This document shows positions 1 through 64,000 of a stretch of DNA of 64,000 bases, in pieces. Made by a program: the position numbers and the translations under genes. The notes below the pieces were generated by a model, which saw only the letters and a program-made list of their open reading frames with translations, made no database searches and was not told the origin of the DNA. Location: NCBI RefSeq assembly GCF_015326965.1, contig NZ_CP017659.1:4716001-4780000 (forward strand), read 5' to 3'. Source of the DNA: Paenibacillus sp. JZ16. GTDB taxonomy: Bacteria > Bacillota > Bacilli > Paenibacillales > Paenibacillaceae. Each line of letters begins with the position of its first letter. Within the stretch, counting starts at the first letter, position 1.

Positions 1-3000
1 ACGTTTAGAGAAAGTTATGAAGCCATTAATTTGAAATATTTAGAGTATGAAACCTTAGCAAGTAATATGGAAGAGGGGCAATGCGTTGCAGTAGATTGTC
101 AGGACTTAGCGTATATACAATATTCGTCTGGCAGCACAGGTAACCCTAAAGGAGTAAAATTAACACATGAAAATCTAGTTTATAATTTGGCACAGATAGT
201 AGATCGTATGAAATTAGACAAAAATGATGTCATGGCTAGTTGGTTACCATTGACACATGATATGGGCTTGATCGGTTATCATTTAACTCCGATATTTGCG
301 GGTATATCTCATTCCCTTCTAAATTCCGGTACATTTTTAAAGAAATCTTGGCTATATCTTCAAAAATGTGCGCAATTAAAAGCAACGGTGCTTGTAAGTC
401 CAAATTTTGGATTAGACTGGATGATGAAGACTGTAAAGGATTCACATTTAGAACATATTGATTTATCTAGTGTGCGAAACATAATGTGTGGTGCAGAACC
501 AATATCAATGGATACCATTAGACGATTTTATGAAAAATTTTCGTCTTCTGGCTTGCGTGAAAATACGATCCATCAAGTCTATGGTATGGCAGAAGCTAGT
601 TTGGCTGTTACTATTCCTGAAGAAGGACATAATCGAAGTGTATGTATTAACCGTCATAAAGCTCGTATTGGACAAGAAGTGGAAGATTTAGAAACGAAGG
701 AGCCAAATGCAGCAGAGTTTGCCATAGTAGGAGAACCATTACATGAATTAGAAATATTGATTGTAGATGATGAAGATCACATCTTAAAGGAAAATTACAT
801 AGGCAATATCGTGATCAAAGGGAAAAATGTATTTGAGGGATATATGAATCATGATAGTTCCCCTTTTAGTGAGCAGGGCTTCTTCCATACAGGAGATTTA
901 GGGTTTTTACGCAATGGAGAACTAATTGTAATGGGTAGAAAGAAGGATATTCTGTTTGTAAATGGTCAGAATTATTATGCTAGTGATATAGAAAATATGT
1001 TAACATTGGCGATCCCACAATTGTCTCAAGTCGTTGTGTGTGGTGTACGCAATCCGTCATCTATCAGGGATGAAATTATAGTATTTGTACATAATCGACA
1101 AGATGCTAAGGTATTTTTGCCGCTTGCCCATCAAGTGCAGAATATGGTATTAGAACGGATTGGAATAGCTGCAGATTATGTAATTCCAATAAAAACGATA
1201 CCGAAAACAACAAGTGGAAAGGTCCAACGATATCTTTTAATAGAGCGATTTGAGAATCATGAGTTTGATGATGTTATCGCAATAGCTCCATATTCTTATC
1301 AGAGTATCAAGGAATCCGCAAAGAAGCCAGCATGGAACAAAGCGGAGATTGAAAATCAAATCGTTGAAATTGCAAAAGAAGTATTCTCTATCCCTACTTT
1401 GAAAGTAGACGATACTATTTCTCGGATGGGAGTTAGTTCGTTAACTTTGATTCGTTTCCAGGATGAAATAAATCAACGATTTCAAGTTGAAATCCCTATC
1501 GTAAGCCTTTTCAAAATGTCTACCCTGGAACAAATAATTACGATTGTTGAGGAACAACTACAGGTAGAGGATGTCCAAACTTTTGAATTAACAGGGAATA
1601 AAGACATGTGGTATGAGCCGTTTCCGGTAACAGAAATACAAGGAGCCTATTTAGTTGGAAGACAAAATATTATGGAAATGGGCAATATCTCCACACATGC
1701 CTATTATGAGTTTGAAACAGAATTAGATATTAAACGCTTAAACGATGCATTGAATCATGTTTTAGAGCGTCAGCTTATGCTACGTACTATTTTTGATGAT
1801 ACAGGAATGCAAAAAGTTCGACGTTCTGCTTCTTCTTATGAGATTTGTATTGAAGATTTACAAGACCTGTCTTTAGAGGATCAACAAAAACGAATATTGG
1901 AAAAAAGAAATCGCAGGTCACATTTTGTTTTTCAACAAGATCATTGGCCATTATTTGAGTTGTCTGCATTTATTCTTGGTGAGAAGAAAAATTACCTCTT
2001 CCTGGATATTGACTTATTAATTGCTGATGGCGGCAGTTTATTAATTTTAATACAAGAGATCATGGATTATTATGAGAAACCGAATATGGAGATTGAACCT
2101 TTAACATTTCAATTTTCAGATTATGTAAGGGCATTGGAGAGCTTTCGTGAATCTTCCGCCTATCAAAGAGCTCAAGATTATTGGCAAGCCAAAATAGAGG
2201 ATTTTCCATATGCCCCTCAGCTACCATTCGTTTGTGAGCCAGAATCCATAGAGAGACCAACATTTCAGCGAATGGAGAAGAGTCTGACAACTGATAAATG
2301 GAATATTGTGAAAGGCTTAGCAACTCAGTATGGTGTAACACCATCTGTATTCTTATGTACAATTTATGCGGAAGTTTTGGGCAAATGGAGCAATCAATCC
2401 AGAATGGCACTTAATTTAACATTATTTAATCGACAGTCCTTTCATCCAGACGTAATGAAGTTGATTGGAGATTTCACGTCAGTTTTACTGTTAGATATTG
2501 ATTTGTCTGTTCATAGTGCTTTTTGGGAGAGAGCATCTATGGTTCAAGATATATTATTTGAAGCCGTAGATCATCGTTTTTATAGTGGTGTTGATGTTAT
2601 ACGAAATATTGCAAGTAAGAGAGAAATGACTAGTAAAGCGATTATGCCAATTGTATTCACTAGTATGTTATTCGATAAATCGGAATTTACAGATATTTTG
2701 CCGAAATTAGGAGAAATAAAATACGGAATAAGCCAGACCCCTCAAGTATTCTTAGATTTCCAAGTCACGGAAAGAGACGGACAATTAATTATGACTTGGG
2801 ATTATGCGAAAGATTTGTTTGATGAAGATATGATCAGTGCTATGTTTGAAACGTATCAACTTCGATTGCAGCAAGTTGTAGACCATAATCTTTCATCTAT
2901 GCCGCTGCCTGTAATACAGTATCAACTACTGCTTGATTACAATCGTACACAAGGAGATTATGAAGGAGATTTACTGCAAAGATTAATAGACCGGCAATGC

Positions 3001-6000
3001 CAAAAGACTCCAGATGCGATTGCAGTCAAATTAGGACAGGATACATTGACCTATGGCGAGTTGGCGAGAAAATCCAATCAGGTCGCTCGCTATTTAGCAG
3101 AACAAAACTATGCGCACAATTCTTATATTGGCGTTTGGGCAGAGAGACGAATCGAGACCATTGTAAATACGGTGGCTATTTTAAAAGCCGGCCATGCTTA
3201 TATTCCTGTGAATCCGGAACATCCTGAGGAAAGAATAGAATATATCGTCGAACATAGTGATATCAAGCTCATGATTCATCCGGATTTATATGAAAAAGAG
3301 AACCTTTCCACCTACAACGATGGAGCCTTAGATCTGTTAGAAGGCTGTGAGCAGGATAAAGCCTATGCTATCTATACTTCAGGAAGTACGGGACAGCCTA
3401 AGGGTGTTGTGATCACCCATGAAGCAGTCGTGAATACATTATTAGATATTAATGAGAAATTCAAAGTAGGCAGCGAGGATAAAATCATTGCCCTATCATC
3501 GATGAGCTTTGATTTATCTGTCTATGATATTTTTGGAGCACTCATCAGTGGAGCCCAGTTAGTATTAATTCCGGATCTTTTAGATATGAGTAGCATTCAT
3601 CAGATCATGATCGACGAAGAAATCACGATATGGAATTCGGTTCCGGCAATTATGGATATGTATCTGGAAAGCACAAAACAAGATACGGTGCATAGCACTT
3701 CAGCAGAGCTCTTACGTATTGTGATGCTAAGTGGAGACTGGATTTCTCTTGGTTTGCCGGAGAAAATCAAAACAAGAATGCCAAAAGTACAAGTCATCGG
3801 GTTAGGTGGAGCAACGGAAGGCTCTATATGGTCCATCTATTTCCCAATCACAGAAGTGAAGCCAGAGTGGAAAAGTATCCCTTATGGATATCCGTTGAAA
3901 AATCAACAAATTTACGTACTGGATGAATGTGGAGAAGAATGTCCAGTAGGCGTTCCAGGAGAACTGCATATTGGTGGAAAAGGAGTCGCCGCAGGTTATC
4001 TCAATGAAGAAGAGAAGACGAAGGCTGCCTTTATCAACCATAGATTCGGGTATCTGTACAAAACAGGTGATTATGGTGTAATGCGTGCGGAAGGATATGT
4101 AGACTTCCTTGGAAGAAAAGATAGTCAAGTTAAGATACGTGGGCATCGTGTCGAACTAGGAGAAATAGAACACTGTATCCATCATTTGCCCAAAATTCGC
4201 CAGTCCGTAGTCGCTGATTATAGTGATTCCCATGGAGAGAAGCAGCTGTGTGGGTACATTGTTGCCGATGAGACAATTGAATCGACAGAAATAAAAAGAG
4301 AGTTAGCGAAATATCTACCTGATTATATGGTCCCGGCACAATTCATACAGGTAGATGAGATTCCACTATCTGCAAATGGTAAAGTAGATCGTAAATTATT
4401 GCCGAATCCAGAAAAGTGCATTGAAGAAAGTAAGATGATAAGGGATTATGAGGCACCAAAGACCCAGACGGAGAAATTGGTAGTAGAGGCATTTGAATAT
4501 GTACTTGGTATGGAAAGAGTAAGCGTAAACGACAATTTCTTTGATTTGGGTGGGGACTCCATCAAGGCTATCCATATTCTAAACAAGATAAGAGAAGCTG
4601 GATACGATATCTCCATGCGAAATCTTTTGATGGAGAGAACACCAAAGCTAATAGCCATGAATTTATCCACAAAAAAAGAAATTATACCTGCGGAGCAAGG
4701 AGAAATAAGTGGTGAAATTTCACTGACACCAATTCAAAACTACTTCTTCGCACAAAATATGATGGATCCTGAACATTTTAATGTATGCCAAGTGTTTAAG
4801 GTTCGTGAAAAGCTAAATGCCCTGGCACTACAAAAAGCTTTATCTGCGTTAGTGCAGCATCATGATATGTTGAGAGCTACGTACAAAGATAAGAAACAGG
4901 TTATAGGGAAAGTAGAAGATAAGAAATGGTACGGCTTTACAACAATAGCATGTGAATCTGAAGAGATTCAGGAAAAAATTAAGTCAACGAAAGTAAAGAT
5001 GGATTTGGCGGAAGGACCATTATTGCAGGCTGTTGTATTTAGTACGCCGGAGCAAGATTATATGATGTTGCTAGCTCATCATATGATAATGGATGTGATT
5101 TCCTGGCGAATTTTAAGTGAGGATCTGGAGAAGGGCTACTCTCAAGCTTTGAATCAGAAAGAGATAACATTACCAGCTAAAACCGTTTCCTTTAAAGTAT
5201 GGAGCGAAGGATTAGCTCATTACAGCCAGAGTGAAAAGTTAAAGAGAAGGGTAGCTTACTGGTCAGAAATAGAAAATAAATTGGTTGATGGTAAGTTAAA
5301 AGAAGATAGCACTGACCATGAATTCGAACCAAAGACAGCCGTGGCATGTCTTAATGCCACGATCACAGAAAAGTTATTAAAAGAAAGTGCACATGCTTAT
5401 AATACAGAGATTAATGACTTGCTTGTAGCAGCACTAGGACGTGCGGTAAACAAAGTAACAGGTCAGAGAACGCTTGCTATACAGATGGAAGGACATGGTC
5501 GTGAAGAAACAGTAGGGTCTTTTGATTTAGGTAGGACAATAGGATGGTTCACTAGTATATATCCCGTAGTTTTAGAAGAGTTAGGCACTAATATTGCTCA
5601 GGATATTCGAAATACGAAAGAGAACCTACGACGTGTGCCAGCACATGGAATTGATTATGGCCTCATAAAGTATGCAGACATGGTTAATTCAGAAGGAATG
5701 GATGTGGAAGTGGCACCAGATATATCATTTAACTATCTTGGAGAACTAGAAACAAAGAAAGGATCTGGCGATCCAAATTTTGAGTTTTCACAACTGGGTT
5801 ATGGACAGGATACGGATCCTCGCAATCAATTTGGACCATCCATTAACGTCATAGGTCATGTGCAAAATGGTAGTTTATCTATGACAGTAACCTGCAACAG
5901 CAGTCGTTATTTAGCTGAGAGAATTGAGCAAATAGGAAAAGCATATGAAGAAGAACTGATAGCGGTCGCAGAACATTGCTCCCATGCACAGAAGAGTGAG

Positions 6001-9000
6001 TCAACGGCAAGTGATTTTGGTGAGAGGGTATGGAAAGATAGCGAATTTTGTTATGTACAGGAAGCTGCCAAAAACCGCGGCGAAGAAATTCAACGTATCT
6101 ATCCATTGGCTCCTGTGCAAGAGGGAATGCTCTATGAGAAGCTTTTGGATGAATCCTCTACGAAGTATGTTGTTCAGCAGACGTTGCGATTGACGGAAGT
6201 AGATGTAGAGAAGATGCACAAGGCTTTTGAATATCTAGCAACACAGCATGATATTTTACGTACAAAGATCTGTTATCGGGGAGTAAGTGTACCAAGACAA
6301 GTTGTATTGAAAGAAAGAATGCCGGAATTTAATTATATGGAAGTAGATAATGAATCTGATTATCTTGATTTAAAAGAACAAGATGTAAAACGTGGATTTG
6401 ATTTGGAAGAAGATACACTACTTCGTATGAATTTGATAAAAATAAAGAACAGTGGTTATCGGTTGATCATGACGAACCATCATATTATTTTAGATGGTTG
6501 GTGTTTGCCAATTTTGCGTAAAGAATTATTTAGTGCGTATATGGCAACAGATGAAGAACAATTAAAAATACTTAATCAGGCTGCTTCTAATAAAATTGGG
6601 AGCTATGAAAAATTTGTAGATTATATCAATGAAAAAGATAAAGAGCCGAGCCTTAAATATTGGGAAGACCTTCTTCAAGGATATGAGACAAGGGCTGAAA
6701 TTTTACCTATGGGTCGTCCAGAAGAAACAGAAGAAGAGAGTCAGAGTCAAGAGTTTAAGTTAAGCTTGGAGGTAACCGAACAAGCAGAAGCGATATGTGC
6801 CAAGTATGATGTAACATTGAACACGCTAGTAGAAGCTTGTTGGGGCGTTTTATTGGAAAAATACAACTCAACCAATGATGTCGTTTTTGGAAAAGTTGTA
6901 TCTGGTAGAAATGCAGAGATTGAAGGTATTGAAGAAATCGTTGGTTTATTTATCAATACCATACCCGTACGTATATCGACAACAAACGAAGACACATTTG
7001 CCGATTTGTTGAAATCATTACAGAGCCAGGCAATTGCTGCAAATGAACACGATTTTCTTCCTTTAGCAGAAATACAGAATCATACTTTATTAGGAAGGAA
7101 TCTAATTGGAACACTATTCTTCTTTGAAGGCTATCAAGGAACAAGTATAAATATTGATGGCAAATTAAATGTGGAGTCTGAATATTACCGCGAACAAATC
7201 GGGTATGACTTGGGAATGACAGCATTTAAGAGTGATGAAAATCGTATTCATTTTAGAATTCTGTTCAGTACAAAGCTATATAACAAGGAAGAAATAAATA
7301 TTATTGGTTCCCATTTGCAAAGACTTATGGAACAAGCCATTGCAGCACCACAGACGAAATTAAATGAATTGGGCATGACAAATGAAGCAGAAGAAAAGAT
7401 TCAATTAGTACAGTTTAACGCAACGGACATCGACTATCCAAGAGACAAGACCATTGTCCAATTATTTGAAGAACAAGTAGCAAGAACACCCCATAATACA
7501 GCAGTAGTATGCGGGAATGAGCAATTGAGTTACGCTGAATTAAATGCTCGTGCCAATAAACTTGCATTAAGGTTACGACGGGAATACCATGTCCGGCCTG
7601 ATGATTTTGTTGCGATTATAGCAGAAAGAAGCTTAGAGCTGGTGGTCGGATTGTATGGCATCCTAAAGTCGGGTGCAGCATATGTACCAATTGACCCATT
7701 TTATCCAGAAGAACGCATTGCGTATATCTTGGAGGATAGCCAGCCGAAAGCGGTTTTAATTGGTCATGGAAAGTATAATATTTCTCCTGAAAAGGTTGTT
7801 GACTTATATAGTGCAAGCAATTATGAGGAAGGTGCAGAGAATCTAGAACATGTGAATACTCCTCATGATCTTATTTATCTGGTTTATACATCGGGTACAA
7901 CAGGAAAACCAAAAGGGGTTATGGTAGAGCATCAGCATATAGTCAATCAGCAGATGTGGACACAAAGAGAATATCCATTGCACGAGGGAGAATCCCTTTT
8001 AATGAAGACCACTTGTGCCTTTGATGTTTTTGCCTGGGAAGTATTTTGGTGGATGTTAGCAGGTGGTAAACTTGTTATTTTGCAACAAGGAGAAGAAAGT
8101 CAAAGTGATAAGATCATCAAGGTAATTCAGGATTATCAAGTAAATGCAATCCAGTTCGTTCCTTCAATGTTCAATATGTTTTTAGAAGAATTAGATATGA
8201 GCAAAGAGGAAATCAATACTCTACGTTATATCATTAATATTGGTGAGAAACTGAATGCAGAAAGTGTGAGACATTATAATCAATTAAGGGAAAAAGGACA
8301 AGTAAGAGCAGAACTACTGAATCTCTATGGTCCAGCAGAAACTACAGTTAATTCCAGTGGGTATCAATGTCCAACAGGCTTAGATGTAGATAAAGTATTA
8401 ATTGGTAAGCCTATTAGTAATACACAAATTTATATATTATCAAATGAAAAAACAGCTGGAATAGGTGTACCAGGGGAATTATGTATTGCAGGAGAAAGTG
8501 TGTCGCGTGGATACTTAAATCGTAAAGAATTAACAGCACAGAAATTTATTAAAAATCCTTTTGGTTCAGGAATGATGTATAAAACAGGTGATCTGGCACG
8601 GTGGATGCCGGATGGAAATATCGAGTATCTTGGCCGTATAGATGATCAGGTTAAGATAAGAGGTTTCAGAATCGAACCAGGAGAAATCGAAAGTACTTTG
8701 ATGGAACTCGAAGGAGTTAGTGGAGCAGCCGTTGCAGTACGCCAAGACAAGCAAGGAGAAAAATATCTGTGTGCTTATGTAGTCGTTCAGACAGAAGTGG
8801 AAAAATTAGACGAAGATACAATCAAGAGTGAATTACGCAAGAAGTTACCAGACTATATGGTTCCTTTATATATGATTCGAATTGATCAAATTCCATTAAG
8901 TCATAATGGAAAGCTGGACAAAGCCGCACTACCAGAACCAGAATACAAGTCTAAGGAATATGCAGCACCAACAAATAGAGAAGAGAAGTTAGTAGTTGAA

Positions 9001-12000
9001 GCATTTGAGAAAATCCTTGGAATAACAGAAATTAGTGTCCATGATAGCTTTTTTGACTTGGGTGGTCATTCATTGAAAGTTACATTATTGTGTAATGAAT
9101 TAGAAAAGACAATCGGTATAAAGCTGCAGCTTAGTGAAATATTTGCTTTATCTACACCAAAACGTATTGCAGAAAGAATTGGAAGTTTGCAATATGATAG
9201 TTTTTCGGAAATACCGAAAATAGCTAAAGCAGAGTTCTATCCTATGAGTTCTGTTCAAAAGCGACTGTATCTTCTCAATGAGATAGTAGGTCCTAGTATT
9301 TCCTATAACATTTCGAATGTCATAAAATATGAAAACACTCTGGATAAAGAGCAGCTACAGAGAGCATTAGATAAACTCTTAGAGAGAGAAGAAATATTGA
9401 GAACGAGCTTCCATCTTATTAATGGGGAGCCAGTTCAAGTAATTCAACCAGATGCGAGAGTAGTATTAGAATACAAAGAAGCAGATACACTAGATATTCA
9501 AGATGAATATGATCGTTTTGTTTGCCCATTTGATTTATCCAAAGCACCTTTGATGCGGGTTAAGTTACTACAGGCGCCACAAGCTTCATACTTGATGCTG
9601 GATATTCATCATATTGTTTCTGATGGAGAAAGTCTGCCTATTATGATGAACTGGATAAGCGAGTTATATGAAGGAAATACTTTACCAATGCCAAGGGTTC
9701 ATTATAAAGATTTCTCTGCTTGGCAAATGACTCAGGATATTACGAAGCAGGCGGCATATTGGAAGAACGAGTTCTCAGGCGAAATTCCAATACTCAATTT
9801 GAATACAGATTTCCAACGTCCTAAGAAAAAGAGCTTCAATGGTGCCGACGTAAAAACTAAGATTGAAGAACCAGTTTTTATGGAAATAAAAGAATTAGCA
9901 AAGAAGCATGGTGCTACGGAATTCATGATTATGTTATCAACCTTTATGCTTCTAATGAGCAAATACAGTCAACAGGAAGAAATAGTAGTTGGAACTCCTG
10001 TATCAGGCAGAACCCACGTTGATACACAAGAAATGCTGGGGATGTTTGTAAACTCCTTGGCGATCAAAGGAAAAGTGAAACAAGAGGAGAGTTTTGAACA
10101 AGTATTGCTTGGAGTAAAAGAAAAATGTCTTCGTGCGTATGATAATCAGGACTTTCAATATGAAGACTTGGTTGAGGCAGTAGATGTAAAGAGAGATTTA
10201 TCAAGAAATCCATTATTTGATGTAATGTTTATGATGCCAGAGAGTGAAATTATGTCTGGTTCAAAGAGCATTATGAGTGGAACATGGGTACCAATGGAAG
10301 GAAAAGTAGCTAAGTTTGATCTGAATTTAATGGTAATACACACATCAGAGGGTTATATGGTCAACTTAGAGTATTCTACAGATTTATTTAAACAAGAAAC
10401 GATAAAGCAAATGGTGGATGATTATGTTTTATTGCTTTCGGAAGTTATAAAGCATCCAGAAGATCGTTTGCAAACTCTACTTAAGAGAGAGGACGTTAAG
10501 AAAGAGGAAAAAGATTCGACCCAAGCAGAGCTTGATAATCGTGCCAATCATCTGGCGCAGCAAGTTTCAGATTTGATGCAAGCATTGCATCAAAGAGATC
10601 AAGCTTATTGGAAGAGCAAAGTAGAGAATTTCCCACATGCGCCACAGTTACCGCTTCTTTTTAACGGGAATGCTGTAAACAACGCGACAGTGAAACGTTT
10701 AGAAACGAAAATTTCTGCGAAAGACTGGGCGATTGTAAGAAACAAAGCTTTGGATAACAGAATTGCACCATCTGCGTTATTGTGCACAATATATGCGGAA
10801 GTTCTATTTAAATGGAGCAATCAATCCAACATGGCTCTTAGCTTAAATCTGTTTAGTAATCAGCCTTTTCACCAAGATGGAATGTCTCTGATGAGGGATT
10901 TTGTATCAAAATTGTTATTAGATATCGATTTATCATCTCACAGACCATTTTGGGAAAGAACTACTGAGATACAGAAGCGGTTATTTGAAGCGTTAGACCA
11001 CAGATTTTACAGTGGGGTTGATTTCCTGCGTGATCTGGCTGAAAACCGCGGTCAAGAAGATCAAGCTATAATGCCAATTATATTTACGAGTATGCTTCGT
11101 GACGAAGCGGATTCTTTCAATGCCAATATAGGCAGTAGGGGAGAATTGAAATACGGAATAAGCCAGACCCCTGAAGTATTTTTGGACTTTCAAGTTGCGG
11201 AAAGCGACGGACAATTAATGATGACTTGGGATTATGTGAAAGATTTGTTTGACGAAGATATGATCAGTGCGATGTTTGAAACGTATCAACTTCGCTTACA
11301 GCAAGTCATAGACCATAATCTTTCAACTATGCCGTTGCCTGTAACACAGTCTGAACTACTGCTTGATTACAATCGTACACAAGGAGACTATGAAGGGGAT
11401 TTACTGCAAAGATTAATAGACCAGCAATGCCAGAAGACGCCAGATGCGATTGCAGTCAAATTAGGACAGGATACATTGACCTATGGCGAGTTGGCGAGAA
11501 AATCCAATCAGGTCGCTCGCTATTTAGCAGAGCAAAACTATGCGCACAATTCTTATATTGGCGTTTGGGCAGAGAGACGAATCGAGACCATTGTAAATAC
11601 GGTGGCTATTTTAAAAGCCGGCCATGCTTATATTCCTGTGAATCCGGAACATCCTGAGGAAAGAATAGAATATATCGTGGAACATAGTGATATCAAGCTC
11701 ATGATTCATCCGGATTTATATGAAAAAGAGAACCTGTCCACCTATAACGATGGCGCCTTGGAATCGGTAGAAGACTGCCAGCAGGATAAAGCCTATGCTA
11801 TCTATACGTCAGGAAGCACGGGACAGCCTAAGGGGGTTGTGATCACCCATGAGGCAGTCGTGAATACACTATTAGATATTAATGAGAGATTCAAAGTAGG
11901 CAGCGAAGATAAAATCATTGCCCTATCATCGATGAGCTTTGATTTATCTGTCTATGATATTTTTGGAGCACTCATTAGCGGAGCCCAGTTAGTATTAATT

Positions 12001-15000
12001 CCAGATCTCTTAGATGTGGCCAGCATTCATCAGATCATGATCGAAGAAGAAATCACGATATGGAATTCGGTTCCGGCCATTATGGATATGTATTTGGAGA
12101 ATACAAAACAAGATACATTGCAGAGATCTACAGCAGAACGATTACGTATTGTGATGCTAAGTGGAGACTGGATTTCTCTTGGTTTGCCGGAGAAAATCAA
12201 AACAAGAATGCCAAAAGCACAAGTCATCGGGTTAGGTGGAGCAACGGAAGGCTCTATATGGTCCATCTATTTCCCAATCACAGAAGTGAAGCCAGAGTGG
12301 AAAAGTATCCCTTATGGATATCCGTTGAAAAATCAACAAATTTACGTACTGGATGAATGTGGAGAAGAATGTCCAGTAGGCGTTCCAGGAGAACTGCATA
12401 TTGGTGGAAAAGGAGTCGCCGTAGGCTATCTCAATGAAGAAGAGAAGACGAAGGCTGCCTTTATCAACCATAGATTCGGGTATCTGTACAAAACAGGTGA
12501 TTATGGTGTAATGCGTGCGGAAGGATATGTAGACTTCCTTGGAAGAAAAGATAGTCAGGTAAAGATACGTGGACATCGTGTCGAGCTAGGAGAAATAGAA
12601 CACTGTATCAATCATTTGCCAAATATTCACCAGTCCGTAGTCGCTGATTATAGTGATTCCCATGGAGAGAAGCAGCTGTGCGGGTATATTGTTGCCGATG
12701 AGACAGTAGAATTGGCAGAAATAAAAAGCGAGTTAACCAAATATCTACCTGATTATATGGTCCCAGCACAATTCATACAGGTAGATGAGATTCCACTATC
12801 TGCAAATGGTAAAGTAGATCGTAAATTATTGCCGGATCCAGAAAAGCATATGGAAAAAAGTAAGATGATAAGGGGTTATGAGGCACCAGAGACCCAGACG
12901 GAGAAATTGGTAGTCGAGGCATTTGAATATGTGCTTGGTATGGAAAGAGTAAGCGTAAATGACAATTTCTTTGATTTGGGTGGATACTCGCTTAATGTAA
13001 TCCGGCTGTGTAATGAATTAGAGAAGAGTACAGGGGTAAGGCTGCAACTTAGAGAAATTTTTGATTTAGTTACACCGAAGAATATTGCAGAAACAATTAA
13101 AAACTCAAAGGTAAATACGTATGAAGAAATACCAGAAATAGCAGAAGCAGAAAGCTATTCTATAAGTTCAGCTCAAAAGAGACTTTATCTTCTAGACCAA
13201 CTAACAGGTCCTGGTACAACTTATAATATTCCTTTAGTCATCAAGCTTAAAGTTAAACCAGACAATGAGCGACTTCAGAGAGCATTGGATCAATTAGTAG
13301 AGCAAGAGGAAATTTTGAGGACAAGTTTCCATATAGTTAATGGTGAGCCAATTCAAAAAATTTCTTCAGATGCAAGAATTGTGCTGGAGCACAGTGAAGT
13401 AAATACAGCAGATTCACAATATATCCAAGCTGAATATAATACTTTCGTCCAACCATTTGACCTGTCAAAATCACCACTAATGCGTGCAAAAATACTGGAT
13501 ACTCCAAATGATTCATACTTATTTTTGGATATTCACCATATTTTATGTGACGCAGAAAGCATGCCGATTATGCTCTACAAAATACAAGAGTTATATGAAG
13601 GAAGAGAACTGTTAACACCACGAGTACAGTATAAAGACTTTTGTGTTTGGCAAAATGCTAGAGATATAACAGAACAGGCAGCGTACTGGAAGAAAGAATT
13701 TTCTGGTGATATACCAGTCCTGGATTTAATCATGGATTATCCACGCCCTCATAAACAAAGCTTTAAAGGTGCTAATTTCCGAACACAGGTAGAAGAAAAC
13801 ACGAGTATTCAAGTAAAAGAGTTAGCGAAGAAGTATGGTGCAACTGAGTTTATGGTTTTGTTATCCATCTTTTTCTCCATGTTAGGAAAATACAGTCGAC
13901 AGGAAGAAATTATAGTAGGAACTCCAATATCGGGACGAAGCCATACGGATACCCAAAATATGTTGGGCATGTTTGTAAACACTCTGGCAATCAAAGGGAA
14001 TGTCTCCTCCGATGATTCATTTGAGGATGTATTATTAGGTATAAAAGAGAAATGTTTACAGGCATACGATAACAAGGATTATCAGTTCGAAGATTTGGTT
14101 GAAGCCGTGGGAGTAAAGAGAGATTACTCAAGAAACCCAGTATTCGATGTGATGTTTGTATTGCAGGACGATGAGAAAGAGAATTACTCGGATCGAATTC
14201 AATTTGGAACGAGGGAATCCGTTGAAGGGAGTATTTCTAAATTTGATCTTACCTTAACCATGATAAGTGATTCAGAAGGCTATAAGATTGATTTTGAATA
14301 TTCTACGGACTTATTCAAACCAGAAACGATCGAGTACATGGCAAAACACTTCTTAACACTAATTGAACGAGTTTTAATGTCTCCGGAAAAGAAGCTGCAG
14401 GATATTGCCATGGTCGATATGAACGAAGAAGCAAAAATATTGGATGAGTTCAATATGACGGATGCAGAATACCCTCATAATAAGACGATTGTGCAGTTAC
14501 TTGAAGAGCAGGCTGCCAGAATACCTAATAGTACAGCAATTACATTTAATGGACAACAGCTGACCTATGCACAATTAAATGAACGGGCGAATGCTTTGGC
14601 AAGAAAACTTCGAGAGGACCATAACATTCAACCCAATGACTTTGTGCTTATCTCAACAGAGAAATGTTTGGAGATGGTGGTGGGCATATACGCTATTTTA
14701 AAGGCTGGAGCAGCTTATGTACCCGTTGATCCATCTTATCCAGAGGAAAGAATTAATTATATCATCAATGACTGTAAACCAAGGGTAGTATTATGCGGTA
14801 CAAAAGAACCTGAAGCTGACATTCCTATCATGAATCTTCATGATGAGGCAAATTATACAATGGAATGCAGTAACCTTGTCCATGTAAATCAATCAAGTGA
14901 TTTGATGTATGTTATTTATACCTCTGGTACGACTGGCAGGCCAAAGGGTGTTATGGTTCAGCATGTAAATGTAGTGCGATTACTTAAGAATGACAAGTTT

Positions 15001-16704
15001 AATCTTGATTTATATGAAAATGATATTTGGGTTCAATTCCATTCTTATTGTTTTGATGTTTCGGTTTGGGAAATATTCGGAAGCCTATTGAATGGAGCAA
15101 AGCTTGTAATTCCTTCTGAAGATACGGTAAAAGATGGATATGCATTTGGAGAGCTGTTGCAAAAAGAAGCGGTAACAATCTTATGCCAGGTACCTTCGCC
15201 ATTTTATGCGCTGATCGATGCAACGACAGGACAAACAATAAATAGTTTACGATATGTTATTTTTGCAGGAGAGGCACTTTATCCAGCACATTTGAAGAAA
15301 TGGCATGAGAACAATAGGCATTGTCGTCTGGTTAATATGTACGGGCCTACAGAAACCACGGTATACGCTACTTATCGCGATATTGATGCTGAAGCCATTG
15401 AGAGAGGAATTAGCGACATAGGAAAGCCACTTCCAACATTAAAGATTTATATCTTAAATGGAAATGAGCTTTGTGGAATTGGAGTTCCAGGTGAGTTATG
15501 TATAACGGGTGAGGGTGTATCTCAAGGATATTTAAATCGACAAGACCTGACAGACGAGAAGTTTGTACACAACCCATTTGGAGCCGGGAAGATGTATCGG
15601 ACAGGTGATTTGGCACGTTGGTTACCTAACGGAAACATTGAGTATATTGGACGTATGGATGACCAAGCAAAAATTAGAGGATATCGTATTGAACCAAGAG
15701 AAGTAGAAAGCCGTTTATTGGAGCTTGAAGGGATAAGTGAAGCTGTAGTAGTAGTGCGAGAAGACAAAAAGAAAGAGAAATTTTTGTGTGCCTATATAAT
15801 AGCTGAGACAGAAATAGAAGAAAGGAATGTAAAGATTAAGTTAAATAAAGTATTGCCAGATTACATGGTGCCGGCACATATTATTTCAATTGATGCGATT
15901 CCACTGACAAGTAATGGGAAACTTGACAAAGCCTCATTACCACAGCCGCAGTATAAGTCAAAGGAATATATTGCACCACGAAATGAATATGAAACGCTGA
16001 TCGTACAGGCATTTGAGCACATCCTGGATATTGAAAATATCAGTGTAACTGATAATTTCTTTGATCTAGGGGGATCGTCACTGAAAGCAGTGCTCTTGTG
16101 TAATGAATTGGAGAAAGCTATAGGAGTAAGACTGTCAATTAGAGATATTTTTACTTTTGGTACGCCTGAGCAGATAGCGGAAAATATGGGGTCGATAGAG
16201 AACGAGATGTTTGTGGCAATAGAACAAGCTTCAGCAGCTGAATACTACCCTACAAGTTCAGCTCAGAAACGACTCTATCTTCTGGACGAGATGACCGGAC
16301 CTAACATTAACTACAACGTATCGGATGTCTATGCCTACGAAGAACCGCTGGATAAAGAAAGATTACAGAAAGCTTTGGATAAGCTGTTACAGCAAGAAGA
16401 GATACTGCGAACTAGTTTCCATGTTGTGGACGGTGAACCCATTCAAACGATTTCTCCAGACGCAAGGGTTTTATTAGACTACAGCGAAGTGGACGCAATA
16501 GATGTACAAACAGAATACGATAAATTTATACAACCATTTAATTTATCCGAAGCACCGTTGATGCGTGTGAAATTAATGAAGACAACAACGGCTTCCTACC
16601 TATTTGTTGATATTCATCACATTATATGTGATGGAGAAAGCCTGCCGGTTATACTGCATCAGGTGAACGAATTTTATGAAAATGATGAAACTGATCATGA
16701 ATAA
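1..16704 (+). CDS. NRPS 1: FAAL-ACP-Cy-A(Cys)-PCP-E-C-A-PCP-C-halfCy-A(Cys)-PCP-C-A-PCP-C(N-lobe); 5' partial
   Basis: Giant lipopeptide synthetase; the frame is open to the left edge, so the start lies outside. Domains by nucleotide: fatty acyl-AMP ligase 1-1290 (SSGSTGNPKG core, first part missing); ACP 1360-1570 (GVSSL, Ser at 1438); heterocyclisation domain 1610-2930 (FPVTEIQGAY, then DLLIADGGS fitting DxxxxDxxS at 2011-2037); A domain 2960-4430 with pocket residues read as DLYNMSLIW, close to the Cys code; PCP (GGDSIKA); E 4710-6000 (HHMIMDVISWR, MEGHGRE, NYLGEL); C 6090-7390 (HHIILDGW); A 7450-8940; PCP; C 9230-10480; C-terminal half only of a second Cy 10580-11370; second Cys A domain 11390-12840; PCP (GGYSLN); C 13150-14420; A 14480-15940; PCP; and only the N-lobe of a C domain, ending in TAA at 16702. 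Predicted role: activate a fatty acid, condense it with Cys and cyclise to a thiazoline, then extend. The A domains at 7450 and 14480 could not be assigned a substrate. Pocket residues were aligned by eye to GrsA. Confidence 0.95.
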   Translation, partial: TFRESYEAINLKYLEYETLASNMEEGQCVAVDCQDLAYIQYSSGSTGNPKGVKLTHENLVYNLAQIVDRMKLDKNDVMASWLPLTHDMGLIGYHLTPIFAGISHSLLNSGTFLKKSWLYLQKCAQLKATVLVSPNFGLDWMMKTVKDSHLEHIDLSSVRNIMCGAEPISMDTIRRFYEKFSSSGLRENTIHQVYGMAEASLAVTIPEEGHNRSVCINRHKARIGQEVEDLETKEPNAAEFAIVGEPLHELEILIVDDEDHILKENYIGNIVIKGKNVFEGYMNHDSSPFSEQGFFHTGDLGFLRNGELIVMGRKKDILFVNGQNYYASDIENMLTLAIPQLSQVVVCGVRNPSSIRDEIIVFVHNRQDAKVFLPLAHQVQNMVLERIGIAADYVIPIKTIPKTTSGKVQRYLLIERFENHEFDDVIAIAPYSYQSIKESAKKPAWNKAEIENQIVEIAKEVFSIPTLKVDDTISRMGVSSLTLIRFQDEINQRFQVEIPIVSLFKMSTLEQIITIVEEQLQVEDVQTFELTGNKDMWYEPFPVTEIQGAYLVGRQNIMEMGNISTHAYYEFETELDIKRLNDALNHVLERQLMLRTIFDDTGMQKVRRSASSYEICIEDLQDLSLEDQQKRILEKRNRRSHFVFQQDHWPLFELSAFILGEKKNYLFLDIDLLIADGGSLLILIQEIMDYYEKPNMEIEPLTFQFSDYVRALESFRESSAYQRAQDYWQAKIEDFPYAPQLPFVCEPESIERPTFQRMEKSLTTDKWNIVKGLATQYGVTPSVFLCTIYAEVLGKWSNQSRMALNLTLFNRQSFHPDVMKLIGDFTSVLLLDIDLSVHSAFWERASMVQDILFEAVDHRFYSGVDVIRNIASKREMTSKAIMPIVFTSMLFDKSEFTDILPKLGEIKYGISQTPQVFLDFQVTERDGQLIMTWDYAKDLFDEDMISAMFETYQLRLQQVVDHNLSSMPLPVIQYQLLLDYNRTQGDYEGDLLQRLIDRQCQKTPDAIAVKLGQDTLTYGELARKSNQVARYLAEQNYAHNSYIGVWAERRIETIVNTVAILKAGHAYIPVNPEHPEERIEYIVEHSDIKLMIHPDLYEKENLSTYNDGALDLLEGCEQDKAYAIYTSGSTGQPKGVVITHEAVVNTLLDINEKFKVGSEDKIIALSSMSFDLSVYDIFGALISGAQLVLIPDLLDMSSIHQIMIDEEITIWNSVPAIMDMYLESTKQDTVHSTSAELLRIVMLSGDWISLGLPEKIKTRMPKVQVIGLGGATEGSIWSIYFPITEVKPEWKSIPYGYPLKNQQIYVLDECGEECPVGVPGELHIGGKGVAAGYLNEEEKTKAAFINHRFGYLYKTGDYGVMRAEGYVDFLGRKDSQVKIRGHRVELGEIEHCIHHLPKIRQSVVADYSDSHGEKQLCGYIVADETIESTEIKRELAKYLPDYMVPAQFIQVDEIPLSANGKVDRKLLPNPEKCIEESKMIRDYEAPKTQTEKLVVEAFEYVLGMERVSVNDNFFDLGGDSIKAIHILNKIREAGYDISMRNLLMERTPKLIAMNLSTKKEIIPAEQGEISGEISLTPIQNYFFAQNMMDPEHFNVCQVFKVREKLNALALQKALSALVQHHDMLRATYKDKKQVIGKVEDKKWYGFTTIACESEEIQEKIKSTKVKMDLAEGPLLQAVVFSTPEQDYMMLLAHHMIMDVISWRILSEDLEKGYSQALNQKEITLPAKTVSFKVWSEGLAHYSQSEKLKRRVAYWSEIENKLVDGKLKEDSTDHEFEPKTAVACLNATITEKLLKESAHAYNTEINDLLVAALGRAVNKVTGQRTLAIQMEGHGREETVGSFDLGRTIGWFTSIYPVVLEELGTNIAQDIRNTKENLRRVPAHGIDYGLIKYADMVNSEGMDVEVAPDISFNYLGELETKKGSGDPNFEFSQLGYGQDTDPRNQFGPSINVIGHVQNGSLSMTVTCNSSRYLAERIEQIGKAYEEELIAVAEHCSHAQKSESTASDFGERVWKDSEFCYVQEAAKNRGEEIQRIYPLAPVQEGMLYEKLLDESSTKYVVQQTLRLTEVDVEKMHKAFEYLATQHDILRTKICYRGVSVPRQVVLKERMPEFNYMEVDNESDYLDLKEQDVKRGFDLEEDTLLRMNLIKIKNSGYRLIMTNHHIILDGWCLPILRKELFSAYMATDEEQLKILNQAASNKIGSYEKFVDYINEKDKEPSLKYWEDLLQGYETRAEILPMGRPEETEEESQSQEFKLSLEVTEQAEAICAKYDVTLNTLVEACWGVLLEKYNSTNDVVFGKVVSGRNAEIEGIEEIVGLFINTIPVRISTTNEDTFADLLKSLQSQAIAANEHDFLPLAEIQNHTLLGRNLIGTLFFFEGYQGTSINIDGKLNVESEYYREQIGYDLGMTAFKSDENRIHFRILFSTKLYNKEEINIIGSHLQRLMEQAIAAPQTKLNELGMTNEAEEKIQLVQFNATDIDYPRDKTIVQLFEEQVARTPHNTAVVCGNEQLSYAELNARANKLALRLRREYHVRPDDFVAIIAERSLELVVGLYGILKSGAAYVPIDPFYPEERIAYILEDSQPKAVLIGHGKYNISPEKVVDLYSASNYEEGAENLEHVNTPHDLIYLVYTSGTTGKPKGVMVEHQHIVNQQMWTQREYPLHEGESLLMKTTCAFDVFAWEVFWWMLAGGKLVILQQGEESQSDKIIKVIQDYQVNAIQFVPSMFNMFLEELDMSKEEINTLRYIINIGEKLNAESVRHYNQLREKGQVRAELLNLYGPAETTVNSSGYQCPTGLDVDKVLIGKPISNTQIYILSNEKTAGIGVPGELCIAGESVSRGYLNRKELTAQKFIKNPFGSGMMYKTGDLARWMPDGNIEYLGRIDDQVKIRGFRIEPGEIESTLMELEGVSGAAVAVRQDKQGEKYLCAYVVVQTEVEKLDEDTIKSELRKKLPDYMVPLYMIRIDQIPLSHNGKLDKAALPEPEYKSKEYAAPTNREEKLVVEAFEKILGITEISVHDSFFDLGGHSLKVTLLCNELEKTIGIKLQLSEIFALSTPKRIAERIGSLQYDSFSEIPKIAKAEFYPMSSVQKRLYLLNEIVGPSISYNISNVIKYENTLDKEQLQRALDKLLEREEILRTSFHLINGEPVQVIQPDARVVLEYKEADTLDIQDEYDRFVCPFDLSKAPLMRVKLLQAPQASYLMLDIHHIVSDGESLPIMMNWISELYEGNTLPMPRVHYKDFSAWQMTQDITKQAAYWKNEFSGEIPILNLNTDFQRPKKKSFNGADVKTKIEEPVFMEIKELAKKHGATEFMIMLSTFMLLMSKYSQQEEIVVGTPVSGRTHVDTQEMLGMFVNSLAIKGKVKQEESFEQVLLGVKEKCLRAYDNQDFQYEDLVEAVDVKRDLSRNPLFDVMFMMPESEIMSGSKSIMSGTWVPMEGKVAKFDLNLMVIHTSEGYMVNLEYSTDLFKQETIKQMVDDYVLLLSEVIKHPEDRLQTLLKREDVKKEEKDSTQAELDNRANHLAQQVSDLMQALHQRDQAYWKSKVENFPHAPQLPLLFNGNAVNNATVKRLETKISAKDWAIVRNKALDNRIAPSALLCTIYAEVLFKWSNQSNMALSLNLFSNQPFHQDGMSLMRDFVSKLLLDIDLSSHRPFWERTTEIQKRLFEALDHRFYSGVDFLRDLAENRGQEDQAIMPIIFTSMLRDEADSFNANIGSRGELKYGISQTPEVFLDFQVAESDGQLMMTWDYVKDLFDEDMISAMFETYQLRLQQVIDHNLSTMPLPVTQSELLLDYNRTQGDYEGDLLQRLIDQQCQKTPDAIAVKLGQDTLTYGELARKSNQVARYLAEQNYAHNSYIGVWAERRIETIVNTVAILKAGHAYIPVNPEHPEERIEYIVEHSDIKLMIHPDLYEKENLSTYNDGALESVEDCQQDKAYAIYTSGSTGQPKGVVITHEAVVNTLLDINERFKVGSEDKIIALSSMSFDLSVYDIFGALISGAQLVLIPDLLDVASIHQIMIEEEITIWNSVPAIMDMYLENTKQDTLQRSTAERLRIVMLSGDWISLGLPEKIKTRMPKAQVIGLGGATEGSIWSIYFPITEVKPEWKSIPYGYPLKNQQIYVLDECGEECPVGVPGELHIGGKGVAVGYLNEEEKTKAAFINHRFGYLYKTGDYGVMRAEGYVDFLGRKDSQVKIRGHRVELGEIEHCINHLPNIHQSVVADYSDSHGEKQLCGYIVADETVELAEIKSELTKYLPDYMVPAQFIQVDEIPLSANGKVDRKLLPDPEKHMEKSKMIRGYEAPETQTEKLVVEAFEYVLGMERVSVNDNFFDLGGYSLNVIRLCNELEKSTGVRLQLREIFDLVTPKNIAETIKNSKVNTYEEIPEIAEAESYSISSAQKRLYLLDQLTGPGTTYNIPLVIKLKVKPDNERLQRALDQLVEQEEILRTSFHIVNGEPIQKISSDARIVLEHSEVNTADSQYIQAEYNTFVQPFDLSKSPLMRAKILDTPNDSYLFLDIHHILCDAESMPIMLYKIQELYEGRELLTPRVQYKDFCVWQNARDITEQAAYWKKEFSGDIPVLDLIMDYPRPHKQSFKGANFRTQVEENTSIQVKELAKKYGATEFMVLLSIFFSMLGKYSRQEEIIVGTPISGRSHTDTQNMLGMFVNTLAIKGNVSSDDSFEDVLLGIKEKCLQAYDNKDYQFEDLVEAVGVKRDYSRNPVFDVMFVLQDDEKENYSDRIQFGTRESVEGSISKFDLTLTMISDSEGYKIDFEYSTDLFKPETIEYMAKHFLTLIERVLMSPEKKLQDIAMVDMNEEAKILDEFNMTDAEYPHNKTIVQLLEEQAARIPNSTAITFNGQQLTYAQLNERANALARKLREDHNIQPNDFVLISTEKCLEMVVGIYAILKAGAAYVPVDPSYPEERINYIINDCKPRVVLCGTKEPEADIPIMNLHDEANYTMECSNLVHVNQSSDLMYVIYTSGTTGRPKGVMVQHVNVVRLLKNDKFNLDLYENDIWVQFHSYCFDVSVWEIFGSLLNGAKLVIPSEDTVKDGYAFGELLQKEAVTILCQVPSPFYALIDATTGQTINSLRYVIFAGEALYPAHLKKWHENNRHCRLVNMYGPTETTVYATYRDIDAEAIERGISDIGKPLPTLKIYILNGNELCGIGVPGELCITGEGVSQGYLNRQDLTDEKFVHNPFGAGKMYRTGDLARWLPNGNIEYIGRMDDQAKIRGYRIEPREVESRLLELEGISEAVVVVREDKKKEKFLCAYIIAETEIEERNVKIKLNKVLPDYMVPAHIISIDAIPLTSNGKLDKASLPQPQYKSKEYIAPRNEYETLIVQAFEHILDIENISVTDNFFDLGGSSLKAVLLCNELEKAIGVRLSIRDIFTFGTPEQIAENMGSIENEMFVAIEQASAAEYYPTSSAQKRLYLLDEMTGPNINYNVSDVYAYEEPLDKERLQKALDKLLQQEEILRTSFHVVDGEPIQTISPDARVLLDYSEVDAIDVQTEYDKFIQPFNLSEAPLMRVKLMKTTTASYLFVDIHHIICDGESLPVILHQVNEFYENDETDHE
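2721..4556 (+). repeat. Copy 1 of a 1.8-kb intragenic duplication (Cy end plus Cys A domain)
   Basis: This segment aligns to 11151-12986 at a constant offset of 8430 bases (2810 codons), checked at several points without any indel. Long runs are identical. Similarity falls at the PCP serine region, where copy 1 continues into an E-type PCP (GGDSIKA) and copy 2 into a C-type one (GGYSLN). Upstream the Cy sequences stay homologous but clearly diverge. Confidence 0.9.
11151..12986 (+). repeat. Copy 2 of the Cy-end/Cys A-domain duplication
   Basis: Partner of 2721-4556 at constant offset 8430. It encodes the second Cys-type A domain with the same pocket residues. Upstream of it only the C-terminal half of the Cy domain is present. 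Confidence 0.9.
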
Positions 16705-16715
16705 GAGGAGAACTT

Positions 16716-19700
16716 ATGAATAAAAATTCTAACCGAATCCAGTATAAAGATTTCAGCGTATGGCAGAATTTTTATGATATCTCAAAACAGGAAGAATATT
16801 GGAGGAGGGAATTCGCTGGTGAAATTGCCAGGGTGGATTTGAAGACGGATTTCCTCCGTCCTCAAATCCAGTCTTTCAGGGGAGCCAATGTTGTAGCAAA
16901 GGTAAAAGAGCCATTAAGCTCAGGGGTGAAAAATTTAGCCCTAAAGTATGGTGCTACTGAATTTATGGTTACTCTATCAGTGTTCATTTTATTATTAGGC
17001 AAATATAGTCGCCAAAAAGATATTATTGTAGGAACAACCGTATCAGGCCGAGTTCATGCAGATACTAAAGGTATGCTGGGGATGTTTGTCAATACTCTGG
17101 TAATAAAGGGAGAAGTTTGTCCTGATGATACTTTTGAGCATTTGATTTTAGCTGTGAGGGAGAAGTGTCTGCAAGCATATGATAACCAAGAATACCAATT
17201 CGAAGATTTAGTTGAAGCCGTAGAGAAGAAAAGAGATCTCTCAAGAAATCCGATATTTGATTTTATGTTCGGATTAAAAGAAAAGAAAAAACCGACGGAA
17301 ATGCAAGGCCTATTGGGCGGGAAAAGTGCATCTATTAAAAGAAATGTTTCAAAGTTTGACTTATCCGTTCTGGTTGAATGTGTGTCAGAAGGGTATGAAA
17401 TTGATTTTGAGTATTGCATAGATTTATTCAAACAAGAAACGATTGAATATATGGCAAGGCATTATGTAACGCTGCTTGAGGAAGCAGTAACACATCCAGA
17501 AAAAAAGCTTAAAGATTTGCATATGCTTGATATCAGGGAACAAGAGAAGATATTGGTTGATTTCAATGCAACGAATGTAGAATACGCTCGAGAACAAACA
17601 GTTGTCAGCTTATTTGAGAATCAGGTAGAGAAAACAGCAGAACATATTGCACTTAAATTTGATGATAAACAGATGACATATGCCGAGCTGAATGAGAGAG
17701 CAAATCAGTTGGCGCGTACTCTTCGGGATTTAGGAGTGGTTCCAAACGATTTGGTGGCTCTAGTTACAGAGCGTAGCATGGAAATGATTGTAGGAATATT
17801 AGCAATCATCAAGGCAGGGGGAGCTTATGTACCCATCAATCCGGAATATCCAGATCATAGAATTCGCTATATGCTGGAGGACAGTAGTCCAAAGATTGTA
17901 TTGACGTATAAGAATAAGTTGCCAGGGAAGGTAGAGATTCCGGTATTGGATTTAGAAGATGAGAATCATTATGCTAATGAAACGGACAATCTTCTGCATG
18001 TTAACAGAGCTAATGATTTAGTGTATTGTATCTACACTTCGGGTACAACTGGAAACCCTAAAGGAGTTTTAATTGAACATCGAAATGTGGTCAATATGTG
18101 GGTCACCTATAAGGAAACATTTGCACTGAACGACAAGGATACGGTGCTGCAATTTGCAAATGTATCTTTTGACCAAGCGGTTGGTGATATCTTCCCTGCA
18201 CTTTGCAATGGTGCGGCATTATGTATTGTACCAAAAAATTTAACCTATGATATGGAGCAACTACAAAAATATATAGATCGAAATAATGTAACAACAGCAT
18301 CATTGACACCTAAGGTAATAGAAGGGTTGTGTGTTGAAGCATTACCGACACTTCGTTTGCTGGAGTCAGGTGGAGAGGCAGGTCGTCTAGAGACTTTAAA
18401 AGAATGGGCGAAAAGAGTAGAAGTGCTAAACACATATGGGCCTACGGAATCTACTGTAAATGCAACTAGTTTTAGAGTGAACACAGACTCTACTTCCATT
18501 ACCATTGGACGTCCGATTGCAAATACAAAGGTATATCTTCTAAATGGAATGGAGCTATGCGGTATTGGAATACCTGGCGAGTTGTGTATTGCAGGAGATG
18601 GTTTAGCAAGAGGTTATTTGAATCAGCCAGAATTGACTGATAAGAAGTTTATTGAAAATCCCTTCGGTGAGGGAAAACTGTACCGTACAGGAGATTTAGC
18701 ACGTTGGCAGCCAGATGGAAATATAGAGTATTTAGGTCGTATAGATGAACAAGTGAAAGTCCGTGGTTACAGGATAGAGTTAGGGGAAATTGAAAGTGTA
18801 TTAAGAAAACAGAGTAACATCACTGATGCTGTCGTTGTTGTAAAAGAAGTTGGAAACGATGAAATTCTCTGTGCATATCTCATTGCAGAGAAGGGTCAAG
18901 AATTAATTATACCCGAAATTAAGGAAGCGATAAGAGAAGAAGTAACGGAGTATATGATTCCTGCCTTTATGATACAGATCGATGAATTTCCACTAACCAT
19001 AAATGGAAAGCTGGATAAAACTAGATTGCCAGAGCCAGATATGTTAGAAAGCTTGAAATACGTACCACCAAGTAATAAGACGGAGCAAGCAATCGTAGAT
19101 GTATTTGAGGAAATTCTAGGAGTATCTCCAGTCGGAATAGAGGACAGTTTCTTTGAATTGGGTGGACATTCGTTAAAAGCAACGACAGCAATTAATGTAA
19201 TAGAGAAGAAAACAGGGATTCGTTTGCCAGTCAAAGAGATATTTAGTTCACCAACTCCTGCCATGTTGGCGAAAAAGATTGAGGCCGCGGGAGAAGGCGA
19301 ATATAGTCCAATACCACAAGCAGAACAGAGAGAAGTTTATCCAGCATCCTCTACACAGAAACGATTGTTTATTCTGGATCAGATGGAAGGCAGTAGTACA
19401 GCATATAACATGGCTTCAGCGCTAGAAGTAACAGGTAATCTTGATTTGGAAAAAATACAACAAGCCATAGATCGCCTGATCGAGCGTCATGAATCGCTGC
19501 GAACCAGTTTTGTCATGACAGAAGGAGAAACCTTTCAAGTCATTGCAGACGAGGTATTCTACCCAGTGGAATATGAAGAAACCGACAGCTACAGCGAAGC
19601 AGATATGGAGCAATTTGTACGCCCGTTTGACATCGGAAAAGCCCCACTTATGCGTTTTAAAGTAGTCAAAGAAAGAAATCGGAACAAATATATTCTTCTA

Positions 19701-22700
19701 TTTGATATGCACCATATTATTTCCGATCACAAGACGCTAAATCTATTAATCGAAGATTTCTCACGATTGTATAACGGTGAAAGATTACAACCACTTGAAC
19801 TCCAATACAAAGATTATAGTGAATGGATGCGTGGCAGAAATCTGGAGAGTCAGAGGGACTATTGGAAAGAAGTATTTAAAGAAGAGGCACCGGTTCTGGA
19901 TTTGGTGACGGACTATCCACGTCCAAAAATCCAAAGTTACAAAGGAGCACAAGTGTCGGTTCAGCTTAGTAAAGAACAAAAAGTTGGCATTCAAAATATA
20001 AATAAACAACATGGAACGACAGATTACATGACCTTACTGGCTGTATTTATGATAGAACTGCATAAATACAGCAGGCAACAAGATATCGTGGTAGGAACAC
20101 CCATCTCAGGCAGGGTGCATCAGGATACTGAGACGATCGCAGGCATGTTTGTCAATACGCTAGCCATGAGAGGATATCCAAGGGATGAGAAAACGTTCTT
20201 GGAATTTTTAAGCGAGATCAAAGAGCTGGCATTGAATGCGTATGAGAATCAAGAATACCCATTTGAAGAATTGGTAGAGGAAGTAGAAGTACGCCGTGAT
20301 CTGTCACGCAATCCGCTGTTTGACGTGATGTTTACCATGCAGAATAACGAAGACATCCATCTTGCGATGGGCGAAGCCCAAGTCGACATGTTGGGCATTC
20401 CTTTCATTGATGCCAAATTCGATTTGGATTTACAAGCGACAGCGTATGAAGACGGGTACGCTTTAGATCTGGTCTATTGCAGTGATTTATTTACCCAGAC
20501 TTCAGCACAGGTCATGCTGGAACATTTTAAGGTATTGCTGGATAGGGTGATTGCTAACCCTGAAATGAAATTGTCTGAACTAAACATGGTCAGTGAGGTA
20601 GAACAACACAGAATACTAACGGTTTTCAATGATACCCATACAGAGTATGCACAGCATCATACGGTAGTAGAGCGATTCGAGAAACATGCGGAACAGACAC
20701 CTGAGAAGACGGTAATCGAATACGAAACGGGAGTACTTCGTTATGGAGAAGTCAACCGAAAGGCAAATGCATTGGCATGGGAACTGATTTCGTTAGGTGT
20801 TCAGCCCAATGATCGAGTGGCCATCATGACTACCCTGGAAGCGGAAACGATGATTGGGATTTTAGGCGTGCTAAAGAGTGGAGCCGCCTATGTACCGATT
20901 GATCCAGCGACTCCGAAGGAACGAATCGAGCATATCCTGAACGATGCAGCACCCAAAGTCATCTTAACAAGAGAGAAGAAGCTGGAAACGGAAATCCCAT
21001 GTATCTCTATGAATCTGGAGGACCTGGGCGAGAAGGCGGAAAACCCAGCGTGTGCCGTTGAACAAGACGACATCGCCTATGTGATTTACACATCAGGAAC
21101 GACAGGAAAGCCCAAAGGCGTGGCGGTTACACGAGGTAACTTGGATCATTACTTGTCGTATGCAGATCAAGAGTACCAGAAAGAAGCTTGTACGACGGTA
21201 TTAATGACAAGCTTAAGTTTCGACCTCTCCGTAACTTCCTTGTATTTACCGCTGATTAGTGGTGGATGTCTTCTATTAAAGGGAGGGGACACGGAGGAAA
21301 GGTTACGTGCAGCATTAAAAGATAACAGGGTAACCTTCCTTAAGCTTACTCCTTCTCATTTAAAGATGCTGGAAACCTATGCGGACGGCGTAGATGTACC
21401 GAATTTAGAAGCGCTGATTGTCGGTGGAGAAGAGTTAACAACAGATACGGCATGGAAAACGCAGAAGCTATTAGGAGACAACGTCAAGATTCATAACGAA
21501 TATGGCCCTACAGAGACTACCGTAGGATGCTGTGACTATGTCTATTCCAAAGAAAAAGATAAGGGTTTAAGTGTAGGAATCGGGAAACCCATTGCCAACA
21601 TGCAGCTATATATACTGAATGAGATGGAGTTATGTGGTATAGGCATTCCTGGTGAGCTATGCATCGCAGGAGACGGAGTAGCCAAAGGATATTTAAATCA
21701 GCCTGAATTAACAGCGAAGAAGTTTATCGATAATCCCTATGGCGAAGGGAAGTTATACCGCTCTGGAGATTTGGCGAGATGGCTGCCTAACGGGGAGATC
21801 GAATACCTGGGAAGAATAGATGAACAGGTTAAAATCCGAGGATATCGGATCGAGTTGTCCGAAATCGAGAGCGTTCTAAGGAATCAGCCGGGTATATTGG
21901 ATGTAGCGGTTGTAGCATTGGAAGTAGGCGGTGACAAGCGTATATGTGCCTACCTGATCCCGACAAATCAAGAGCAGAAACTGGATATGCCTGAAATTAA
22001 AAATGATTTGAGAGAAAAACTGCCCGAGTATATGTTACCTGGCTTTATGATGCAGATCGATGCATTGCCACTGACTCCAAATGGGAAGCTGGATACAAAG
22101 GCACTGCCAGAACCCCATGCATTAGCGGGACAGGAATATATGCCACCAAGAACTAAAACAGAGAAGGTCATTACGGACGTATTTGAAGAAATCTTAGGCA
22201 TATCTCCAATTGGAATAGAAGACAGTTTCTTTGAACTGGGTGGACATTCGTTAAAAGCGACGACAGCAATTAATGCCATAGAGAAAAAGACAGGAATTCG
22301 TTTGCCAGTGAAAGAGCTATTTGGTTCACCAACTCCTGCCGTCTTGGCGAAAAAGATAGAGGCCGCGGGAGAAGGTGCATATAGTCCAATACCCAAAGCA
22401 GAAAAGAGACAAACTTATCCGGCATCCTCTACACAGAAACGATTGTTTATTCTGGATCAGATGGAAGGCAGTAGTACAGCATATAACATGGCGTCAGCGC
22501 TAGAAGTAACAGGTAATCTTGATTTGGAAAAAATACAACAAGCCATAGATCGCCTGATCGAGCGTCATGAGTCGCTGCGAACCAGTTTTGTCATGACAGA
22601 AGGAGAGACATTTCAAGTCATTGCGGACGAGGTATTCTACCCAGTGGAATATGAAGAGACCGACAGCTACAGCGAAGCAGATATGGAGCAATTTGTACGC

Positions 22701-25700
22701 CCGTTTGACATCGGAAAAGCTCCACTTATGCGTTTTAAAGTAGTCAAAGAAAGAAATCGGAACAAATATATTCTTCTATTTGATATGCACCATATTATTT
22801 CCGATCACAAGACGCTAAATCTATTAATCGAAGATTTCTCACGATTGTATAACGGTGAAAGATTACAACCACTTGAACTCCAATACAAAGATTATAGTGA
22901 ATGGATGCGTGGTAGAAACCTGGAGAGTCAGCGAGACTATTGGAAAGAAGTATTTAAAGAAGAGGCACCGGTTTTGGATTTGGTGACGGACTATCCACGT
23001 CCAAAAATCCAAAGTTACAAAGGAGCCCAAGTGTCGGTTCAGCTTAGTAAAGAACAAAAAGTTGGCATTCAAAATATAAATAAACAACATGGAACGACAG
23101 ATTACATGACCTTGCTGGCTGTATTTATGATAGAACTGCATAAATACAGCAGGCAACAAGATATCGTGGTAGGAACCCCCATCTCCGGCAGGGTGCATCC
23201 GGATACCGAGACGATCGCAGGCATGTTTGTCAATACGCTAGCCATGAGAGGATATCCAAGGGACGAGAAAACGTTCCTGGAATTTTTAAGCGAGATCAAA
23301 GAGCTGGCATTGAATGCGTATGAGAATCAAGAATACCCATTTGAAGAATTGGTAGAGGAAGTAGAAGTACGCCGTGATCTGTCACGCAATCCGCTGTTTG
23401 ACGTGATGTTTACCATGCAGAATAACGAGGAAATCCATCTTGCGATGGGCGAAGCCCAAGTCGACATGTTGGGCATTCCTTTCATTGATGCCAAATTCGA
23501 TTTGGATTTACAAGCGACAGCGTATGAAGACGGGTACGCCTTAGATCTGGTCTATTGCAGTGATTTATTTACCCAGACTTCAGCACAGGTCATGCTGGAA
23601 CATTTTAAGGTATTGCTGGATAGGGTGATTGCTAACCCTGAAATGAAATTGTCTGAACTCCACATGGTCAGTGAGGTAGAACAACACAGAATACTAACGG
23701 TTTTCAATGATACCCATACAGAGTATGCACAGCATCATACGGTAGTGGAACGATTCGAGAAACATGCGGAACAGACACCTGAGAAGACGGTAATCGAATA
23801 CGAAACGGGAGTACTTCGTTATGGAGAAGTCAACCGAAAGGCCAATGCATTGGCATGGGAACTGATTTCGTTAGGTGTTCAGCCCAATGATCGAGTGGCC
23901 ATCATGACTACCCTGGAAGCGGAAACGATGATTGGCATTTTGGGCGTGCTAAAGAGTGGAGCCGCCTATGTACCGATTGATCCAGCGACTCCGAAGGAAC
24001 GAATCGAGCATATTCTGAACGATGCAGCACCCAAGGTCATCTTAACAAGAGAGAAGAAGCTGGAAACGGAAGTCCCATTCATCTCTATGAATCTTGATGA
24101 TCTGGGCGAGAAGGAGACAAATCCAGCGTGTGCTGTTGAAAAGGGCGACATCGCCTATGTGATTTACACATCAGGAACGACAGGAAAGCCCAAAGGCGTG
24201 GCGGTGACACGAGGTAACTTGGATCATTACTTGTCGTATGCAGATCAAGAGTACCAGAAAGAAGCTTGTACGACGGTATTAATGACAAGCTTAAGTTTCG
24301 ACCTCTCCGTAACGTCCTTGTATTTACCGCTGATTAGTGGTGGATGTCTTCTATTAAAGGGAGGGGACACGGAGGAAAGGTTACGTGCAGCATTAAAAGA
24401 TAACAGGGTAACCTTCCTTAAGCTTACTCCTTCTCATTTAAAGATGCTGGAAACTTATGCGGACGGCGTAGATGTACCGAATTTAGAAACGCTGATTGTC
24501 GGTGGAGAAGAGTTAACAACAGATACGGCATGGAAAACGCAGAAGCTATTAGGAGACAACGTAAAGATTCATAACGAATATGGCCCTACAGAGACTACCG
24601 TAGGATGCTGTGACTATGTCTATTCCAAAGAAAAAGATAAGGGTTTAAGTGTAGGAATCGGGAAACCCATTGCCAATATGCAGCTATATATACTGAATGA
24701 GATGGAGTTATGTGGTGTAGGCATTCCTGGTGAGCTATGCATCGCGGGAGACGGGGTTGCTAAAGGCTATTTAAACCAGCCTGAATTAACAGCGCAGAAG
24801 TTTATCGACAATCCCTATGGAGGAGGGAAGTTATACCGCTCTGGAGATTTGGCGAGATGGCTGCCTAACGGGGAGATCGAATACCTGGGAAGAATAGATG
24901 AACAGGTTAAAATCCGAGGATATCGGATCGAGTTGTCCGAAATCGAGAGCGTTCTAAGGAATCAGCCGGGTATATTGGATGTAACCGTTGTTGCATTGGA
25001 AGTGGGCGGTGACAAGCATATATGTGCATATCTGATCCCGACCAATCAAGAGCAGAAACTGGATATGTCTGAAATTAAAAATGATTTGAGAGAAAAACTA
25101 CCCGAGTATATGTTGCCTAGCTTTATGATGCAGATCGATGCATTGCCACTAACTCCAAATGGTAAGCTGGATGCAAAGGCCCTGCCAGAACCCCATGCAT
25201 TAGAGGGACAGGAATATGTGCCACCAAGAACTAAAACAGAGAAGGTCATTACGGAAGTATTTGAAGAAATCTTAGGCATATCTCCAATTGGAATAGAAGA
25301 CAGTTTCTTTGAACTTGGTGGAGATTCTATTAAAGCGATTAAGGCAGTTTCGAAGTTGCGGGAAAAAGGTTATAAGCTATCTTTCGCAGCATTAATGTAT
25401 CAGCAGACACCAAGAAAGATTGGGGAAAATATTCAAAAGGGAGAAGTAAGTCAAGTATACGAACAGGGAGAAATCAATGGGGAAAGTTCTCTAACTCCTA
25501 TACAACTAGAATTTTTCAATAAGCGTCACATCGTACCCAATCATTTTAATCAGGCCTTAATGTTAAGAAGTGATGAGCCGTTTGACATACCTAGTTTAAA
25601 GACAGCAATTACTGAAATCATTAAACATCATGACGCCTTAAGAAATGTATATGACGAACAACGTCAAATCACGCTGTCTACAGAGGAAAGCAAGCTATAT

Positions 25701-28022
25701 GATTGGTATGAAAAAGATTATACAAAAGTGCAAGATCCATCGAAAGAGATAGAGTATGCCAGCGATCAATTACAGGCAAGCATAGACCTAGACAAAGGAC
25801 CCTTGGTAAAAATAGGACTGTTCCATTCAGGCAGTGGAGATCATTTACTAATTTGTGTACATCATCTGGTCATAGACGGTGTATCATGGAGAATTCTGCT
25901 GGAGGATTTATTTAGTGGATATCGACAAATCCAAGAGACAGGTAAAATCAAGCTGCCAATGAAAACGGCTTCGTACAAGGAATGGGCGAATGCTTTAACA
26001 CAATATGCTAAGAGTGAAGTGCTTTCAAATGAAATAGCATACTGGAAAAATATATCAGAAAAATCAAATAGTACGGAGACATTCAAGAGTACACAAACAG
26101 CAAGTGGTCAATATAAAAATAAAGTAGTGAAAGTGGACTCTGAAACGACGAAAAAGTTGTTACTTGAAGCTGGAAAGACATATAAAACCGAAATAAACGA
26201 CTTGTTACTGGCATCGCTGACCATTGCGGTCAAAGAATGGAGAAACTCTAAGTACCTAACCATAGAAATGGAGGGTCACGGTAGAGAGACAATAGATAGA
26301 GAGATCGCCATTGATCGTACAGTTGGTTGGTTTACAAGTGTATATCCTATTATTTTGGAGACAAAAGATACTGTTGAAGAAAGCATTTTGGAGACAAAAC
26401 AAACATTGAGACAGGTCCCTAATCATGGAATTGGATATGGAGTTTTGAGATATCTTGGTGAGCATAGTGGACTTGAGATGAGCGCAGCCATAACATTCAA
26501 TTATCTTGGAGAATTGGATAATGAGATAGACAGAATTGAAGGCATATCCATGTCGGAAATGCCATTAGGAAGAAGTATGTCAGAAAAAAATTCATCAGGA
26601 ATGGGTTTGTCTCTAAACGGGGCTGTTTTAAATGGGCAACTTGAATTTGACATCATATATGATACTGGATTGTATTCCGATGAAGATGCTCAAACATTGG
26701 TGTTGGCATATGAAAGAGCAATTAAGGATGTTGTCGAAACGTGTTTAACCAGAAAAGGAACAGTAAAAATGCCATTAGACGTAACATTTATCGGTGATAA
26801 CCGTGATGGCGATCTAAAGTGCATGATACAAGAACAGTTGAATGATTATGGAGATAACTATATTAAAACACGTCCTACTTTAGAATGTCCTGTATTGACA
26901 GGACATGAAGACTTCTTGCGACCAGATACAGAAATTATTACTGACATCATAAGAATAGGAGGAACGGCAGAGAATGCTTCTTTGTCAGTCAAGGAAATCA
27001 TCTCCAGGCATGGAGCGTTAAGAACAAAATTAAATCAAACAATGACCTATTTAGAAGAGTACGATTATTCGGATGAATGGGAAATTCCAGTAGTGAAAGG
27101 AACCTTAGCATTATCTGCAGAACAATTTAAGGAAATTGTGAATGAGATGAATTTTCTAACTGACGATAAGCTCTTATCTAGATTTTTAATCGTAGAAATT
27201 GATGCAGATCATTGCTTAGTACTTAGTGCAATTCATCATTTAATATGGGATGGAGTCTCACAAGATTTGTTTAAGGTTATGCTTCATGAAACTTTGAACA
27301 ACAGACGTAACACTCCCTATAACTATTCTTTCATAGAATATTGCAAAATGATCAAAAAGAAAGTTGATGAACTGGAAATTTCTGATAATCAAGAGTCTAA
27401 CATGGCGGAGTATATTGAAGCTGCTAAAAAATCGGCTAACTTAGTCTCGCGACGAGACACGAAGAGATCTACAGAAATTCATGTGAAACTAAATGAGTTA
27501 CAATATCAGAAATTTAGTGAGCAACCCATTAATACAGCAGCAGAATTTATATCAAGGCTTATGTATAGTGACTTATCTGAAGAATTAAACAACATTCCTG
27601 TTTCTGTTTTGACACATAACAGAGATGAATTCAATAAGGGAATGTTGGGGCTGACTTTAAATTTAGATTATTCAATTTATGATAGGAAAAGTAAAATGCA
27701 AGAACAGCTTTTATCAGCATCAGAAAAATCCAGTATTAATCAATCTGCCATTACAGAAAAGTTGTTTCTTATCGCACAAAAGTACGGTTTTAATGAAATG
27801 TCCAATCGCATTCCAATCCTTAATTATCAGGGAGTCCTTGATAAGTTTGCAAGTCGAGATGACATATCATTAGAGAAGATGTTTTTACAAACACAGATTA
27901 TAGAGTCTGAAGATTTTGGAGTGAGCATGCACTTCTACATTCACAATAGTACTCTAATTGCTCGCATTACAGGCATTACAATTGAAGAAGAGCTCCTTAA
28001 TGATGTCATGAATAATATTTAA
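16716..28022 (+). CDS. NRPS 2: C(C-lobe)-A-PCP-C-A(Asn)-PCP-C-A(Asn)-PCP-E-terminal C-like
   Basis: Second synthetase, 3768 residues, starting at ATG 16716 behind a GAGGAG ribosome site, 11 bases after the previous stop and in another frame. It opens with the C-lobe of a condensation domain (IQYKDFSVWQ onward) whose N-lobe ends the preceding gene. Then A 17580-19040 (pocket read as DQGSEGTVN, unassigned), PCP, C 19330-20600, A 20650-22100, PCP, C 22400-23680, A 23730-25190, PCP (GGDSIKA, the type that precedes E), E 25480-26760 (HHLVIDGVSWR, MEGHGRE, NYLGEL) and a divergent C-like domain 26780-28022 (HHLIWDGVS). Both A domains at 20650 and 23730 read DLTKIGEVG, matching the Asn code; the E domain predicts D-Asn last. 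There is no thioesterase domain, so release by the terminal C-like domain is inferred. The two Asn modules are nearly identical in DNA. Confidence 0.95.
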   Translation: MNKNSNRIQYKDFSVWQNFYDISKQEEYWRREFAGEIARVDLKTDFLRPQIQSFRGANVVAKVKEPLSSGVKNLALKYGATEFMVTLSVFILLLGKYSRQKDIIVGTTVSGRVHADTKGMLGMFVNTLVIKGEVCPDDTFEHLILAVREKCLQAYDNQEYQFEDLVEAVEKKRDLSRNPIFDFMFGLKEKKKPTEMQGLLGGKSASIKRNVSKFDLSVLVECVSEGYEIDFEYCIDLFKQETIEYMARHYVTLLEEAVTHPEKKLKDLHMLDIREQEKILVDFNATNVEYAREQTVVSLFENQVEKTAEHIALKFDDKQMTYAELNERANQLARTLRDLGVVPNDLVALVTERSMEMIVGILAIIKAGGAYVPINPEYPDHRIRYMLEDSSPKIVLTYKNKLPGKVEIPVLDLEDENHYANETDNLLHVNRANDLVYCIYTSGTTGNPKGVLIEHRNVVNMWVTYKETFALNDKDTVLQFANVSFDQAVGDIFPALCNGAALCIVPKNLTYDMEQLQKYIDRNNVTTASLTPKVIEGLCVEALPTLRLLESGGEAGRLETLKEWAKRVEVLNTYGPTESTVNATSFRVNTDSTSITIGRPIANTKVYLLNGMELCGIGIPGELCIAGDGLARGYLNQPELTDKKFIENPFGEGKLYRTGDLARWQPDGNIEYLGRIDEQVKVRGYRIELGEIESVLRKQSNITDAVVVVKEVGNDEILCAYLIAEKGQELIIPEIKEAIREEVTEYMIPAFMIQIDEFPLTINGKLDKTRLPEPDMLESLKYVPPSNKTEQAIVDVFEEILGVSPVGIEDSFFELGGHSLKATTAINVIEKKTGIRLPVKEIFSSPTPAMLAKKIEAAGEGEYSPIPQAEQREVYPASSTQKRLFILDQMEGSSTAYNMASALEVTGNLDLEKIQQAIDRLIERHESLRTSFVMTEGETFQVIADEVFYPVEYEETDSYSEADMEQFVRPFDIGKAPLMRFKVVKERNRNKYILLFDMHHIISDHKTLNLLIEDFSRLYNGERLQPLELQYKDYSEWMRGRNLESQRDYWKEVFKEEAPVLDLVTDYPRPKIQSYKGAQVSVQLSKEQKVGIQNINKQHGTTDYMTLLAVFMIELHKYSRQQDIVVGTPISGRVHQDTETIAGMFVNTLAMRGYPRDEKTFLEFLSEIKELALNAYENQEYPFEELVEEVEVRRDLSRNPLFDVMFTMQNNEDIHLAMGEAQVDMLGIPFIDAKFDLDLQATAYEDGYALDLVYCSDLFTQTSAQVMLEHFKVLLDRVIANPEMKLSELNMVSEVEQHRILTVFNDTHTEYAQHHTVVERFEKHAEQTPEKTVIEYETGVLRYGEVNRKANALAWELISLGVQPNDRVAIMTTLEAETMIGILGVLKSGAAYVPIDPATPKERIEHILNDAAPKVILTREKKLETEIPCISMNLEDLGEKAENPACAVEQDDIAYVIYTSGTTGKPKGVAVTRGNLDHYLSYADQEYQKEACTTVLMTSLSFDLSVTSLYLPLISGGCLLLKGGDTEERLRAALKDNRVTFLKLTPSHLKMLETYADGVDVPNLEALIVGGEELTTDTAWKTQKLLGDNVKIHNEYGPTETTVGCCDYVYSKEKDKGLSVGIGKPIANMQLYILNEMELCGIGIPGELCIAGDGVAKGYLNQPELTAKKFIDNPYGEGKLYRSGDLARWLPNGEIEYLGRIDEQVKIRGYRIELSEIESVLRNQPGILDVAVVALEVGGDKRICAYLIPTNQEQKLDMPEIKNDLREKLPEYMLPGFMMQIDALPLTPNGKLDTKALPEPHALAGQEYMPPRTKTEKVITDVFEEILGISPIGIEDSFFELGGHSLKATTAINAIEKKTGIRLPVKELFGSPTPAVLAKKIEAAGEGAYSPIPKAEKRQTYPASSTQKRLFILDQMEGSSTAYNMASALEVTGNLDLEKIQQAIDRLIERHESLRTSFVMTEGETFQVIADEVFYPVEYEETDSYSEADMEQFVRPFDIGKAPLMRFKVVKERNRNKYILLFDMHHIISDHKTLNLLIEDFSRLYNGERLQPLELQYKDYSEWMRGRNLESQRDYWKEVFKEEAPVLDLVTDYPRPKIQSYKGAQVSVQLSKEQKVGIQNINKQHGTTDYMTLLAVFMIELHKYSRQQDIVVGTPISGRVHPDTETIAGMFVNTLAMRGYPRDEKTFLEFLSEIKELALNAYENQEYPFEELVEEVEVRRDLSRNPLFDVMFTMQNNEEIHLAMGEAQVDMLGIPFIDAKFDLDLQATAYEDGYALDLVYCSDLFTQTSAQVMLEHFKVLLDRVIANPEMKLSELHMVSEVEQHRILTVFNDTHTEYAQHHTVVERFEKHAEQTPEKTVIEYETGVLRYGEVNRKANALAWELISLGVQPNDRVAIMTTLEAETMIGILGVLKSGAAYVPIDPATPKERIEHILNDAAPKVILTREKKLETEVPFISMNLDDLGEKETNPACAVEKGDIAYVIYTSGTTGKPKGVAVTRGNLDHYLSYADQEYQKEACTTVLMTSLSFDLSVTSLYLPLISGGCLLLKGGDTEERLRAALKDNRVTFLKLTPSHLKMLETYADGVDVPNLETLIVGGEELTTDTAWKTQKLLGDNVKIHNEYGPTETTVGCCDYVYSKEKDKGLSVGIGKPIANMQLYILNEMELCGVGIPGELCIAGDGVAKGYLNQPELTAQKFIDNPYGGGKLYRSGDLARWLPNGEIEYLGRIDEQVKIRGYRIELSEIESVLRNQPGILDVTVVALEVGGDKHICAYLIPTNQEQKLDMSEIKNDLREKLPEYMLPSFMMQIDALPLTPNGKLDAKALPEPHALEGQEYVPPRTKTEKVITEVFEEILGISPIGIEDSFFELGGDSIKAIKAVSKLREKGYKLSFAALMYQQTPRKIGENIQKGEVSQVYEQGEINGESSLTPIQLEFFNKRHIVPNHFNQALMLRSDEPFDIPSLKTAITEIIKHHDALRNVYDEQRQITLSTEESKLYDWYEKDYTKVQDPSKEIEYASDQLQASIDLDKGPLVKIGLFHSGSGDHLLICVHHLVIDGVSWRILLEDLFSGYRQIQETGKIKLPMKTASYKEWANALTQYAKSEVLSNEIAYWKNISEKSNSTETFKSTQTASGQYKNKVVKVDSETTKKLLLEAGKTYKTEINDLLLASLTIAVKEWRNSKYLTIEMEGHGRETIDREIAIDRTVGWFTSVYPIILETKDTVEESILETKQTLRQVPNHGIGYGVLRYLGEHSGLEMSAAITFNYLGELDNEIDRIEGISMSEMPLGRSMSEKNSSGMGLSLNGAVLNGQLEFDIIYDTGLYSDEDAQTLVLAYERAIKDVVETCLTRKGTVKMPLDVTFIGDNRDGDLKCMIQEQLNDYGDNYIKTRPTLECPVLTGHEDFLRPDTEIITDIIRIGGTAENASLSVKEIISRHGALRTKLNQTMTYLEEYDYSDEWEIPVVKGTLALSAEQFKEIVNEMNFLTDDKLLSRFLIVEIDADHCLVLSAIHHLIWDGVSQDLFKVMLHETLNNRRNTPYNYSFIEYCKMIKKKVDELEISDNQESNMAEYIEAAKKSANLVSRRDTKRSTEIHVKLNELQYQKFSEQPINTAAEFISRLMYSDLSEELNNIPVSVLTHNRDEFNKGMLGLTLNLDYSIYDRKSKMQEQLLSASEKSSINQSAITEKLFLIAQKYGFNEMSNRIPILNYQGVLDKFASRDDISLEKMFLQTQIIESEDFGVSMHFYIHNSTLIARITGITIEEELLNDVMNNI
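19140..22217 (+). repeat. Asn module copy 1 (PCP-C-A unit, 3078-base period)
   Basis: The unit repeats at an offset of exactly 3078 bases (1026 codons), checked at the C-domain start and the A domain. From about 19340 the two copies differ only by scattered, mostly silent changes. Both encode the same Asn pocket. Confidence 0.9.
22218..25300 (+). repeat. Asn module copy 2 (3078-base period)
   Basis: Second copy of the PCP-C-A unit of 19140-22217. It ends where the third PCP diverges to GGDSIKA and leads into the E domain. Recent tandem duplication or continuing gene conversion would explain the near identity. Confidence 0.9.
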
Positions 28023-28040
28023 TGTTGTATCTTACCCATA

Positions 28041-28155
28041 AACCACCTGCTATGCAGGTGGAGGGGGCATAAAAGGCCATATGATGCTGGGTCATGTGCA
28101 TATGCTCGTGGCGGTTCCACTCAAAATATCTGAAAAATGCACATGATCTAGCAAT
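28041..28155 (+). other. Intergenic hairpin segment, possible IS200/IS605-type end or mRNA processing element
   Basis: Between the NRPS and exporter genes lies a perfect 8-bp stem with a 3-base loop (CCACCTGC at 28043, GCAGGTGG at 28054). It is followed by G and A residues rather than a T run, so it is not a normal terminator. A second, widely spaced inverted pair, CATGTGCAT and ATGCACATG, lies between about 28095 and 28145. Such hairpins resemble subterminal ends of IS200/IS605 elements, but no transposase is present. Confidence 0.35.
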
Positions 28156-28220
28156 AAACAATTGAAGTATAAATTAGACATGCTCTAAATGAAATTAGAA
28201 ACAAGAAGAGGGCTTATAGT

Positions 28221-29963
28221 ATGAATGAAAAAATTTCAAAAAGCATATACAAAAAGAATATAGGCTTATTTATTTTGTCCTGCTTACTTGGTATCGTGAC
28301 ATCTATTCTGTTTATTGCATTGGCGTTTATACTACAAAAGTTTATTGATTATTCGATTAACAAAGATATTGACAATATCGTTAAGTTAACTACTATTTCC
28401 GTTATTTTATTGCCTTTAGGTGCAGTGGGAATGTATGTGGGGTATGCTGTTAAAAATTTATATACAAAAAAGGCAACGTTAAACCTGAAAAATACCCTGG
28501 TTGAAAACATTTTGCGGTTAGATATGAGAAGCTTCAACAAGGAGAGTAATGGAACTTACATATCACGATTGTCAAATGATATAACTATTATTCAAAACGA
28601 TTATATAAAAGGGACCGTGGAAATATTTGTTCAGCTTGCTATGCTTGTAGGCGGAGTGCTTGCGATGTTTATCATTAATTCATTCCTTGCATTGAGTATA
28701 TTACTCACTTGCATCATTCCACTCGCCGTTTCGAGTATATTTAATAATCGTATGCAAAAAGCACAAGGCGAAGTGGCTGAGCAAAATAAAAGTTATGTAT
28801 CTTTCATTAAAGATATATTGTCTGGAAATCAGGTTGTTAAGAGTTTTAACATCGAAAAAGAGATTTTTGAAAGGGCAAAGGCAAAAGCGAACAAGCAGGA
28901 AAAAGTAAAAATGGTATACGAAAATCTGCTGTCACTCATTATGTCACTTACTGATATTTCAACATTTCTTGTTGCTGTAGTCATATTTATTGTGGGAACT
29001 CAGCAGCTCATGAAAGGACAAATTACAGTAGGGGAGATTATGGCTTTTATTCAATTGCTAAATTGCGTAACAGTTCCCATTAATCGACTCATAACCGGTT
29101 TTACCAAAAGGCAGGCTAGTCGGGTTTTATTAATGAATTTCAATAAAATAGGAGAGGCAAAAACGGAACAAACTCAAAGAGTTGATATTCCTAAATTCAG
29201 GAATAAAATTTCTTTAAATGGGCTTTCGTTAAGCGTAGATGGGAAAACAATTTTAGATGATATTAATTTTGAATTTGAACATGGAAAGTCTTATGCAATT
29301 GTAGGAACAAGCGGGAGTGGAAAGACAACCTTATTAAAGATGCTGACTGGGTTTTATGATGGGTATGAAGGAAGTATCAGGTACGACGGGGTTGAACTTG
29401 AGAAAATAAGTGATCAGTCCATTTTCCAAAATGTTAGTTTTATTCATCAGGACTGTTTTATCTTTGATGAGACGATTGAACAAAATATTAAATTGTTTCG
29501 TGAATGTGACACAGATGAGTTTGAGCAAGTCATAAAGAGGAGTATGCTACAGAAATTGATTAATGACAGAGGCGGCTTTGATGTCTTATGTGGAGAAAAT
29601 GGAATCCATTTTTCAGGTGGGGAAAAACAGAGAATTTCTGTAGCAAGAGCACTCCTTAGAAAATCACCTATATTACTTATGGACGAGGCGACTTCAGCGT
29701 TGGACAATCAAACAGCTAGTGACCTGGAGTGTATGTTAAGTGAAATGCAGGGCATTACGAGAATTTCCATTACACATAGGCTGGATGAATCCATTCTTAG
29801 TGGATATGATGAAATTGTTTTATTGAATAATGGAAAAATTGAAGAACACGGGACATATCATGAATTAATGGAAACCAAACAAAGATTTTATGCATTGAGT
29901 ATGTTGAGTAGACATAATAATGATCTTTTAATAGAGAAAGGTATAACTAGTCTTGTATTTTAA
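28221..29963 (+). CDS. ABC transporter, fused permease and ATPase (probable lipopeptide exporter)
   Basis: A 580-residue half-transporter of the type I exporter fold: about six membrane segments in residues 1-300, then a nucleotide-binding domain. Visible motifs are Walker A GTSGSGKTT, Q-loop FIHQDC, signature FSGGEKQR, Walker B ILLMDEATSALD and the switch His in ITHR. All key residues are intact. The ATG at 28221 has a purine-rich ribosome site (GAAGAGGG). It lies about 200 bases after the NRPS genes in the same direction, so export of, or self-protection against, the peptide is inferred. Such half-transporters normally dimerise; no partner gene is in the window, so a homodimer is likely. 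The substrate cannot be read from the sequence. Confidence 0.93.
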   Translation: MNEKISKSIYKKNIGLFILSCLLGIVTSILFIALAFILQKFIDYSINKDIDNIVKLTTISVILLPLGAVGMYVGYAVKNLYTKKATLNLKNTLVENILRLDMRSFNKESNGTYISRLSNDITIIQNDYIKGTVEIFVQLAMLVGGVLAMFIINSFLALSILLTCIIPLAVSSIFNNRMQKAQGEVAEQNKSYVSFIKDILSGNQVVKSFNIEKEIFERAKAKANKQEKVKMVYENLLSLIMSLTDISTFLVAVVIFIVGTQQLMKGQITVGEIMAFIQLLNCVTVPINRLITGFTKRQASRVLLMNFNKIGEAKTEQTQRVDIPKFRNKISLNGLSLSVDGKTILDDINFEFEHGKSYAIVGTSGSGKTTLLKMLTGFYDGYEGSIRYDGVELEKISDQSIFQNVSFIHQDCFIFDETIEQNIKLFRECDTDEFEQVIKRSMLQKLINDRGGFDVLCGENGIHFSGGEKQRISVARALLRKSPILLMDEATSALDNQTASDLECMLSEMQGITRISITHRLDESILSGYDEIVLLNNGKIEEHGTYHELMETKQRFYALSMLSRHNNDLLIEKGITSLVF

Positions 29964-30034
29964 ACTCAATGTATGTATGAAATAAGTTTTTGGACTGTTT
30001 TATGCTTGTATAAGATGAAAGGGGTGTCGTACGG

Positions 30035-31099
30035 ATGGAGCAAATCGCAGTTGTCGGGTGTGGCGGAATGATCGGTGAAGTCATCTGTAAGAACTTATGT
30101 AAAGACTTTATAGTTAAGGGCGGACAGCGGCGTGAACCTACAGCATTATTGAACCTGAATAATTTTAACTATCACTTTTTGGATATTTTTGACTGGGAGA
30201 ACTTGATTGCATTCTGTGCTGATTGTACCGTTGTCATTAATTGTGCAGGGCCTGAATTTGTAATTAAAGATAGAGTTGCTCAGGCAGCTATGAAAGTAGG
30301 AGCAAAATATGTTGATGCTTCCAATGCTTTATTATTGAGTCAGGAGCAAGAGCTAGAGCTCAAAGCTAACGGTGTAAATTACATAGGAGCTGGTTTTTGT
30401 CCTGGAATTACAGGTTTGCTATTAAAACGAGTGATAAATCATTTACTAGACGAAACTAAGCATGTGAATTGTTATATTGGTGGTGCGGAACATTATACGA
30501 AAACTTCTATCTCAGATATATTAATGAGTGGGCATAGTGTAATTGGAAAAACAGACTCTTATTGGAGTGATCATCGTGTTAAAACGGAAAATATAAATAT
30601 GATGCAGAAAGAATTTGTACCTGAAGTGGATGTGCCTGTCTATAAGAAACCGTATTTAAGTCAAGAGATCATTGATATTCTAGAAGTTAGTTCGGTACAA
30701 GAACTCCACTGGTACAATATAGCAGCAAATGATTATATTTTTCGTTTGGCAATGCAATTTTATCAAATGCAACTTGAGTCTTCGGTTGAAGAAGCCATGA
30801 AAAAACTAGACATTAGTTTAGAGGAGCAACCTAAAGAGGAATGGATAGCTTTAGTCATTGATGCTACAGGAGAGAAAAATGGAAAGAATGTTAGGTGCAG
30901 ATTGAATTTACAAATGGAAACGAGTTCAGAGTTAACGGGTACAGTGGCTGCTGAAATCGCCCGACATGCTATTTCAAGTAATAGACCTAATGGTACCTAT
31001 TGGGCTTATGAAGTACTCCCTATAGATTTTATGAATCAATATGTTTTTTCTAATAAACATGATTTTTATGAGGAAAAGTATATTGAAATAAAGAAATAA
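30035..31099 (+). CDS. Saccharopine-dehydrogenase-family NAD(P)-binding reductase
   Basis: 354 residues opening with a Rossmann nucleotide-binding motif (IAVVGCGGMIGEVI) and continuing with VINCAGPEF and YVDAS, as seen in the saccharopine dehydrogenase / trans-acting enoyl reductase group. The start at 30035 has an AAAGGGG ribosome site. It lies inside the NRPS gene set, between the exporter and the thioesterase, so tailoring of the peptide is the natural inference. One possibility is reduction of the predicted thiazoline or of an imine, by analogy of chemistry only: PchG/Irp3-type thiazolinyl imide reductases belong to another family. A lysine-pathway role is unlikely given the context. Family call good, substrate unknown. 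Confidence 0.8.
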   Translation: MEQIAVVGCGGMIGEVICKNLCKDFIVKGGQRREPTALLNLNNFNYHFLDIFDWENLIAFCADCTVVINCAGPEFVIKDRVAQAAMKVGAKYVDASNALLLSQEQELELKANGVNYIGAGFCPGITGLLLKRVINHLLDETKHVNCYIGGAEHYTKTSISDILMSGHSVIGKTDSYWSDHRVKTENINMMQKEFVPEVDVPVYKKPYLSQEIIDILEVSSVQELHWYNIAANDYIFRLAMQFYQMQLESSVEEAMKKLDISLEEQPKEEWIALVIDATGEKNGKNVRCRLNLQMETSSELTGTVAAEIARHAISSNRPNGTYWAYEVLPIDFMNQYVFSNKHDFYEEKYIEIKK

Positions 31100-31154
31100 T
31101 ATTACGATGTTACATTGCGTACATCCTATATTTATTGGATAGGAGGAGTACATT

Positions 31155-32252
31155 ATAAAAAAGCTTTTACTTAAGAGATTGCCGTGGATCTCACTTGGAG
31201 TTATAGCTTATATACTGACAAAATACGCGCAGAACCATCAGGATTGGGCGGAAAAATATAGTAAGTCTGTCTATCCGTTATTGTCAAAAACAGTAGGATT
31301 TGTACCTTCTTGGGTCAAATTTTCTGTTAGTGAATGGCTCGTAGTGTTGGTTGTGTTACTTTTTCTATTTTATATCGTTTATTATGTGCGCAAGGTTATC
31401 ATGAGTAAAGGTGTACGTAAGATGGTAGTTTATCGTGGTACTCTAGGAATCGTTACGATCTGTAGCGTAATATATTTTTGTTATACTATTTTGGGTGGAA
31501 TAAACTATCACAGATATTCTTTTTTGTCTCATACCGAATATAAAGAGGAGAACTACAGCAAAGAGGAACTGGTCAAATTGACTAAGTCGCTTGCCGTTGA
31601 AATGGAATTGGCAAGGGAAAAGTTAGCGGATACTGATCTTTTGGCTCATGTACCAGAGGTTTTTGATTATTATGCACAACACGCAGTGTTCTCGATGCAA
31701 ATGTTATCAAAGAAATATCCTATTTTGGAGCATTCATATTCAAGACCAAAACCAGTGGCGATGTCAAAACTAATGTCGCACGCAGGGATACATGGTATTT
31801 TTGTCCCTTTTACTTATGAATCCAATATCAATGTTAATGTGCCAGTTTTCTTGGTGCCTGCTACTATGGCGCATGAATTGGCACATCAGAGTGGTTTCAT
31901 GCATGAGGATGAGGCAAATTTTATAGCTTATCTGGCATGTAAACAGCAGGATGATTCAATGATACTATACAGTGGTTTATTCCTAGCATTTGATTATTCT
32001 ATATCTGAGCTAAAAAAGGTTGATCCAGATAAGGCGTCTGATATAATGTCCAGTCTGTCCAAGGCGGTGCAGCATGATATAGAACAAAATGAGCAGTACC
32101 GGGATAAGTATGAGGGTGTTATTTCAAGTATTTCAAGAAATGTAAATGACGTATATCTGAAGGCGAATAATCAGACAGACGGTTTGAATAGCTATAGTGG
32201 TATGGTAAATTTGTTGCTGGCAGAGCAGCGAGGGATAGAGAAGTATAATTAA
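31155..32252 (+). CDS. DUF3810-like membrane protein with HExxH metalloprotease motif
   Basis: About 365 residues with membrane segments near the N-terminus (around LPWISLGVIAYIL, WLVVLVVLLFLFYIVYYV and GTLGIVTICSVIYFCYTIL), then a soluble part carrying HELAHQSGFMHEDEANF. HExxH followed by an E-containing helix suggests a zinc metallopeptidase of gluzincin type; this is inference from the motif. An excellent ribosome site, AGGAGG at 31141, is followed 8 bases later by ATA (31155), giving an N-terminus beginning KKLLLKRLPW. The first canonical in-frame start is TTG at 31179, 32 bases after the ribosome site and with none of its own. I place the start at the ATA as most likely, though a mutated ATG is possible. 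Located within the NRPS gene set; a role in maturation, resistance or immunity is only a guess. Confidence 0.8.
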   Translation: MKKLLLKRLPWISLGVIAYILTKYAQNHQDWAEKYSKSVYPLLSKTVGFVPSWVKFSVSEWLVVLVVLLFLFYIVYYVRKVIMSKGVRKMVVYRGTLGIVTICSVIYFCYTILGGINYHRYSFLSHTEYKEENYSKEELVKLTKSLAVEMELAREKLADTDLLAHVPEVFDYYAQHAVFSMQMLSKKYPILEHSYSRPKPVAMSKLMSHAGIHGIFVPFTYESNINVNVPVFLVPATMAHELAHQSGFMHEDEANFIAYLACKQQDDSMILYSGLFLAFDYSISELKKVDPDKASDIMSSLSKAVQHDIEQNEQYRDKYEGVISSISRNVNDVYLKANNQTDGLNSYSGMVNLLLAEQRGIEKYN

Positions 32253-32275
32253 ATAAAGTATAGATACTATTAGGA

Positions 32276-33025
32276 GTGAGTGAAATAAACAAAATAAAAG
32301 TATTTCCCATTCCATATGCTGGAGCATCGGTAAATGTATATTATGAATGGAAAAAACTACTGCCGGATAGATATGAATTGTTTATGAGTGAATTGGCTGG
32401 GAGAGGAACTCGATTCAGAGAGCCTTGCTACCAGTCTGTTGGTGAAGCAAGTGAAGATATCGCCAAAAGAATCATTGAACAATTAGAATATGACGATGAA
32501 TATGTTATATTTGGACACAGTATGGGAGCCTTATTGACTTATGAGATATATTATAAACTTAAGCAAATGGGAGCTAAGGAACCAAGGCATCTGTTTTTTT
32601 CTGGGCGAAATGCTCCACATATTTTTGAAGAGAGAGAAGACATTGAAAATATGACGAATGAAACTTTCTTGCTAAAGGTAGAACAATATGGGGGCATACC
32701 AGAGGAGTTTTATACCCAAGAGATTATGGATATGTTTCTTCCGATTTTGCGAGCAGATTTTATAATTTTGGACAATTATAAGTTTCAGCCCAAAGCAGAA
32801 AAAATAAGTTGTGGAATAAGCGTTTTTTATGCGGATAATGATTTTTCGACTCATATCAAAGAAATTCATAAATGGAGCGAAGTTGTTGAAGGGAATGTGA
32901 AATTTCATGAATTTAAAGGAGAACACTTTTTTTTGAATCGGTATCCTAATGATATTGTAAATACTATTGTTAAAGATACAGAGACTCAAAATATTTATTG
33001 TAGTAATGAGCGCAAAGTTTACTGA
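32276..33025 (+). CDS. Type II thioesterase (alpha/beta hydrolase), NRPS editing
   Basis: About 249 residues. It shows the usual start of this family (KVFPIPYAGAS), the nucleophile elbow FGHSMG (Ser), and a late catalytic His in GEHFFL, with an Asp in YADNDF. Stand-alone thioesterases of this kind hydrolyse misprimed or stalled groups from carrier proteins; they are typical in bacterial NRPS clusters. Start: GTG at 32276 is the first in-frame canonical codon, but it overlaps the only ribosome site (AGGAG 32272-32276). ATA at 32285 sits 8 bases downstream of that site and would give NKIKVFPIPY, the normal length for the family. The preceding gene shows the same pattern. It is the last gene of the NRPS set and is followed by stacked hairpins. 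Confidence 0.9.
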   Translation: MSEINKIKVFPIPYAGASVNVYYEWKKLLPDRYELFMSELAGRGTRFREPCYQSVGEASEDIAKRIIEQLEYDDEYVIFGHSMGALLTYEIYYKLKQMGAKEPRHLFFSGRNAPHIFEEREDIENMTNETFLLKVEQYGGIPEEFYTQEIMDMFLPILRADFIILDNYKFQPKAEKISCGISVFYADNDFSTHIKEIHKWSEVVEGNVKFHEFKGEHFFLNRYPNDIVNTIVKDTETQNIYCSNERKVY

Positions 33026-33044
33026 TATTGTACTTGAAACCCAA

Positions 33045-33094
33045 AAAAGAGGGGGGTTCTCCTCTTTTCCAGGCGATCCACCTGGATCGCCTGG
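33045..33094 (+). other. Two overlapping hairpins after the thioesterase gene
   Basis: Stem 1 pairs AAAAGAGG (33045-33052) with CCTCTTTT (33061-33068). Stem 2 pairs CCAGGCGATCCA (33069-33080) with TGGATCGCCTGG (33083-33094) and can extend into the flanking TTTT and AAAA. The TTTT at 33065-33068 can join either stem, so the two are partly exclusive. Neither is followed by a T run on the plus strand. Confidence 0.6.
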
Positions 33095-33148
33095 AAAAAC
33101 GGGGGTAATCTCCTCCTTAAATTCTATTTTTTGAATGAACTCAAATGC

Positions 33149-33219
33149 GATAAACCCTGTGCCTTTGAAAAAGTACAGGGTTTATCGACAATCTGAAGCG
33201 ACCAATATGGTCGCTTTTT
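33149..33219 (+). terminator. Terminator pair at the end of the NRPS region
   Basis: A 12-bp perfect stem (GATAAACCCTGT 33149-33160 with ACAGGGTTTATC 33175-33186) is followed by AAGCGACCA (33196-33204) pairing with TGGTCGCTT (33208-33216) and a T run to 33219. The second is a standard intrinsic terminator. From 33220 to the next gene at 33446 I see only a possible TATAAT near 33426. Confidence 0.8.
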
Positions 33220-33445
33220 GCTTATTACAGCGGTAAAAAGTGTGTGTGTTTTACTTATTCGTTATTAAGCTGTCGAGGAGAATTTTCGAATGGTAACCAT
33301 TTCATATATAATTGAACTGTCTAAGTTGAACTGAAGTCATGTTATGCCGTCAACAGCGGTCGGAAGTCACGTCTTTCGTATTGTGACTCTCCAGGCACAT
33401 CCGTGAATCTTTAGGTAACTAAATATAATTAAATGAGGGAAGCGA

Positions 33446-34456
33446 ATGAATTTTTTGCGGGAGTTTTTTTCTAACAATGTAGTAAGAAGGATTCTGTTCC
33501 TCTTACTTGTTATTTTATTGCTGTACAGCTTAAGAGGTATGCTCAATCTGCTGTTATTGCTGTTTCTTGTTACCTTCGTCATGGGACGCCTAGAGCACTT
33601 TATTACGAAGAAAATATCGAAGCTGTTTCCTATATCGCCTATTGTCGTGAATACGATATTGTATGCGGTTTTAATATTTGGGCTTGTATACGGAATTGTC
33701 AATTATGTTCCGAAGCTCATTAGTCAAATTTCCGATTTATATTTTTCCATTATCAGATTCGTGAATACACCTCAGTCGGATGAAATCGCTGAGCTTGTCT
33801 CCTCCGCGCTCGGTAAGCTGGAATTAGAGCAATACGGAAGCCAGGCATTAAATTATATTCTGAAGATAGGCAAATGGGCCGAGGTTATCATTTTTGTTAT
33901 TGTATTGAGTTACTTCTACTTAATCCAGAAGAAAACAGTCAATGACTTTACAGATAAGTTGAGCAAAAGCAAGATAAGCTGGGCTTACAATGAGTTTAAA
34001 TATTTTGGCCAAAAATTCACCTCTTCCTTCGGTAAAGTGATCGAGGTTCAACTGATGATTGCCTTAGTCAATACGATTTTAACGACTATCGGGTTGTGGA
34101 TTATGGGCTACCCTTACTTGTTCGCTCTAACGATTATGGTATTTTTACTAAGCCTTGTGCCGGTTGTCGGTGTTGTGATTTCCTTCATTCCGATCAGTAT
34201 TATCGGTTACCAGATTGGCGGTATCTCAACTGTCATTTGGGCGATTGTCATGATTTTACTTATCCATGCAGTAGAGACATACTTCTTAAATCCGAAGCTG
34301 TATGCTCACAAAACGAAGCTGCCGATGTTCTACACCTTTATTGTTCTTATTTTCTCTCAGCACTTCATGGGGATTTGGGGGCTTATTATCGGGATTCCGA
34401 TCTTTATGTTCCTGCTCGATATTTTGGAAGTCGATCAAAGCAACGCGTTATCCTAA
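33446..34456 (+). CDS. AI-2E transporter family (YtvI/PerM-like) permease
   Basis: 336 residues, strongly hydrophobic, with about seven to eight membrane segments: an N-terminal hairpin (ILFLLLVILLLYSLRG and LLLLLFLVTFVMG), a more polar central part around residues 90-140, and a C-terminal bundle including LFALTIMVFLLSLVPVVGVVISFIP and the family pattern FIVLIFSQHFMGIWGLIIGIPIFMFLLDIL. Length is normal. The ATG at 33446 has a GAGGGAAG ribosome site and a TATAAT-like box about 20 bases upstream. Family members have been linked to export of small molecules or ions; the AI-2 name comes from one E. coli member. It is monocistronic and separated from the NRPS set by terminators. Confidence 0.9.
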   Translation: MNFLREFFSNNVVRRILFLLLVILLLYSLRGMLNLLLLLFLVTFVMGRLEHFITKKISKLFPISPIVVNTILYAVLIFGLVYGIVNYVPKLISQISDLYFSIIRFVNTPQSDEIAELVSSALGKLELEQYGSQALNYILKIGKWAEVIIFVIVLSYFYLIQKKTVNDFTDKLSKSKISWAYNEFKYFGQKFTSSFGKVIEVQLMIALVNTILTTIGLWIMGYPYLFALTIMVFLLSLVPVVGVVISFIPISIIGYQIGGISTVIWAIVMILLIHAVETYFLNPKLYAHKTKLPMFYTFIVLIFSQHFMGIWGLIIGIPIFMFLLDILEVDQSNALS

Positions 34457-34824
34457 ATATTTGAGTAGACAATTGTAGCCATCAGCCCTAAAAACAAATA
34501 AGAAAAGTTAAACTTAGATGGATAAGTAAGACCTTATGGCTTCGATGTTACATTCATAACACAAGATAAAAAGATGGGGGCAATAATCCGCTTCCTCTCT
34601 TTGAGATTTCGATTATACGCATAAGCGTACCATATGTTGTTTTTTGTACGCTAACTGTATATTTTAGTCCTAAACACAATGAGGAGAGGATCGACAAGTC
34701 CAAGGGCTGGAAATGGCGGCTTCTCTTACTGAAGGTTTCATACAGCTCCCCATAAGATATCTTTACTCTAAATTCCCTCCACACTTCAGGTGGCAGATTG
34801 GCAAAAAACTTTCGCAAGAATGTT

Positions 34825-34945
34825 TTAAGATCGTCTGGTCTGGGTTTTCCCCGTGCCTGGAGGGCCTTTGATAATACTGATGGTGCTTTTTAAAGCCTGC
34901 TCAGGCGCGTTCATTGACTCAAGTTGTACCGAAACAAAGTATTGT
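34825..34945 (-). pseudogene. Fragment of SF1-type (DNA2/UvrD-like) helicase with Walker A motif
   Basis: On the minus strand a short frame reads FVSVQLESMNAPEQAL followed by ISIIKGPPGTGKTQT. This is a good match to the Q-motif and Walker A region of superfamily 1 DNA/RNA helicases (Walker A at 34843-34866). It stops at TAA (34825-34827) soon after and has no start or downstream helicase motifs. A different minus-strand frame stays open from here to 34554 (87 residues, LPPEVWREFR...), unrecognised and without a ribosome site; it may be another decayed piece. The rest of 34457-34948 shows no convincing gene. Confidence 0.5.
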
Positions 34946-34948
34946 GTA

Positions 34949-35299
34949 TTAGATCTCCGAATTGGATTGGTGCATCAGCTCTTTGATTTCAAGAAACTGT
35001 GAATTCGTTATTTGTTGGGATTGATGAAGGGCGTTCAGCTTATCTTCTATTTTTTCCATTCGAAGTTGTGTTTCTTTTTGGATTTTCTCGGTCTCCTTTT
35101 GTGTTTTAGAGTTATCCATGACGACTAAGATGGTCAGACCTGCACTAAAGATCGTTAACCCTCTAGCGATTTGATTTAAATCGATTGAATTCATGGCAAT
35201 CAGGCAATCGGCAAATCCTGCTCCTATAAGTAGGCCGCCGATCGTGACAATCCCAGTTCTTTTCCATTGGTCTGGGATGATACTTAATGGCTGTTTCAT
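34949..35299 (-). CDS. Small membrane protein with C-terminal coiled coil, function unknown
   Basis: 116 residues starting at ATG 35299 with a clear GAAGGAG ribosome site 7 bases upstream on the minus strand. Residues about 15-60 contain two hydrophobic segments (GIVTIGGLLIGAGFADCLIAM and GLTIFSAGLTILVVM). Residues 65-116 are charged and heptad-like (KTQKETEKIQKETQLRMEKIEDKLNAL), predicting a cytoplasmic coiled coil. Family not recognised. It is isolated: convergent with the permease gene to its left and divergent from the sensor-domain gene to its right. The stop TAA sits directly beside the decayed helicase fragment. Confidence 0.7.
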   Translation of the reverse strand: MKQPLSIIPDQWKRTGIVTIGGLLIGAGFADCLIAMNSIDLNQIARGLTIFSAGLTILVVMDNSKTQKETEKIQKETQLRMEKIEDKLNALHQSQQITNSQFLEIKELMHQSNSEI

Positions 35300-35568
35300 G
35301 TAGAGATCTCCTTCAGTTAGGTAGTAAACGTGAATAGGATAGCTTCATTCTATATTTAATAAAACACAGATTATGGAATAATAAAAGGAAATACATGGAG
35401 GCTCATTGCGTTGACTTTACTTCAATAAGTTCATCAGAGCCAGGTCAGTCCCTAGTCTAAAGTCTAGGTTCAGATACCCCCTAAGACGGTTATGTCAGCC
35501 AAATAAGGCGGATATAATGGACTTATAACTCGGAGCGTGACTTATGAAGCTATAAGGGGTGTTTGAAT

Positions 35569-36363
35569 ATGAAGGCAACAGAAGCGACTGGAATGGCGCG
35601 GGCAGGCAAGGTGAATTGGGTGCTTTTTAATCCAAAAACCTATGCAACGATCCTCTATTTCTTGCTATCTCTCCCGTTAGGGATTATTTATTTTACAGTA
35701 GCGATAACGGGACTAACACTATCCATCGGTTTGACTCCAATATTTATCGGAATACCGCTGTTTTTTGGAGTAGCCAAGCTGTTGAATGGGATTGTCAATT
35801 TTGAACAAAGCATGATTAGACAAATTTTAGGTTTACCTGCTCCTTCTGCTTCGTATACCTACAATCAACAGTCTGAATCTGGGCAGAATTGGTTGAAACG
35901 AATGGTGAGAGGTTTTGACGGAGGGTTATTTATTCGAAATCTGCTCCTCGTATTACTAAGATTTGTTACTGGCATCGTATTCTTTGTTATTATGGTGACG
36001 GCGATTTCACTGGGACTCGGATTAATTGCTCTTCCCGTCGTCCATATCATTTTGATGAATGAACTGCAGCTTGATATTTTGGAGAATAGCGTATTTAGTT
36101 ATTTTCATATCGATTGGACTTATAATCAGCAATATCTGCTGTACGTAGGCGTTGGCCTTATCCTGTTCTGGGTCGCGCTGCGTATCGTGAATGGGCTCAT
36201 GCAAATTCAGCGTAAGATCATGTATGTGGATGAACCCTATCAGCAGCCGTCAGTGCCGCCAATGGAAGCACCAATACATGCGTCTGTTCAGTCGCAATAT
36301 TACGACTACCCAGAGGATCACCCCGCTCAAGGGATGATGCAGCCAGCCCATAGAGAGCTTTAG
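35569..36363 (+). CDS. Sensor-domain membrane protein (stand-alone)
   Basis: 264 residues. Four hydrophobic segments arranged as two hairpins (LYFLLSLPLGIIYFTVAITGLTLSIGLTPIFIGIPLFFG; LLLVLLRFVTGIVFFVIMVTAISLGLGLIALPVVHIIL) plus one more (YLLYVGVGLILFWVALRIVNGL) resemble the membrane sensor domain that precedes kinase domains in Gram-positive sensor proteins (PF13796 type, recalled). No kinase, DNA-binding or other output domain follows; the tail is polar and Pro-rich. I chose ATG 35569, 9 bases after AAGGGG; TTG 35563 is only 3 bases away from it. No partner gene adjoins it, so its role is open. Confidence 0.8.
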   Translation: MKATEATGMARAGKVNWVLFNPKTYATILYFLLSLPLGIIYFTVAITGLTLSIGLTPIFIGIPLFFGVAKLLNGIVNFEQSMIRQILGLPAPSASYTYNQQSESGQNWLKRMVRGFDGGLFIRNLLLVLLRFVTGIVFFVIMVTAISLGLGLIALPVVHIILMNELQLDILENSVFSYFHIDWTYNQQYLLYVGVGLILFWVALRIVNGLMQIQRKIMYVDEPYQQPSVPPMEAPIHASVQSQYYDYPEDHPAQGMMQPAHREL

Positions 36364-36380
36364 AGCTCTTCTTTTTTGAA
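36352..36380 (+). terminator. Hairpin and T run after the sensor-domain gene
   Basis: GAGAGCT pairs with AGCTCTT around the stop codon and is followed by CTTTTTT. A close copy of the 3' end of this gene occurs at 37376-37401. Confidence 0.6.
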
Positions 36381-36513
36381 AATCTACTACTTGGTCCGTA
36401 TCGTCTACATTGCTTCAACAATCGAATTGGATAGACAAGTATGAAAGGTAACGAATGGAATACTCGGCGGTGTATTGTGGTTTTACACAGCCGTGGTTCG
36501 CCTCCATACACAG

Positions 36514-36545
36514 AACCCGCTCACAACAGCGGGTTTTCTTTATTT
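36514..36545 (+). terminator. Intrinsic terminator
   Basis: AACCCGCT (36514-36521) pairs with AGCGGGTT (36528-36535), followed by a T-rich tract. No gene directly precedes it, so it may remain from a lost gene. Confidence 0.7.
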
Positions 36546-36704
36546 TTGAAAAGGCAAGTGAACCCGTCGGTTGAAGGTTCTTTTGCCTATTTATGTTGAA
36601 TGGAATAAATGTTTCTTTACCCATCGTTCGTGCTCAGGTGATCACGGTGTCCGGTTTAAGTAAAAAGGGGTGCTCCATAGGTCCATAGATCGAGGTGACA
36701 CTTT

Positions 36705-36890
36705 CTACATTTCGGACTCGACGCTTTGGCTTGGCGGCCTTCCCGTAATTTTCTTGAATACCTTGGAAAAATATTTGCTGTCCGAGAAGCCCAGTTGATA
36801 GGACAAATCCGCCAGCTTCACATCGGGATTGCGGCGGAGCATCTCTTCGGCCCGCTCGACGCGCAGCTTGTTCACCAGTTGATTAAGAAG
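36705..36890 (-). pseudogene. AraC-family regulator, C-terminal HTH fragment
   Basis: About 61 codons on the minus strand encode LVNKLRVERAEEMLRR and then ADLSYQLGFSDSKYFSKVF, ending KKITGRPPSQSVESEM and a stop at 36705-36707. This is the second helix-turn-helix region of an AraC/XylS regulator. Nothing upstream encodes the rest of the protein and there is no start codon with a ribosome site. Homology breaks off at about 36880, exactly where the ATTAAGAAG intergenic repeat begins, so the gene appears truncated at a repeat junction. Confidence 0.75.
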
Positions 36891-37180
36891 GTCGTGAGGA
36901 CATAGGATCCGTTATTTACAGGAAACGGCCCTTTCCCGTGCTTATGTGGGCAGCAGAGGCCCTGCTATATGCTAAAATTCGCCCATTAAGAAGATCATGA
37001 GGACAGAGGATCCGTTATTTTACGGGAATCGGCCCATTATGGAGTTCACGCGGACATAGGATCCGCTATTGTACCATAAACACGGATTAATCCGCGATAA
37101 ATCCCGCAATAGCGGATCTCTTGTCCGCATATTGCTGCGAAATCGGTAAAAACAAGGAAATAGCGGAACCAGTGTCCTCA
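36882..37180. repeat. Cluster of interspersed GGACA-GGATCCGYTATT repeats
   Basis: Three direct copies lie at 36882-36931, 36985-37034 and 37035-37073. The first two share ATTAAGAAGRTCRTGAGGACA followed by KAGGATCCGTTATTT. Two inverted copies lie at 37106-37130 (AATAGCGGATCTCTTGTCCG) and 37156-37180 (AATAGCGGAACCAGTGTCCT). The direct and inverted sets can fold into a large structure. No protein is encoded. The segment 37181-37790 holds only the hairpins and cre-like site listed separately. Confidence 0.8.
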
Positions 37181-37284
37181 AATAACGCAAATCGATGGAC
37201 TTTAACAATACTGGATGGCGGTATCATAATGAGGGAATCTGTACGCTGCTAATCGCTGCCGAACTGAATAACAGAGTAATACAA

Positions 37285-37317
37285 AAAGCTTACGCCGTTA
37301 CATAACGGGTAAGCTTT
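37285..37317. terminator. Long hairpin, terminator-like
   Basis: AAAGCTTAC (37285-37293), one bulged G and CCGTTA pair with TAACGG and GTAAGCTTT (37303-37317) around a 2-base loop. The tail is short (AATG), so termination is uncertain. Confidence 0.5.
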
Positions 37318-37375
37318 AATGCGGTATGCCGTACATCCTGCCAAGCTACACGGTTCGCCTCCATAAAATCTATTC

Positions 37376-37440
37376 GATGCAGCCTGCCCATAGAGAGCTT
37401 TTAGAAGCTCTCTCCAAAGCGACCTTAACCGGGCGCTTTT
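37376..37440 (+). repeat. Copy of the sensor-gene 3' end with hairpins
   Basis: The bases at 37376-37401 repeat 36336-36361 (GATGCAGCC, one mismatch, GCCCATAGAG, AGCTTT). They are followed by an imperfect AGCTT/AAGCT hairpin and then a GC-rich hairpin (AAGCGACC with GGGCGCTT) and a T run to about 37443. A second short repeat, GGTTCGCCTCCATA, is shared by about 36496 and 37352. Confidence 0.6.
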
Positions 37441-37744
37441 TTCGTTTGCGTCCGGAGAAGGCTGAAATATAGCCCAATCTGCGCCTTGTATCTGCAGATT
37501 TCAGCCGTTCACGACGATGCCAACAAGGATGTTGTCCAAGAGTAGGTGTCATTTCCCTGACGAATAATCATTAACTCAGATTATCGTGAAATGCACCGGG
37601 TGTGAGAAAATGATTGTTTCGGAACTTCTTTAGCAGCTGATAAGCTGTGGGTGGAATTTCAAAATTTGTTGATTTTAAACAATGACATTGTTTTGACAGA
37701 CATGGTCCATAAGCGAGGGGGATGATAAGAAAGTTCCAATTTAT

Positions 37745-37758
37745 TGAAAACGATTACA
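37745..37758 (+). promoter_or_regulatory. cre-like CcpA site upstream of the pectate lyase gene
   Basis: TGAAAACGATTACA fits the catabolite-responsive consensus TGWAARCGYTWNCW at 13 of 14 positions. It lies 34 bases before the start codon, where CcpA binding would be expected to repress. Carbon catabolite control of a pectinase gene is plausible. No clear -35/-10 pair was identified. Confidence 0.6.
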
Positions 37759-37792
37759 AAAGTGCAAGTGAACAAAAAAAGGAGGAGATGAA

Positions 37793-39856
37793 ATGAAGAA
37801 CAGCGTTGCAAAGGTGACCGGCATGGTGTTGTTGTTTTCTCTGGCGCTATCTCTCATAGCGGGAGGATGGGTGAATAAGAGTACGGTCCATGCTGCCGGT
37901 CTTTCGATCATCGGTGGTGGGGGTTGGAATGAAACGGCGTATATAGAATGGTCACCCCTAAGTAATGCGGAGGGATACAATGTATATGTTAAACAAGCAG
38001 GCGCCCCGGATTCCAGCTATCAACAAATTGATAATGAGCTGATTCGACAATACCCTTCCTATTGGAGAGCGGACGCCGTAGGCTTAGCTGCAGGAAATTA
38101 TGTAATGAGGGTTGAAGCCAGGCTGAGTGACGGTTCGACGGTAAGTGCCGTTTCGAATAACCTGTCCGTAGCGCCGCATGATCGATCGGGGTTTGCTTTT
38201 TCCTCAGACTCGCCATACCAGACAGGCTCGGGTGCCTACAATGATGACGGAACACTTAAGGATGGTGCACAAGTTATTTATGTGACCTCCGAAACGGCAC
38301 GAACCGTCACCCTTGATGTGAAAATCGATAGCTCAGGCGGGGTTCAAACGGGCGTGGGGATCGGCGAGATTTTGACGCTAAGACAAAAAGGATATGATAC
38401 AACCCCTCTTGCCATTCGATTTATTGGAAAAGTTACAGATGACGACATGAGCGGACAACTGAATAGCAGCGGCTACCTTCAAGTAAAAGGCAAAAACGAA
38501 TATTCGGAAATGAATATGACGATCGAAGGGATCGGAGACGACGCTTATGCTTATGGATGGGGATTGCTCCTTAGATATGTCGGGGATGTGGAAGTAAGAA
38601 ACCTGGGACTCATGTTGTTCCCTGACGACGGGATTTCCATGGATACAGGAAACGTCAACGTGTGGGTGCATAATAACGATCTTTTTTATGGAACCGCAGG
38701 AGGAGATGCCGACCAGGCCAAGGGTGATGGTTCAACGGATCTGAAAAAAGGATCGACCTATATTACCATCTCCTACAATCACTACTGGGATTCGGGAAAA
38801 GCGGCTTTGGTCGGTTTGAGTGAATCGGAGGAATTCTTTGTCACCTTCCACCATAACTGGTTTGATCACTCGGACTCGCGGCATCCACGCATCCGATTGG
38901 CATCGGTTCACATCTATAATAACTTCTATGACGGAGTCTCAAAATATGGGGTCGGTGTGACAACGGGAGCTTCGGCCTTTGTGGAATCCAATTACTTTAG
39001 ACATGCCAAATACCCGATGTTGAGCTCCTTGCAAGGTACGGATGCTCTAGGGGCAGGGACATTTTCGGGCGAAGACGGAGGCGTGATTAAGGCCTATAAC
39101 AATAGGATCGTAGATGCGGACAGTCTAATTTATGCGAATTCCGATACCGGAACAACTCCGGCAAATGCAACCTCATTCGATGCATTCTTGGCTTCGTCAA
39201 GAAGTGAAACCGTACCAAGCTCATACAAAGCATTCGTGGGAGGAACGGCTTATAATAACTTCGATACAACCGTCGATACGGGAGTAAACCGCGTCGACAT
39301 TGATAACGTGAGCGATGTGGAACAGATCGTTACCGCACAAGCCGGACGCCTGAATAACGGGGACTTCACCTGGGAATTCAATGATGCCGTTGACGACACA
39401 TCCTATGCCCTCAATACAGCTCTTATGGCTAAAATAAGCAGCTACACCACTCAACTTGTATCCGTAGGCGGGAATTCAACCGGGGCGGAGCCGGAACCAG
39501 AACCAGAACCAGAGCCGTCCACCGGAGAACAAGTTCACAACTTCACAACGTCCGGAGCGGAAAACGATTTCTTTAATATTGTAGGGAATCTCTCCACAAC
39601 CAAGGGAACAGTGGTGTATAACGGCTTAACGCTAACCCAATGTTTGAAAATCGAGAGTTCAACCCGTATTACCTTTACCTCTACGGAAACCGCTACATTA
39701 ACATTAGTGTTTAATTCGGCAGACGGAACCAAGATCAAGATTGATGGAACGAGTTATACAATGACGAATGGTATTGTTAGTGTGTCACTTGCTCCAGGGG
39801 CGCATACGATTACAAAAGATAATACGACGAATCTCTTTTATATGGAGTTGGAGTAG
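37793..39856 (+). CDS. Secreted pectate lyase, polysaccharide lyase family 1
   Basis: 687 residues behind an AGGAGGAG ribosome site. Signal peptide MKNSVAKVTGMVLLFSLALS with probable cleavage after VHAA. Residues about 37-128 form a fibronectin III-like domain (AYIEWSPLSNAEGYNVYVKQ). The catalytic parallel beta-helix spans about 130-540; DSRHPRIR near 38876-38896 carries the PL1 catalytic Arg context, with FHHNWFDH and VWVHNNDL typical of the family. An acidic EPEP linker (about 39486-39520) leads to a C-terminal domain of about 110 residues, a probable beta-sandwich and carbohydrate-binding module. The enzyme cleaves polygalacturonate by Ca-dependent beta-elimination outside the cell. The downstream YesMN system and sugar importer fit uptake of the oligomers. 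A terminator follows. Confidence 0.93.
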   Translation: MKNSVAKVTGMVLLFSLALSLIAGGWVNKSTVHAAGLSIIGGGGWNETAYIEWSPLSNAEGYNVYVKQAGAPDSSYQQIDNELIRQYPSYWRADAVGLAAGNYVMRVEARLSDGSTVSAVSNNLSVAPHDRSGFAFSSDSPYQTGSGAYNDDGTLKDGAQVIYVTSETARTVTLDVKIDSSGGVQTGVGIGEILTLRQKGYDTTPLAIRFIGKVTDDDMSGQLNSSGYLQVKGKNEYSEMNMTIEGIGDDAYAYGWGLLLRYVGDVEVRNLGLMLFPDDGISMDTGNVNVWVHNNDLFYGTAGGDADQAKGDGSTDLKKGSTYITISYNHYWDSGKAALVGLSESEEFFVTFHHNWFDHSDSRHPRIRLASVHIYNNFYDGVSKYGVGVTTGASAFVESNYFRHAKYPMLSSLQGTDALGAGTFSGEDGGVIKAYNNRIVDADSLIYANSDTGTTPANATSFDAFLASSRSETVPSSYKAFVGGTAYNNFDTTVDTGVNRVDIDNVSDVEQIVTAQAGRLNNGDFTWEFNDAVDDTSYALNTALMAKISSYTTQLVSVGGNSTGAEPEPEPEPEPSTGEQVHNFTTSGAENDFFNIVGNLSTTKGTVVYNGLTLTQCLKIESSTRITFTSTETATLTLVFNSADGTKIKIDGTSYTMTNGIVSVSLAPGAHTITKDNTTNLFYMELE

Positions 39857-39879
39857 AACAGTCTTCGGTTAAAAAGTGG

Positions 39880-39906
39880 AGCGACCGTGATTCGGTCGCT
39901 TTTATT
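39880..39906 (+). terminator. Terminator after the pectate lyase gene
   Basis: AGCGACCG (39880-39887) pairs with CGGTCGCT (39893-39900), followed by TTTATTTTT. The same GCGACC stem recurs at 33196, 48311 and 53325. Confidence 0.9.
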
Positions 39907-40053
39907 TTTCCTTTTTAAGACTTCTTAATTATAATTTTCTCAGTGTCCGGTCTAATTTCCATGCTGACTGTATTCGTATCCCGTAGTCATCCCCACCATG
40001 TTCCTGTACAATGAAGTGAAAATAAACGGGACGGGCGGAAGGGGGTGGCCAGC

Positions 40054-41886
40054 GTGTCTTTCAGGTTCAAACCGCTTAAGTCCTGGAGTCTTCGTGCTAA
40101 AATTTTGCTGATCTTCCTGCTGCTCATTTCGATTCCGCTCAGTCTGCAGGGCGTGGCTACTTACGTGGATTTTTCCAACTCCGTTGAACGAAGAACCTCC
40201 GATTATACTGCTCAATTGGTGGACCAGATCAACCGGAATTTGGACAGGACCCTGATGGAGATGCAGAGATTGAGCTTGATGCCTTTATATGATTCGGGGG
40301 TATTGTCCATCTTGCGCAAGTACAGGGAGGAGGATAGTCTGCATCAGCAGCCTACGGTGGAAGAACGCTCCAAAATGCAGCTTTATATCGCCAGCATGAC
40401 CTTCGACAGGCCAGAGATTGACAGTATCCAGATTTTTGCCGGAAGCGGTTACACCTTCTCGAGCCTGGCTCCTAGTGCGATCGCTGCATATACGGACGTG
40501 GAGCGACAGCCCTGGTACCCTGGCGTGGTGGAAGCGAGAGGGGCCTGGGTGCTGCTTCCGCCGCATCGGCCTTCTTACTATCTGGACGGCAATCAAAGCT
40601 ATTTTTCCGTAGCCAGGCTGATCCGTGAGCCCAATACCAACCGGACGCTCGGATTAGTCAAAATCGATTTGAAGCAGACCTTGTTCAAACAGCTTGTCGA
40701 AAATGTCAGGCTGGAAGAGAACGGCGGCATCGTCGTGCAAAATAGCCGGGAAGAGCTTTTCTACACGGCGACCGCAGATGGGGATACGGAGGCGTCCAAG
40801 CTGCTTTCGGACCGGATCCTCGAGCTTTCAGGGCATTCGGAGACGGCCAGCCAGATTCTGCATATGGAGGGCAGCAAGTATTTGGTAGTCTCCAACTATT
40901 CCCGATATTCCGATATCCATATCGTCAGCTATATTCCGGTGGCGACCCTGCTTGTGGAGACCAAGGAACTTCGCAACTTTACCCTCCTAGCCGGCCTGGT
41001 ATGTCTCGTTATGGCCGGGGCCTTAGCCATCTTCTTCTCTTATCGGCTGACCAAGCCTCTCGGGACGCTGGTACGAAAAATGCGACTTGTGGAGCTCGGC
41101 GATTTCAAACAGAGCGTGCCGGTAACTGAGGATGAAATCGGTCGGCTCGGTTCCGGCTTCAACCGGATGGTAGAGGAAATCGACCGCCTCGTCCATGAAG
41201 TGTACGTGCTCGGCATGAGGGAAAGAGAGGCGGAGCTAGCCGCACTGCAAAGCCAGATCCAACCCCATTTTATATATAATACATTGGAGTCGATCAGCAT
41301 GCTTGCCCGGCAGCGCAATAATGAGGACGTCTCAGAAATGGCCACGGCTTTGGGACGACTGATCCGCAGCGCAGTGGAGCAGGACCGAAGCCTCATCCGG
41401 CTTGGCGAGGAGCTTGAGACGGCGGAGTCCTATATTCGCATCCAAAAAATGCGCCATGGTTCCAGGCTGCAGGCTATGTTCGATATCGAAGAAGGGTTGG
41501 AAGATTGTTTGGTCCCGAAGCTGCTGCTCCAGCCGCTCATTGAGAATGCGATTATGCACGGGATTGGAGACCGCGAGCAAGGGGGAACGGTATACGTTAC
41601 GGTGGCGCGTTTTGAGGATGAGGTGCTGTTGACCATTCGGGATGACGGGCGGGGCTTGTCGGAGGATGAATTGGCGGCTTTGCAAGCTTCATTGGAAGAG
41701 GCCGGGGATGATGTGGCAGCAAATACGCCGGCGATGCCATTACGCGGTCATGGAGTGGCGCTGAAAAATATTAAACAGCGTTTGCGGTTGATTTACGGCG
41801 GGGACTGTGACTTCGAAATCGATGGAAGCTTGGGACAAGGTGCGGCCTTTACCGTGACGCTGCCGTTCGCGAAACAAGAAAAGTAG
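40054..41886 (+). CDS. YesM-type sensor histidine kinase
   Basis: About 610 residues. Membrane segment 1 lies near residues 15-33 (KILLIFLLLISIPLSL), followed by an extracellular sensing region of roughly 270 residues, membrane segment 2 (LLAGLVCLVMAGALAIFFSY), a HAMP region, and the His_kinase/HATPase pair of the LytS-YesM class: the phospho-acceptor context QSQIQPHFIYNTLESISML, the N-box PLIENAIMHGIG and the G-boxes DDGRGLS and GHGVALKNI. I chose GTG 40054, 9 bases after AAGGGGG, over GTG 40045. It is followed 10 bases on by its response regulator. Kinases of this class beside sugar ABC genes usually sense carbohydrates; here pectin-derived sugar is a reasonable inference. Confidence 0.93.
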   Translation: MSFRFKPLKSWSLRAKILLIFLLLISIPLSLQGVATYVDFSNSVERRTSDYTAQLVDQINRNLDRTLMEMQRLSLMPLYDSGVLSILRKYREEDSLHQQPTVEERSKMQLYIASMTFDRPEIDSIQIFAGSGYTFSSLAPSAIAAYTDVERQPWYPGVVEARGAWVLLPPHRPSYYLDGNQSYFSVARLIREPNTNRTLGLVKIDLKQTLFKQLVENVRLEENGGIVVQNSREELFYTATADGDTEASKLLSDRILELSGHSETASQILHMEGSKYLVVSNYSRYSDIHIVSYIPVATLLVETKELRNFTLLAGLVCLVMAGALAIFFSYRLTKPLGTLVRKMRLVELGDFKQSVPVTEDEIGRLGSGFNRMVEEIDRLVHEVYVLGMREREAELAALQSQIQPHFIYNTLESISMLARQRNNEDVSEMATALGRLIRSAVEQDRSLIRLGEELETAESYIRIQKMRHGSRLQAMFDIEEGLEDCLVPKLLLQPLIENAIMHGIGDREQGGTVYVTVARFEDEVLLTIRDDGRGLSEDELAALQASLEEAGDDVAANTPAMPLRGHGVALKNIKQRLRLIYGGDCDFEIDGSLGQGAAFTVTLPFAKQEK

Positions 41887-41896
41887 GAGGTCATCA

Positions 41897-42661
41897 ATGA
41901 TCAAACTCATGTTGGTGGAGGATGAGGACATTATCCGTAAAGGCATCCGCGATCTGATCGGCCGTGTGGCTCCTGATTTTGAGGTCGTATACGAAGCCGC
42001 TCACGGCAAGGAAGCGCTGACTTATCTGGAACGCAATGTGGTGGATGTGCTCATTACGGATATTCGTATGCGGGAGATGGACGGACTTCAGATGGTTGAA
42101 AAGCTGCGGACCGCGGGCCATGGGATGCCGATTGTCATTATCAGCGGCTATGGAGATTTTGTATATGCTAAAAAAGCGCTGCAGTTCGGGATCGCCGATT
42201 ACCTGCTGAAGCCCATAGACCGTAAGGATTTTACGGTTGCTTTGGACAAGATTCGGCTAACCTTGAATTCTTCAAATCGATATGCGGATGGGGCTGAGTC
42301 GCATAGCGAGGCGGACGGGGGGCCGCCATCCAGCGAGGGGCGCAGGATGATCCGGAAGCTGAAGGCGTATATCGCTGAAAACCCCGACGGTGATTTGCGT
42401 CTGCAGACGTTAGCGGAAATGGTGCATTTAAATCCCTCCTATCTAAGCCAGCTCTTTAAGCAGGAAGGGGGCGGCAATTTGTCCGATTATATCGCCGAAA
42501 CGCGCATCCGGCGAGCCTGCAAGCTGCTTGAGACGACGAACCTGAAGGTTTACGACATCGCCCGTTTATCAGGATATCAAAGTCCTAAGCATTTTATGCT
42601 GGTATTTAAACAGCATATCGGAATAACGCCGGGAACCTACCGGGAGGAATACGGTGTGTAA
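41897..42661 (+). CDS. YesN-type response regulator with AraC DNA-binding domain
   Basis: 254 residues. The receiver domain (1-120) has acidic pocket VEDED, phospho-acceptor Asp in VLITDIRM, Thr/Ser switch VIISGYGD and Lys in LLKPID. After a polar linker, an AraC-type double helix-turn-helix follows (LQTLAEMVHLNPSYLSQLF and VYDIARLSGYQSPKHFMLVF). The ribosome site is AGGAGG just after the kinase stop, so the two are translated from one mRNA. It probably activates the downstream ABC operon. A terminator (42663-42698) separates it from that operon, which must have its own promoter in the 42700-42830 gap. Confidence 0.95.
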   Translation: MIKLMLVEDEDIIRKGIRDLIGRVAPDFEVVYEAAHGKEALTYLERNVVDVLITDIRMREMDGLQMVEKLRTAGHGMPIVIISGYGDFVYAKKALQFGIADYLLKPIDRKDFTVALDKIRLTLNSSNRYADGAESHSEADGGPPSSEGRRMIRKLKAYIAENPDGDLRLQTLAEMVHLNPSYLSQLFKQEGGGNLSDYIAETRIRRACKLLETTNLKVYDIARLSGYQSPKHFMLVFKQHIGITPGTYREEYGV

Positions 42662-42662
42662 C

Positions 42663-42698
42663 ACTACATAACAAATTATGTTATGTAGTTCTTTTTTT
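42663..42698 (+). terminator. Terminator between the regulator and ABC operon
   Basis: ACTACATAACA (42663-42673) pairs with TGTTATGTAGT (42679-42689) around AATTA, followed by a run of seven T. Confidence 0.95.
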
Positions 42699-42832
42699 GT
42701 GGACAAGAACAGAAAAAAACTAAAAAAATCGTACCTTTTCTGAACGTTTAGTGATTTTTTATATGACCATATGTAAATATAATTAACCTCATCACAACCT
42801 TAACTTGAACAATACAGAGGGGGAAGCGGTAT

Positions 42833-44125
42833 ATGAAAAAATGGTTGACCGGTTTGTTGGCATTAACACTTGGTGTGGGGCTCATTGGCTGCGCCGGAAA
42901 AGAACAGCCGAATAATACGCCAGGTGAAGCCAGTGGCGAGAAGGTGCTGCTCAAATTTGCGACCTGGGGAAACCCGGCGCAGCTTGAGCTGTACAAAGGG
43001 CTGACCGACGCTTTCACGCAGGAGCATCCGAATATTGAGGTGCAAATTGACACGATCCCGTTTGCGGACTATCAGCAAAAAATGTCTGTGCTGGCGGCAG
43101 GCCAGGAGCTGCCCGACATTGCCTGGGTATCAGAGCGGATGGTACCGCAATTTATGGCCAACGACATTCTGGCCGATGTCACGGATATTGTTCAGGATGA
43201 AGCTTTTGACATCGATGACATTATACCTTCGACGCTTGAACTGTTTCGCCAGGACGACAAGCTATACGGACTGCCGTTTTCCACTCCGCCCAGCGTGGTG
43301 TTCTACAACGAAGATTTGTTCAAGCAAGCGGGCTTAAGTACGCCAAATGAGCTTGCGGAAAAAGGAGAATGGACGTGGGAAAAGTTCGAAGAAGCCGCAA
43401 AAACGATCAAGACGAGCGCTTCTTCACCGAACGTTTACGGAGCTAACTTTTTCCGTGACTGGAAGACTTGGATTATTCTTGCTTCGTATTCTTGGTCAAA
43501 CGGGAGCGGACCATTTAATCCAGAGATGACGGAATACACTTGGAATGATCAATACGGGGTTGAAACTTTGGACATGCTGAAGCGCATGATGTTTACAGAA
43601 GGCTCGCACCCGAAGGCGGGAGAGCAGGTTAATTTTGAATCCGGGCAAATCGGCATGATTTTCGACAACTATAGCTTTGTATCCAAAGCCAGGGAAATCC
43701 AAAATTTCAAATGGAGCATTGCGCCAATGCCATCGGGCTCGAAAGGCAGCGTTCCAATGATGGGTCAGGCGGGTTACGTGCTATTTAAAGAGGGAAAACA
43801 TCCGGAGGAAGCCAAGGAACTGTTGAAATTCCTTGCCGGCAAAGAGGGTGTCCAAAAAACGTCGGCCTTCTTCGTGCCGCCGCGCCAATCGGTGTTGAAC
43901 TCGGATGAGTTCCTGAGCGTGGAGGGCAATCCGGATGCCGGGCACATCAAGCAGGCGGTCATCGATGAAATGCCTAAAGCAGTTGTGCAGCCGGGACATA
44001 TCCGCTGGCAAAACATTGACACGGAGATTTTGACAGGCTTTGACGAGTTATTTGCCGGGCGGGGTGAACCGCAGCAAATTCAGGACGAGGTAAAAAGCAA
44101 GGTGGATGCTCTGCTGAGCAAATAG
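42833..44125 (+). CDS. Sugar ABC transporter, lipoprotein substrate-binding protein
   Basis: 430 residues with a lipoprotein signal peptide (MKKWLTGLLALTLGVGLIGC; lipobox LIGC, Cys 20 lipidated). The mature protein has the family 1 extracellular solute-binding pattern (LKFATWGNPAQLELYKGLTDAF, QEHPNIEVQ, LPDIAWV, YGLPF, VVFYNEDLFKQAGL, WTWEKFEEAAK, GQIGMIFDNYSF). It captures an oligosaccharide or sugar outside the membrane and delivers it to the permeases at 44871 and 45808. No ATPase gene is in the operon, as is common where a shared MsmX-type ATPase energises several importers. The neighbouring pectate lyase suggests a pectin-derived ligand, not proven. Confidence 0.95.
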   Translation: MKKWLTGLLALTLGVGLIGCAGKEQPNNTPGEASGEKVLLKFATWGNPAQLELYKGLTDAFTQEHPNIEVQIDTIPFADYQQKMSVLAAGQELPDIAWVSERMVPQFMANDILADVTDIVQDEAFDIDDIIPSTLELFRQDDKLYGLPFSTPPSVVFYNEDLFKQAGLSTPNELAEKGEWTWEKFEEAAKTIKTSASSPNVYGANFFRDWKTWIILASYSWSNGSGPFNPEMTEYTWNDQYGVETLDMLKRMMFTEGSHPKAGEQVNFESGQIGMIFDNYSFVSKAREIQNFKWSIAPMPSGSKGSVPMMGQAGYVLFKEGKHPEEAKELLKFLAGKEGVQKTSAFFVPPRQSVLNSDEFLSVEGNPDAGHIKQAVIDEMPKAVVQPGHIRWQNIDTEILTGFDELFAGRGEPQQIQDEVKSKVDALLSK

Positions 44126-44151
44126 TGGAAGCTACATTAGGAGGAACGGGC

Positions 44152-44844
44152 ATGAATCGTTTGGATAAAGCATTAAACGAAGCGCCGGGGCTGCAGCTGT
44201 TCGTCAGCCTCCCGGCCAATGACATCAAGCTTGCAGAGGCAGCCTTGGCTTCGGGCGCCGACGGTTTGAAAGTTCATATCAACGTAGGGCACCGGGCCAG
44301 CGGCAATCGCTTCGGCACGCTGGGTAGCTATGCCGACATTTTCAAGGACATTCGCTCCCGCTTTAGCGGCCCCCTTGGAATTGTGCCCGGAGGCTCGGTG
44401 GAAGAGGTAAACGCGGAGGAAATTATCCGGCTCCCTGAACTTGGCGTCGATTTCTACTCGATTTATGCCTTTCATCATCCTGCTTTTCTGCTGCAGGCCC
44501 CGGGATTGGCAAGAACGTTTGCGATCGATAGCGAGTTCGACCGGGACATCGTGCAAGGAGGCCGGACCTTCGGCATCAGCGCGCTTGAGGCTTCCATCGT
44601 TCCCGGCCATGAATATGGTACCAGGCTTACCCTTGCCGATCTGCTTCATTACCGCTGGCTTGCGGCACACGGCGGTTTGCCGGTCATTGTGCCAACACAG
44701 CGTAAAATCGGGCCGGAGGATATCCCGGCCTTGGCCGACAGCGGCGTTAAGGTGCTGTTGGTCGGAGCGGTGGTCACGGGCAATGAAGCGGAAGGCATCC
44801 GCAAGGAGGTTGCCGCTTTACGGAATGCCATCGATCGTCTGTAG
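44152..44844 (+). CDS. Putative TIM-barrel protein of unknown specificity
   Basis: 230 residues starting at ATG 44152 behind AGGAGGAAC; an upstream GTG in the same frame has no ribosome site. The sequence alternates strands and helices as in a TIM barrel: LQLFVSLP, AALASGADGLKVHI, GPLGIVPGG, GVDFYSIYAF, GLPVIVPTQ and GVKVLLVGAVVTGN. The last resembles the phosphate-binding end of phosphosugar epimerase and aldolase barrels. Located between the binding protein and permeases of an importer, it probably acts on the imported sugar or a phosphorylated derivative. I do not recognise the exact family. Confidence 0.75.
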   Translation: MNRLDKALNEAPGLQLFVSLPANDIKLAEAALASGADGLKVHINVGHRASGNRFGTLGSYADIFKDIRSRFSGPLGIVPGGSVEEVNAEEIIRLPELGVDFYSIYAFHHPAFLLQAPGLARTFAIDSEFDRDIVQGGRTFGISALEASIVPGHEYGTRLTLADLLHYRWLAAHGGLPVIVPTQRKIGPEDIPALADSGVKVLLVGAVVTGNEAEGIRKEVAALRNAIDRL

Positions 44845-44870
44845 AGGTGCCCCACAAGGAGGAAAGCGAC

Positions 44871-45818
44871 ATGACCACACTTGAAACGATAAAATCTGAA
44901 GGGCCCGGCCGTTCATTTCGAAGGAAGGCAAGGAAGACCAGGCCTTTAAACCGCGGAGACCATTTGGCGGGCTGGCTGTTTGTGCTGCCGATGGTGCTGG
45001 GGTTCATTCTGCTGCTGCTTGTCCCGCTCATTATGGCGCTTTATATGAGTTTTACTGATTGGCCGCTGCTGGGTGAGGCCAAGCTCATCGGATTTGAGAA
45101 TTACCGAACGATTGCGGGGGACGCGGAATTTTGGCGCGTGCTGGGCAATACGCTTTATTTTGCCGTCGGACTTGTTCCGCTGAACATTACTTTGGCATTG
45201 CTGCTTGCAATCCCGTTATCAAAAAATATCCGCGGAGCCGGCTTTTTCCGGACATTGATCTTTATTCCGGTCATGACCTCGCTGGTGGTCTGGTCGATTG
45301 TCTGGAAGTATATGTTTGCCACGGACTCCGGGTTCATTAACCAGCTGCTGCGCATGATCGGCATTACCGGACCGGCCTGGCTGTACGATACCCGGCTTGC
45401 CATGCCCGTTGTTATCGTGACCAGTCTTCTGAAAAATGTCGGTTTGAATATGGTTTTGTTCATTGCGGCGCTGCAGCAGGTTCCGGCGCAGCTCTACGAG
45501 GCGGCCAGAATCGATGGCGCGGGGAGAATGCGGATTTTTTTCCGAATTACCGTACCCATGATCACGCCGACGATTTTTTTAACCCTGATGATGACCATTA
45601 TCGGTTCGTTGAAGGTGTTCGGACAAATTTACGTGATGACACAAGGGGGGCCTTCTGGAAGCACGAAGGTGCTCGTCTACAACATTTGGGAACGAGCCTT
45701 TAAGCTGTTCGAGTTCGGATATGCTTCTGCGCTGGCTTATGTGCTGTTTGTCATCACCCTGCTGCTTACGCTGGCACAATGGCAGATGAGAAAAAGGTGG
45801 GTTCTGAATGAAAGCTAG
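44871..45818 (+). CDS. Sugar ABC transporter permease 1 (MalF/UgpA type)
   Basis: 315 residues from ATG 44871, which follows AAGGAGG by 9 bases; an earlier in-frame GTG lacks a ribosome site. After a basic N-terminus, about six membrane segments follow. The cytoplasmic EAA loop is visible as LYEAARIDGAGRMRIFFRITVPM, the coupling site for the ATPase. Together with the next gene it forms the membrane channel. The end overlaps the start of the second permease gene by 11 bases, indicating translational coupling. Confidence 0.95.
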   Translation: MTTLETIKSEGPGRSFRRKARKTRPLNRGDHLAGWLFVLPMVLGFILLLLVPLIMALYMSFTDWPLLGEAKLIGFENYRTIAGDAEFWRVLGNTLYFAVGLVPLNITLALLLAIPLSKNIRGAGFFRTLIFIPVMTSLVVWSIVWKYMFATDSGFINQLLRMIGITGPAWLYDTRLAMPVVIVTSLLKNVGLNMVLFIAALQQVPAQLYEAARIDGAGRMRIFFRITVPMITPTIFLTLMMTIIGSLKVFGQIYVMTQGGPSGSTKVLVYNIWERAFKLFEFGYASALAYVLFVITLLLTLAQWQMRKRWVLNES

Positions 45819-46665
45819 TCTATTTGCTAAAAGGGGTAACCCGGCAGGCGGGAACCTGTTCCATTATCTGCTGCTGCTTGCCGTTTCGGTGGTCATGATG
45901 ACCCCGTTCGTGTGGATGGTCTCGACTTCGCTCAAACAGCCGGCTGATGTGTTTGTTTTTCCGCCGCAGCTGATTCCGTCGCCGATACGATGGGCGAATT
46001 ATGCGGAAGTGCTGGAGACGATCCCGTTCCATCTATTTTATGGCAACAGCGTCTATATCGCCCTTCTGGTTACCGTGGGCACTGTGCTTTTCTCTTCCAT
46101 GGCGGGGTATTCCTTCGCACGAATTCCTTTTTGGGGGAGAAGCCTGGTGTTTCTGCTGCTGCTGAGCACGATGATGATTCCGAATGAGGTCATTGCCATT
46201 CCGATGTTTCTGTTTATGCGTGAGCTGGGTTGGATCAATACGCATTTACCGCTGATTATTTTGCCTATATTCGGCGCAGGCGGTGTGTTCGGGGTGTTTG
46301 TGATGCGGCAATTTTTTCTGGGGATTCCGAAGGAGCTGGAGGAGGCGGCGATGATTGACGGCTGCTCGAGGCTGCGGATTTATTCCACAATCATGATGCC
46401 GTTAGCAAAACCTGCAATTGCCACGCTGATCATTTTCACGTTTTTGACGAGCTGGAACGATTTTTTTGATCCGCTGATCTTTATTAATGACCGTAAGCTG
46501 ATGACTTTGCCGCTGGGATTATCGCTGTTTACCGACGAGTCGGGGACATCGTGGCATCTGCTGATGAGCGCTTCGGTTATGGCGACATTACCACTGCTCA
46601 TTGTGTTTTTCTTTGCGCAGAAGCAGTTTGTCGAAGGGGTATCCATGACGGGTCTCAAGGAATAG
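45808..46665 (+). CDS. Sugar ABC transporter permease 2 (MalG/UgpE type)
   Basis: 285 residues, six membrane segments starting with FHYLLLLAVSVVMMTPFVWMVS. The EAA loop reads LEEAAMIDGCSRLRIYSTIMMPL, and the C-terminus FAQKQFVEGVSMTGLKE is typical of the MalG group. The ATG overlaps the previous gene. Partner of the permease at 44871 and of the binding protein at 42833. Confidence 0.95.
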   Translation: MKASLFAKRGNPAGGNLFHYLLLLAVSVVMMTPFVWMVSTSLKQPADVFVFPPQLIPSPIRWANYAEVLETIPFHLFYGNSVYIALLVTVGTVLFSSMAGYSFARIPFWGRSLVFLLLLSTMMIPNEVIAIPMFLFMRELGWINTHLPLIILPIFGAGGVFGVFVMRQFFLGIPKELEEAAMIDGCSRLRIYSTIMMPLAKPAIATLIIFTFLTSWNDFFDPLIFINDRKLMTLPLGLSLFTDESGTSWHLLMSASVMATLPLLIVFFFAQKQFVEGVSMTGLKE

Positions 46666-46699
46666 CGTAAATAACGCTTAAAAGGAGGAGTAAAAAGAG

Positions 46700-48055
46700 A
46701 TGGACAGCAGGACACGGATCATGGAGGCGGACGTGGTAGTTATAGGTGCGGGGCCGGCGGGCATTGCCGCCGCCATTGCCGCCGGCAGGCAGGGGGCAAG
46801 CGTCATCTTGATTGAACGGTACGGGTTTGTCGGCGGGATGTCTACGGCTGCCGGAGTTTATCCTTGGATGACGTTTCATACACAGCAAGGGGAACGGGTC
46901 ATCGGCGGTATGGCACAGGAAATTGTGGAGCGCCTGATGGAGCGAGGGGGCTCGCCCGGCCATCTTCGCGATACCGTCGGTTTCGTGAATACGCTGACGC
47001 CGTACCATCCAGAGATATATAAGGTGCTTGCCGTCGATATGCTGCGCGAAGCGGGGGTGAAGCTCGTCTCGCACAGCTTCGTTGACGAAGTCGGACGTGA
47101 AGGCGAATACATCCAGTCCGTGACCCTTACTGGAAAATCGGGGCGAATCAAGGTTGACGGGAAGATGTTCGTCGATGCGTCCGGGGATGCGGACGTCGCT
47201 TATCTGGCGGGAGCACCGACGCTTCAGGGGCGCGAAAGCGACGGGCTGTCGCAGCCGATGACGATGAAATTCCGGATGCGGGGTGTTGACGTGGAGGCGA
47301 TTCGGAAGGCGATGCTTGCTGATCCCGACAATTTTTATCACAAGACGCCGTTTGCCGAACTAGAGAATGAGCGTATTCCGCTCACGGGGGTTTCCGGCTT
47401 TTATAAGGAGTGGAAGGCTGCCGAGGTCCCGATCAACCGCGATCAGGTTCTGCTGTTTATCGGGCCGGAGAAGGATGAGGTGCTGATTAACTGTACGCGG
47501 GTACAAGGCTTAAGCGCGACCGACGTCGAGGAACTGACTTTGGCGGAGGAGGAAGGGCGCAAACAGGTGCTGATGATGGCGGAATTTTTGAAATCGCGGG
47601 TGCCTGGATTTGCCGAGGCCTCCATTTCCTCGGTTGCCCCCCAGATCGGAATTAGGGAGTCGCGCCGAATCGACGGTCTGTATCGGTTAACGATGGAGGA
47701 CGTGGTGACGGGACGACATTTTGAAGACGGCATTGCGAGGAGCGGTTATCCGGTTGACTTGCATGATCCGTCAGGCAAAGGGATCATGGAGGCTACCATC
47801 GAGAATGACGGTTCCTACAGTATTCCATACCGCTGCCTGGTGGCCCGAGGACCAGTAAATCTGCTCGCGGCAGGGCGCTGCATTTCCACCACGCATGAAG
47901 CACTGGCGACCACGCGCTTGACGCCAAGCTGCATGGCTACGGGAGAAGCGGCGGGCACGGCGGCGGCCCTGGCCTGCAAGATGGGAATCACCGCGGCGGA
48001 AGTCGATGCATCGCAGCTCAGGGAGATGCTGTACGCCCAAGGGGCGATTGTGTGA
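46700..48055 (+). CDS. FAD-dependent oxidoreductase
   Basis: 451 residues. The N-terminus has the FAD dinucleotide-binding motif (VVVIGAGPAGIAAAIAAGRQGASVILIE), followed by GFVGGMSTAAGV and the later FVDASGDADVAYLAGAP and LLAAGRCISTTHEALATTRL motifs of the FAD_oxidored family (PF12831, recalled). The ribosome site AAAGGAGG lies 12 bases upstream. It is the last gene of the importer operon, so oxidation of the imported sugar or a derived acid is inferred; the substrate is unknown. A hairpin with ATTTTTG follows. Confidence 0.9.
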   Translation: MDSRTRIMEADVVVIGAGPAGIAAAIAAGRQGASVILIERYGFVGGMSTAAGVYPWMTFHTQQGERVIGGMAQEIVERLMERGGSPGHLRDTVGFVNTLTPYHPEIYKVLAVDMLREAGVKLVSHSFVDEVGREGEYIQSVTLTGKSGRIKVDGKMFVDASGDADVAYLAGAPTLQGRESDGLSQPMTMKFRMRGVDVEAIRKAMLADPDNFYHKTPFAELENERIPLTGVSGFYKEWKAAEVPINRDQVLLFIGPEKDEVLINCTRVQGLSATDVEELTLAEEEGRKQVLMMAEFLKSRVPGFAEASISSVAPQIGIRESRRIDGLYRLTMEDVVTGRHFEDGIARSGYPVDLHDPSGKGIMEATIENDGSYSIPYRCLVARGPVNLLAAGRCISTTHEALATTRLTPSCMATGEAAGTAAALACKMGITAAEVDASQLREMLYAQGAIV

Positions 48056-48068
48056 AGAGACGCGGGCT

Positions 48069-48106
48069 AGCCGCTCCGGTATAACTTGGGGCGGCTCCGT
48101 ATTTTT
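48069..48106 (+). terminator. Terminator of the importer operon
   Basis: AGCCGC (48069-48074) pairs with GCGGCT (48091-48096), followed by CCGTATTTTTG. Confidence 0.65.
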
Positions 48107-48310
48107 GTAGTGTGTTTGAGGCGGACTGCTTTTTTGCATCTCCTTAAAGCTCGTTTGTAGGTTTCCTTGTTGATTCAGACGAAGAAATTCAAAAGTGTAT
48201 TGCTGATTCAGAAGTACGAATAGCCTGTGTTCGGGTTGGTGGAGCCTTGGTAAAAGAGTGTTACGGATTTTTTACTATAGGGTTCGACCCCCTTCTATAC
48301 ATACAATAAT

Positions 48311-48334
48311 GAAGCGACCGTAACCGGTCGCTTT
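48311..48334 (+). terminator. Second intrinsic terminator, GCGACCG type
   Basis: AGCGACCG (48311-48318) pairs with CGGTCGCT (48323-48330), then TTTT. Between 48110 and 48300 no gene is seen. Confidence 0.85.
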
Positions 48335-48491
48335 TTGTTTACGGTCCCCGTAGCAATTCGGAAACAAGGGTTGTTACGTATATATGGCTGAGCGGGCTTC
48401 GTTCAGTCGTGCGGCCATTCCGTCAAGCGGATAAAGATTTTTCGAAGATGACGTATCACCTTTTCTATGTTCAATGAATCTTCATTCCCTA

Positions 48492-48507
48492 TGTGCTTTT
48501 AATCACA
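48492..48507 (+). promoter_or_regulatory. Fnr-like box upstream of the DUF438 gene
   Basis: TGTGC-N6-TCACA matches the Fnr/Crp half-site pair TGTGA-N6-TCACA at 9 of 10 positions with exact spacing. A TATAAT at 48567-48572 could be the -10 element; the box would then lie near -80, so either another promoter is used or it does not act as a class II site. Confidence 0.5.
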
Positions 48508-48595
48508 AGTCACGGTGCATGAGAATGCTAGTTTAGAGAAGTAAACAGAATAGAACTTTATCTTTATATAATGAATCAAAACAGAGGTGATGAAC

Positions 48596-49852
48596 ATGAG
48601 TGAATTAATTAATAACCGTGAGGAAGGAATTTCTGCTCATCGAACTGCCCGGCTACATTTGCTCAAGGAAATCATTAAAGAGCTTCACCATGGAAAAAGC
48701 GTGGAGGAAGTAAAGTCAAAATTCAACCAAGCTGTAGGCGAAATATCGGTTGATGAAATATCGGAGCTGGAGCAAGTGCTGATGCAGGAGGAAGGAATCC
48801 CGGTAACCGAAGTACAGCGACTGTGCAGCGTGCATGCTGCGGTATTTAAAGGTTCCATCCAAGACATTCACAGAGCCCATAAGCCTGAAGAGCAGCCTGG
48901 ACATCCTGTGTTTACCTTTAAGATGGAGAACCAAGAAATCGATCGACTGGCAAACTTCAAAATCGCACTGCATCTGGATCAGTTTCTTAAGGATCAAGGA
49001 GAGGCAAATCGCCTCAAATTGCTGGAGGATTTCAGTCTCCTCTATGATGTAGACAAACACTACAGCCGCAAAGAAAATTTGCTGTTTCCTTTTCTTGAGA
49101 AATACGGAATTTATGGACCGACCAAGGTGATGTGGGCAGTAGATGACGGTATCCGAATGGGCATAAAAGAAGTGAAATCCAAACTTACTCATTTTGATGG
49201 GCATGCCGAGATCGTAGTGGATCTGGCCAGACGCGTCTTAAACGAAGTTACAGAAATGATCTATAAAGAGGAACATATCTTATTACCTATGGCTCTGGAA
49301 AAGTTGACGGAGGATGAATGGCTTCAAATTGCTGCCCAAAGCGAAGAGGTCGGTTATTGCTTAATTGCGCCTGATCAACAATGGAATCCTGAAAGAGCAG
49401 CTGAGCCTGGCGCAGATCAGGGATTGGCGTCTTCTCCGCTGCAAGAGGGATATATCCGAATGAGTACAGGCATTTTATCGGTCAAACAGATGGAATCGAT
49501 TTTAAATCATTTACCGGTCGACCTAACCTTTATCGATGAACATGATATCGTTCGATATTTTTCCCAGGGCAAAGAACGAATCTTCGTTCGTACTAAAGCG
49601 GTGATCGGCCGAAGTGTTCAGAACTGCCATCCTCCGCAAAGCGTTCACGTCGTCAATCAGCTCCTAGCTGATTTCAAAGCAGGTGTCAAAGATGCAGAAG
49701 ATTTCTGGATCCCGGTTAAAGATAAGTTTGTCTACATTCGCTATTTTGCCGTAAGGGATGAAGAAGGGAACTATTTAGGCACGCTGGAATTCACTCAAAA
49801 CATTAAACCGATTCAGGAGCTCACCGGTCAAAAACGGATACTCTCTCCGTAA
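48596..49852 (+). CDS. DUF438 / hemerythrin / PAS-domain protein
   Basis: About 418 residues from ATG 48596 (AGAGGTGA ribosome site); GTG 48587 and ATG 48590 are alternatives. Residues 20-85 match the helical DUF438 domain (LHLLKEIIKELHHGKSVEEVKSKF). Residues about 95-240 form a hemerythrin-like four-helix bundle with HLDQFL, HYSRKENLLFPFLE, HFDGHAE and YKEEHILLPMALE, supplying the His/Glu di-iron ligands. The C-terminal 120 residues are PAS-like (LPVDLTFIDEHDIVRYFSQGKERIF ... GRSVQNCHPPQSVHVV). Related proteins are implicated in oxygen, NO or redox sensing. The Fnr-like box upstream fits anaerobic or NO control. No partner gene adjoins. Confidence 0.9.
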   Translation: MSELINNREEGISAHRTARLHLLKEIIKELHHGKSVEEVKSKFNQAVGEISVDEISELEQVLMQEEGIPVTEVQRLCSVHAAVFKGSIQDIHRAHKPEEQPGHPVFTFKMENQEIDRLANFKIALHLDQFLKDQGEANRLKLLEDFSLLYDVDKHYSRKENLLFPFLEKYGIYGPTKVMWAVDDGIRMGIKEVKSKLTHFDGHAEIVVDLARRVLNEVTEMIYKEEHILLPMALEKLTEDEWLQIAAQSEEVGYCLIAPDQQWNPERAAEPGADQGLASSPLQEGYIRMSTGILSVKQMESILNHLPVDLTFIDEHDIVRYFSQGKERIFVRTKAVIGRSVQNCHPPQSVHVVNQLLADFKAGVKDAEDFWIPVKDKFVYIRYFAVRDEEGNYLGTLEFTQNIKPIQELTGQKRILSP

Positions 49853-49931
49853 GTTTATAGAGGACATCCTGACTAACGCGATCCGGCGAATTGTGGTTTC
49901 GAGCAGCCACGCTTCGCCATCATACATACTA

Positions 49932-49986
49932 AAGGGGCTGTCCCAAATGTCATTGTAAATGACGGAGACACGGCCCCTTTTTTCAT
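49932..49986 (+). terminator. Terminator with GGGGC/GCCCC stem
   Basis: AAGGGGCTGTC at about 49932 pairs with the GGCCCCTT before a run of T at 49978-49984; the interior also pairs (TGTCATT with AATGACG). Confidence 0.85.
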
Positions 49987-49999
49987 TTAGTCAAACATA

Positions 50000-50064
50000 A
50001 AGAAACCGCTCTTTGATAAAATGGAGGTACCATCCAACCATAAACCAAAACGAGACGGTTTCTT
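50000..50064. repeat. Imperfect inverted repeat, possible MITE-like element
   Basis: AAGAAACCG-CTC (50000-50011) and GAG-A-CGGTTTCTT (50052-50064) form a 12-bp stem with one mismatch around about 40 bases. An open frame crossing it (50013-50312) has no ribosome site and overlaps the STM3941-like gene, so it was not called. Confidence 0.4.
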
Positions 50065-50187
50065 GGTACATTCATCGCGCCGTTGTACGATTGGAGCCTT
50101 TATCGGTGAGGGCGCAGCTAAAGTGGTCAAAAATAGAGTTCGCTGGATTCGCGGACTATTCAAATAATTTCAGAAAGGCGTTAATTC

Positions 50188-50661
50188 ATGAACGAGATAT
50201 CTTATCGGAAATCCGTGGCATGGGGCAAAACACTTGGCAGTTTACTGTTTGTGCTGACCTGCCTGTTTCTGCTGTATGCGGCTTTTTTTATGGATACTTC
50301 CTTTATTCGTAAGTTCTTTTGTATCACATCAGCCATAATAGGGATTCCGTTTTTTGGAGGATATTTGGTTGTCAGCTTGCCAAAGGCACTGAAATCAGAC
50401 ACGCAGCTCATCACCTACGATCAAAATTCCATTTCAGATGGTACGCGGACCGTAGCCTGGACGGAGATTACAAGCATCAGCTACAGCGGCCCCTCCATTC
50501 GGGAGTGGCTGCTTCCGAAATTTCCTGTGCTGATTTTTCATTTGAAAAACAGAGAGACCTGGACAGTGAACACGTATTATTTGTTAACCGATACTGAAAT
50601 TCAGTCTGTCATGAAGCGCCTGCGGGGGCTGGTCAGCCGTAACGGAAAGGAAACGAAATAG
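50188..50661 (+). CDS. STM3941-family small membrane protein
   Basis: 157 residues from ATG 50188 (AAAGGCG ribosome site). Two adjacent hydrophobic segments (LGSLLFVLTCLFLLYAAFFM; FFCITSAIIGIPFFGGYLVV) are followed by a beta-rich soluble part (LITYDQNSISDGTRTVAWTEITSISYSG ... VLIFHLKNRETWTVNTYYL) that looks like a small PH-like fold. This arrangement is that of the STM3941 family of uncharacterised proteins. A terminator (50682-50706) follows; monocistronic. No function is known to me. Confidence 0.75.
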   Translation: MNEISYRKSVAWGKTLGSLLFVLTCLFLLYAAFFMDTSFIRKFFCITSAIIGIPFFGGYLVVSLPKALKSDTQLITYDQNSISDGTRTVAWTEITSISYSGPSIREWLLPKFPVLIFHLKNRETWTVNTYYLLTDTEIQSVMKRLRGLVSRNGKETK

Positions 50662-50681
50662 ATCGGATCGAATCAGACAAA

Positions 50682-50706
50682 AAGAGCACCGAATCGGTGT
50701 TCTTTT
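50682..50706 (+). terminator. Intrinsic terminator
   Basis: AAGAGCACC pairs with GGTGTTCTT around GAATC, followed by TTT. Confidence 0.9.
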
Positions 50707-50834
50707 TCGTTTTCCTTACAGACTTACCAAGCATCTTCCAAATCAACCCAGCGATGTCTTATCTTGAACTTTGCGTAGTACTAGAATCTCCTCTATAATA
50801 ATAGGCTAATCTTAAACTGCGTCAGGAGGAAACA

Positions 50835-52088
50835 ATGGACTTTATCAAAAATCAACTAGACGGATATGGCATGAGCGAACAAACCATTGGATATCTCTCG
50901 AATATGATCATGGTTGTATTTATCGCGGTGATCTCCGTGCTGGCTAATTTCATAGCCAAAAAAATCGTGCTGAAGACGATTGTTCATATCGTCAACAACA
51001 ATCGGTATACGTGGGACAATATTATCGTTGAGAAAAAAGTGTTCCACAAGCTGTCGCATCTCGTGCCGGCAATCATTATTTATTTTTCGGCGTCCATCTT
51101 TCCGGCTTATCAAGTTTTGATTGAAAAAGCTGCAGCAACGTACATGATTATCGTCGCCATCACGGTGTTGAATGCACTGCTTAATGCGTTTGATGACATT
51201 TATCGTTCGTTTGAGGTTTCCAAGATCAGACCGATTAAGGGATACATTCAGGTGGTGAAAATCGTTCTCTTCATCATCGGCGGCATCGTGGTCATCTCCA
51301 ACCTCATCGGGCAGAATCCTTTGATCATTCTCAGCGGGCTTGGTGCTATATCGGCTGTTCTGATGTTGGTTTTCAAGGATTCCATATTGGGTCTGGTGGC
51401 AGGCGTTCAATTATCATCGAATGATATGGTGCGCGTCGGCGACTGGATTGAAATGCCGAAATATCATGCGGACGGTGACGTCATCGATATTACATTGAAT
51501 ACGGTAAAAGTAATGAATTTTGATAAAACGATCACGATGATTCCAAGCTACGCCCTCATCTCGGACTCGTTCAAGAATTGGAGAGGCATGCAAGTATCCG
51601 GAGGCAGAAGAATTAAGCGAAGCTTCTATGTCGATACGAGCAGCATCTGCTTTTGCACCAGGGAAATGATTGAGGAATTTCAGAAGATTCACTACCTTAC
51701 CGATTACGTCACGACAAGAGTAAATGAAATTAACGCCTACAACATCGAACACGAGATTAATACGGAAAGCAAAGTGAACGGCAGGCAGCTTACGAATGTA
51801 GGCGTATTCAGGGAATATATCCATCAATATCTGCGGAACCATCCGAAAATCCATAAGGATATGACGCTGATTGTCAGACAATTAGCGCCGGGAGATAACG
51901 GACTTCCATTGGAAATCTACGCTTTCAGCAATGACACCAACTGGGGAGTGTATGAATCGATTCAAGCGGATATCTTTGATCATATCTTTGCGGTTGCGCC
52001 AACCTTCGGGCTTCGTGCCTTCCAGAATCCAACCGGTCATGATATCGTCCATCTTAAAGAAAGCCCGGAATATTCGCGAGGATATTAG
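50835..52088 (+). CDS. MscS-family mechanosensitive ion channel (YbdG-like)
   Basis: 417 residues; the ribosome site AGGAGGAAACA directly precedes ATG 50835. Membrane segments include MIMVVFIAVISVLANFIAKKIV, SHLVPAIIIYFSASIF, YMIIVAITVLNALLNAF, VVKIVLFIIGGIVVISNLIG and the pore-lining helix LIILSGLGAISAVLMLVFKDSILGLVAGVQL. The beta domain follows (VRVGDWIEMPKYHADGDVIDITLNTVKVMNFDKTITMIP, NWRGM). This is the arrangement of the E. coli YbdG-type MscS homologues, with a C-terminal extension of about 150 residues. It releases small osmolytes on membrane tension. Single-gene unit with terminator. Confidence 0.93.
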   Translation: MDFIKNQLDGYGMSEQTIGYLSNMIMVVFIAVISVLANFIAKKIVLKTIVHIVNNNRYTWDNIIVEKKVFHKLSHLVPAIIIYFSASIFPAYQVLIEKAAATYMIIVAITVLNALLNAFDDIYRSFEVSKIRPIKGYIQVVKIVLFIIGGIVVISNLIGQNPLIILSGLGAISAVLMLVFKDSILGLVAGVQLSSNDMVRVGDWIEMPKYHADGDVIDITLNTVKVMNFDKTITMIPSYALISDSFKNWRGMQVSGGRRIKRSFYVDTSSICFCTREMIEEFQKIHYLTDYVTTRVNEINAYNIEHEINTESKVNGRQLTNVGVFREYIHQYLRNHPKIHKDMTLIVRQLAPGDNGLPLEIYAFSNDTNWGVYESIQADIFDHIFAVAPTFGLRAFQNPTGHDIVHLKESPEYSRGY

Positions 52089-52116
52089 ATCGGCTTACGA
52101 AATTATTTACAAACAG

Positions 52117-52166
52117 GTACCCATAGCCCGCACCTTTTAAAGTGTTCGGACCATGGGTACTTTTTT
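52117..52166 (+). terminator. Terminator after the channel gene
   Basis: GTACCCAT (52117-52124) pairs with ATGGGTAC (52153-52160), followed by six T. Confidence 0.85.
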
Positions 52167-52217
52167 AATATGAGGCAGGCCCTTAAGCGTCTGTTGTTTT
52201 AGTTTATGTAATGAAAG

Positions 52218-52766
52218 TCAGATCAAGTCGTAAAGTCTGCTCGTGTCGACTACTTGAGCAAAGGTATCTTGTAGCGATGCCATAAATGTATCATGGACGG
52301 TTTTTGCAGGAATTACCGTATCATTCCATACTACATCTCGGGTGGTGCACGCATCACTGAGCAATAGGACTTCATAGCCCAGGCGACTTGCCGTTCTCAC
52401 GGTCGAATCGATACAGATGTGGCTCATCATGCCGCCAATGACCAACCGCGTGACTTTAATGGATTCGAGATATTCTTGCAGTTCCGTTTGAAAAAAGCTG
52501 TCTGGCGTGTGCTTAACGATGACTTGTTCGTCGGATTGGGGTTTTATGCCTTCATGAATGTTGATCCCTTCGGTTTCGGGGAGGAAAAATGTAGCGTTAT
52601 ACTCCAGAAGAATACACTGAACGTGGACAATAGGCAAATTCTTCTCCCGGAATAGCGACAATGCTTCTTGAGCATGGGTTAACGCTTGATCGGGATTGAA
52701 TAATTCATTTCTACCTCCTGGAAAATAATCATTCTGAATGTCTACTAATAGTAACGCTGTATTCAT
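52218..52766 (-). CDS. Isochorismatase-family cysteine hydrolase
   Basis: 182 residues on the minus strand. The catalytic triad of the family is visible: Asp in LLVDIQNDYF, Lys in VIVKHTPDSFF and Cys in SHICIDSTVRTA. The cis-peptide region GGMMSHIC is also present. Members hydrolyse isochorismate, nicotinamide or N-carbamoyl compounds; the substrate here is not evident. The ATG has an AGGAG-like ribosome site (AAAGGAGCC). It lies 108 bases downstream of an HxlR regulator on the same strand, which probably controls it. A hairpin ACCCAC-T6-GTGGGT (52842-52859) stands in that gap. Confidence 0.9.
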   Translation of the reverse strand: MNTALLLVDIQNDYFPGGRNELFNPDQALTHAQEALSLFREKNLPIVHVQCILLEYNATFFLPETEGINIHEGIKPQSDEQVIVKHTPDSFFQTELQEYLESIKVTRLVIGGMMSHICIDSTVRTASRLGYEVLLLSDACTTRDVVWNDTVIPAKTVHDTFMASLQDTFAQVVDTSRLYDLI

Positions 52767-52841
52767 GGTTCATGGCTCCTTTACTCGTAGTAAAATCAAT
52801 TTCTACAAGTATTATAATTTCGGACCCGTGAACGGTGAATT

Positions 52842-52859
52842 ACCCACTTTTTTGTGGGT
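52842..52859. other. Short hairpin between hxlR-like and hydrolase genes
   Basis: ACCCAC and GTGGGT flank six T. It lies where an operator or attenuator for the hydrolase gene would be expected; whether the regulator binds it is not known. Confidence 0.4.
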
Positions 52860-52874
52860 ATGGTGATCATGATT

Positions 52875-53240
52875 TCATAACTTATAACTGATGCCTTTGC
52901 GGTCGAGAAGCTCGGTTTGACCCCGTTCCACCATATATTCAATGCCGATCTCTTGCATAATCAGTACCGCCTCTAACAGCTTCCTCCCGCGTTCCGTAAG
53001 ATAGTATTCTACGTGTAGCGGATACCCTTCCGTTTTGATTTTATCAACGATCCCGCAGGATATAAGTTCTCTTAAATGCTGTAGCAACATCTTTTGGGTG
53101 ATCTGATCAATATCTCGCTCCAGTTGGGCTAAGGACGTGTTCCCATTTTTCAATTGATATATGATCATGGTTTTCCATTTGCCTTTTATAATGTCATGAG
53201 CAATCTCTAATGGGCAGGTACATCTCTCTCGAATTATCAT
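52875..53240 (-). CDS. HxlR-family transcriptional regulator
   Basis: 121 residues from ATG 53240, which has the ribosome site GAGGTGAG; a longer frame to 53363 runs back through a terminator hairpin and was rejected. Family features: Cys-Pro-Leu near the N-terminus (CTCPLEIAHDIIKGKWKTMIIYQL), the winged helix (LERDIDQITQKMLLQHLRELISCGIVDK) and the wing plus last helix (VEYYLTERGRKLLEAVLIMQEIG). Such MarR-like proteins often respond to redox or reactive electrophiles through the N-terminal Cys. It precedes the isochorismatase-family gene in the same direction. Confidence 0.93.
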   Translation of the reverse strand: MIIRERCTCPLEIAHDIIKGKWKTMIIYQLKNGNTSLAQLERDIDQITQKMLLQHLRELISCGIVDKIKTEGYPLHVEYYLTERGRKLLEAVLIMQEIGIEYMVERGQTELLDRKGISYKL

Positions 53241-53324
53241 CGAACTCACCTCTATGCCATCATAACAAATGTAATAAAATCGTGACACTTGAACATAAAA
53301 AAAGTAGCATGTAATACCATAAGA

Positions 53325-53350
53325 AAAGCGACCGCTACGGGTCGCCTTTT
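53325..53350. terminator. Bidirectional GCGACC hairpin
   Basis: AAGCGACC pairs with GGTCGCCTTTTT across GCTAC or so. It separates the HxlR gene from the small minus-strand gene at 53400. Confidence 0.75.
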
Positions 53351-53399
53351 TACGTTTTCTCATTGAAAAGGAGATCAGTAAGGTTTGTCACCGACGCTC

Positions 53400-53576
53400 C
53401 TAATGATAGTTCTTGGATTCATTTTCTTTGTATTTGTCATCGCTGTTATGCAGCGCTTGTTTCCGGCGATCGTTGCGGGCTTGTTGCTGTTGCTGGGCCT
53501 CTTGGCTGTTTACAGGTGTTTCTGCCAGTTGTTCCACCGTGTTGATCAGGTTCTTGTCCGGTTGGTTCGTACTCAA
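53400..53576 (-). CDS. Small hydrophilic protein, 58 residues, function unknown
   Basis: A short minus-strand gene with a near-ideal ribosome site, AAGGAGGTG, 7 bases before TTG 53576-53574. The product starts MSTNQPDKNLINTVEQLAET, is rich in Gln, Asn, Lys and Asp, and ends ENESKNYH at TAG (53402-53400). It has no membrane segment. The hydrophobic frames on the plus strand over the same DNA have no ribosome site and are probably shadows. The terminator at 53325 lies just downstream. No family recognised; small acid- or Gln-rich proteins of this type in spore formers are often spore or stress associated, which is only a guess. Confidence 0.65.
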   Translation of the reverse strand: MSTNQPDKNLINTVEQLAETPVNSQEAQQQQQARNDRRKQALHNSDDKYKENESKNYH

Positions 53577-53824
53577 TGGAAAGCACCTCCTTGTTTACTT
53601 TTTTTCGGTTATGAAGTTTATTATGTGCTGGCTTAGGAAGGGCTATTCGTAGGTCGTCTTAACAAGCAAAATCTCCAGAAGACTTTTTTTATATACTCCT
53701 ATACAGAATTTGTTACTATGATAGTAGAAGATGCCTTACACCTGATATTGGAATCAGCTGGGCATTTACATACCTTTCTTCATATTGATTGGATCTATGG
53801 AGAAAACAAACAGGAGGGAATATA

Positions 53825-56611
53825 TTGAGTACACAGAGACTGGGAGTTCCTTTGGAAGGCTTTGCGGAGTTCAGCCGAAAGGTCGCCGCCGAAGGTGCCG
53901 TACTGTTAAAGAATGAAGGACAAGTTCTTCCCCTTCAACCACACGAAACCGTTTCCGTTTTTGGCAGAACGCAGATTAATTATTACCGCAGCGGTACGGG
54001 GTCAGGCGGGAGCGTTCATGTATCCCATACAACAAATCTGCTCGGCGGTCTTCGGGATAAGAAGAACATCACTGTTAATGAAGATTTGGCAGCTGTTTAT
54101 GAACAGTGGATTGAACAGAACCCTTTCGATAATGGCGGAGGCGGCTGGGCGGCCGAGCCGTGGCATCAGAAGGAAATGCCTTTGACCGATGAGCTGGTAT
54201 CCGCAGCAAGACAGGCATCCGACAAGGCGATTGTTGTCATCGGACGAACAGCCGGTGAAGACCAGGACAATGCCAATGAGCCGGGCAGTTACCAGTTAAC
54301 GTCCGAAGAAATAGCCATGCTGCAGCAGGTGACAACACACTTTGAGCAAACGATTGTGGTGCTGAATGTGTCCAACATTATCGATATGAGCTGGATGCGT
54401 GATGATAGTTATGCACACCCGATTTCCGCTGTGATCTATGCTTGGCACGGTGGCATGGAAGGCGGCAACGCCATTGCGGACGTATTGGTTGGCGAGGTGA
54501 CGCCAAGCGGCAAATTAACCGACACGATTGCTTACTCGATCGAGGATTATCCATCGACTCGTAATTATGGAAATGAACTAAAGAATGTTTATCAAGAAGA
54601 CATTTATGTGGGTTACCGTTTTTTCGAAACGTTTCGACCCGCTGCTGTCCAGTATGAATTCGGTTTCGGGTTGTCGTATACGCAGTTCGAAATCGAGCCG
54701 CAAGAAGCCAAGTTAACGGTCAAAGAGGGAACACAATATATTGAGATCGGTGTGAACGTAAAAAATATCGGGACCACCTATACAGGCAAAGAGGTTGTTC
54801 AAGTTTATTACGAAGTGCCGCAAGGCGTGCTGGGTCAGCCTGCCAAGGTGTTGGCGGCATTCGGGAAGACGCAGGAGCTTGGACCGGGCGATTCGCAGCA
54901 GCTTACGATCAGCTTCCCGGTTCATATCATGGCTTCCTATGATGATGCAGGTGTGACGGGGGTGCTTTCCGCTTATGTATTAGAGGCTGGAACATACCGT
55001 TTGTATGTGGGAACCAGCGTGAGAAATGTGGAGCCCATCGGTTTGGATGGCCAAGATGGTTACGTTGTACAAGCGCTGCAAGTCGTGGAGCAGCTGCAAG
55101 AAGCCATGGCGCCAACGGAGAACTTCACACGTATGAAGCCGGGCGCTCGAAAGGAAGACGGCTCCTATGAACTCACTTTTGAAGAGGTGCCGCAGCGGAA
55201 GGTTTCCATGGAGGAACGCATTCATCAAAACCTGCCGCTTACCTTGGAGCAAACAGGTAATCGAGGTTATACCTTAAGGGATGTGTATGAGGGAAAGGTC
55301 AGCATGGAAGCTTTTATTGCTCAATTAAGCGATCAAGATCTGGCGGTGATCGTCAGAGGAGAAGGCATGAGCAGTCCGCTGGTAACAGCAGGAACGGCCT
55401 CAGCTTTTGGCGGCGTGAGCGACAGCTTGCTCGACTACGGAATTCCGGTGGCTTGTACGGCGGATGGACCGTCCGGGATTCGGATGGACAGCGGGCAGCA
55501 AGCAACGCAGGTGGCCATTGGCACCTTGCTTGCGGCTACATGGAACACCGAGCTAGTCGAAGAGCTCTATGTGATGGAAGGCCAGGAGTTACTCAGCTAC
55601 AACATCGATACTTTACTTGGACCGGGTCTGAACATTCGGCGCAGCCCACTGAACGGACGCAATTTTGAATATTTCTCGGAAGATCCGCTGATCTCAGGCG
55701 CGTTTGCTGCGGCATGCACGCGCGGGATTATGAAGGGCGGCTCCAATGCCACCCTGAAGCATTTTGCCTGCAACAACCAAGAGAAGCATCGCAGTAAAGT
55801 CGACGCTGTTGTGTCTGAACGCGCCCTTCGGGAGATTTACCTGAAAGGTTTTGAAATCGCGGTGAAGCAGGGCGGAGCGAACTCGATCATGACCTCATAT
55901 AATCCGATCAATGGACACTGGGCGGCTTCCAATTATGATTTGAATACCACGATTCTGCGTGGAGAGTGGGGATTCCATGGCATCGTGATGACCGACTGGT
56001 GGGCCATTATGAACGATGTGGTGAACGGAGGCCCTGCCGATCGCAAAAACACGAACTGGATGGTCCGCGCCCAAAATGATCTGTACATGGTGGTTATGAA
56101 CTACGGTGCGGAAATCAATGCATGGGAAGACAATACTTTGGCATCTTTGGCAAATGGTACGCTGACCCGTGGAGAGCTGCAGCGCAGCGCTATGAACATT
56201 TGCCGATTCCTGATGCATGCACCGGTATTTTCAAGAAAACAGGTGATCGAGGAAGCCGTCGGTGCTTTTAAAGCGGCTCCTTCTCTCGCATCGGAACATG
56301 CCCAAACCTTATCGGAGAGCACACAAGTAAAGCCGGCTGCAGCGGGGCCGACTTATGTGAAGGTGGAAGATTCCGGCGAGTACCGAATTATTGTGTGCAT
56401 TATGTCTCCGGAAACCGAACTAGCCCAAAGCGCGTGCAACGTCACGTTGAACGGTCAACCGGTGATCACGATTCAAACGAATGGTACCGACGGCAGATGG
56501 ATCAAACAGAAGCTGGTTAAAGTGGAACTGGAAGCAGGTTATTATGAGATGAAGCTGGATTTCGTCAAGCCCGGCTTGCAGATCGACTGGATTGAATTTA
56601 AGCGGGTGTAA
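53825..56611 (+). CDS. Glycoside hydrolase family 3 with permuted domain order
   Basis: About 928 residues from TTG 53825, which follows AGGAGGG by 8 bases. The order is unusual: the GH3 C-terminal domain comes first (residues about 5-270: AAEGAVLLKNEGQVLPL, IVVIGRTAGEDQDN, DVLVGEVTPSGKLTDTI), then a fibronectin-like domain (KNIGTTYTGKEVVQVYYEVPQG), then the catalytic barrel (PVACTADGPSGIRM, LLGPGLNIRRSPLNGRNFEYFSEDP, TLKHFACNNQEKHR, MTSYNPINGHWAASN, with nucleophile Asp in GIVMTDWW). The last 80 residues look like a CBM6/35-type module (EYRIIVCIMSPETEL ... QIDWIEFKRV). No signal peptide, so probably intracellular. Predicted beta-glycosidase; swapped GH3 enzymes are known from other Firmicutes. 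Terminator at 56624. Confidence 0.92.
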   Translation: MSTQRLGVPLEGFAEFSRKVAAEGAVLLKNEGQVLPLQPHETVSVFGRTQINYYRSGTGSGGSVHVSHTTNLLGGLRDKKNITVNEDLAAVYEQWIEQNPFDNGGGGWAAEPWHQKEMPLTDELVSAARQASDKAIVVIGRTAGEDQDNANEPGSYQLTSEEIAMLQQVTTHFEQTIVVLNVSNIIDMSWMRDDSYAHPISAVIYAWHGGMEGGNAIADVLVGEVTPSGKLTDTIAYSIEDYPSTRNYGNELKNVYQEDIYVGYRFFETFRPAAVQYEFGFGLSYTQFEIEPQEAKLTVKEGTQYIEIGVNVKNIGTTYTGKEVVQVYYEVPQGVLGQPAKVLAAFGKTQELGPGDSQQLTISFPVHIMASYDDAGVTGVLSAYVLEAGTYRLYVGTSVRNVEPIGLDGQDGYVVQALQVVEQLQEAMAPTENFTRMKPGARKEDGSYELTFEEVPQRKVSMEERIHQNLPLTLEQTGNRGYTLRDVYEGKVSMEAFIAQLSDQDLAVIVRGEGMSSPLVTAGTASAFGGVSDSLLDYGIPVACTADGPSGIRMDSGQQATQVAIGTLLAATWNTELVEELYVMEGQELLSYNIDTLLGPGLNIRRSPLNGRNFEYFSEDPLISGAFAAACTRGIMKGGSNATLKHFACNNQEKHRSKVDAVVSERALREIYLKGFEIAVKQGGANSIMTSYNPINGHWAASNYDLNTTILRGEWGFHGIVMTDWWAIMNDVVNGGPADRKNTNWMVRAQNDLYMVVMNYGAEINAWEDNTLASLANGTLTRGELQRSAMNICRFLMHAPVFSRKQVIEEAVGAFKAAPSLASEHAQTLSESTQVKPAAAGPTYVKVEDSGEYRIIVCIMSPETELAQSACNVTLNGQPVITIQTNGTDGRWIKQKLVKVELEAGYYEMKLDFVKPGLQIDWIEFKRV

Positions 56612-56623
56612 ATCCAGAAACAC

Positions 56624-56667
56624 AGGGGGTATCCGATGGATCTAAGATCTTTCGGACGCCCCTTTTT
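56624..56667 (+). terminator. Terminator after the GH3 gene
   Basis: AGGGG with ATCCGA pairs with TCGGA and CCCCT, followed by TTTTT. Confidence 0.85.
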
Positions 56668-56796
56668 CCTCCTTAACAATATGAATACACCAATTGCACG
56701 TTGCTGATATCCAATATAATGTGACGAATGTCATCGAAAAAATATTTAAAATTCGAATAATAAGGATGATGCAAGAACTTAAAAACAAGAGAGGGT

Positions 56797-57027
56797 GTGA
56801 AGCGTTTGGCAGCAACGATCCGTGAATGTGTGGAACAAGACTATGTTATTGAGCATGTGAAGCAGCGATTTCATTGCATGGTGTTATGGTGTGAAGGGCG
56901 TGCATGCCTGGAATATAACGGCGAGGAAGAGCTAGCGCGAATATCGGAATACGTAAAACAAACGTTTGACAAAGAGCTGCTGGACGTATTCTTCACAGCT
57001 GTTGAGAGCATGCCGCTGGACGACTAA
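56797..57027 (+). CDS. Small hypothetical protein
   Basis: 76 residues from GTG 56797 or TTG 56806 (ribosome site AGAGAGGG). Acidic, with two Cys (ECVEQDY, MVLWCEGRACLEYNG) and a helical C-terminal half (EELARISEYVKQTFDKELLDVFFTAVESM). No membrane segment and no family recognised. It stands alone, followed by a strong GGGGAG hairpin and a terminator at 57153. Confidence 0.6.
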   Translation: MKRLAATIRECVEQDYVIEHVKQRFHCMVLWCEGRACLEYNGEEELARISEYVKQTFDKELLDVFFTAVESMPLDD

Positions 57028-57152
57028 AGGGTATAGATATGTGCTATTTCCTTGGTTGTCTTCGGACAGGGGAGCGACTCCCCTTGTCTCCACTATGTTA
57101 AACCACATTCTCATATGGACGTGTTTTTTACGTTTTCAATAGCATGATAATC

Positions 57153-57183
57153 AAAATCCATCCGTACGAGGATGGATTTTTTG
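57153..57183 (+). terminator. Intrinsic terminator
   Basis: AAAATCCATCC (57153-57163) pairs with GGATGGATTTT (57170-57180), then TT. Confidence 0.9.
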
Positions 57184-57244
57184 CGCGTTGGTTAAGGTGT
57201 TATCATCAATTTGTTCAGTATATATTGTGACTAGAGTCTACAAT

Positions 57245-57303
57245 GTTCAACAATCTGAGGTTCCTACTACAGCAAAGTTCAACATGTTCCTTCATGATGT
57301 TCC
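57245..57303 (+). promoter_or_regulatory. GTTC-repeat region upstream of the AAA operon
   Basis: GTTC occurs five times in 60 bases (57245, 57260, 57277, 57286, 57299), twice as GTTCAACA. It lies 45-100 bases before the first gene of the operon, so it may be an operator; no binding protein is known. Confidence 0.35.
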
Positions 57304-57346
57304 ATGATATACTAAAATAAACCAAAATATAGTTCTTGGAGGTACT

Positions 57347-57823
57347 ATGCGGAGACCGATATTAGGACTTAGTACTCGGGTTGAAACCAATCTGAATGTC
57401 GCACCCAGGCAGCAAGCTGCAGTTCGCTTAGAAGGAGTTGCATTAGAGAAAAGGTTGCGCTCAAAACGCTCAAGCGCTTTCATAGAAGCGATGGCCAAGC
57501 TTGATGCTAGCGGTGTGGTTGCCACAAAGGAGAAAGTTCAAGAGCTTATAGATCAAATAGCCAGTGAATTTCCCGAGTTAGCGGTGGATCAGCTTCCGTT
57601 AGGTATTGTGAGTAAGTGTTACTTGGGGAATCCTTATGAAGTCCATTCGCTAGATACTAGATTACAGATTCTCGATCATTATAAACGAGGAGAAATCGTT
57701 CCAAACGGCATGGAAAAGGCTAGAAGACTGGCTATGCATCCTAGCTATGCCTACATCGAGGTATATATGAATATGATTGCTGCAGTATCCCTATCTGGAG
57801 AAGTATCTATGATTAAGGAGTAG
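57347..57823 (+). CDS. AAA operon protein 1, function unknown (158 aa)
   Basis: 158 residues from ATG 57347, ribosome site GGAGG 5 bases upstream. Basic N-terminus (MRRPILGLSTRVETN), then mostly helical sequence (LEKRLRSKRSSAFIEAMAKLDASGVVATKEKVQELIDQIASEF) and a C-terminal hydrophobic helix (YAYIEVYMNMIAAVSLSGEV). No known motif. First of five closely packed genes; the next start lies 8 bases on. Co-transcription with the AAA ATPase at 60289 suggests a shared complex. Confidence 0.75.
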   Translation: MRRPILGLSTRVETNLNVAPRQQAAVRLEGVALEKRLRSKRSSAFIEAMAKLDASGVVATKEKVQELIDQIASEFPELAVDQLPLGIVSKCYLGNPYEVHSLDTRLQILDHYKRGEIVPNGMEKARRLAMHPSYAYIEVYMNMIAAVSLSGEVSMIKE

Positions 57824-57830
57824 ATGAACG

Positions 57831-59537
57831 ATGTCAAATCATCAAACGATCTCAACGGCTAACTTGAGTCGGATCGAAAATTCATTGAGCGCAATTAATG
57901 ACAATATTAACGGAGTATATCAACAGGTAGCTACAGTAGAACAGCAACTGGAGGATACGCAGAGCGATCTTGCGCTGCTTGCAGAAGAGTTTCGGGAATA
58001 TGTACGCCAGGATGGCTTGATCAAAAATGTGCAGTTAGCAGAGACGAGATTAGTTAAGGTTAGGCAAGAGCTTGAGAATAAATTCGGCCACTATGAGGAT
58101 GTTCGTCGAAGAGCGATTGGAATATTGCAAGCGGTCGACACCAGTTTGGTCCGTAAGGATACAATCGAGAATGCATCGGAAGAACAGTTGCTGGCTGCTC
58201 CACGGTATTGGCTAGCGCCATGTTTAATCGCATTATCCGCATGGCTTAGTGATAATAAGGAGCTGGCCGAGAAGGCAGTTGTCGAAGCTTTGCGAAGAGA
58301 TGATGAGAAGACATCTTTGTTTTTTGCATTGGTTACACGCCGAGGAGGCCGTTATCAATCAAGCCGGTCTTGGTTGGAACGATATTTCGGTCAGCAAGAT
58401 CCGAATGAACTTAAGAGAGAAATCGTTATTTTGATTGATGGCTTTTCTAACGGAATTTTTGGTCCGGAAGCTAGAGCGAAATGCGGCTTATTAATAAAAA
58501 GCTGGTTGGACGAGCTATCACAAAAAGCAGGTTTTGTCGAAGCACAGCGAGACCAATGGAAGAAAGCGCTTTTGTCGCGTACAGAAAAGCTGAGTGCTTC
58601 AAAATTTCCTCATTTGAGGAAATACAGTCCGACTTGGCCACAGCTCCAGCGTGCGCTTGAGGGTGCACAGCTGCATGATATTATTTTTCAATATTTCAAT
58701 TTTATACTTACTCAAGAGATCGTCCCTTCTAAAAACTTGGCTTTTGCAGTAGACCAACTGCTCGACATTTTGGTTCGTGAATTCGACGAGGAAGAGCTGC
58801 CGTTGCGTCGTGAAGAACGATTAAATGAATTAATCATAAAAGAAGATGGAGACAAGAATACGGCCCAGAACTTGTTCGCAAACGAGAAGGTCGTTGAGGA
58901 AAGACTTGATTTTACACAGCTGCTAACGAACTTTTCCATGTATCCTACGGAATCCAACGCTTCTGTTGCTACCCAAAAGCTCGCCATAGCCCTATCGAAG
59001 GAATGGATAAACCATGCACATGATGATCTAACAGCTGAAAATCGTAATGCTGTCCCTATCGATATTGAGATTAAATTGGATGATTGGACGGGCGCTTCGA
59101 GGGACGGAAGTAATGAGGAAGAGCTGATCTCCAGTTTGCAACAGCATATCCAATTGAAGAAAGAGAACGCTTTGAAAAAAAACAAACTTGGCGCCAAACA
59201 TTGGGTATCCTTAGCCGCAAGCATTGGGTTCTTTGTATTAGGTATGAGCACACTATTTTTATTTATTGTTTCTGCCATCTGTTTGTTTATTTTCTTGAAT
59301 GGTCTGAGGATTGTCAAAAAGAATGTACAACTAATTGAACAGAATTATGAGGAACTTTTCGCAAATCATAAGCAAATTTTAGTGGCGACTTTAAGTGACG
59401 TTGTTGATTATCGTCGCGAGTATGAGACTGAAGATGCTAAGGCAAGTAAAGTTGATGAGCTTCTTGATCAAGTTACACCAGAGCAATATACATATTCGAC
59501 CTATGATTCTGCTAGAGCCGTTATTTCGTCTAACTAA
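57831..59537 (+). CDS. AAA operon protein 2: coiled-coil protein with C-terminal membrane hairpin
   Basis: 568 residues. Residues about 1-100 are strongly coiled-coil (LSRIENSLSAINDNINGVYQQVATVEQQLEDTQSDLALLAEEF). The middle 130-400 is helical and soluble. About residues 450-490 hold two membrane segments in tandem (WVSLAASIGFFVLGMSTLFLFIVSAICLFIFLNGL), and a short helical tail follows. Such a layout suits a membrane-anchored scaffold or sensor. The ribosome site AAGGAG overlaps the end of the preceding gene. I do not recognise the family. Confidence 0.8.
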   Translation: MSNHQTISTANLSRIENSLSAINDNINGVYQQVATVEQQLEDTQSDLALLAEEFREYVRQDGLIKNVQLAETRLVKVRQELENKFGHYEDVRRRAIGILQAVDTSLVRKDTIENASEEQLLAAPRYWLAPCLIALSAWLSDNKELAEKAVVEALRRDDEKTSLFFALVTRRGGRYQSSRSWLERYFGQQDPNELKREIVILIDGFSNGIFGPEARAKCGLLIKSWLDELSQKAGFVEAQRDQWKKALLSRTEKLSASKFPHLRKYSPTWPQLQRALEGAQLHDIIFQYFNFILTQEIVPSKNLAFAVDQLLDILVREFDEEELPLRREERLNELIIKEDGDKNTAQNLFANEKVVEERLDFTQLLTNFSMYPTESNASVATQKLAIALSKEWINHAHDDLTAENRNAVPIDIEIKLDDWTGASRDGSNEEELISSLQQHIQLKKENALKKNKLGAKHWVSLAASIGFFVLGMSTLFLFIVSAICLFIFLNGLRIVKKNVQLIEQNYEELFANHKQILVATLSDVVDYRREYETEDAKASKVDELLDQVTPEQYTYSTYDSARAVISSN

Positions 59538-59554
59538 GAGGGAGTGAAATCCGG

Positions 59555-59749
59555 ATGTTAAATAGAAGCAAACCTATCATTCAGAATACTTCGACAGAGC
59601 CGGCTGCTCAAATGCAATCGAAGCTGGATCTGAAGATTGAAGAGCTGCAAAGGCAAACCATTAACGAATCATTAGCGGAAAGTTTTCCTGCATGGGATTT
59701 GAATCCGCCGGCTGTACTAGTTCGTAGACGGAGTTCCAAAATATTATGA
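59555..59749 (+). CDS. AAA operon protein 3, small hydrophilic (64 aa)
   Basis: 64 residues from ATG 59555 (GAGGGAGTGA ribosome site). Hydrophilic, one amphipathic helix (MQSKLDLKIEELQRQTINESLAESF), basic end (VRRRSSKIL). Its TGA stop overlaps the ATG of the next gene in ATGA, a coupling signal that supports it as a true gene. Confidence 0.75.
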   Translation: MLNRSKPIIQNTSTEPAAQMQSKLDLKIEELQRQTINESLAESFPAWDLNPPAVLVRRRSSKIL

Positions 59750-60288
59750 ATCCTCCGAACTATTATTCCGAATGGACACAGCTGTTTCAGCAACTAAAAG
59801 AACTTGGTCAGGAAGATGAGAAGATCATTTCTGTTCTGGAAAAAGGCCGGTTGGAATGGACTTCAGGTGTAGCTGATAAAATTGTGAAGTGTACCTATGA
59901 TGTAATTGAATTTAAATTAAAATATGCGACGCGCCTATTTCAGCAGGAATTAGATCATTCACGCGGCGAGGAAGCAGCCATTATTTCCGCCATTATAAAT
60001 GCCCGTTATCGATTTGATTTGCTGTATCGTTTATGCCGCCTTTCTATTTTTCCTGAGGATGTCAAGGAAACTTTGATCCAAGTTGTAAGTAAATATGTCG
60101 GAGATTCTCAGGAAGCATTATTAGAAAGTGCAAAGCATGATCGAACAGGTCAACTTGCGTATACGATTAGACATAACAGTTTGACGCAGCAACAGACGCA
60201 AGCTCCAGCGGCTGCGGCTCGTGAGCCGTCTGATCCAAAGGAGTCTGGTTCTGATCCATTTAAGTCTAGAAGAAGGGTGCTATTTTAA
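59746..60288 (+). CDS. AAA operon protein 4, helical, function unknown (180 aa)
   Basis: 180 residues, starting in the ATGA overlap with the previous gene and ending one base before the ATPase start. Mainly helical (YSEWTQLFQQLKELGQEDEKIISVLEKGRLEW ... AIINARYRFDLLYRLCRLSIF), with a low-complexity tail of Gln, Ala and Pro, then basic (SRRRVLF). No known domain. The strict packing implies fixed stoichiometry with the ATPase, perhaps as adaptor. Confidence 0.8.
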   Translation: MNPPNYYSEWTQLFQQLKELGQEDEKIISVLEKGRLEWTSGVADKIVKCTYDVIEFKLKYATRLFQQELDHSRGEEAAIISAIINARYRFDLLYRLCRLSIFPEDVKETLIQVVSKYVGDSQEALLESAKHDRTGQLAYTIRHNSLTQQQTQAPAAAAREPSDPKESGSDPFKSRRRVLF

Positions 60289-61842
60289 ATGAGTGACTTG
60301 CAAACATGTTTGAAGACCATGGAGCAATATTTGAAAGCGAGAATTCCCTTTATTTCTATACGTACCGCGGAACGCTCTCGTGCGCTTAGCTTTATAGCTC
60401 AATTATCAACAAAGCTAAATTTAAACATTGGCTACCATACGTTATCCCAAGGAATGAGAGATATATCAACCAATCGGCTTCTCAATGAGGACCGTTCGGT
60501 TATCGGTGGACTAGATTATGTGACACAAAAAATCGGTCAACTGCAAAATCAAACGTTTGTTTTTACAGAGGTACAAGAGCTTGAAGACGATACTCGAATG
60601 GCAAGACAATTGCAAGATGCGGTAATGCTTGCTACGGAAACAGGCGGGTCGATTGTTGTGATTACGAATAATCCTGTCTGGGGGCCATTGCAGCGTCTCG
60701 GCATGTCGATAACGCTGTCTCAGCCCAACGAGGATGAAATGCTGATCATTATTCGAGATCAAATCAATCCTTATCGAAGTGAAATGTTCATTGAGTGGCA
60801 GGATGCCGAGGAGAGACAAGCGGCCGCTATACTTGCGGGCATAAGCCAAATCGAGGCTGAAAATGTGATCGCAACATTATTAGCTAACGGCAGTATTATG
60901 AACGAGAATTTAAAGGAATTAATGCATGCCAAAGATAAGATTTTTGCCGATATTTCTGGTATTGAGCGAGTTATTGTAAGAGAGGACTATCAAATTGGCG
61001 GTTTAGAAGGTCTTAAATTATGGCTTGAAGCTAACCGCCAGTTATTGACGGCTGACTTGCGCGAGCGCGGCATTCGCCCGCCAAGAGGAATTTTGTTGGT
61101 TGGTGTTCCAGGGTGTGGGAAGTCTTTATCCGCTAAGGCAATCGCATCCTTATGGAACCTGCCGCTGTATCGGTTGGATTTATCCACCATACATGGACAG
61201 TACTTAGGGCAGAGTGAGAATCGTTTGAAAGAAGCGTTATCAACAGCCGATCATGTGGCGCCATGCGTATTATGGATTGATGAAATTGAGAAGGGTCTTG
61301 CGGGCGCAGTAGGTGGAGGCGATGGAGGCACATCGACCCGTCTGGTTGGCCAGTTCCTGTATTGGTTACAGGAGAGCCTCGCTAGAGTCTTCGTTGTGGC
61401 AACCGCCAATGACGTATCGAAGCTGCCCCCTGAACTGCTGCGCAGAGGCCGTTTTGATGAATTGTTTTTCGTGGATTTGCCAACGGCGAGTGAACGAGAG
61501 GAAATTATAAAGATTTATATTGAAAAGGGATTGAAGAGAACAGTATCGAATGAATTGTTGCAACAGTTAGTAAGGCTGTCGGAGGGCTTTGCCGGTGCGG
61601 ATTTGGAAGCTGCTGTTCGAGATGTAGTGAAGCAAGCCTTTGTAAAAGGGGACGATTCCATTACAGATGAAACGTTTATAAACTTTTTTACCAATGTTGT
61701 GCCGCTATCTCAAACAAGTCCTGAACAAATTGAAGCGATACGTACTTGGGGTAAAGAAAGAGCAGTCCCAGCCGGTAAATTAAATGAAGAGCCGAATGGG
61801 CATGGCGTTCACCGGTCAAGCGGACGAAAAGTAATGGTATAG
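60289..61842 (+). CDS. Ycf46-like AAA+ ATPase
   Basis: 517 residues. The first 220 form a degenerate P-loop-like domain (IPFISIRTAERSRALSFIAQLS, FVFTEVQELEDD, SIVVITNNPVWGPLQRLGMSITLSQPN) lacking a Walker A. A complete AAA module follows: GVPGCGKS (61102-61125), Walker B VLWIDEIEKG, sensor 1 ATANDVSKLPPELLRRGRFDE with arginine finger, and a C-terminal helical lid (SEGFAGADLEAAVRDVVKQAF). This two-part plan is that of the Ycf46 group of AAA proteins found in cyanobacteria, plastids and some bacteria. It probably remodels a protein partner, likely those encoded just upstream. Strong hairpins follow (61913-61992). Substrate and process are unknown. Confidence 0.9.
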   Translation: MSDLQTCLKTMEQYLKARIPFISIRTAERSRALSFIAQLSTKLNLNIGYHTLSQGMRDISTNRLLNEDRSVIGGLDYVTQKIGQLQNQTFVFTEVQELEDDTRMARQLQDAVMLATETGGSIVVITNNPVWGPLQRLGMSITLSQPNEDEMLIIIRDQINPYRSEMFIEWQDAEERQAAAILAGISQIEAENVIATLLANGSIMNENLKELMHAKDKIFADISGIERVIVREDYQIGGLEGLKLWLEANRQLLTADLRERGIRPPRGILLVGVPGCGKSLSAKAIASLWNLPLYRLDLSTIHGQYLGQSENRLKEALSTADHVAPCVLWIDEIEKGLAGAVGGGDGGTSTRLVGQFLYWLQESLARVFVVATANDVSKLPPELLRRGRFDELFFVDLPTASEREEIIKIYIEKGLKRTVSNELLQQLVRLSEGFAGADLEAAVRDVVKQAFVKGDDSITDETFINFFTNVVPLSQTSPEQIEAIRTWGKERAVPAGKLNEEPNGHGVHRSSGRKVMV

Positions 61843-61911
61843 TATACGAATATAAACTGATCCGATCAGCGCTCGGGCCCGTTTAATGACGGCAATATCG
61901 CCGTATTCTCC

Positions 61912-61992
61912 ACAAATAACAACCCGCTCATTGAGCGGGTTGTTATTTGTCTAGGATTGAAGAATCCCCAAACCTGTCGTTTGGGGATTCTT
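61912..61992. terminator. Two strong bidirectional terminators between convergent operons
   Basis: Stem 1 is an 18-bp pairing of ACAAATAACAACCCGCTC with its complement (61912-61950). Stem 2 pairs AAGAATCCCCAAAC (61960-61973) with GTTTGGGGATTCTT (61979-61992). They separate the AAA operon from the lasso peptide operon. Confidence 0.9.
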
Positions 61993-62072
61993 AATAGAGG
62001 GGACATATGGTATCGAGGGTGTTTGAGGGCTGAGGGATATGATTCAAGAAAAGACTCATGAAGTTCATGTGT

Positions 62073-62996
62073 TTATTCACTTATGGCATCTACAACCATG
62101 GCCGTTAGCTCGTGCACGGTATGTTCGTTTAATGGACGCTGAATCTGGTACATAGCCATACTCCCGGACATACGCGCCGTGATGTCAAAATGCCACTTCG
62201 TTAATCCGCTGCCGGATAGAAGTTGGTTTCGATAGGTATGACGATGCAGCAGCGGCAGCTTCTCTAATTTATCAATCTCACGTATATGTAGTTGACTGCA
62301 ATCGGTCTTCACGAGCTCAAAAATGCCAGCCAGCGGCAGGGGATTATTGGAGAATTGGGATGTGACGGGGACGGCGTACTTGGTTTCACGCTCGAACAAA
62401 GGTCGAAATTGCCTGGAATCCATACCGAAGACTTCAAGGCTTTCCTGCCAAAGCTTTTGTTGAGGATAAGCTGGCGTTGCGTAAGGAATATTTTGTTGGT
62501 CCAGCGTCACAGCGATAATGTCATCCGTTAATAATTGGTAGCCTTTCTGCAGAAAGGCAGAGGCCAGCGTCGACTTCCCGTGTCCGGAATGGCCGATGAA
62601 GGCATAGGCTTTATGGTCAATCACTACCGCGCTGCCGTGCAGGGGGAGTATTTTACGCTGCAATAAAAGGGCACCCATACAAGATCCAAGCACGTACAGC
62701 CGGATTTTATCCTCCGCTGCCCCCTTCTCTGGAGAGACAGAGATGGTCGACCCGTTCTCTATTGCAAAAATAGCGAGTTCAGGCACTCTGAACATGACCA
62801 TATCTTCAGTACATACCCATGTTTTATTCGATTTATCAGATCCTTCAAGCCATCTTTCAGTCAGATCAGCATAACGGACGACAATATCGGCATAATCATC
62901 CGGGAGGACGACGGGCTGTAACTCAGGCAGGGGAATGTCACTATGAATGGAAAACCCGAAGGCCTTATATGTGGTTGGCTTAAACGTTTGAAGCAT
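62073..62996 (-). CDS. HPr-kinase-like protein of a lasso peptide cluster
   Basis: About 307 residues. The N-terminal 120 residues are a variable beta-rich region (FGFSIHSDIPLPELQPV); the C-terminal part has the HPr kinase/phosphorylase core: LPLHGSAVVID, Walker A GHSGHGKST and LLTDDIIAVT. In the paeninodin cluster a kinase of this class phosphorylates the C-terminal Ser of the precursor; this precursor also ends in Ser. I chose ATG 62996, which follows GGAGTGAGG; GTG 63005 is in frame. It lies downstream of the precursor on the same strand, past a terminator-like hairpin, and is the last gene of the operon. Confidence 0.88.
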   Translation of the reverse strand: MLQTFKPTTYKAFGFSIHSDIPLPELQPVVLPDDYADIVVRYADLTERWLEGSDKSNKTWVCTEDMVMFRVPELAIFAIENGSTISVSPEKGAAEDKIRLYVLGSCMGALLLQRKILPLHGSAVVIDHKAYAFIGHSGHGKSTLASAFLQKGYQLLTDDIIAVTLDQQNIPYATPAYPQQKLWQESLEVFGMDSRQFRPLFERETKYAVPVTSQFSNNPLPLAGIFELVKTDCSQLHIREIDKLEKLPLLHRHTYRNQLLSGSGLTKWHFDITARMSGSMAMYQIQRPLNEHTVHELTAMVVDAISE

Positions 62997-63036
62997 GGTC
63001 CTCACTCCAATGATTAATATGCGAATAAAAAAAGAT

Positions 63037-63068
63037 AGCCCTTATACCCGATCAGGCGTATAGGGGCT
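63037..63068 (-). terminator. Terminator or attenuator between lasso precursor and kinase genes
   Basis: AGCCCTTATAC (63037-63047) pairs over 11 bp, one G-T, with GTATAGGGGCT (63058-63068). On the minus strand a run of U follows (bases 63027-63033). Partial read-through would give much precursor and little kinase mRNA. Confidence 0.85.
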
Positions 63069-63099
63069 CTTTTTATCAGATAAATGATGACTTTATATG

Positions 63100-63225
63100 T
63101 TAGCTGGTGTGAACCATTTCGTCCGGATCCGGTTGCACTCCATCCGGAATTGCACTACCAGGACCAGCCATGGTCATTTTGATGTCAAGAACCTCCAAAG
63201 CAGGTACGCTCCATTCCTTTTTCAT
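63100..63225 (-). CDS. Lasso peptide precursor, paeninodin-like
   Basis: 41 residues from ATG 63225 with the ribosome site AGGAGGTGA 6-7 bases upstream. The leader is residues 1-19 (KKEWSVPALEVLD, then IKMTM) with W-x-x-P in the place of the usual Y-x-x-P recognition motif and Thr at the -2 position, both expected in lasso leaders. The core is residues 20-41: it starts AGPGSAIPD, so the amine of Ala1 can join the side chain of Asp9 in a nine-residue ring, continues with QPDPDE and ends VHTS with a free Ser for phosphorylation. As recalled, the paeninodin core starts AGPGTSTPD and ends VHYDS; this is a clear variant. The gene follows the cyclase gene by 16 bases. Confidence 0.93.
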   Translation of the reverse strand: MKKEWSVPALEVLDIKMTMAGPGSAIPDGVQPDPDEMVHTS

Positions 63226-63241
63226 ATAGATTCACCTCCTT

Positions 63242-64000
63242 TCAAAAGTTTTTTTGAAGAAATCGGTACAGAATGAGGCTGCGCATGAGGAGTTTAATGG
63301 ACGGGCCATAGGCTTGATTTGGATCCATTCCCTGACGGGCCTCCGATAGAGCTTCTTCGAGAACAGGCATGTTAATGAACTGCTGCATTCTAGAATCACG
63401 ACTCAGATGATCCAGTTCATCGATAAATGCAGGCCAGTCGCTTCGCATTCGATGGATAGAATCGGCTGCCTGGATGCCTCTTGTTCTCTGGTTAAGCCGG
63501 ATGGAATCAGGGAGCAAGCCTGAAGTAGAGCGTCTAATTAAAGCCCGATCCATGCCGTTATGAACAAATTGCTCCATGGGCGTTGACAAGCAGAAACGAA
63601 TGACGCGCAGATCATTGGTCGGATCGTGACTCCATACGGAATAACGAAGGGACAGTTTGCAGCCGCTTGACCCGGTGGCGCTCCACATGTTAACCCGGTT
63701 AAAATGCTGAATTCTTGCTTCCAGTGGATCATCTGGAAGATCGTCTGTTGAACCAATTCCGGTAAACGCGCGATCCTGCAGCTTGTCGTAGATCCCTGCG
63801 CGTTCAGCAAAGTCGGAATGAATGAGCTGCGGCAAATCAGCTGATGATCCGGATGGCCTTATCCTTGTAAGGGAAGGCAATGCTTTACGACAAAGGATGG
63901 AGTATAACCGCTTACGTCCAACTCCAACGTTCCTGCTATACTGATTGATCTCGCGGGATAGATGAAGCCAGTTGAACTTTTTCATAAGTCGCGTGTAATA
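63242..64000 (-). CDS. Lasso peptide cyclase (asparagine synthetase-like), C-terminal part
   Basis: The frame is open to the right edge, so this is the last 253 or so residues of a protein normally near 600. The visible part (NWLHLSREINQYSRNVGVGRKRLYSIL ... LQDRAFTGIGSTDDLP ... FNRVNMWSATGSSGCKLSLRYSVWSHDPTNDLRVIRFCLSTP ... LIRRSTSGLLPDSIRLNQRTRGIQAAD) matches the end of asparagine-synthetase-type enzymes, in which conserved SxRYPxxD/DxxVxxFxxxxP-like and LP motifs occur. The ATP-binding SGGxDS motif would lie outside the window. It adenylates the ring Asp side chain and closes the macrolactam. The precursor gene follows at once. The leader-binding protein and protease genes are not in the window and must lie upstream. 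Confidence 0.88.
   Translation of the reverse strand, partial: YYTRLMKKFNWLHLSREINQYSRNVGVGRKRLYSILCRKALPSLTRIRPSGSSADLPQLIHSDFAERAGIYDKLQDRAFTGIGSTDDLPDDPLEARIQHFNRVNMWSATGSSGCKLSLRYSVWSHDPTNDLRVIRFCLSTPMEQFVHNGMDRALIRRSTSGLLPDSIRLNQRTRGIQAADSIHRMRSDWPAFIDELDHLSRDSRMQQFINMPVLEEALSEARQGMDPNQAYGPSIKLLMRSLILYRFLQKNF

Follow-up and report, generated by a model that had tools for sequence, protein, structure and literature searches.

The window (the whole stretch of DNA analysed, 64,000 nucleotides from Paenibacillus sp. JZ16) contains two adjacent nonribosomal peptide synthetase (NRPS) genes, ORF1 and ORF2, which, like all features described below, lie on the + strand. ORF1 (5701 aa) starts at contig position 4715599, 401 bases to the left of the window, occupies positions 1..16704 within it and ends in a TAA stop at 16702-16704. 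Its domain order is FAAL-ACP-Cy-A-T-E / C-A-T / C-(extra Cy C-lobe)-A-T / C-A-T / C N-lobe, with the FAAL, ACP, Cy and E labels assigned by motif reading. ORF2 (3768 aa; 16716..28022) encodes C C-lobe-A-T / C-A-T / C-A-T-E / terminal C-like domain. The A domains of modules 1 and 3 are near-identical (94%), with a code that we take to be Cys-like. The intact sibling condensation (C) domains of ORF1 include those of module 3 (9235..10527), which among fused domains lies closest to the split N-lobe in our tree, and module 4 (13156..14460), which served as the linker reference. The extra Cy-type C-lobe (10573..11319), found directly after the module-3 C domain, forms a second inter-lobe breakpoint within the same assembly line.

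The C-terminal end of ORF1 corresponds to the N-lobe of a C domain, whose C-lobe is carried by ORF2. Positions 3-167 of the Pfam C-domain profile PF00668 match 16240-16704 (117 bits), and positions 170-456 match 16731-17555 (208 bits); as these are adjacent parts of the profile, they represent one C domain, with homology spanning both lobes but distributed over two polypeptides. In terms of our own C-domain HMM of 440 positions, the N-lobe (16243..16692; motifs C1-C3, with HHIICDG at 16615-16635) covers 1-153 and the C-lobe (16725..17573; motifs C4-C7) covers 154-440. The last three residues of ORF1, DHE, which are disordered in the structural model, and the TAA stop (16693..16704) are followed by an 11-nt intergenic gap (16705..16715) that includes a ribosome-binding site, GAGGAG (16705-16710), 5 nt ahead of the ORF2 ATG. 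The two genes are in different frames; a TGA at 16698-16700 closes the ORF2 frame upstream, and no ATG, GTG or TTG lies in this frame between that TGA and the ATG at 16716. Thus the adjacent profile halves and the gene ends bear out the claims of the sequence-only reading that a C domain is split between two NRPS genes, that the first gene stops right after an N-lobe with HHIICDG, and that the second has its own ribosome site, a different frame and an in-frame stop upstream at 16698. That reading also had ORF2 begin with the first block of the C-lobe: the block is indeed near the start, but IQYKDF is not itself first, being preceded by the seven residues MNKNSNR. Its further proposal that only the linker is replaced relative to other C domains agrees with our alignment, in which the inter-lobe linker alone is missing or replaced versus the siblings; the module 4 counterpart of the lost segment is RELLTPR, between YEG and VQYKDF. 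There are no intein halves at the junction, and a split intein or trans-splicing is not indicated, as neither terminus leaves sequence for one. Promoter-like sites near the junction were fewer than in shuffled sequences.

A break of this kind might be an artefact of sequencing or assembly in a gene that is in fact uninterrupted, given that NRPS genes are repetitive and that the draft genome of one relative (G069) has a frameshift elsewhere in ORF2. The comparison with homologous clusters, which the sequence-only reading had proposed as a check, did not yield fused homologues with a lone broken copy in this strain. The N-lobe ending is kept in all seven ORF1 relatives fetched (56-95% identical), the count excluding P0095, in which the match stops close to where the lobe does (HMM 141) and a 30-residue tail follows. 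On the ORF2 side, 45 relatives among the 120 matches listed start with the C-lobe, and these belong to Bacillus, Paenibacillus and Lachnospiraceae; none of the proteins seen was a fused orthologue. All four named loci (L035-L038, from B. velezensis, two Paenibacillus and Mobilisporobacter) retain the 11-nt gap, with GAGGTG as the ribosome site in L038, and the window and these loci constitute five identically arranged assemblies. No near-identical DNA was found on plasmids, and tblastn on plasmids gave matches in 284 records, all under 60% identity. Since the break recurs in both ORF1 and ORF2 relatives and persists in proteins down to 56-66% identity, and is accompanied by two frame signals, a ribosome site and conserved start residues, conservation refutes both an artefact and a break confined to this strain.

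Across the 11-nt gap, the frame relation of the two genes is -1 throughout, both in the window and at the four named loci. This, taken together with the tolerable length of the linker that joining would produce, is compatible with a ribosomal frameshift that fuses the frames in some ribosomes, such that the working C domain would be the fusion and the short ORF1 a by-product. However, inspection of the junction revealed no slippery heptamer, mRNA structure there is not better than in shuffles (z -0.06), and ORF2 is equipped with a ribosome site and a start of its own. Moreover, the residues past the matched N-lobe in ORF1-type proteins number 0-8 and vary in sequence as well as length, with none in P0113 and P0017. 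We accordingly consider a frameshift fusion very improbable.

All the core motifs C1-C7 of C domains are present over the two halves, as they are in the four N/C pairs of this family examined (4/4; for P0113/P0102, P0100/P0108 and P0289/P0245 the pairing is presumed from carrying contigs of equal size) and in a second, unrelated case discussed below. Among the unsplit siblings, the HHxxxDG motif is kept in modules 2 and 3 and altered (DA, DH) in modules 4, 6 and 7. The dN/dS values are 0.06-0.19 for the N-lobe and 0.08-0.14 for the C-lobe, and purifying selection acts on both halves; a value for the region upstream of the N-lobe versus L035 (0.708) was dropped as misaligned. These observations bear on the possibility that the halves are relics, the line having been cut here to leave the C-lobe as an inactive start-module remnant and the N-lobe as an idle tail. 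The C* domain of thermoactinoamide ThdA, described as 'probably inactive' (PMC7253712), would be a parallel, and of the 67 proteins, among 227 scanned, whose first residues fall within a C-lobe, 20 start further along than the split does or seem truncated by the end of their contig. Those 20, however, begin at HMM 162-382, whereas the split proteins start at 151-155, retain the QYKDF block in full and have an N-lobe partner next door; an idle N-lobe would also escape the constraint seen in the motifs and low dN/dS of both halves. The relic scenario is therefore unlikely.

In AlphaFold2 models of the isolated lobes, the N-lobe reached a pLDDT of 92.6 and the C-lobe 85.6, and each half is thus predicted to fold alone. 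The best structural match of both models is the TycC PCP-C structure 2JGP, of which the profiles of the halves cover residues 96-244 (N-lobe) and 246-520 (C-lobe). The termini facing the junction are disordered in both models, and no dedicated COM or docking element was detected at either of them. There is indeed no room for a docking domain, as ORF2 has only 7 residues before IQYKDF and ORF1-type tails are 0-8 residues long.

Hence, the module-5 C domain is very probably shared by ORF1 and ORF2, its lobes folding separately, joining non-covalently, and both working and docking in trans; most likely they assemble in this manner in place of a docking domain. ORF1 and ORF2 would be consecutive subunits of one lipopeptide NRPS, with the donor lobe bearing HHxxxDG at the end of the former and the acceptor lobe at the start of the latter. 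The half-domains would be made from neighbouring cistrons, probably translationally coupled, and, having folded apart, would associate into a working C domain. If they do so, a single structure would both form the peptide bond between modules 4 and 5 and dock the subunits, without recourse to a separate COM/docking domain. The earlier suggestion that the lobes have to assemble in trans is supported by the conservation, purifying selection, intact motifs and predicted autonomous folding. Conservation and dN/dS speak for selection on both halves, and the contact between lobes that we infer goes beyond what selection alone shows; that the lobes associate in trans and are catalytically competent, that the lobe-lobe face does the docking and that translation is coupled is likewise inferred.

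A possible clue to lobe pairing is a polarisation of charge, with an acidic N-lobe and a lysine-rich C-lobe loop (17262..17351, between motif C7 and KFDL); the model of the C-lobe alone shows disorder in the middle of this loop (residues 192-206). The net charge of this candidate pairing element, +5, is reached by none of the 441 fused C domains, out of 784, in which the loop pattern could be located, and rises to +7 in P0102 and P0108. These charge and loop comparisons are post hoc, the four pairs represent one clade, and the lobe slices differ slightly between the split and wide sets, such that the polarisation is a hint. In phylogenetic trees, the six split N-lobes of this family form a group without any fused member (support 98), as do the four split C-lobes (support 99).

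One contig carries another, unrelated pair with the same inter-lobe break, and AU tests on its independent origin gave p values of 0.0007 (98 N-lobe rows) and 1.6e-53 (96 C-lobe rows). These tests used quick trees, with the odd long row P0113_688_F left in and 148 columns, a short alignment, for the N-lobe. The second pair lacks the charge pattern (C-N difference -16, with 678 of 718 fused domains at least as high), has an insertion of ~20 residues in the N-lobe and is represented by one member sequence per half; hence, the break there could be of recent date or due to a frameshift. That the inter-lobe split is a recurrent natural NRPS subunit joint ('catalytic docking'), with specificity residing in the lobe-lobe interface and here conferred by charge, is accordingly a tentative proposal, to which we give less than even weight. 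If true, one upstream subunit could serve downstream subunits of different module number, as is suggested by the two sizes, 2742 aa and ~3770 aa, in which ORF2 occurs in B. velezensis. The same inter-lobe linker is where C domains are cut and re-fused in engineering, and a conserved natural split would show that the lobes can work as separate proteins. It would also provide a ready-made joint for assembly lines built from two proteins, and make communication between C-domain lobes testable by simple mixing and complementation.

Our literature search found no paper on this cluster. The locillomycin synthetase, a hexamodular, nonlinear system of four proteins, is likewise a lipopeptide NRPS of Bacillus velezensis, and was considered because ORF1 and the 2742-aa form of ORF2 together comprise six modules. 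An iterative line of this type, with the split C domain as a recycling gate, was rejected: the architecture differs, and the Thr...Asp of locillomycin does not fit near-identical A domains in modules 1 and 3. A natural NRPS with a C domain on two polypeptides has a precedent in the bulb BGC of Microbulbifer, a genus of another phylum. Strains carrying this cluster make bulbiferamides, and in PMC10616845 the legend to a figure labels C domains of the synthetase as 'split between two polypeptides'; the ORF1/ORF2 case is thus not the first, although the legend gives neither break position nor mechanism. The C domain of the TycC PCP-C didomain 2JGP (TycC5-6), the best match of both halves in sequence as well as fold, is one continuous chain, unlike that of ORF1/ORF2. 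The XUC exchange units, reportedly of Bozhueyuek et al. 2019, provide an engineered counterpart. As described, the XUC cut lies between the donor and acceptor sub-domains of the C domain (PMC11546977, PMC10443035), and by that description the ORF1/ORF2 break falls in the same inter-sub-domain linker. Since ORF2 opens with CAsub-A-T, and A-T-CDsub closes ORF1, both genes are whole XUC-like units at the junction, but the XUC halves are re-fused covalently whereas those of ORF1/ORF2 stay separate. COM/docking domains and the SYNZIPs of type S NRPSs, the latter placed at cuts in C-A, A-T or T-C linkers, serve the same task of chain handover between polypeptides (PMC9113145, PMC10443035). Both rely on an extra element, dedicated to the purpose, where domains meet, whereas at the ORF1/ORF2 junction the catalytic domain itself would take this role.

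The NRPS pair lies in a genome represented by a single contig of 7.42 Mb, and comprises ORF1 (5701 aa, stop codon ending at 16704) and the adjoining ORF2 (3768 aa, from 16716), between which one condensation (C) domain is divided. Motifs and a C-domain HMM give ORF1 the layout FAAL-ACP-Cy-A-T-E / C-A-T / C-extra Cy C-lobe-A-T / C-A-T / C N-lobe, and ORF2 the layout C C-lobe-A-T / C-A-T / C-A-T-E / terminal C-like domain, where FAAL, ACP, Cy and E are assigned by motif reading. The terminal domain (26973-27446) is divergent and reads HHLIWDG, and ORF2 has no thioesterase domain; a separate thioesterase (32276-33025) lies 3' of the pair along with an ABC transporter, a saccharopine-dehydrogenase-like protein and a DUF3810 protein. 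The product is probably a lipopeptide. Judged by eye, the A-domain specificity codes appear Cys-like in modules 1 and 3 and Asn-like in modules 6 and 7. In G069, a draft relative from the same genus, ORFs of 301, 247, 390 and 201 aa sit downstream of the NRPS genes and correspond in size to the ABC transporter/sensor kinase set that precedes ORF1 in the window's genome; ORF2 of this draft contains a frameshift (1373 + 2524 aa).

The PF00668 match in the divided domain covers positions 3-167 in ORF1 and 170-456 in ORF2. Alignment with the sibling C domains showed the linker between YEG and QYKDF to be missing or replaced, bearing out the sequence-only reading that the linker alone had been exchanged, and the stop, gap and ribosome site at the junction likewise match its description. 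The core motifs are all intact, C1-C3 in ORF1 and C4-C7 in ORF2. Among the unsplit siblings, HHxxxDG is unaltered in modules 2 and 3, and is replaced by HHILCDA in module 4 (13156-14460) and by HHIISDH in modules 6 (19335-20636) and 7 (22416-23714). AlphaFold2 predicts each lobe, modelled in isolation, with confidence (pLDDT 92.6 for the N-lobe and 85.6 for the C-lobe); segments below 50 are confined to the newly created ends and to a single loop of the C-lobe (192-206). The top match for both lobes is the TycC PCP-C didomain 2JGP, which the lobe profiles cover at 96-244 and 246-520, placing the break between the final helix of the N-lobe and the QYKDF helix.

The conservation of this break was assessed through two protein searches, each with 120 matches listed. 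Comparison of the 120 proteins listed in the first of these with ORF1 recovered seven relatives (P0083, P0080, P0077 from Mobilisporobacter, P0076, P0100, P0113 and P0017 from Enterocloster) whose alignments stop no more than 8 residues short of the ORF1 end, span 3,572-5,724 columns and show 56-95% identity. P0083 represents 371 clustered sequences under the name B. velezensis, and the two named Clostridia among the relatives both belong to the Lachnospiraceae. When 227 proteins were scanned, the C-domain HMM match ended at position 150-153 of 440 in all seven. On the ORF2 side, 45 of the same 120 listed matches start with the C-lobe (43 with an NSNR start, together with P0102 and P0108) and the other 75 do not. 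The full-length region was found in two of 99 other genomes of the genus, and is split in both. At the DNA level, the 11-nt gap and the start are the same in all four named loci (L035-L038, from B. velezensis, two Paenibacillus and Mobilisporobacter), the last of which reads GAGGTG where the others read GAGGAG. Nei-Gojobori dN/dS values against L035, L036, L037 and L038 are 0.063, 0.101, 0.081 and 0.186 for the N-lobe, and 0.075, 0.107, 0.143 and 0.097 for the C-lobe. In the trees, no fused sequence falls into the group of the family's six split N-lobes (support 98) or into that of its four split C-lobes (support 99); the module-3 C domains are the closest fused sequences, with support of 92 for the N-lobe and only 35 for the C-lobe. 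We regard the split C domain as real and conserved, and as very probably functional.

A further pair of proteins, P0289 (4930 aa) and P0245 (7565 aa), both encoded on a 66,990-bp contig, respectively end in an N-lobe (HMM 1-151) and start with a C-lobe (HMM 151-440). The C domains to which their lobes are closest belong to the two proteins themselves and to P0018, rather than to the split family, and AU tests reject monophyly both for the full set of split N-lobes (p 0.0007) and for that of split C-lobes (p 1.6e-53). This pair is known from the proteins of a single contig, with an N-lobe that sits on a long branch and carries an insertion, and its break could be due to one frameshift; we therefore count it only as a possible second split C domain.

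Module 3 of ORF1 contains an extra Cy-type C-lobe directly after its complete C domain (10573-11319; compare 1696-2889). This lone lobe is 61% identical to its counterpart in module 1, and the A domain that follows it is 94% identical to that of module 1; lobe and A domain together are a copy of module 1. The similarity between the two modules sets in about 160 residues past the start of the Cy domain, near its inter-lobe linker, and an extra lobe is present at module 3 in all eight ORF1-type proteins examined, so that inter-lobe linkers look like natural sites of breakage and recombination in this line.

The B. velezensis copy is as near to the window in DNA (97-98% identity) as congeneric copies are (94-97%), for which reason the NRPS pair seems to travel horizontally as one unit. 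At the protein level the pair (1-28022) is 93-95% identical to B. velezensis-named sequences and 86-87% to Mobilisporobacter senegalensis; sequence comparison suggests transfer between orders. Modules 6 and 7 (19335-25500) are tandem near-identical C-A-T modules, one of which is missing from the 2742-aa ORF2 forms P0031 (B. velezensis) and P0057 (B. thuringiensis), with the first 800 residues of P0031 still 95-98% identical. Both the long and the 2742-aa forms, as well as the ORF1 cluster P0083, occur under the name B. velezensis, and we infer that a single ORF1 serves both.

The net charge is -13 in the ORF1 N-lobe and -4 in the ORF2 C-lobe, and a difference (C minus N) of at least 9 was seen in none of 718 fused C domains; 0, 7 and 25 of these are as polarised as the other three family pairs. 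Part of the shift falls within one loop between C7 and KFDL, which carries +5 in ORF2 and +7 in P0102 and P0108, and at least +5 in none of 441 fused domains. This pattern, recognized post hoc in one clade and not found in P0289/P0245, may provide a route for pairing of the lobes; the part of PMC11546977 consulted describes a C-lobe "latch" that reaches the N-lobe.

A literature search for split C domains by name found no paper, nor did the literature searched yield one on the ORF1/ORF2 cluster. Truncated C domains are described in PMC7253712, as a start-module remnant, and in PMC8739492, as a terminal domain of 133 residues. NRPS/PKS proteins of another, distinct class (P0246, P0297, P0319 and others) start with a C-lobe lacking QYKDF, at HMM position about 170-177, and these are probably start-module remnants. 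PMC11546977 and PMC10443035 give accounts of engineered cuts inside C domains (XUC) and of type S splits, and a figure legend of PMC10616845 refers to C domains of the bulbiferamide cluster of Microbulbifer as "split between two polypeptides". An NRPS junction formed by a split C domain is of a kind barely described so far, and the present form is new.
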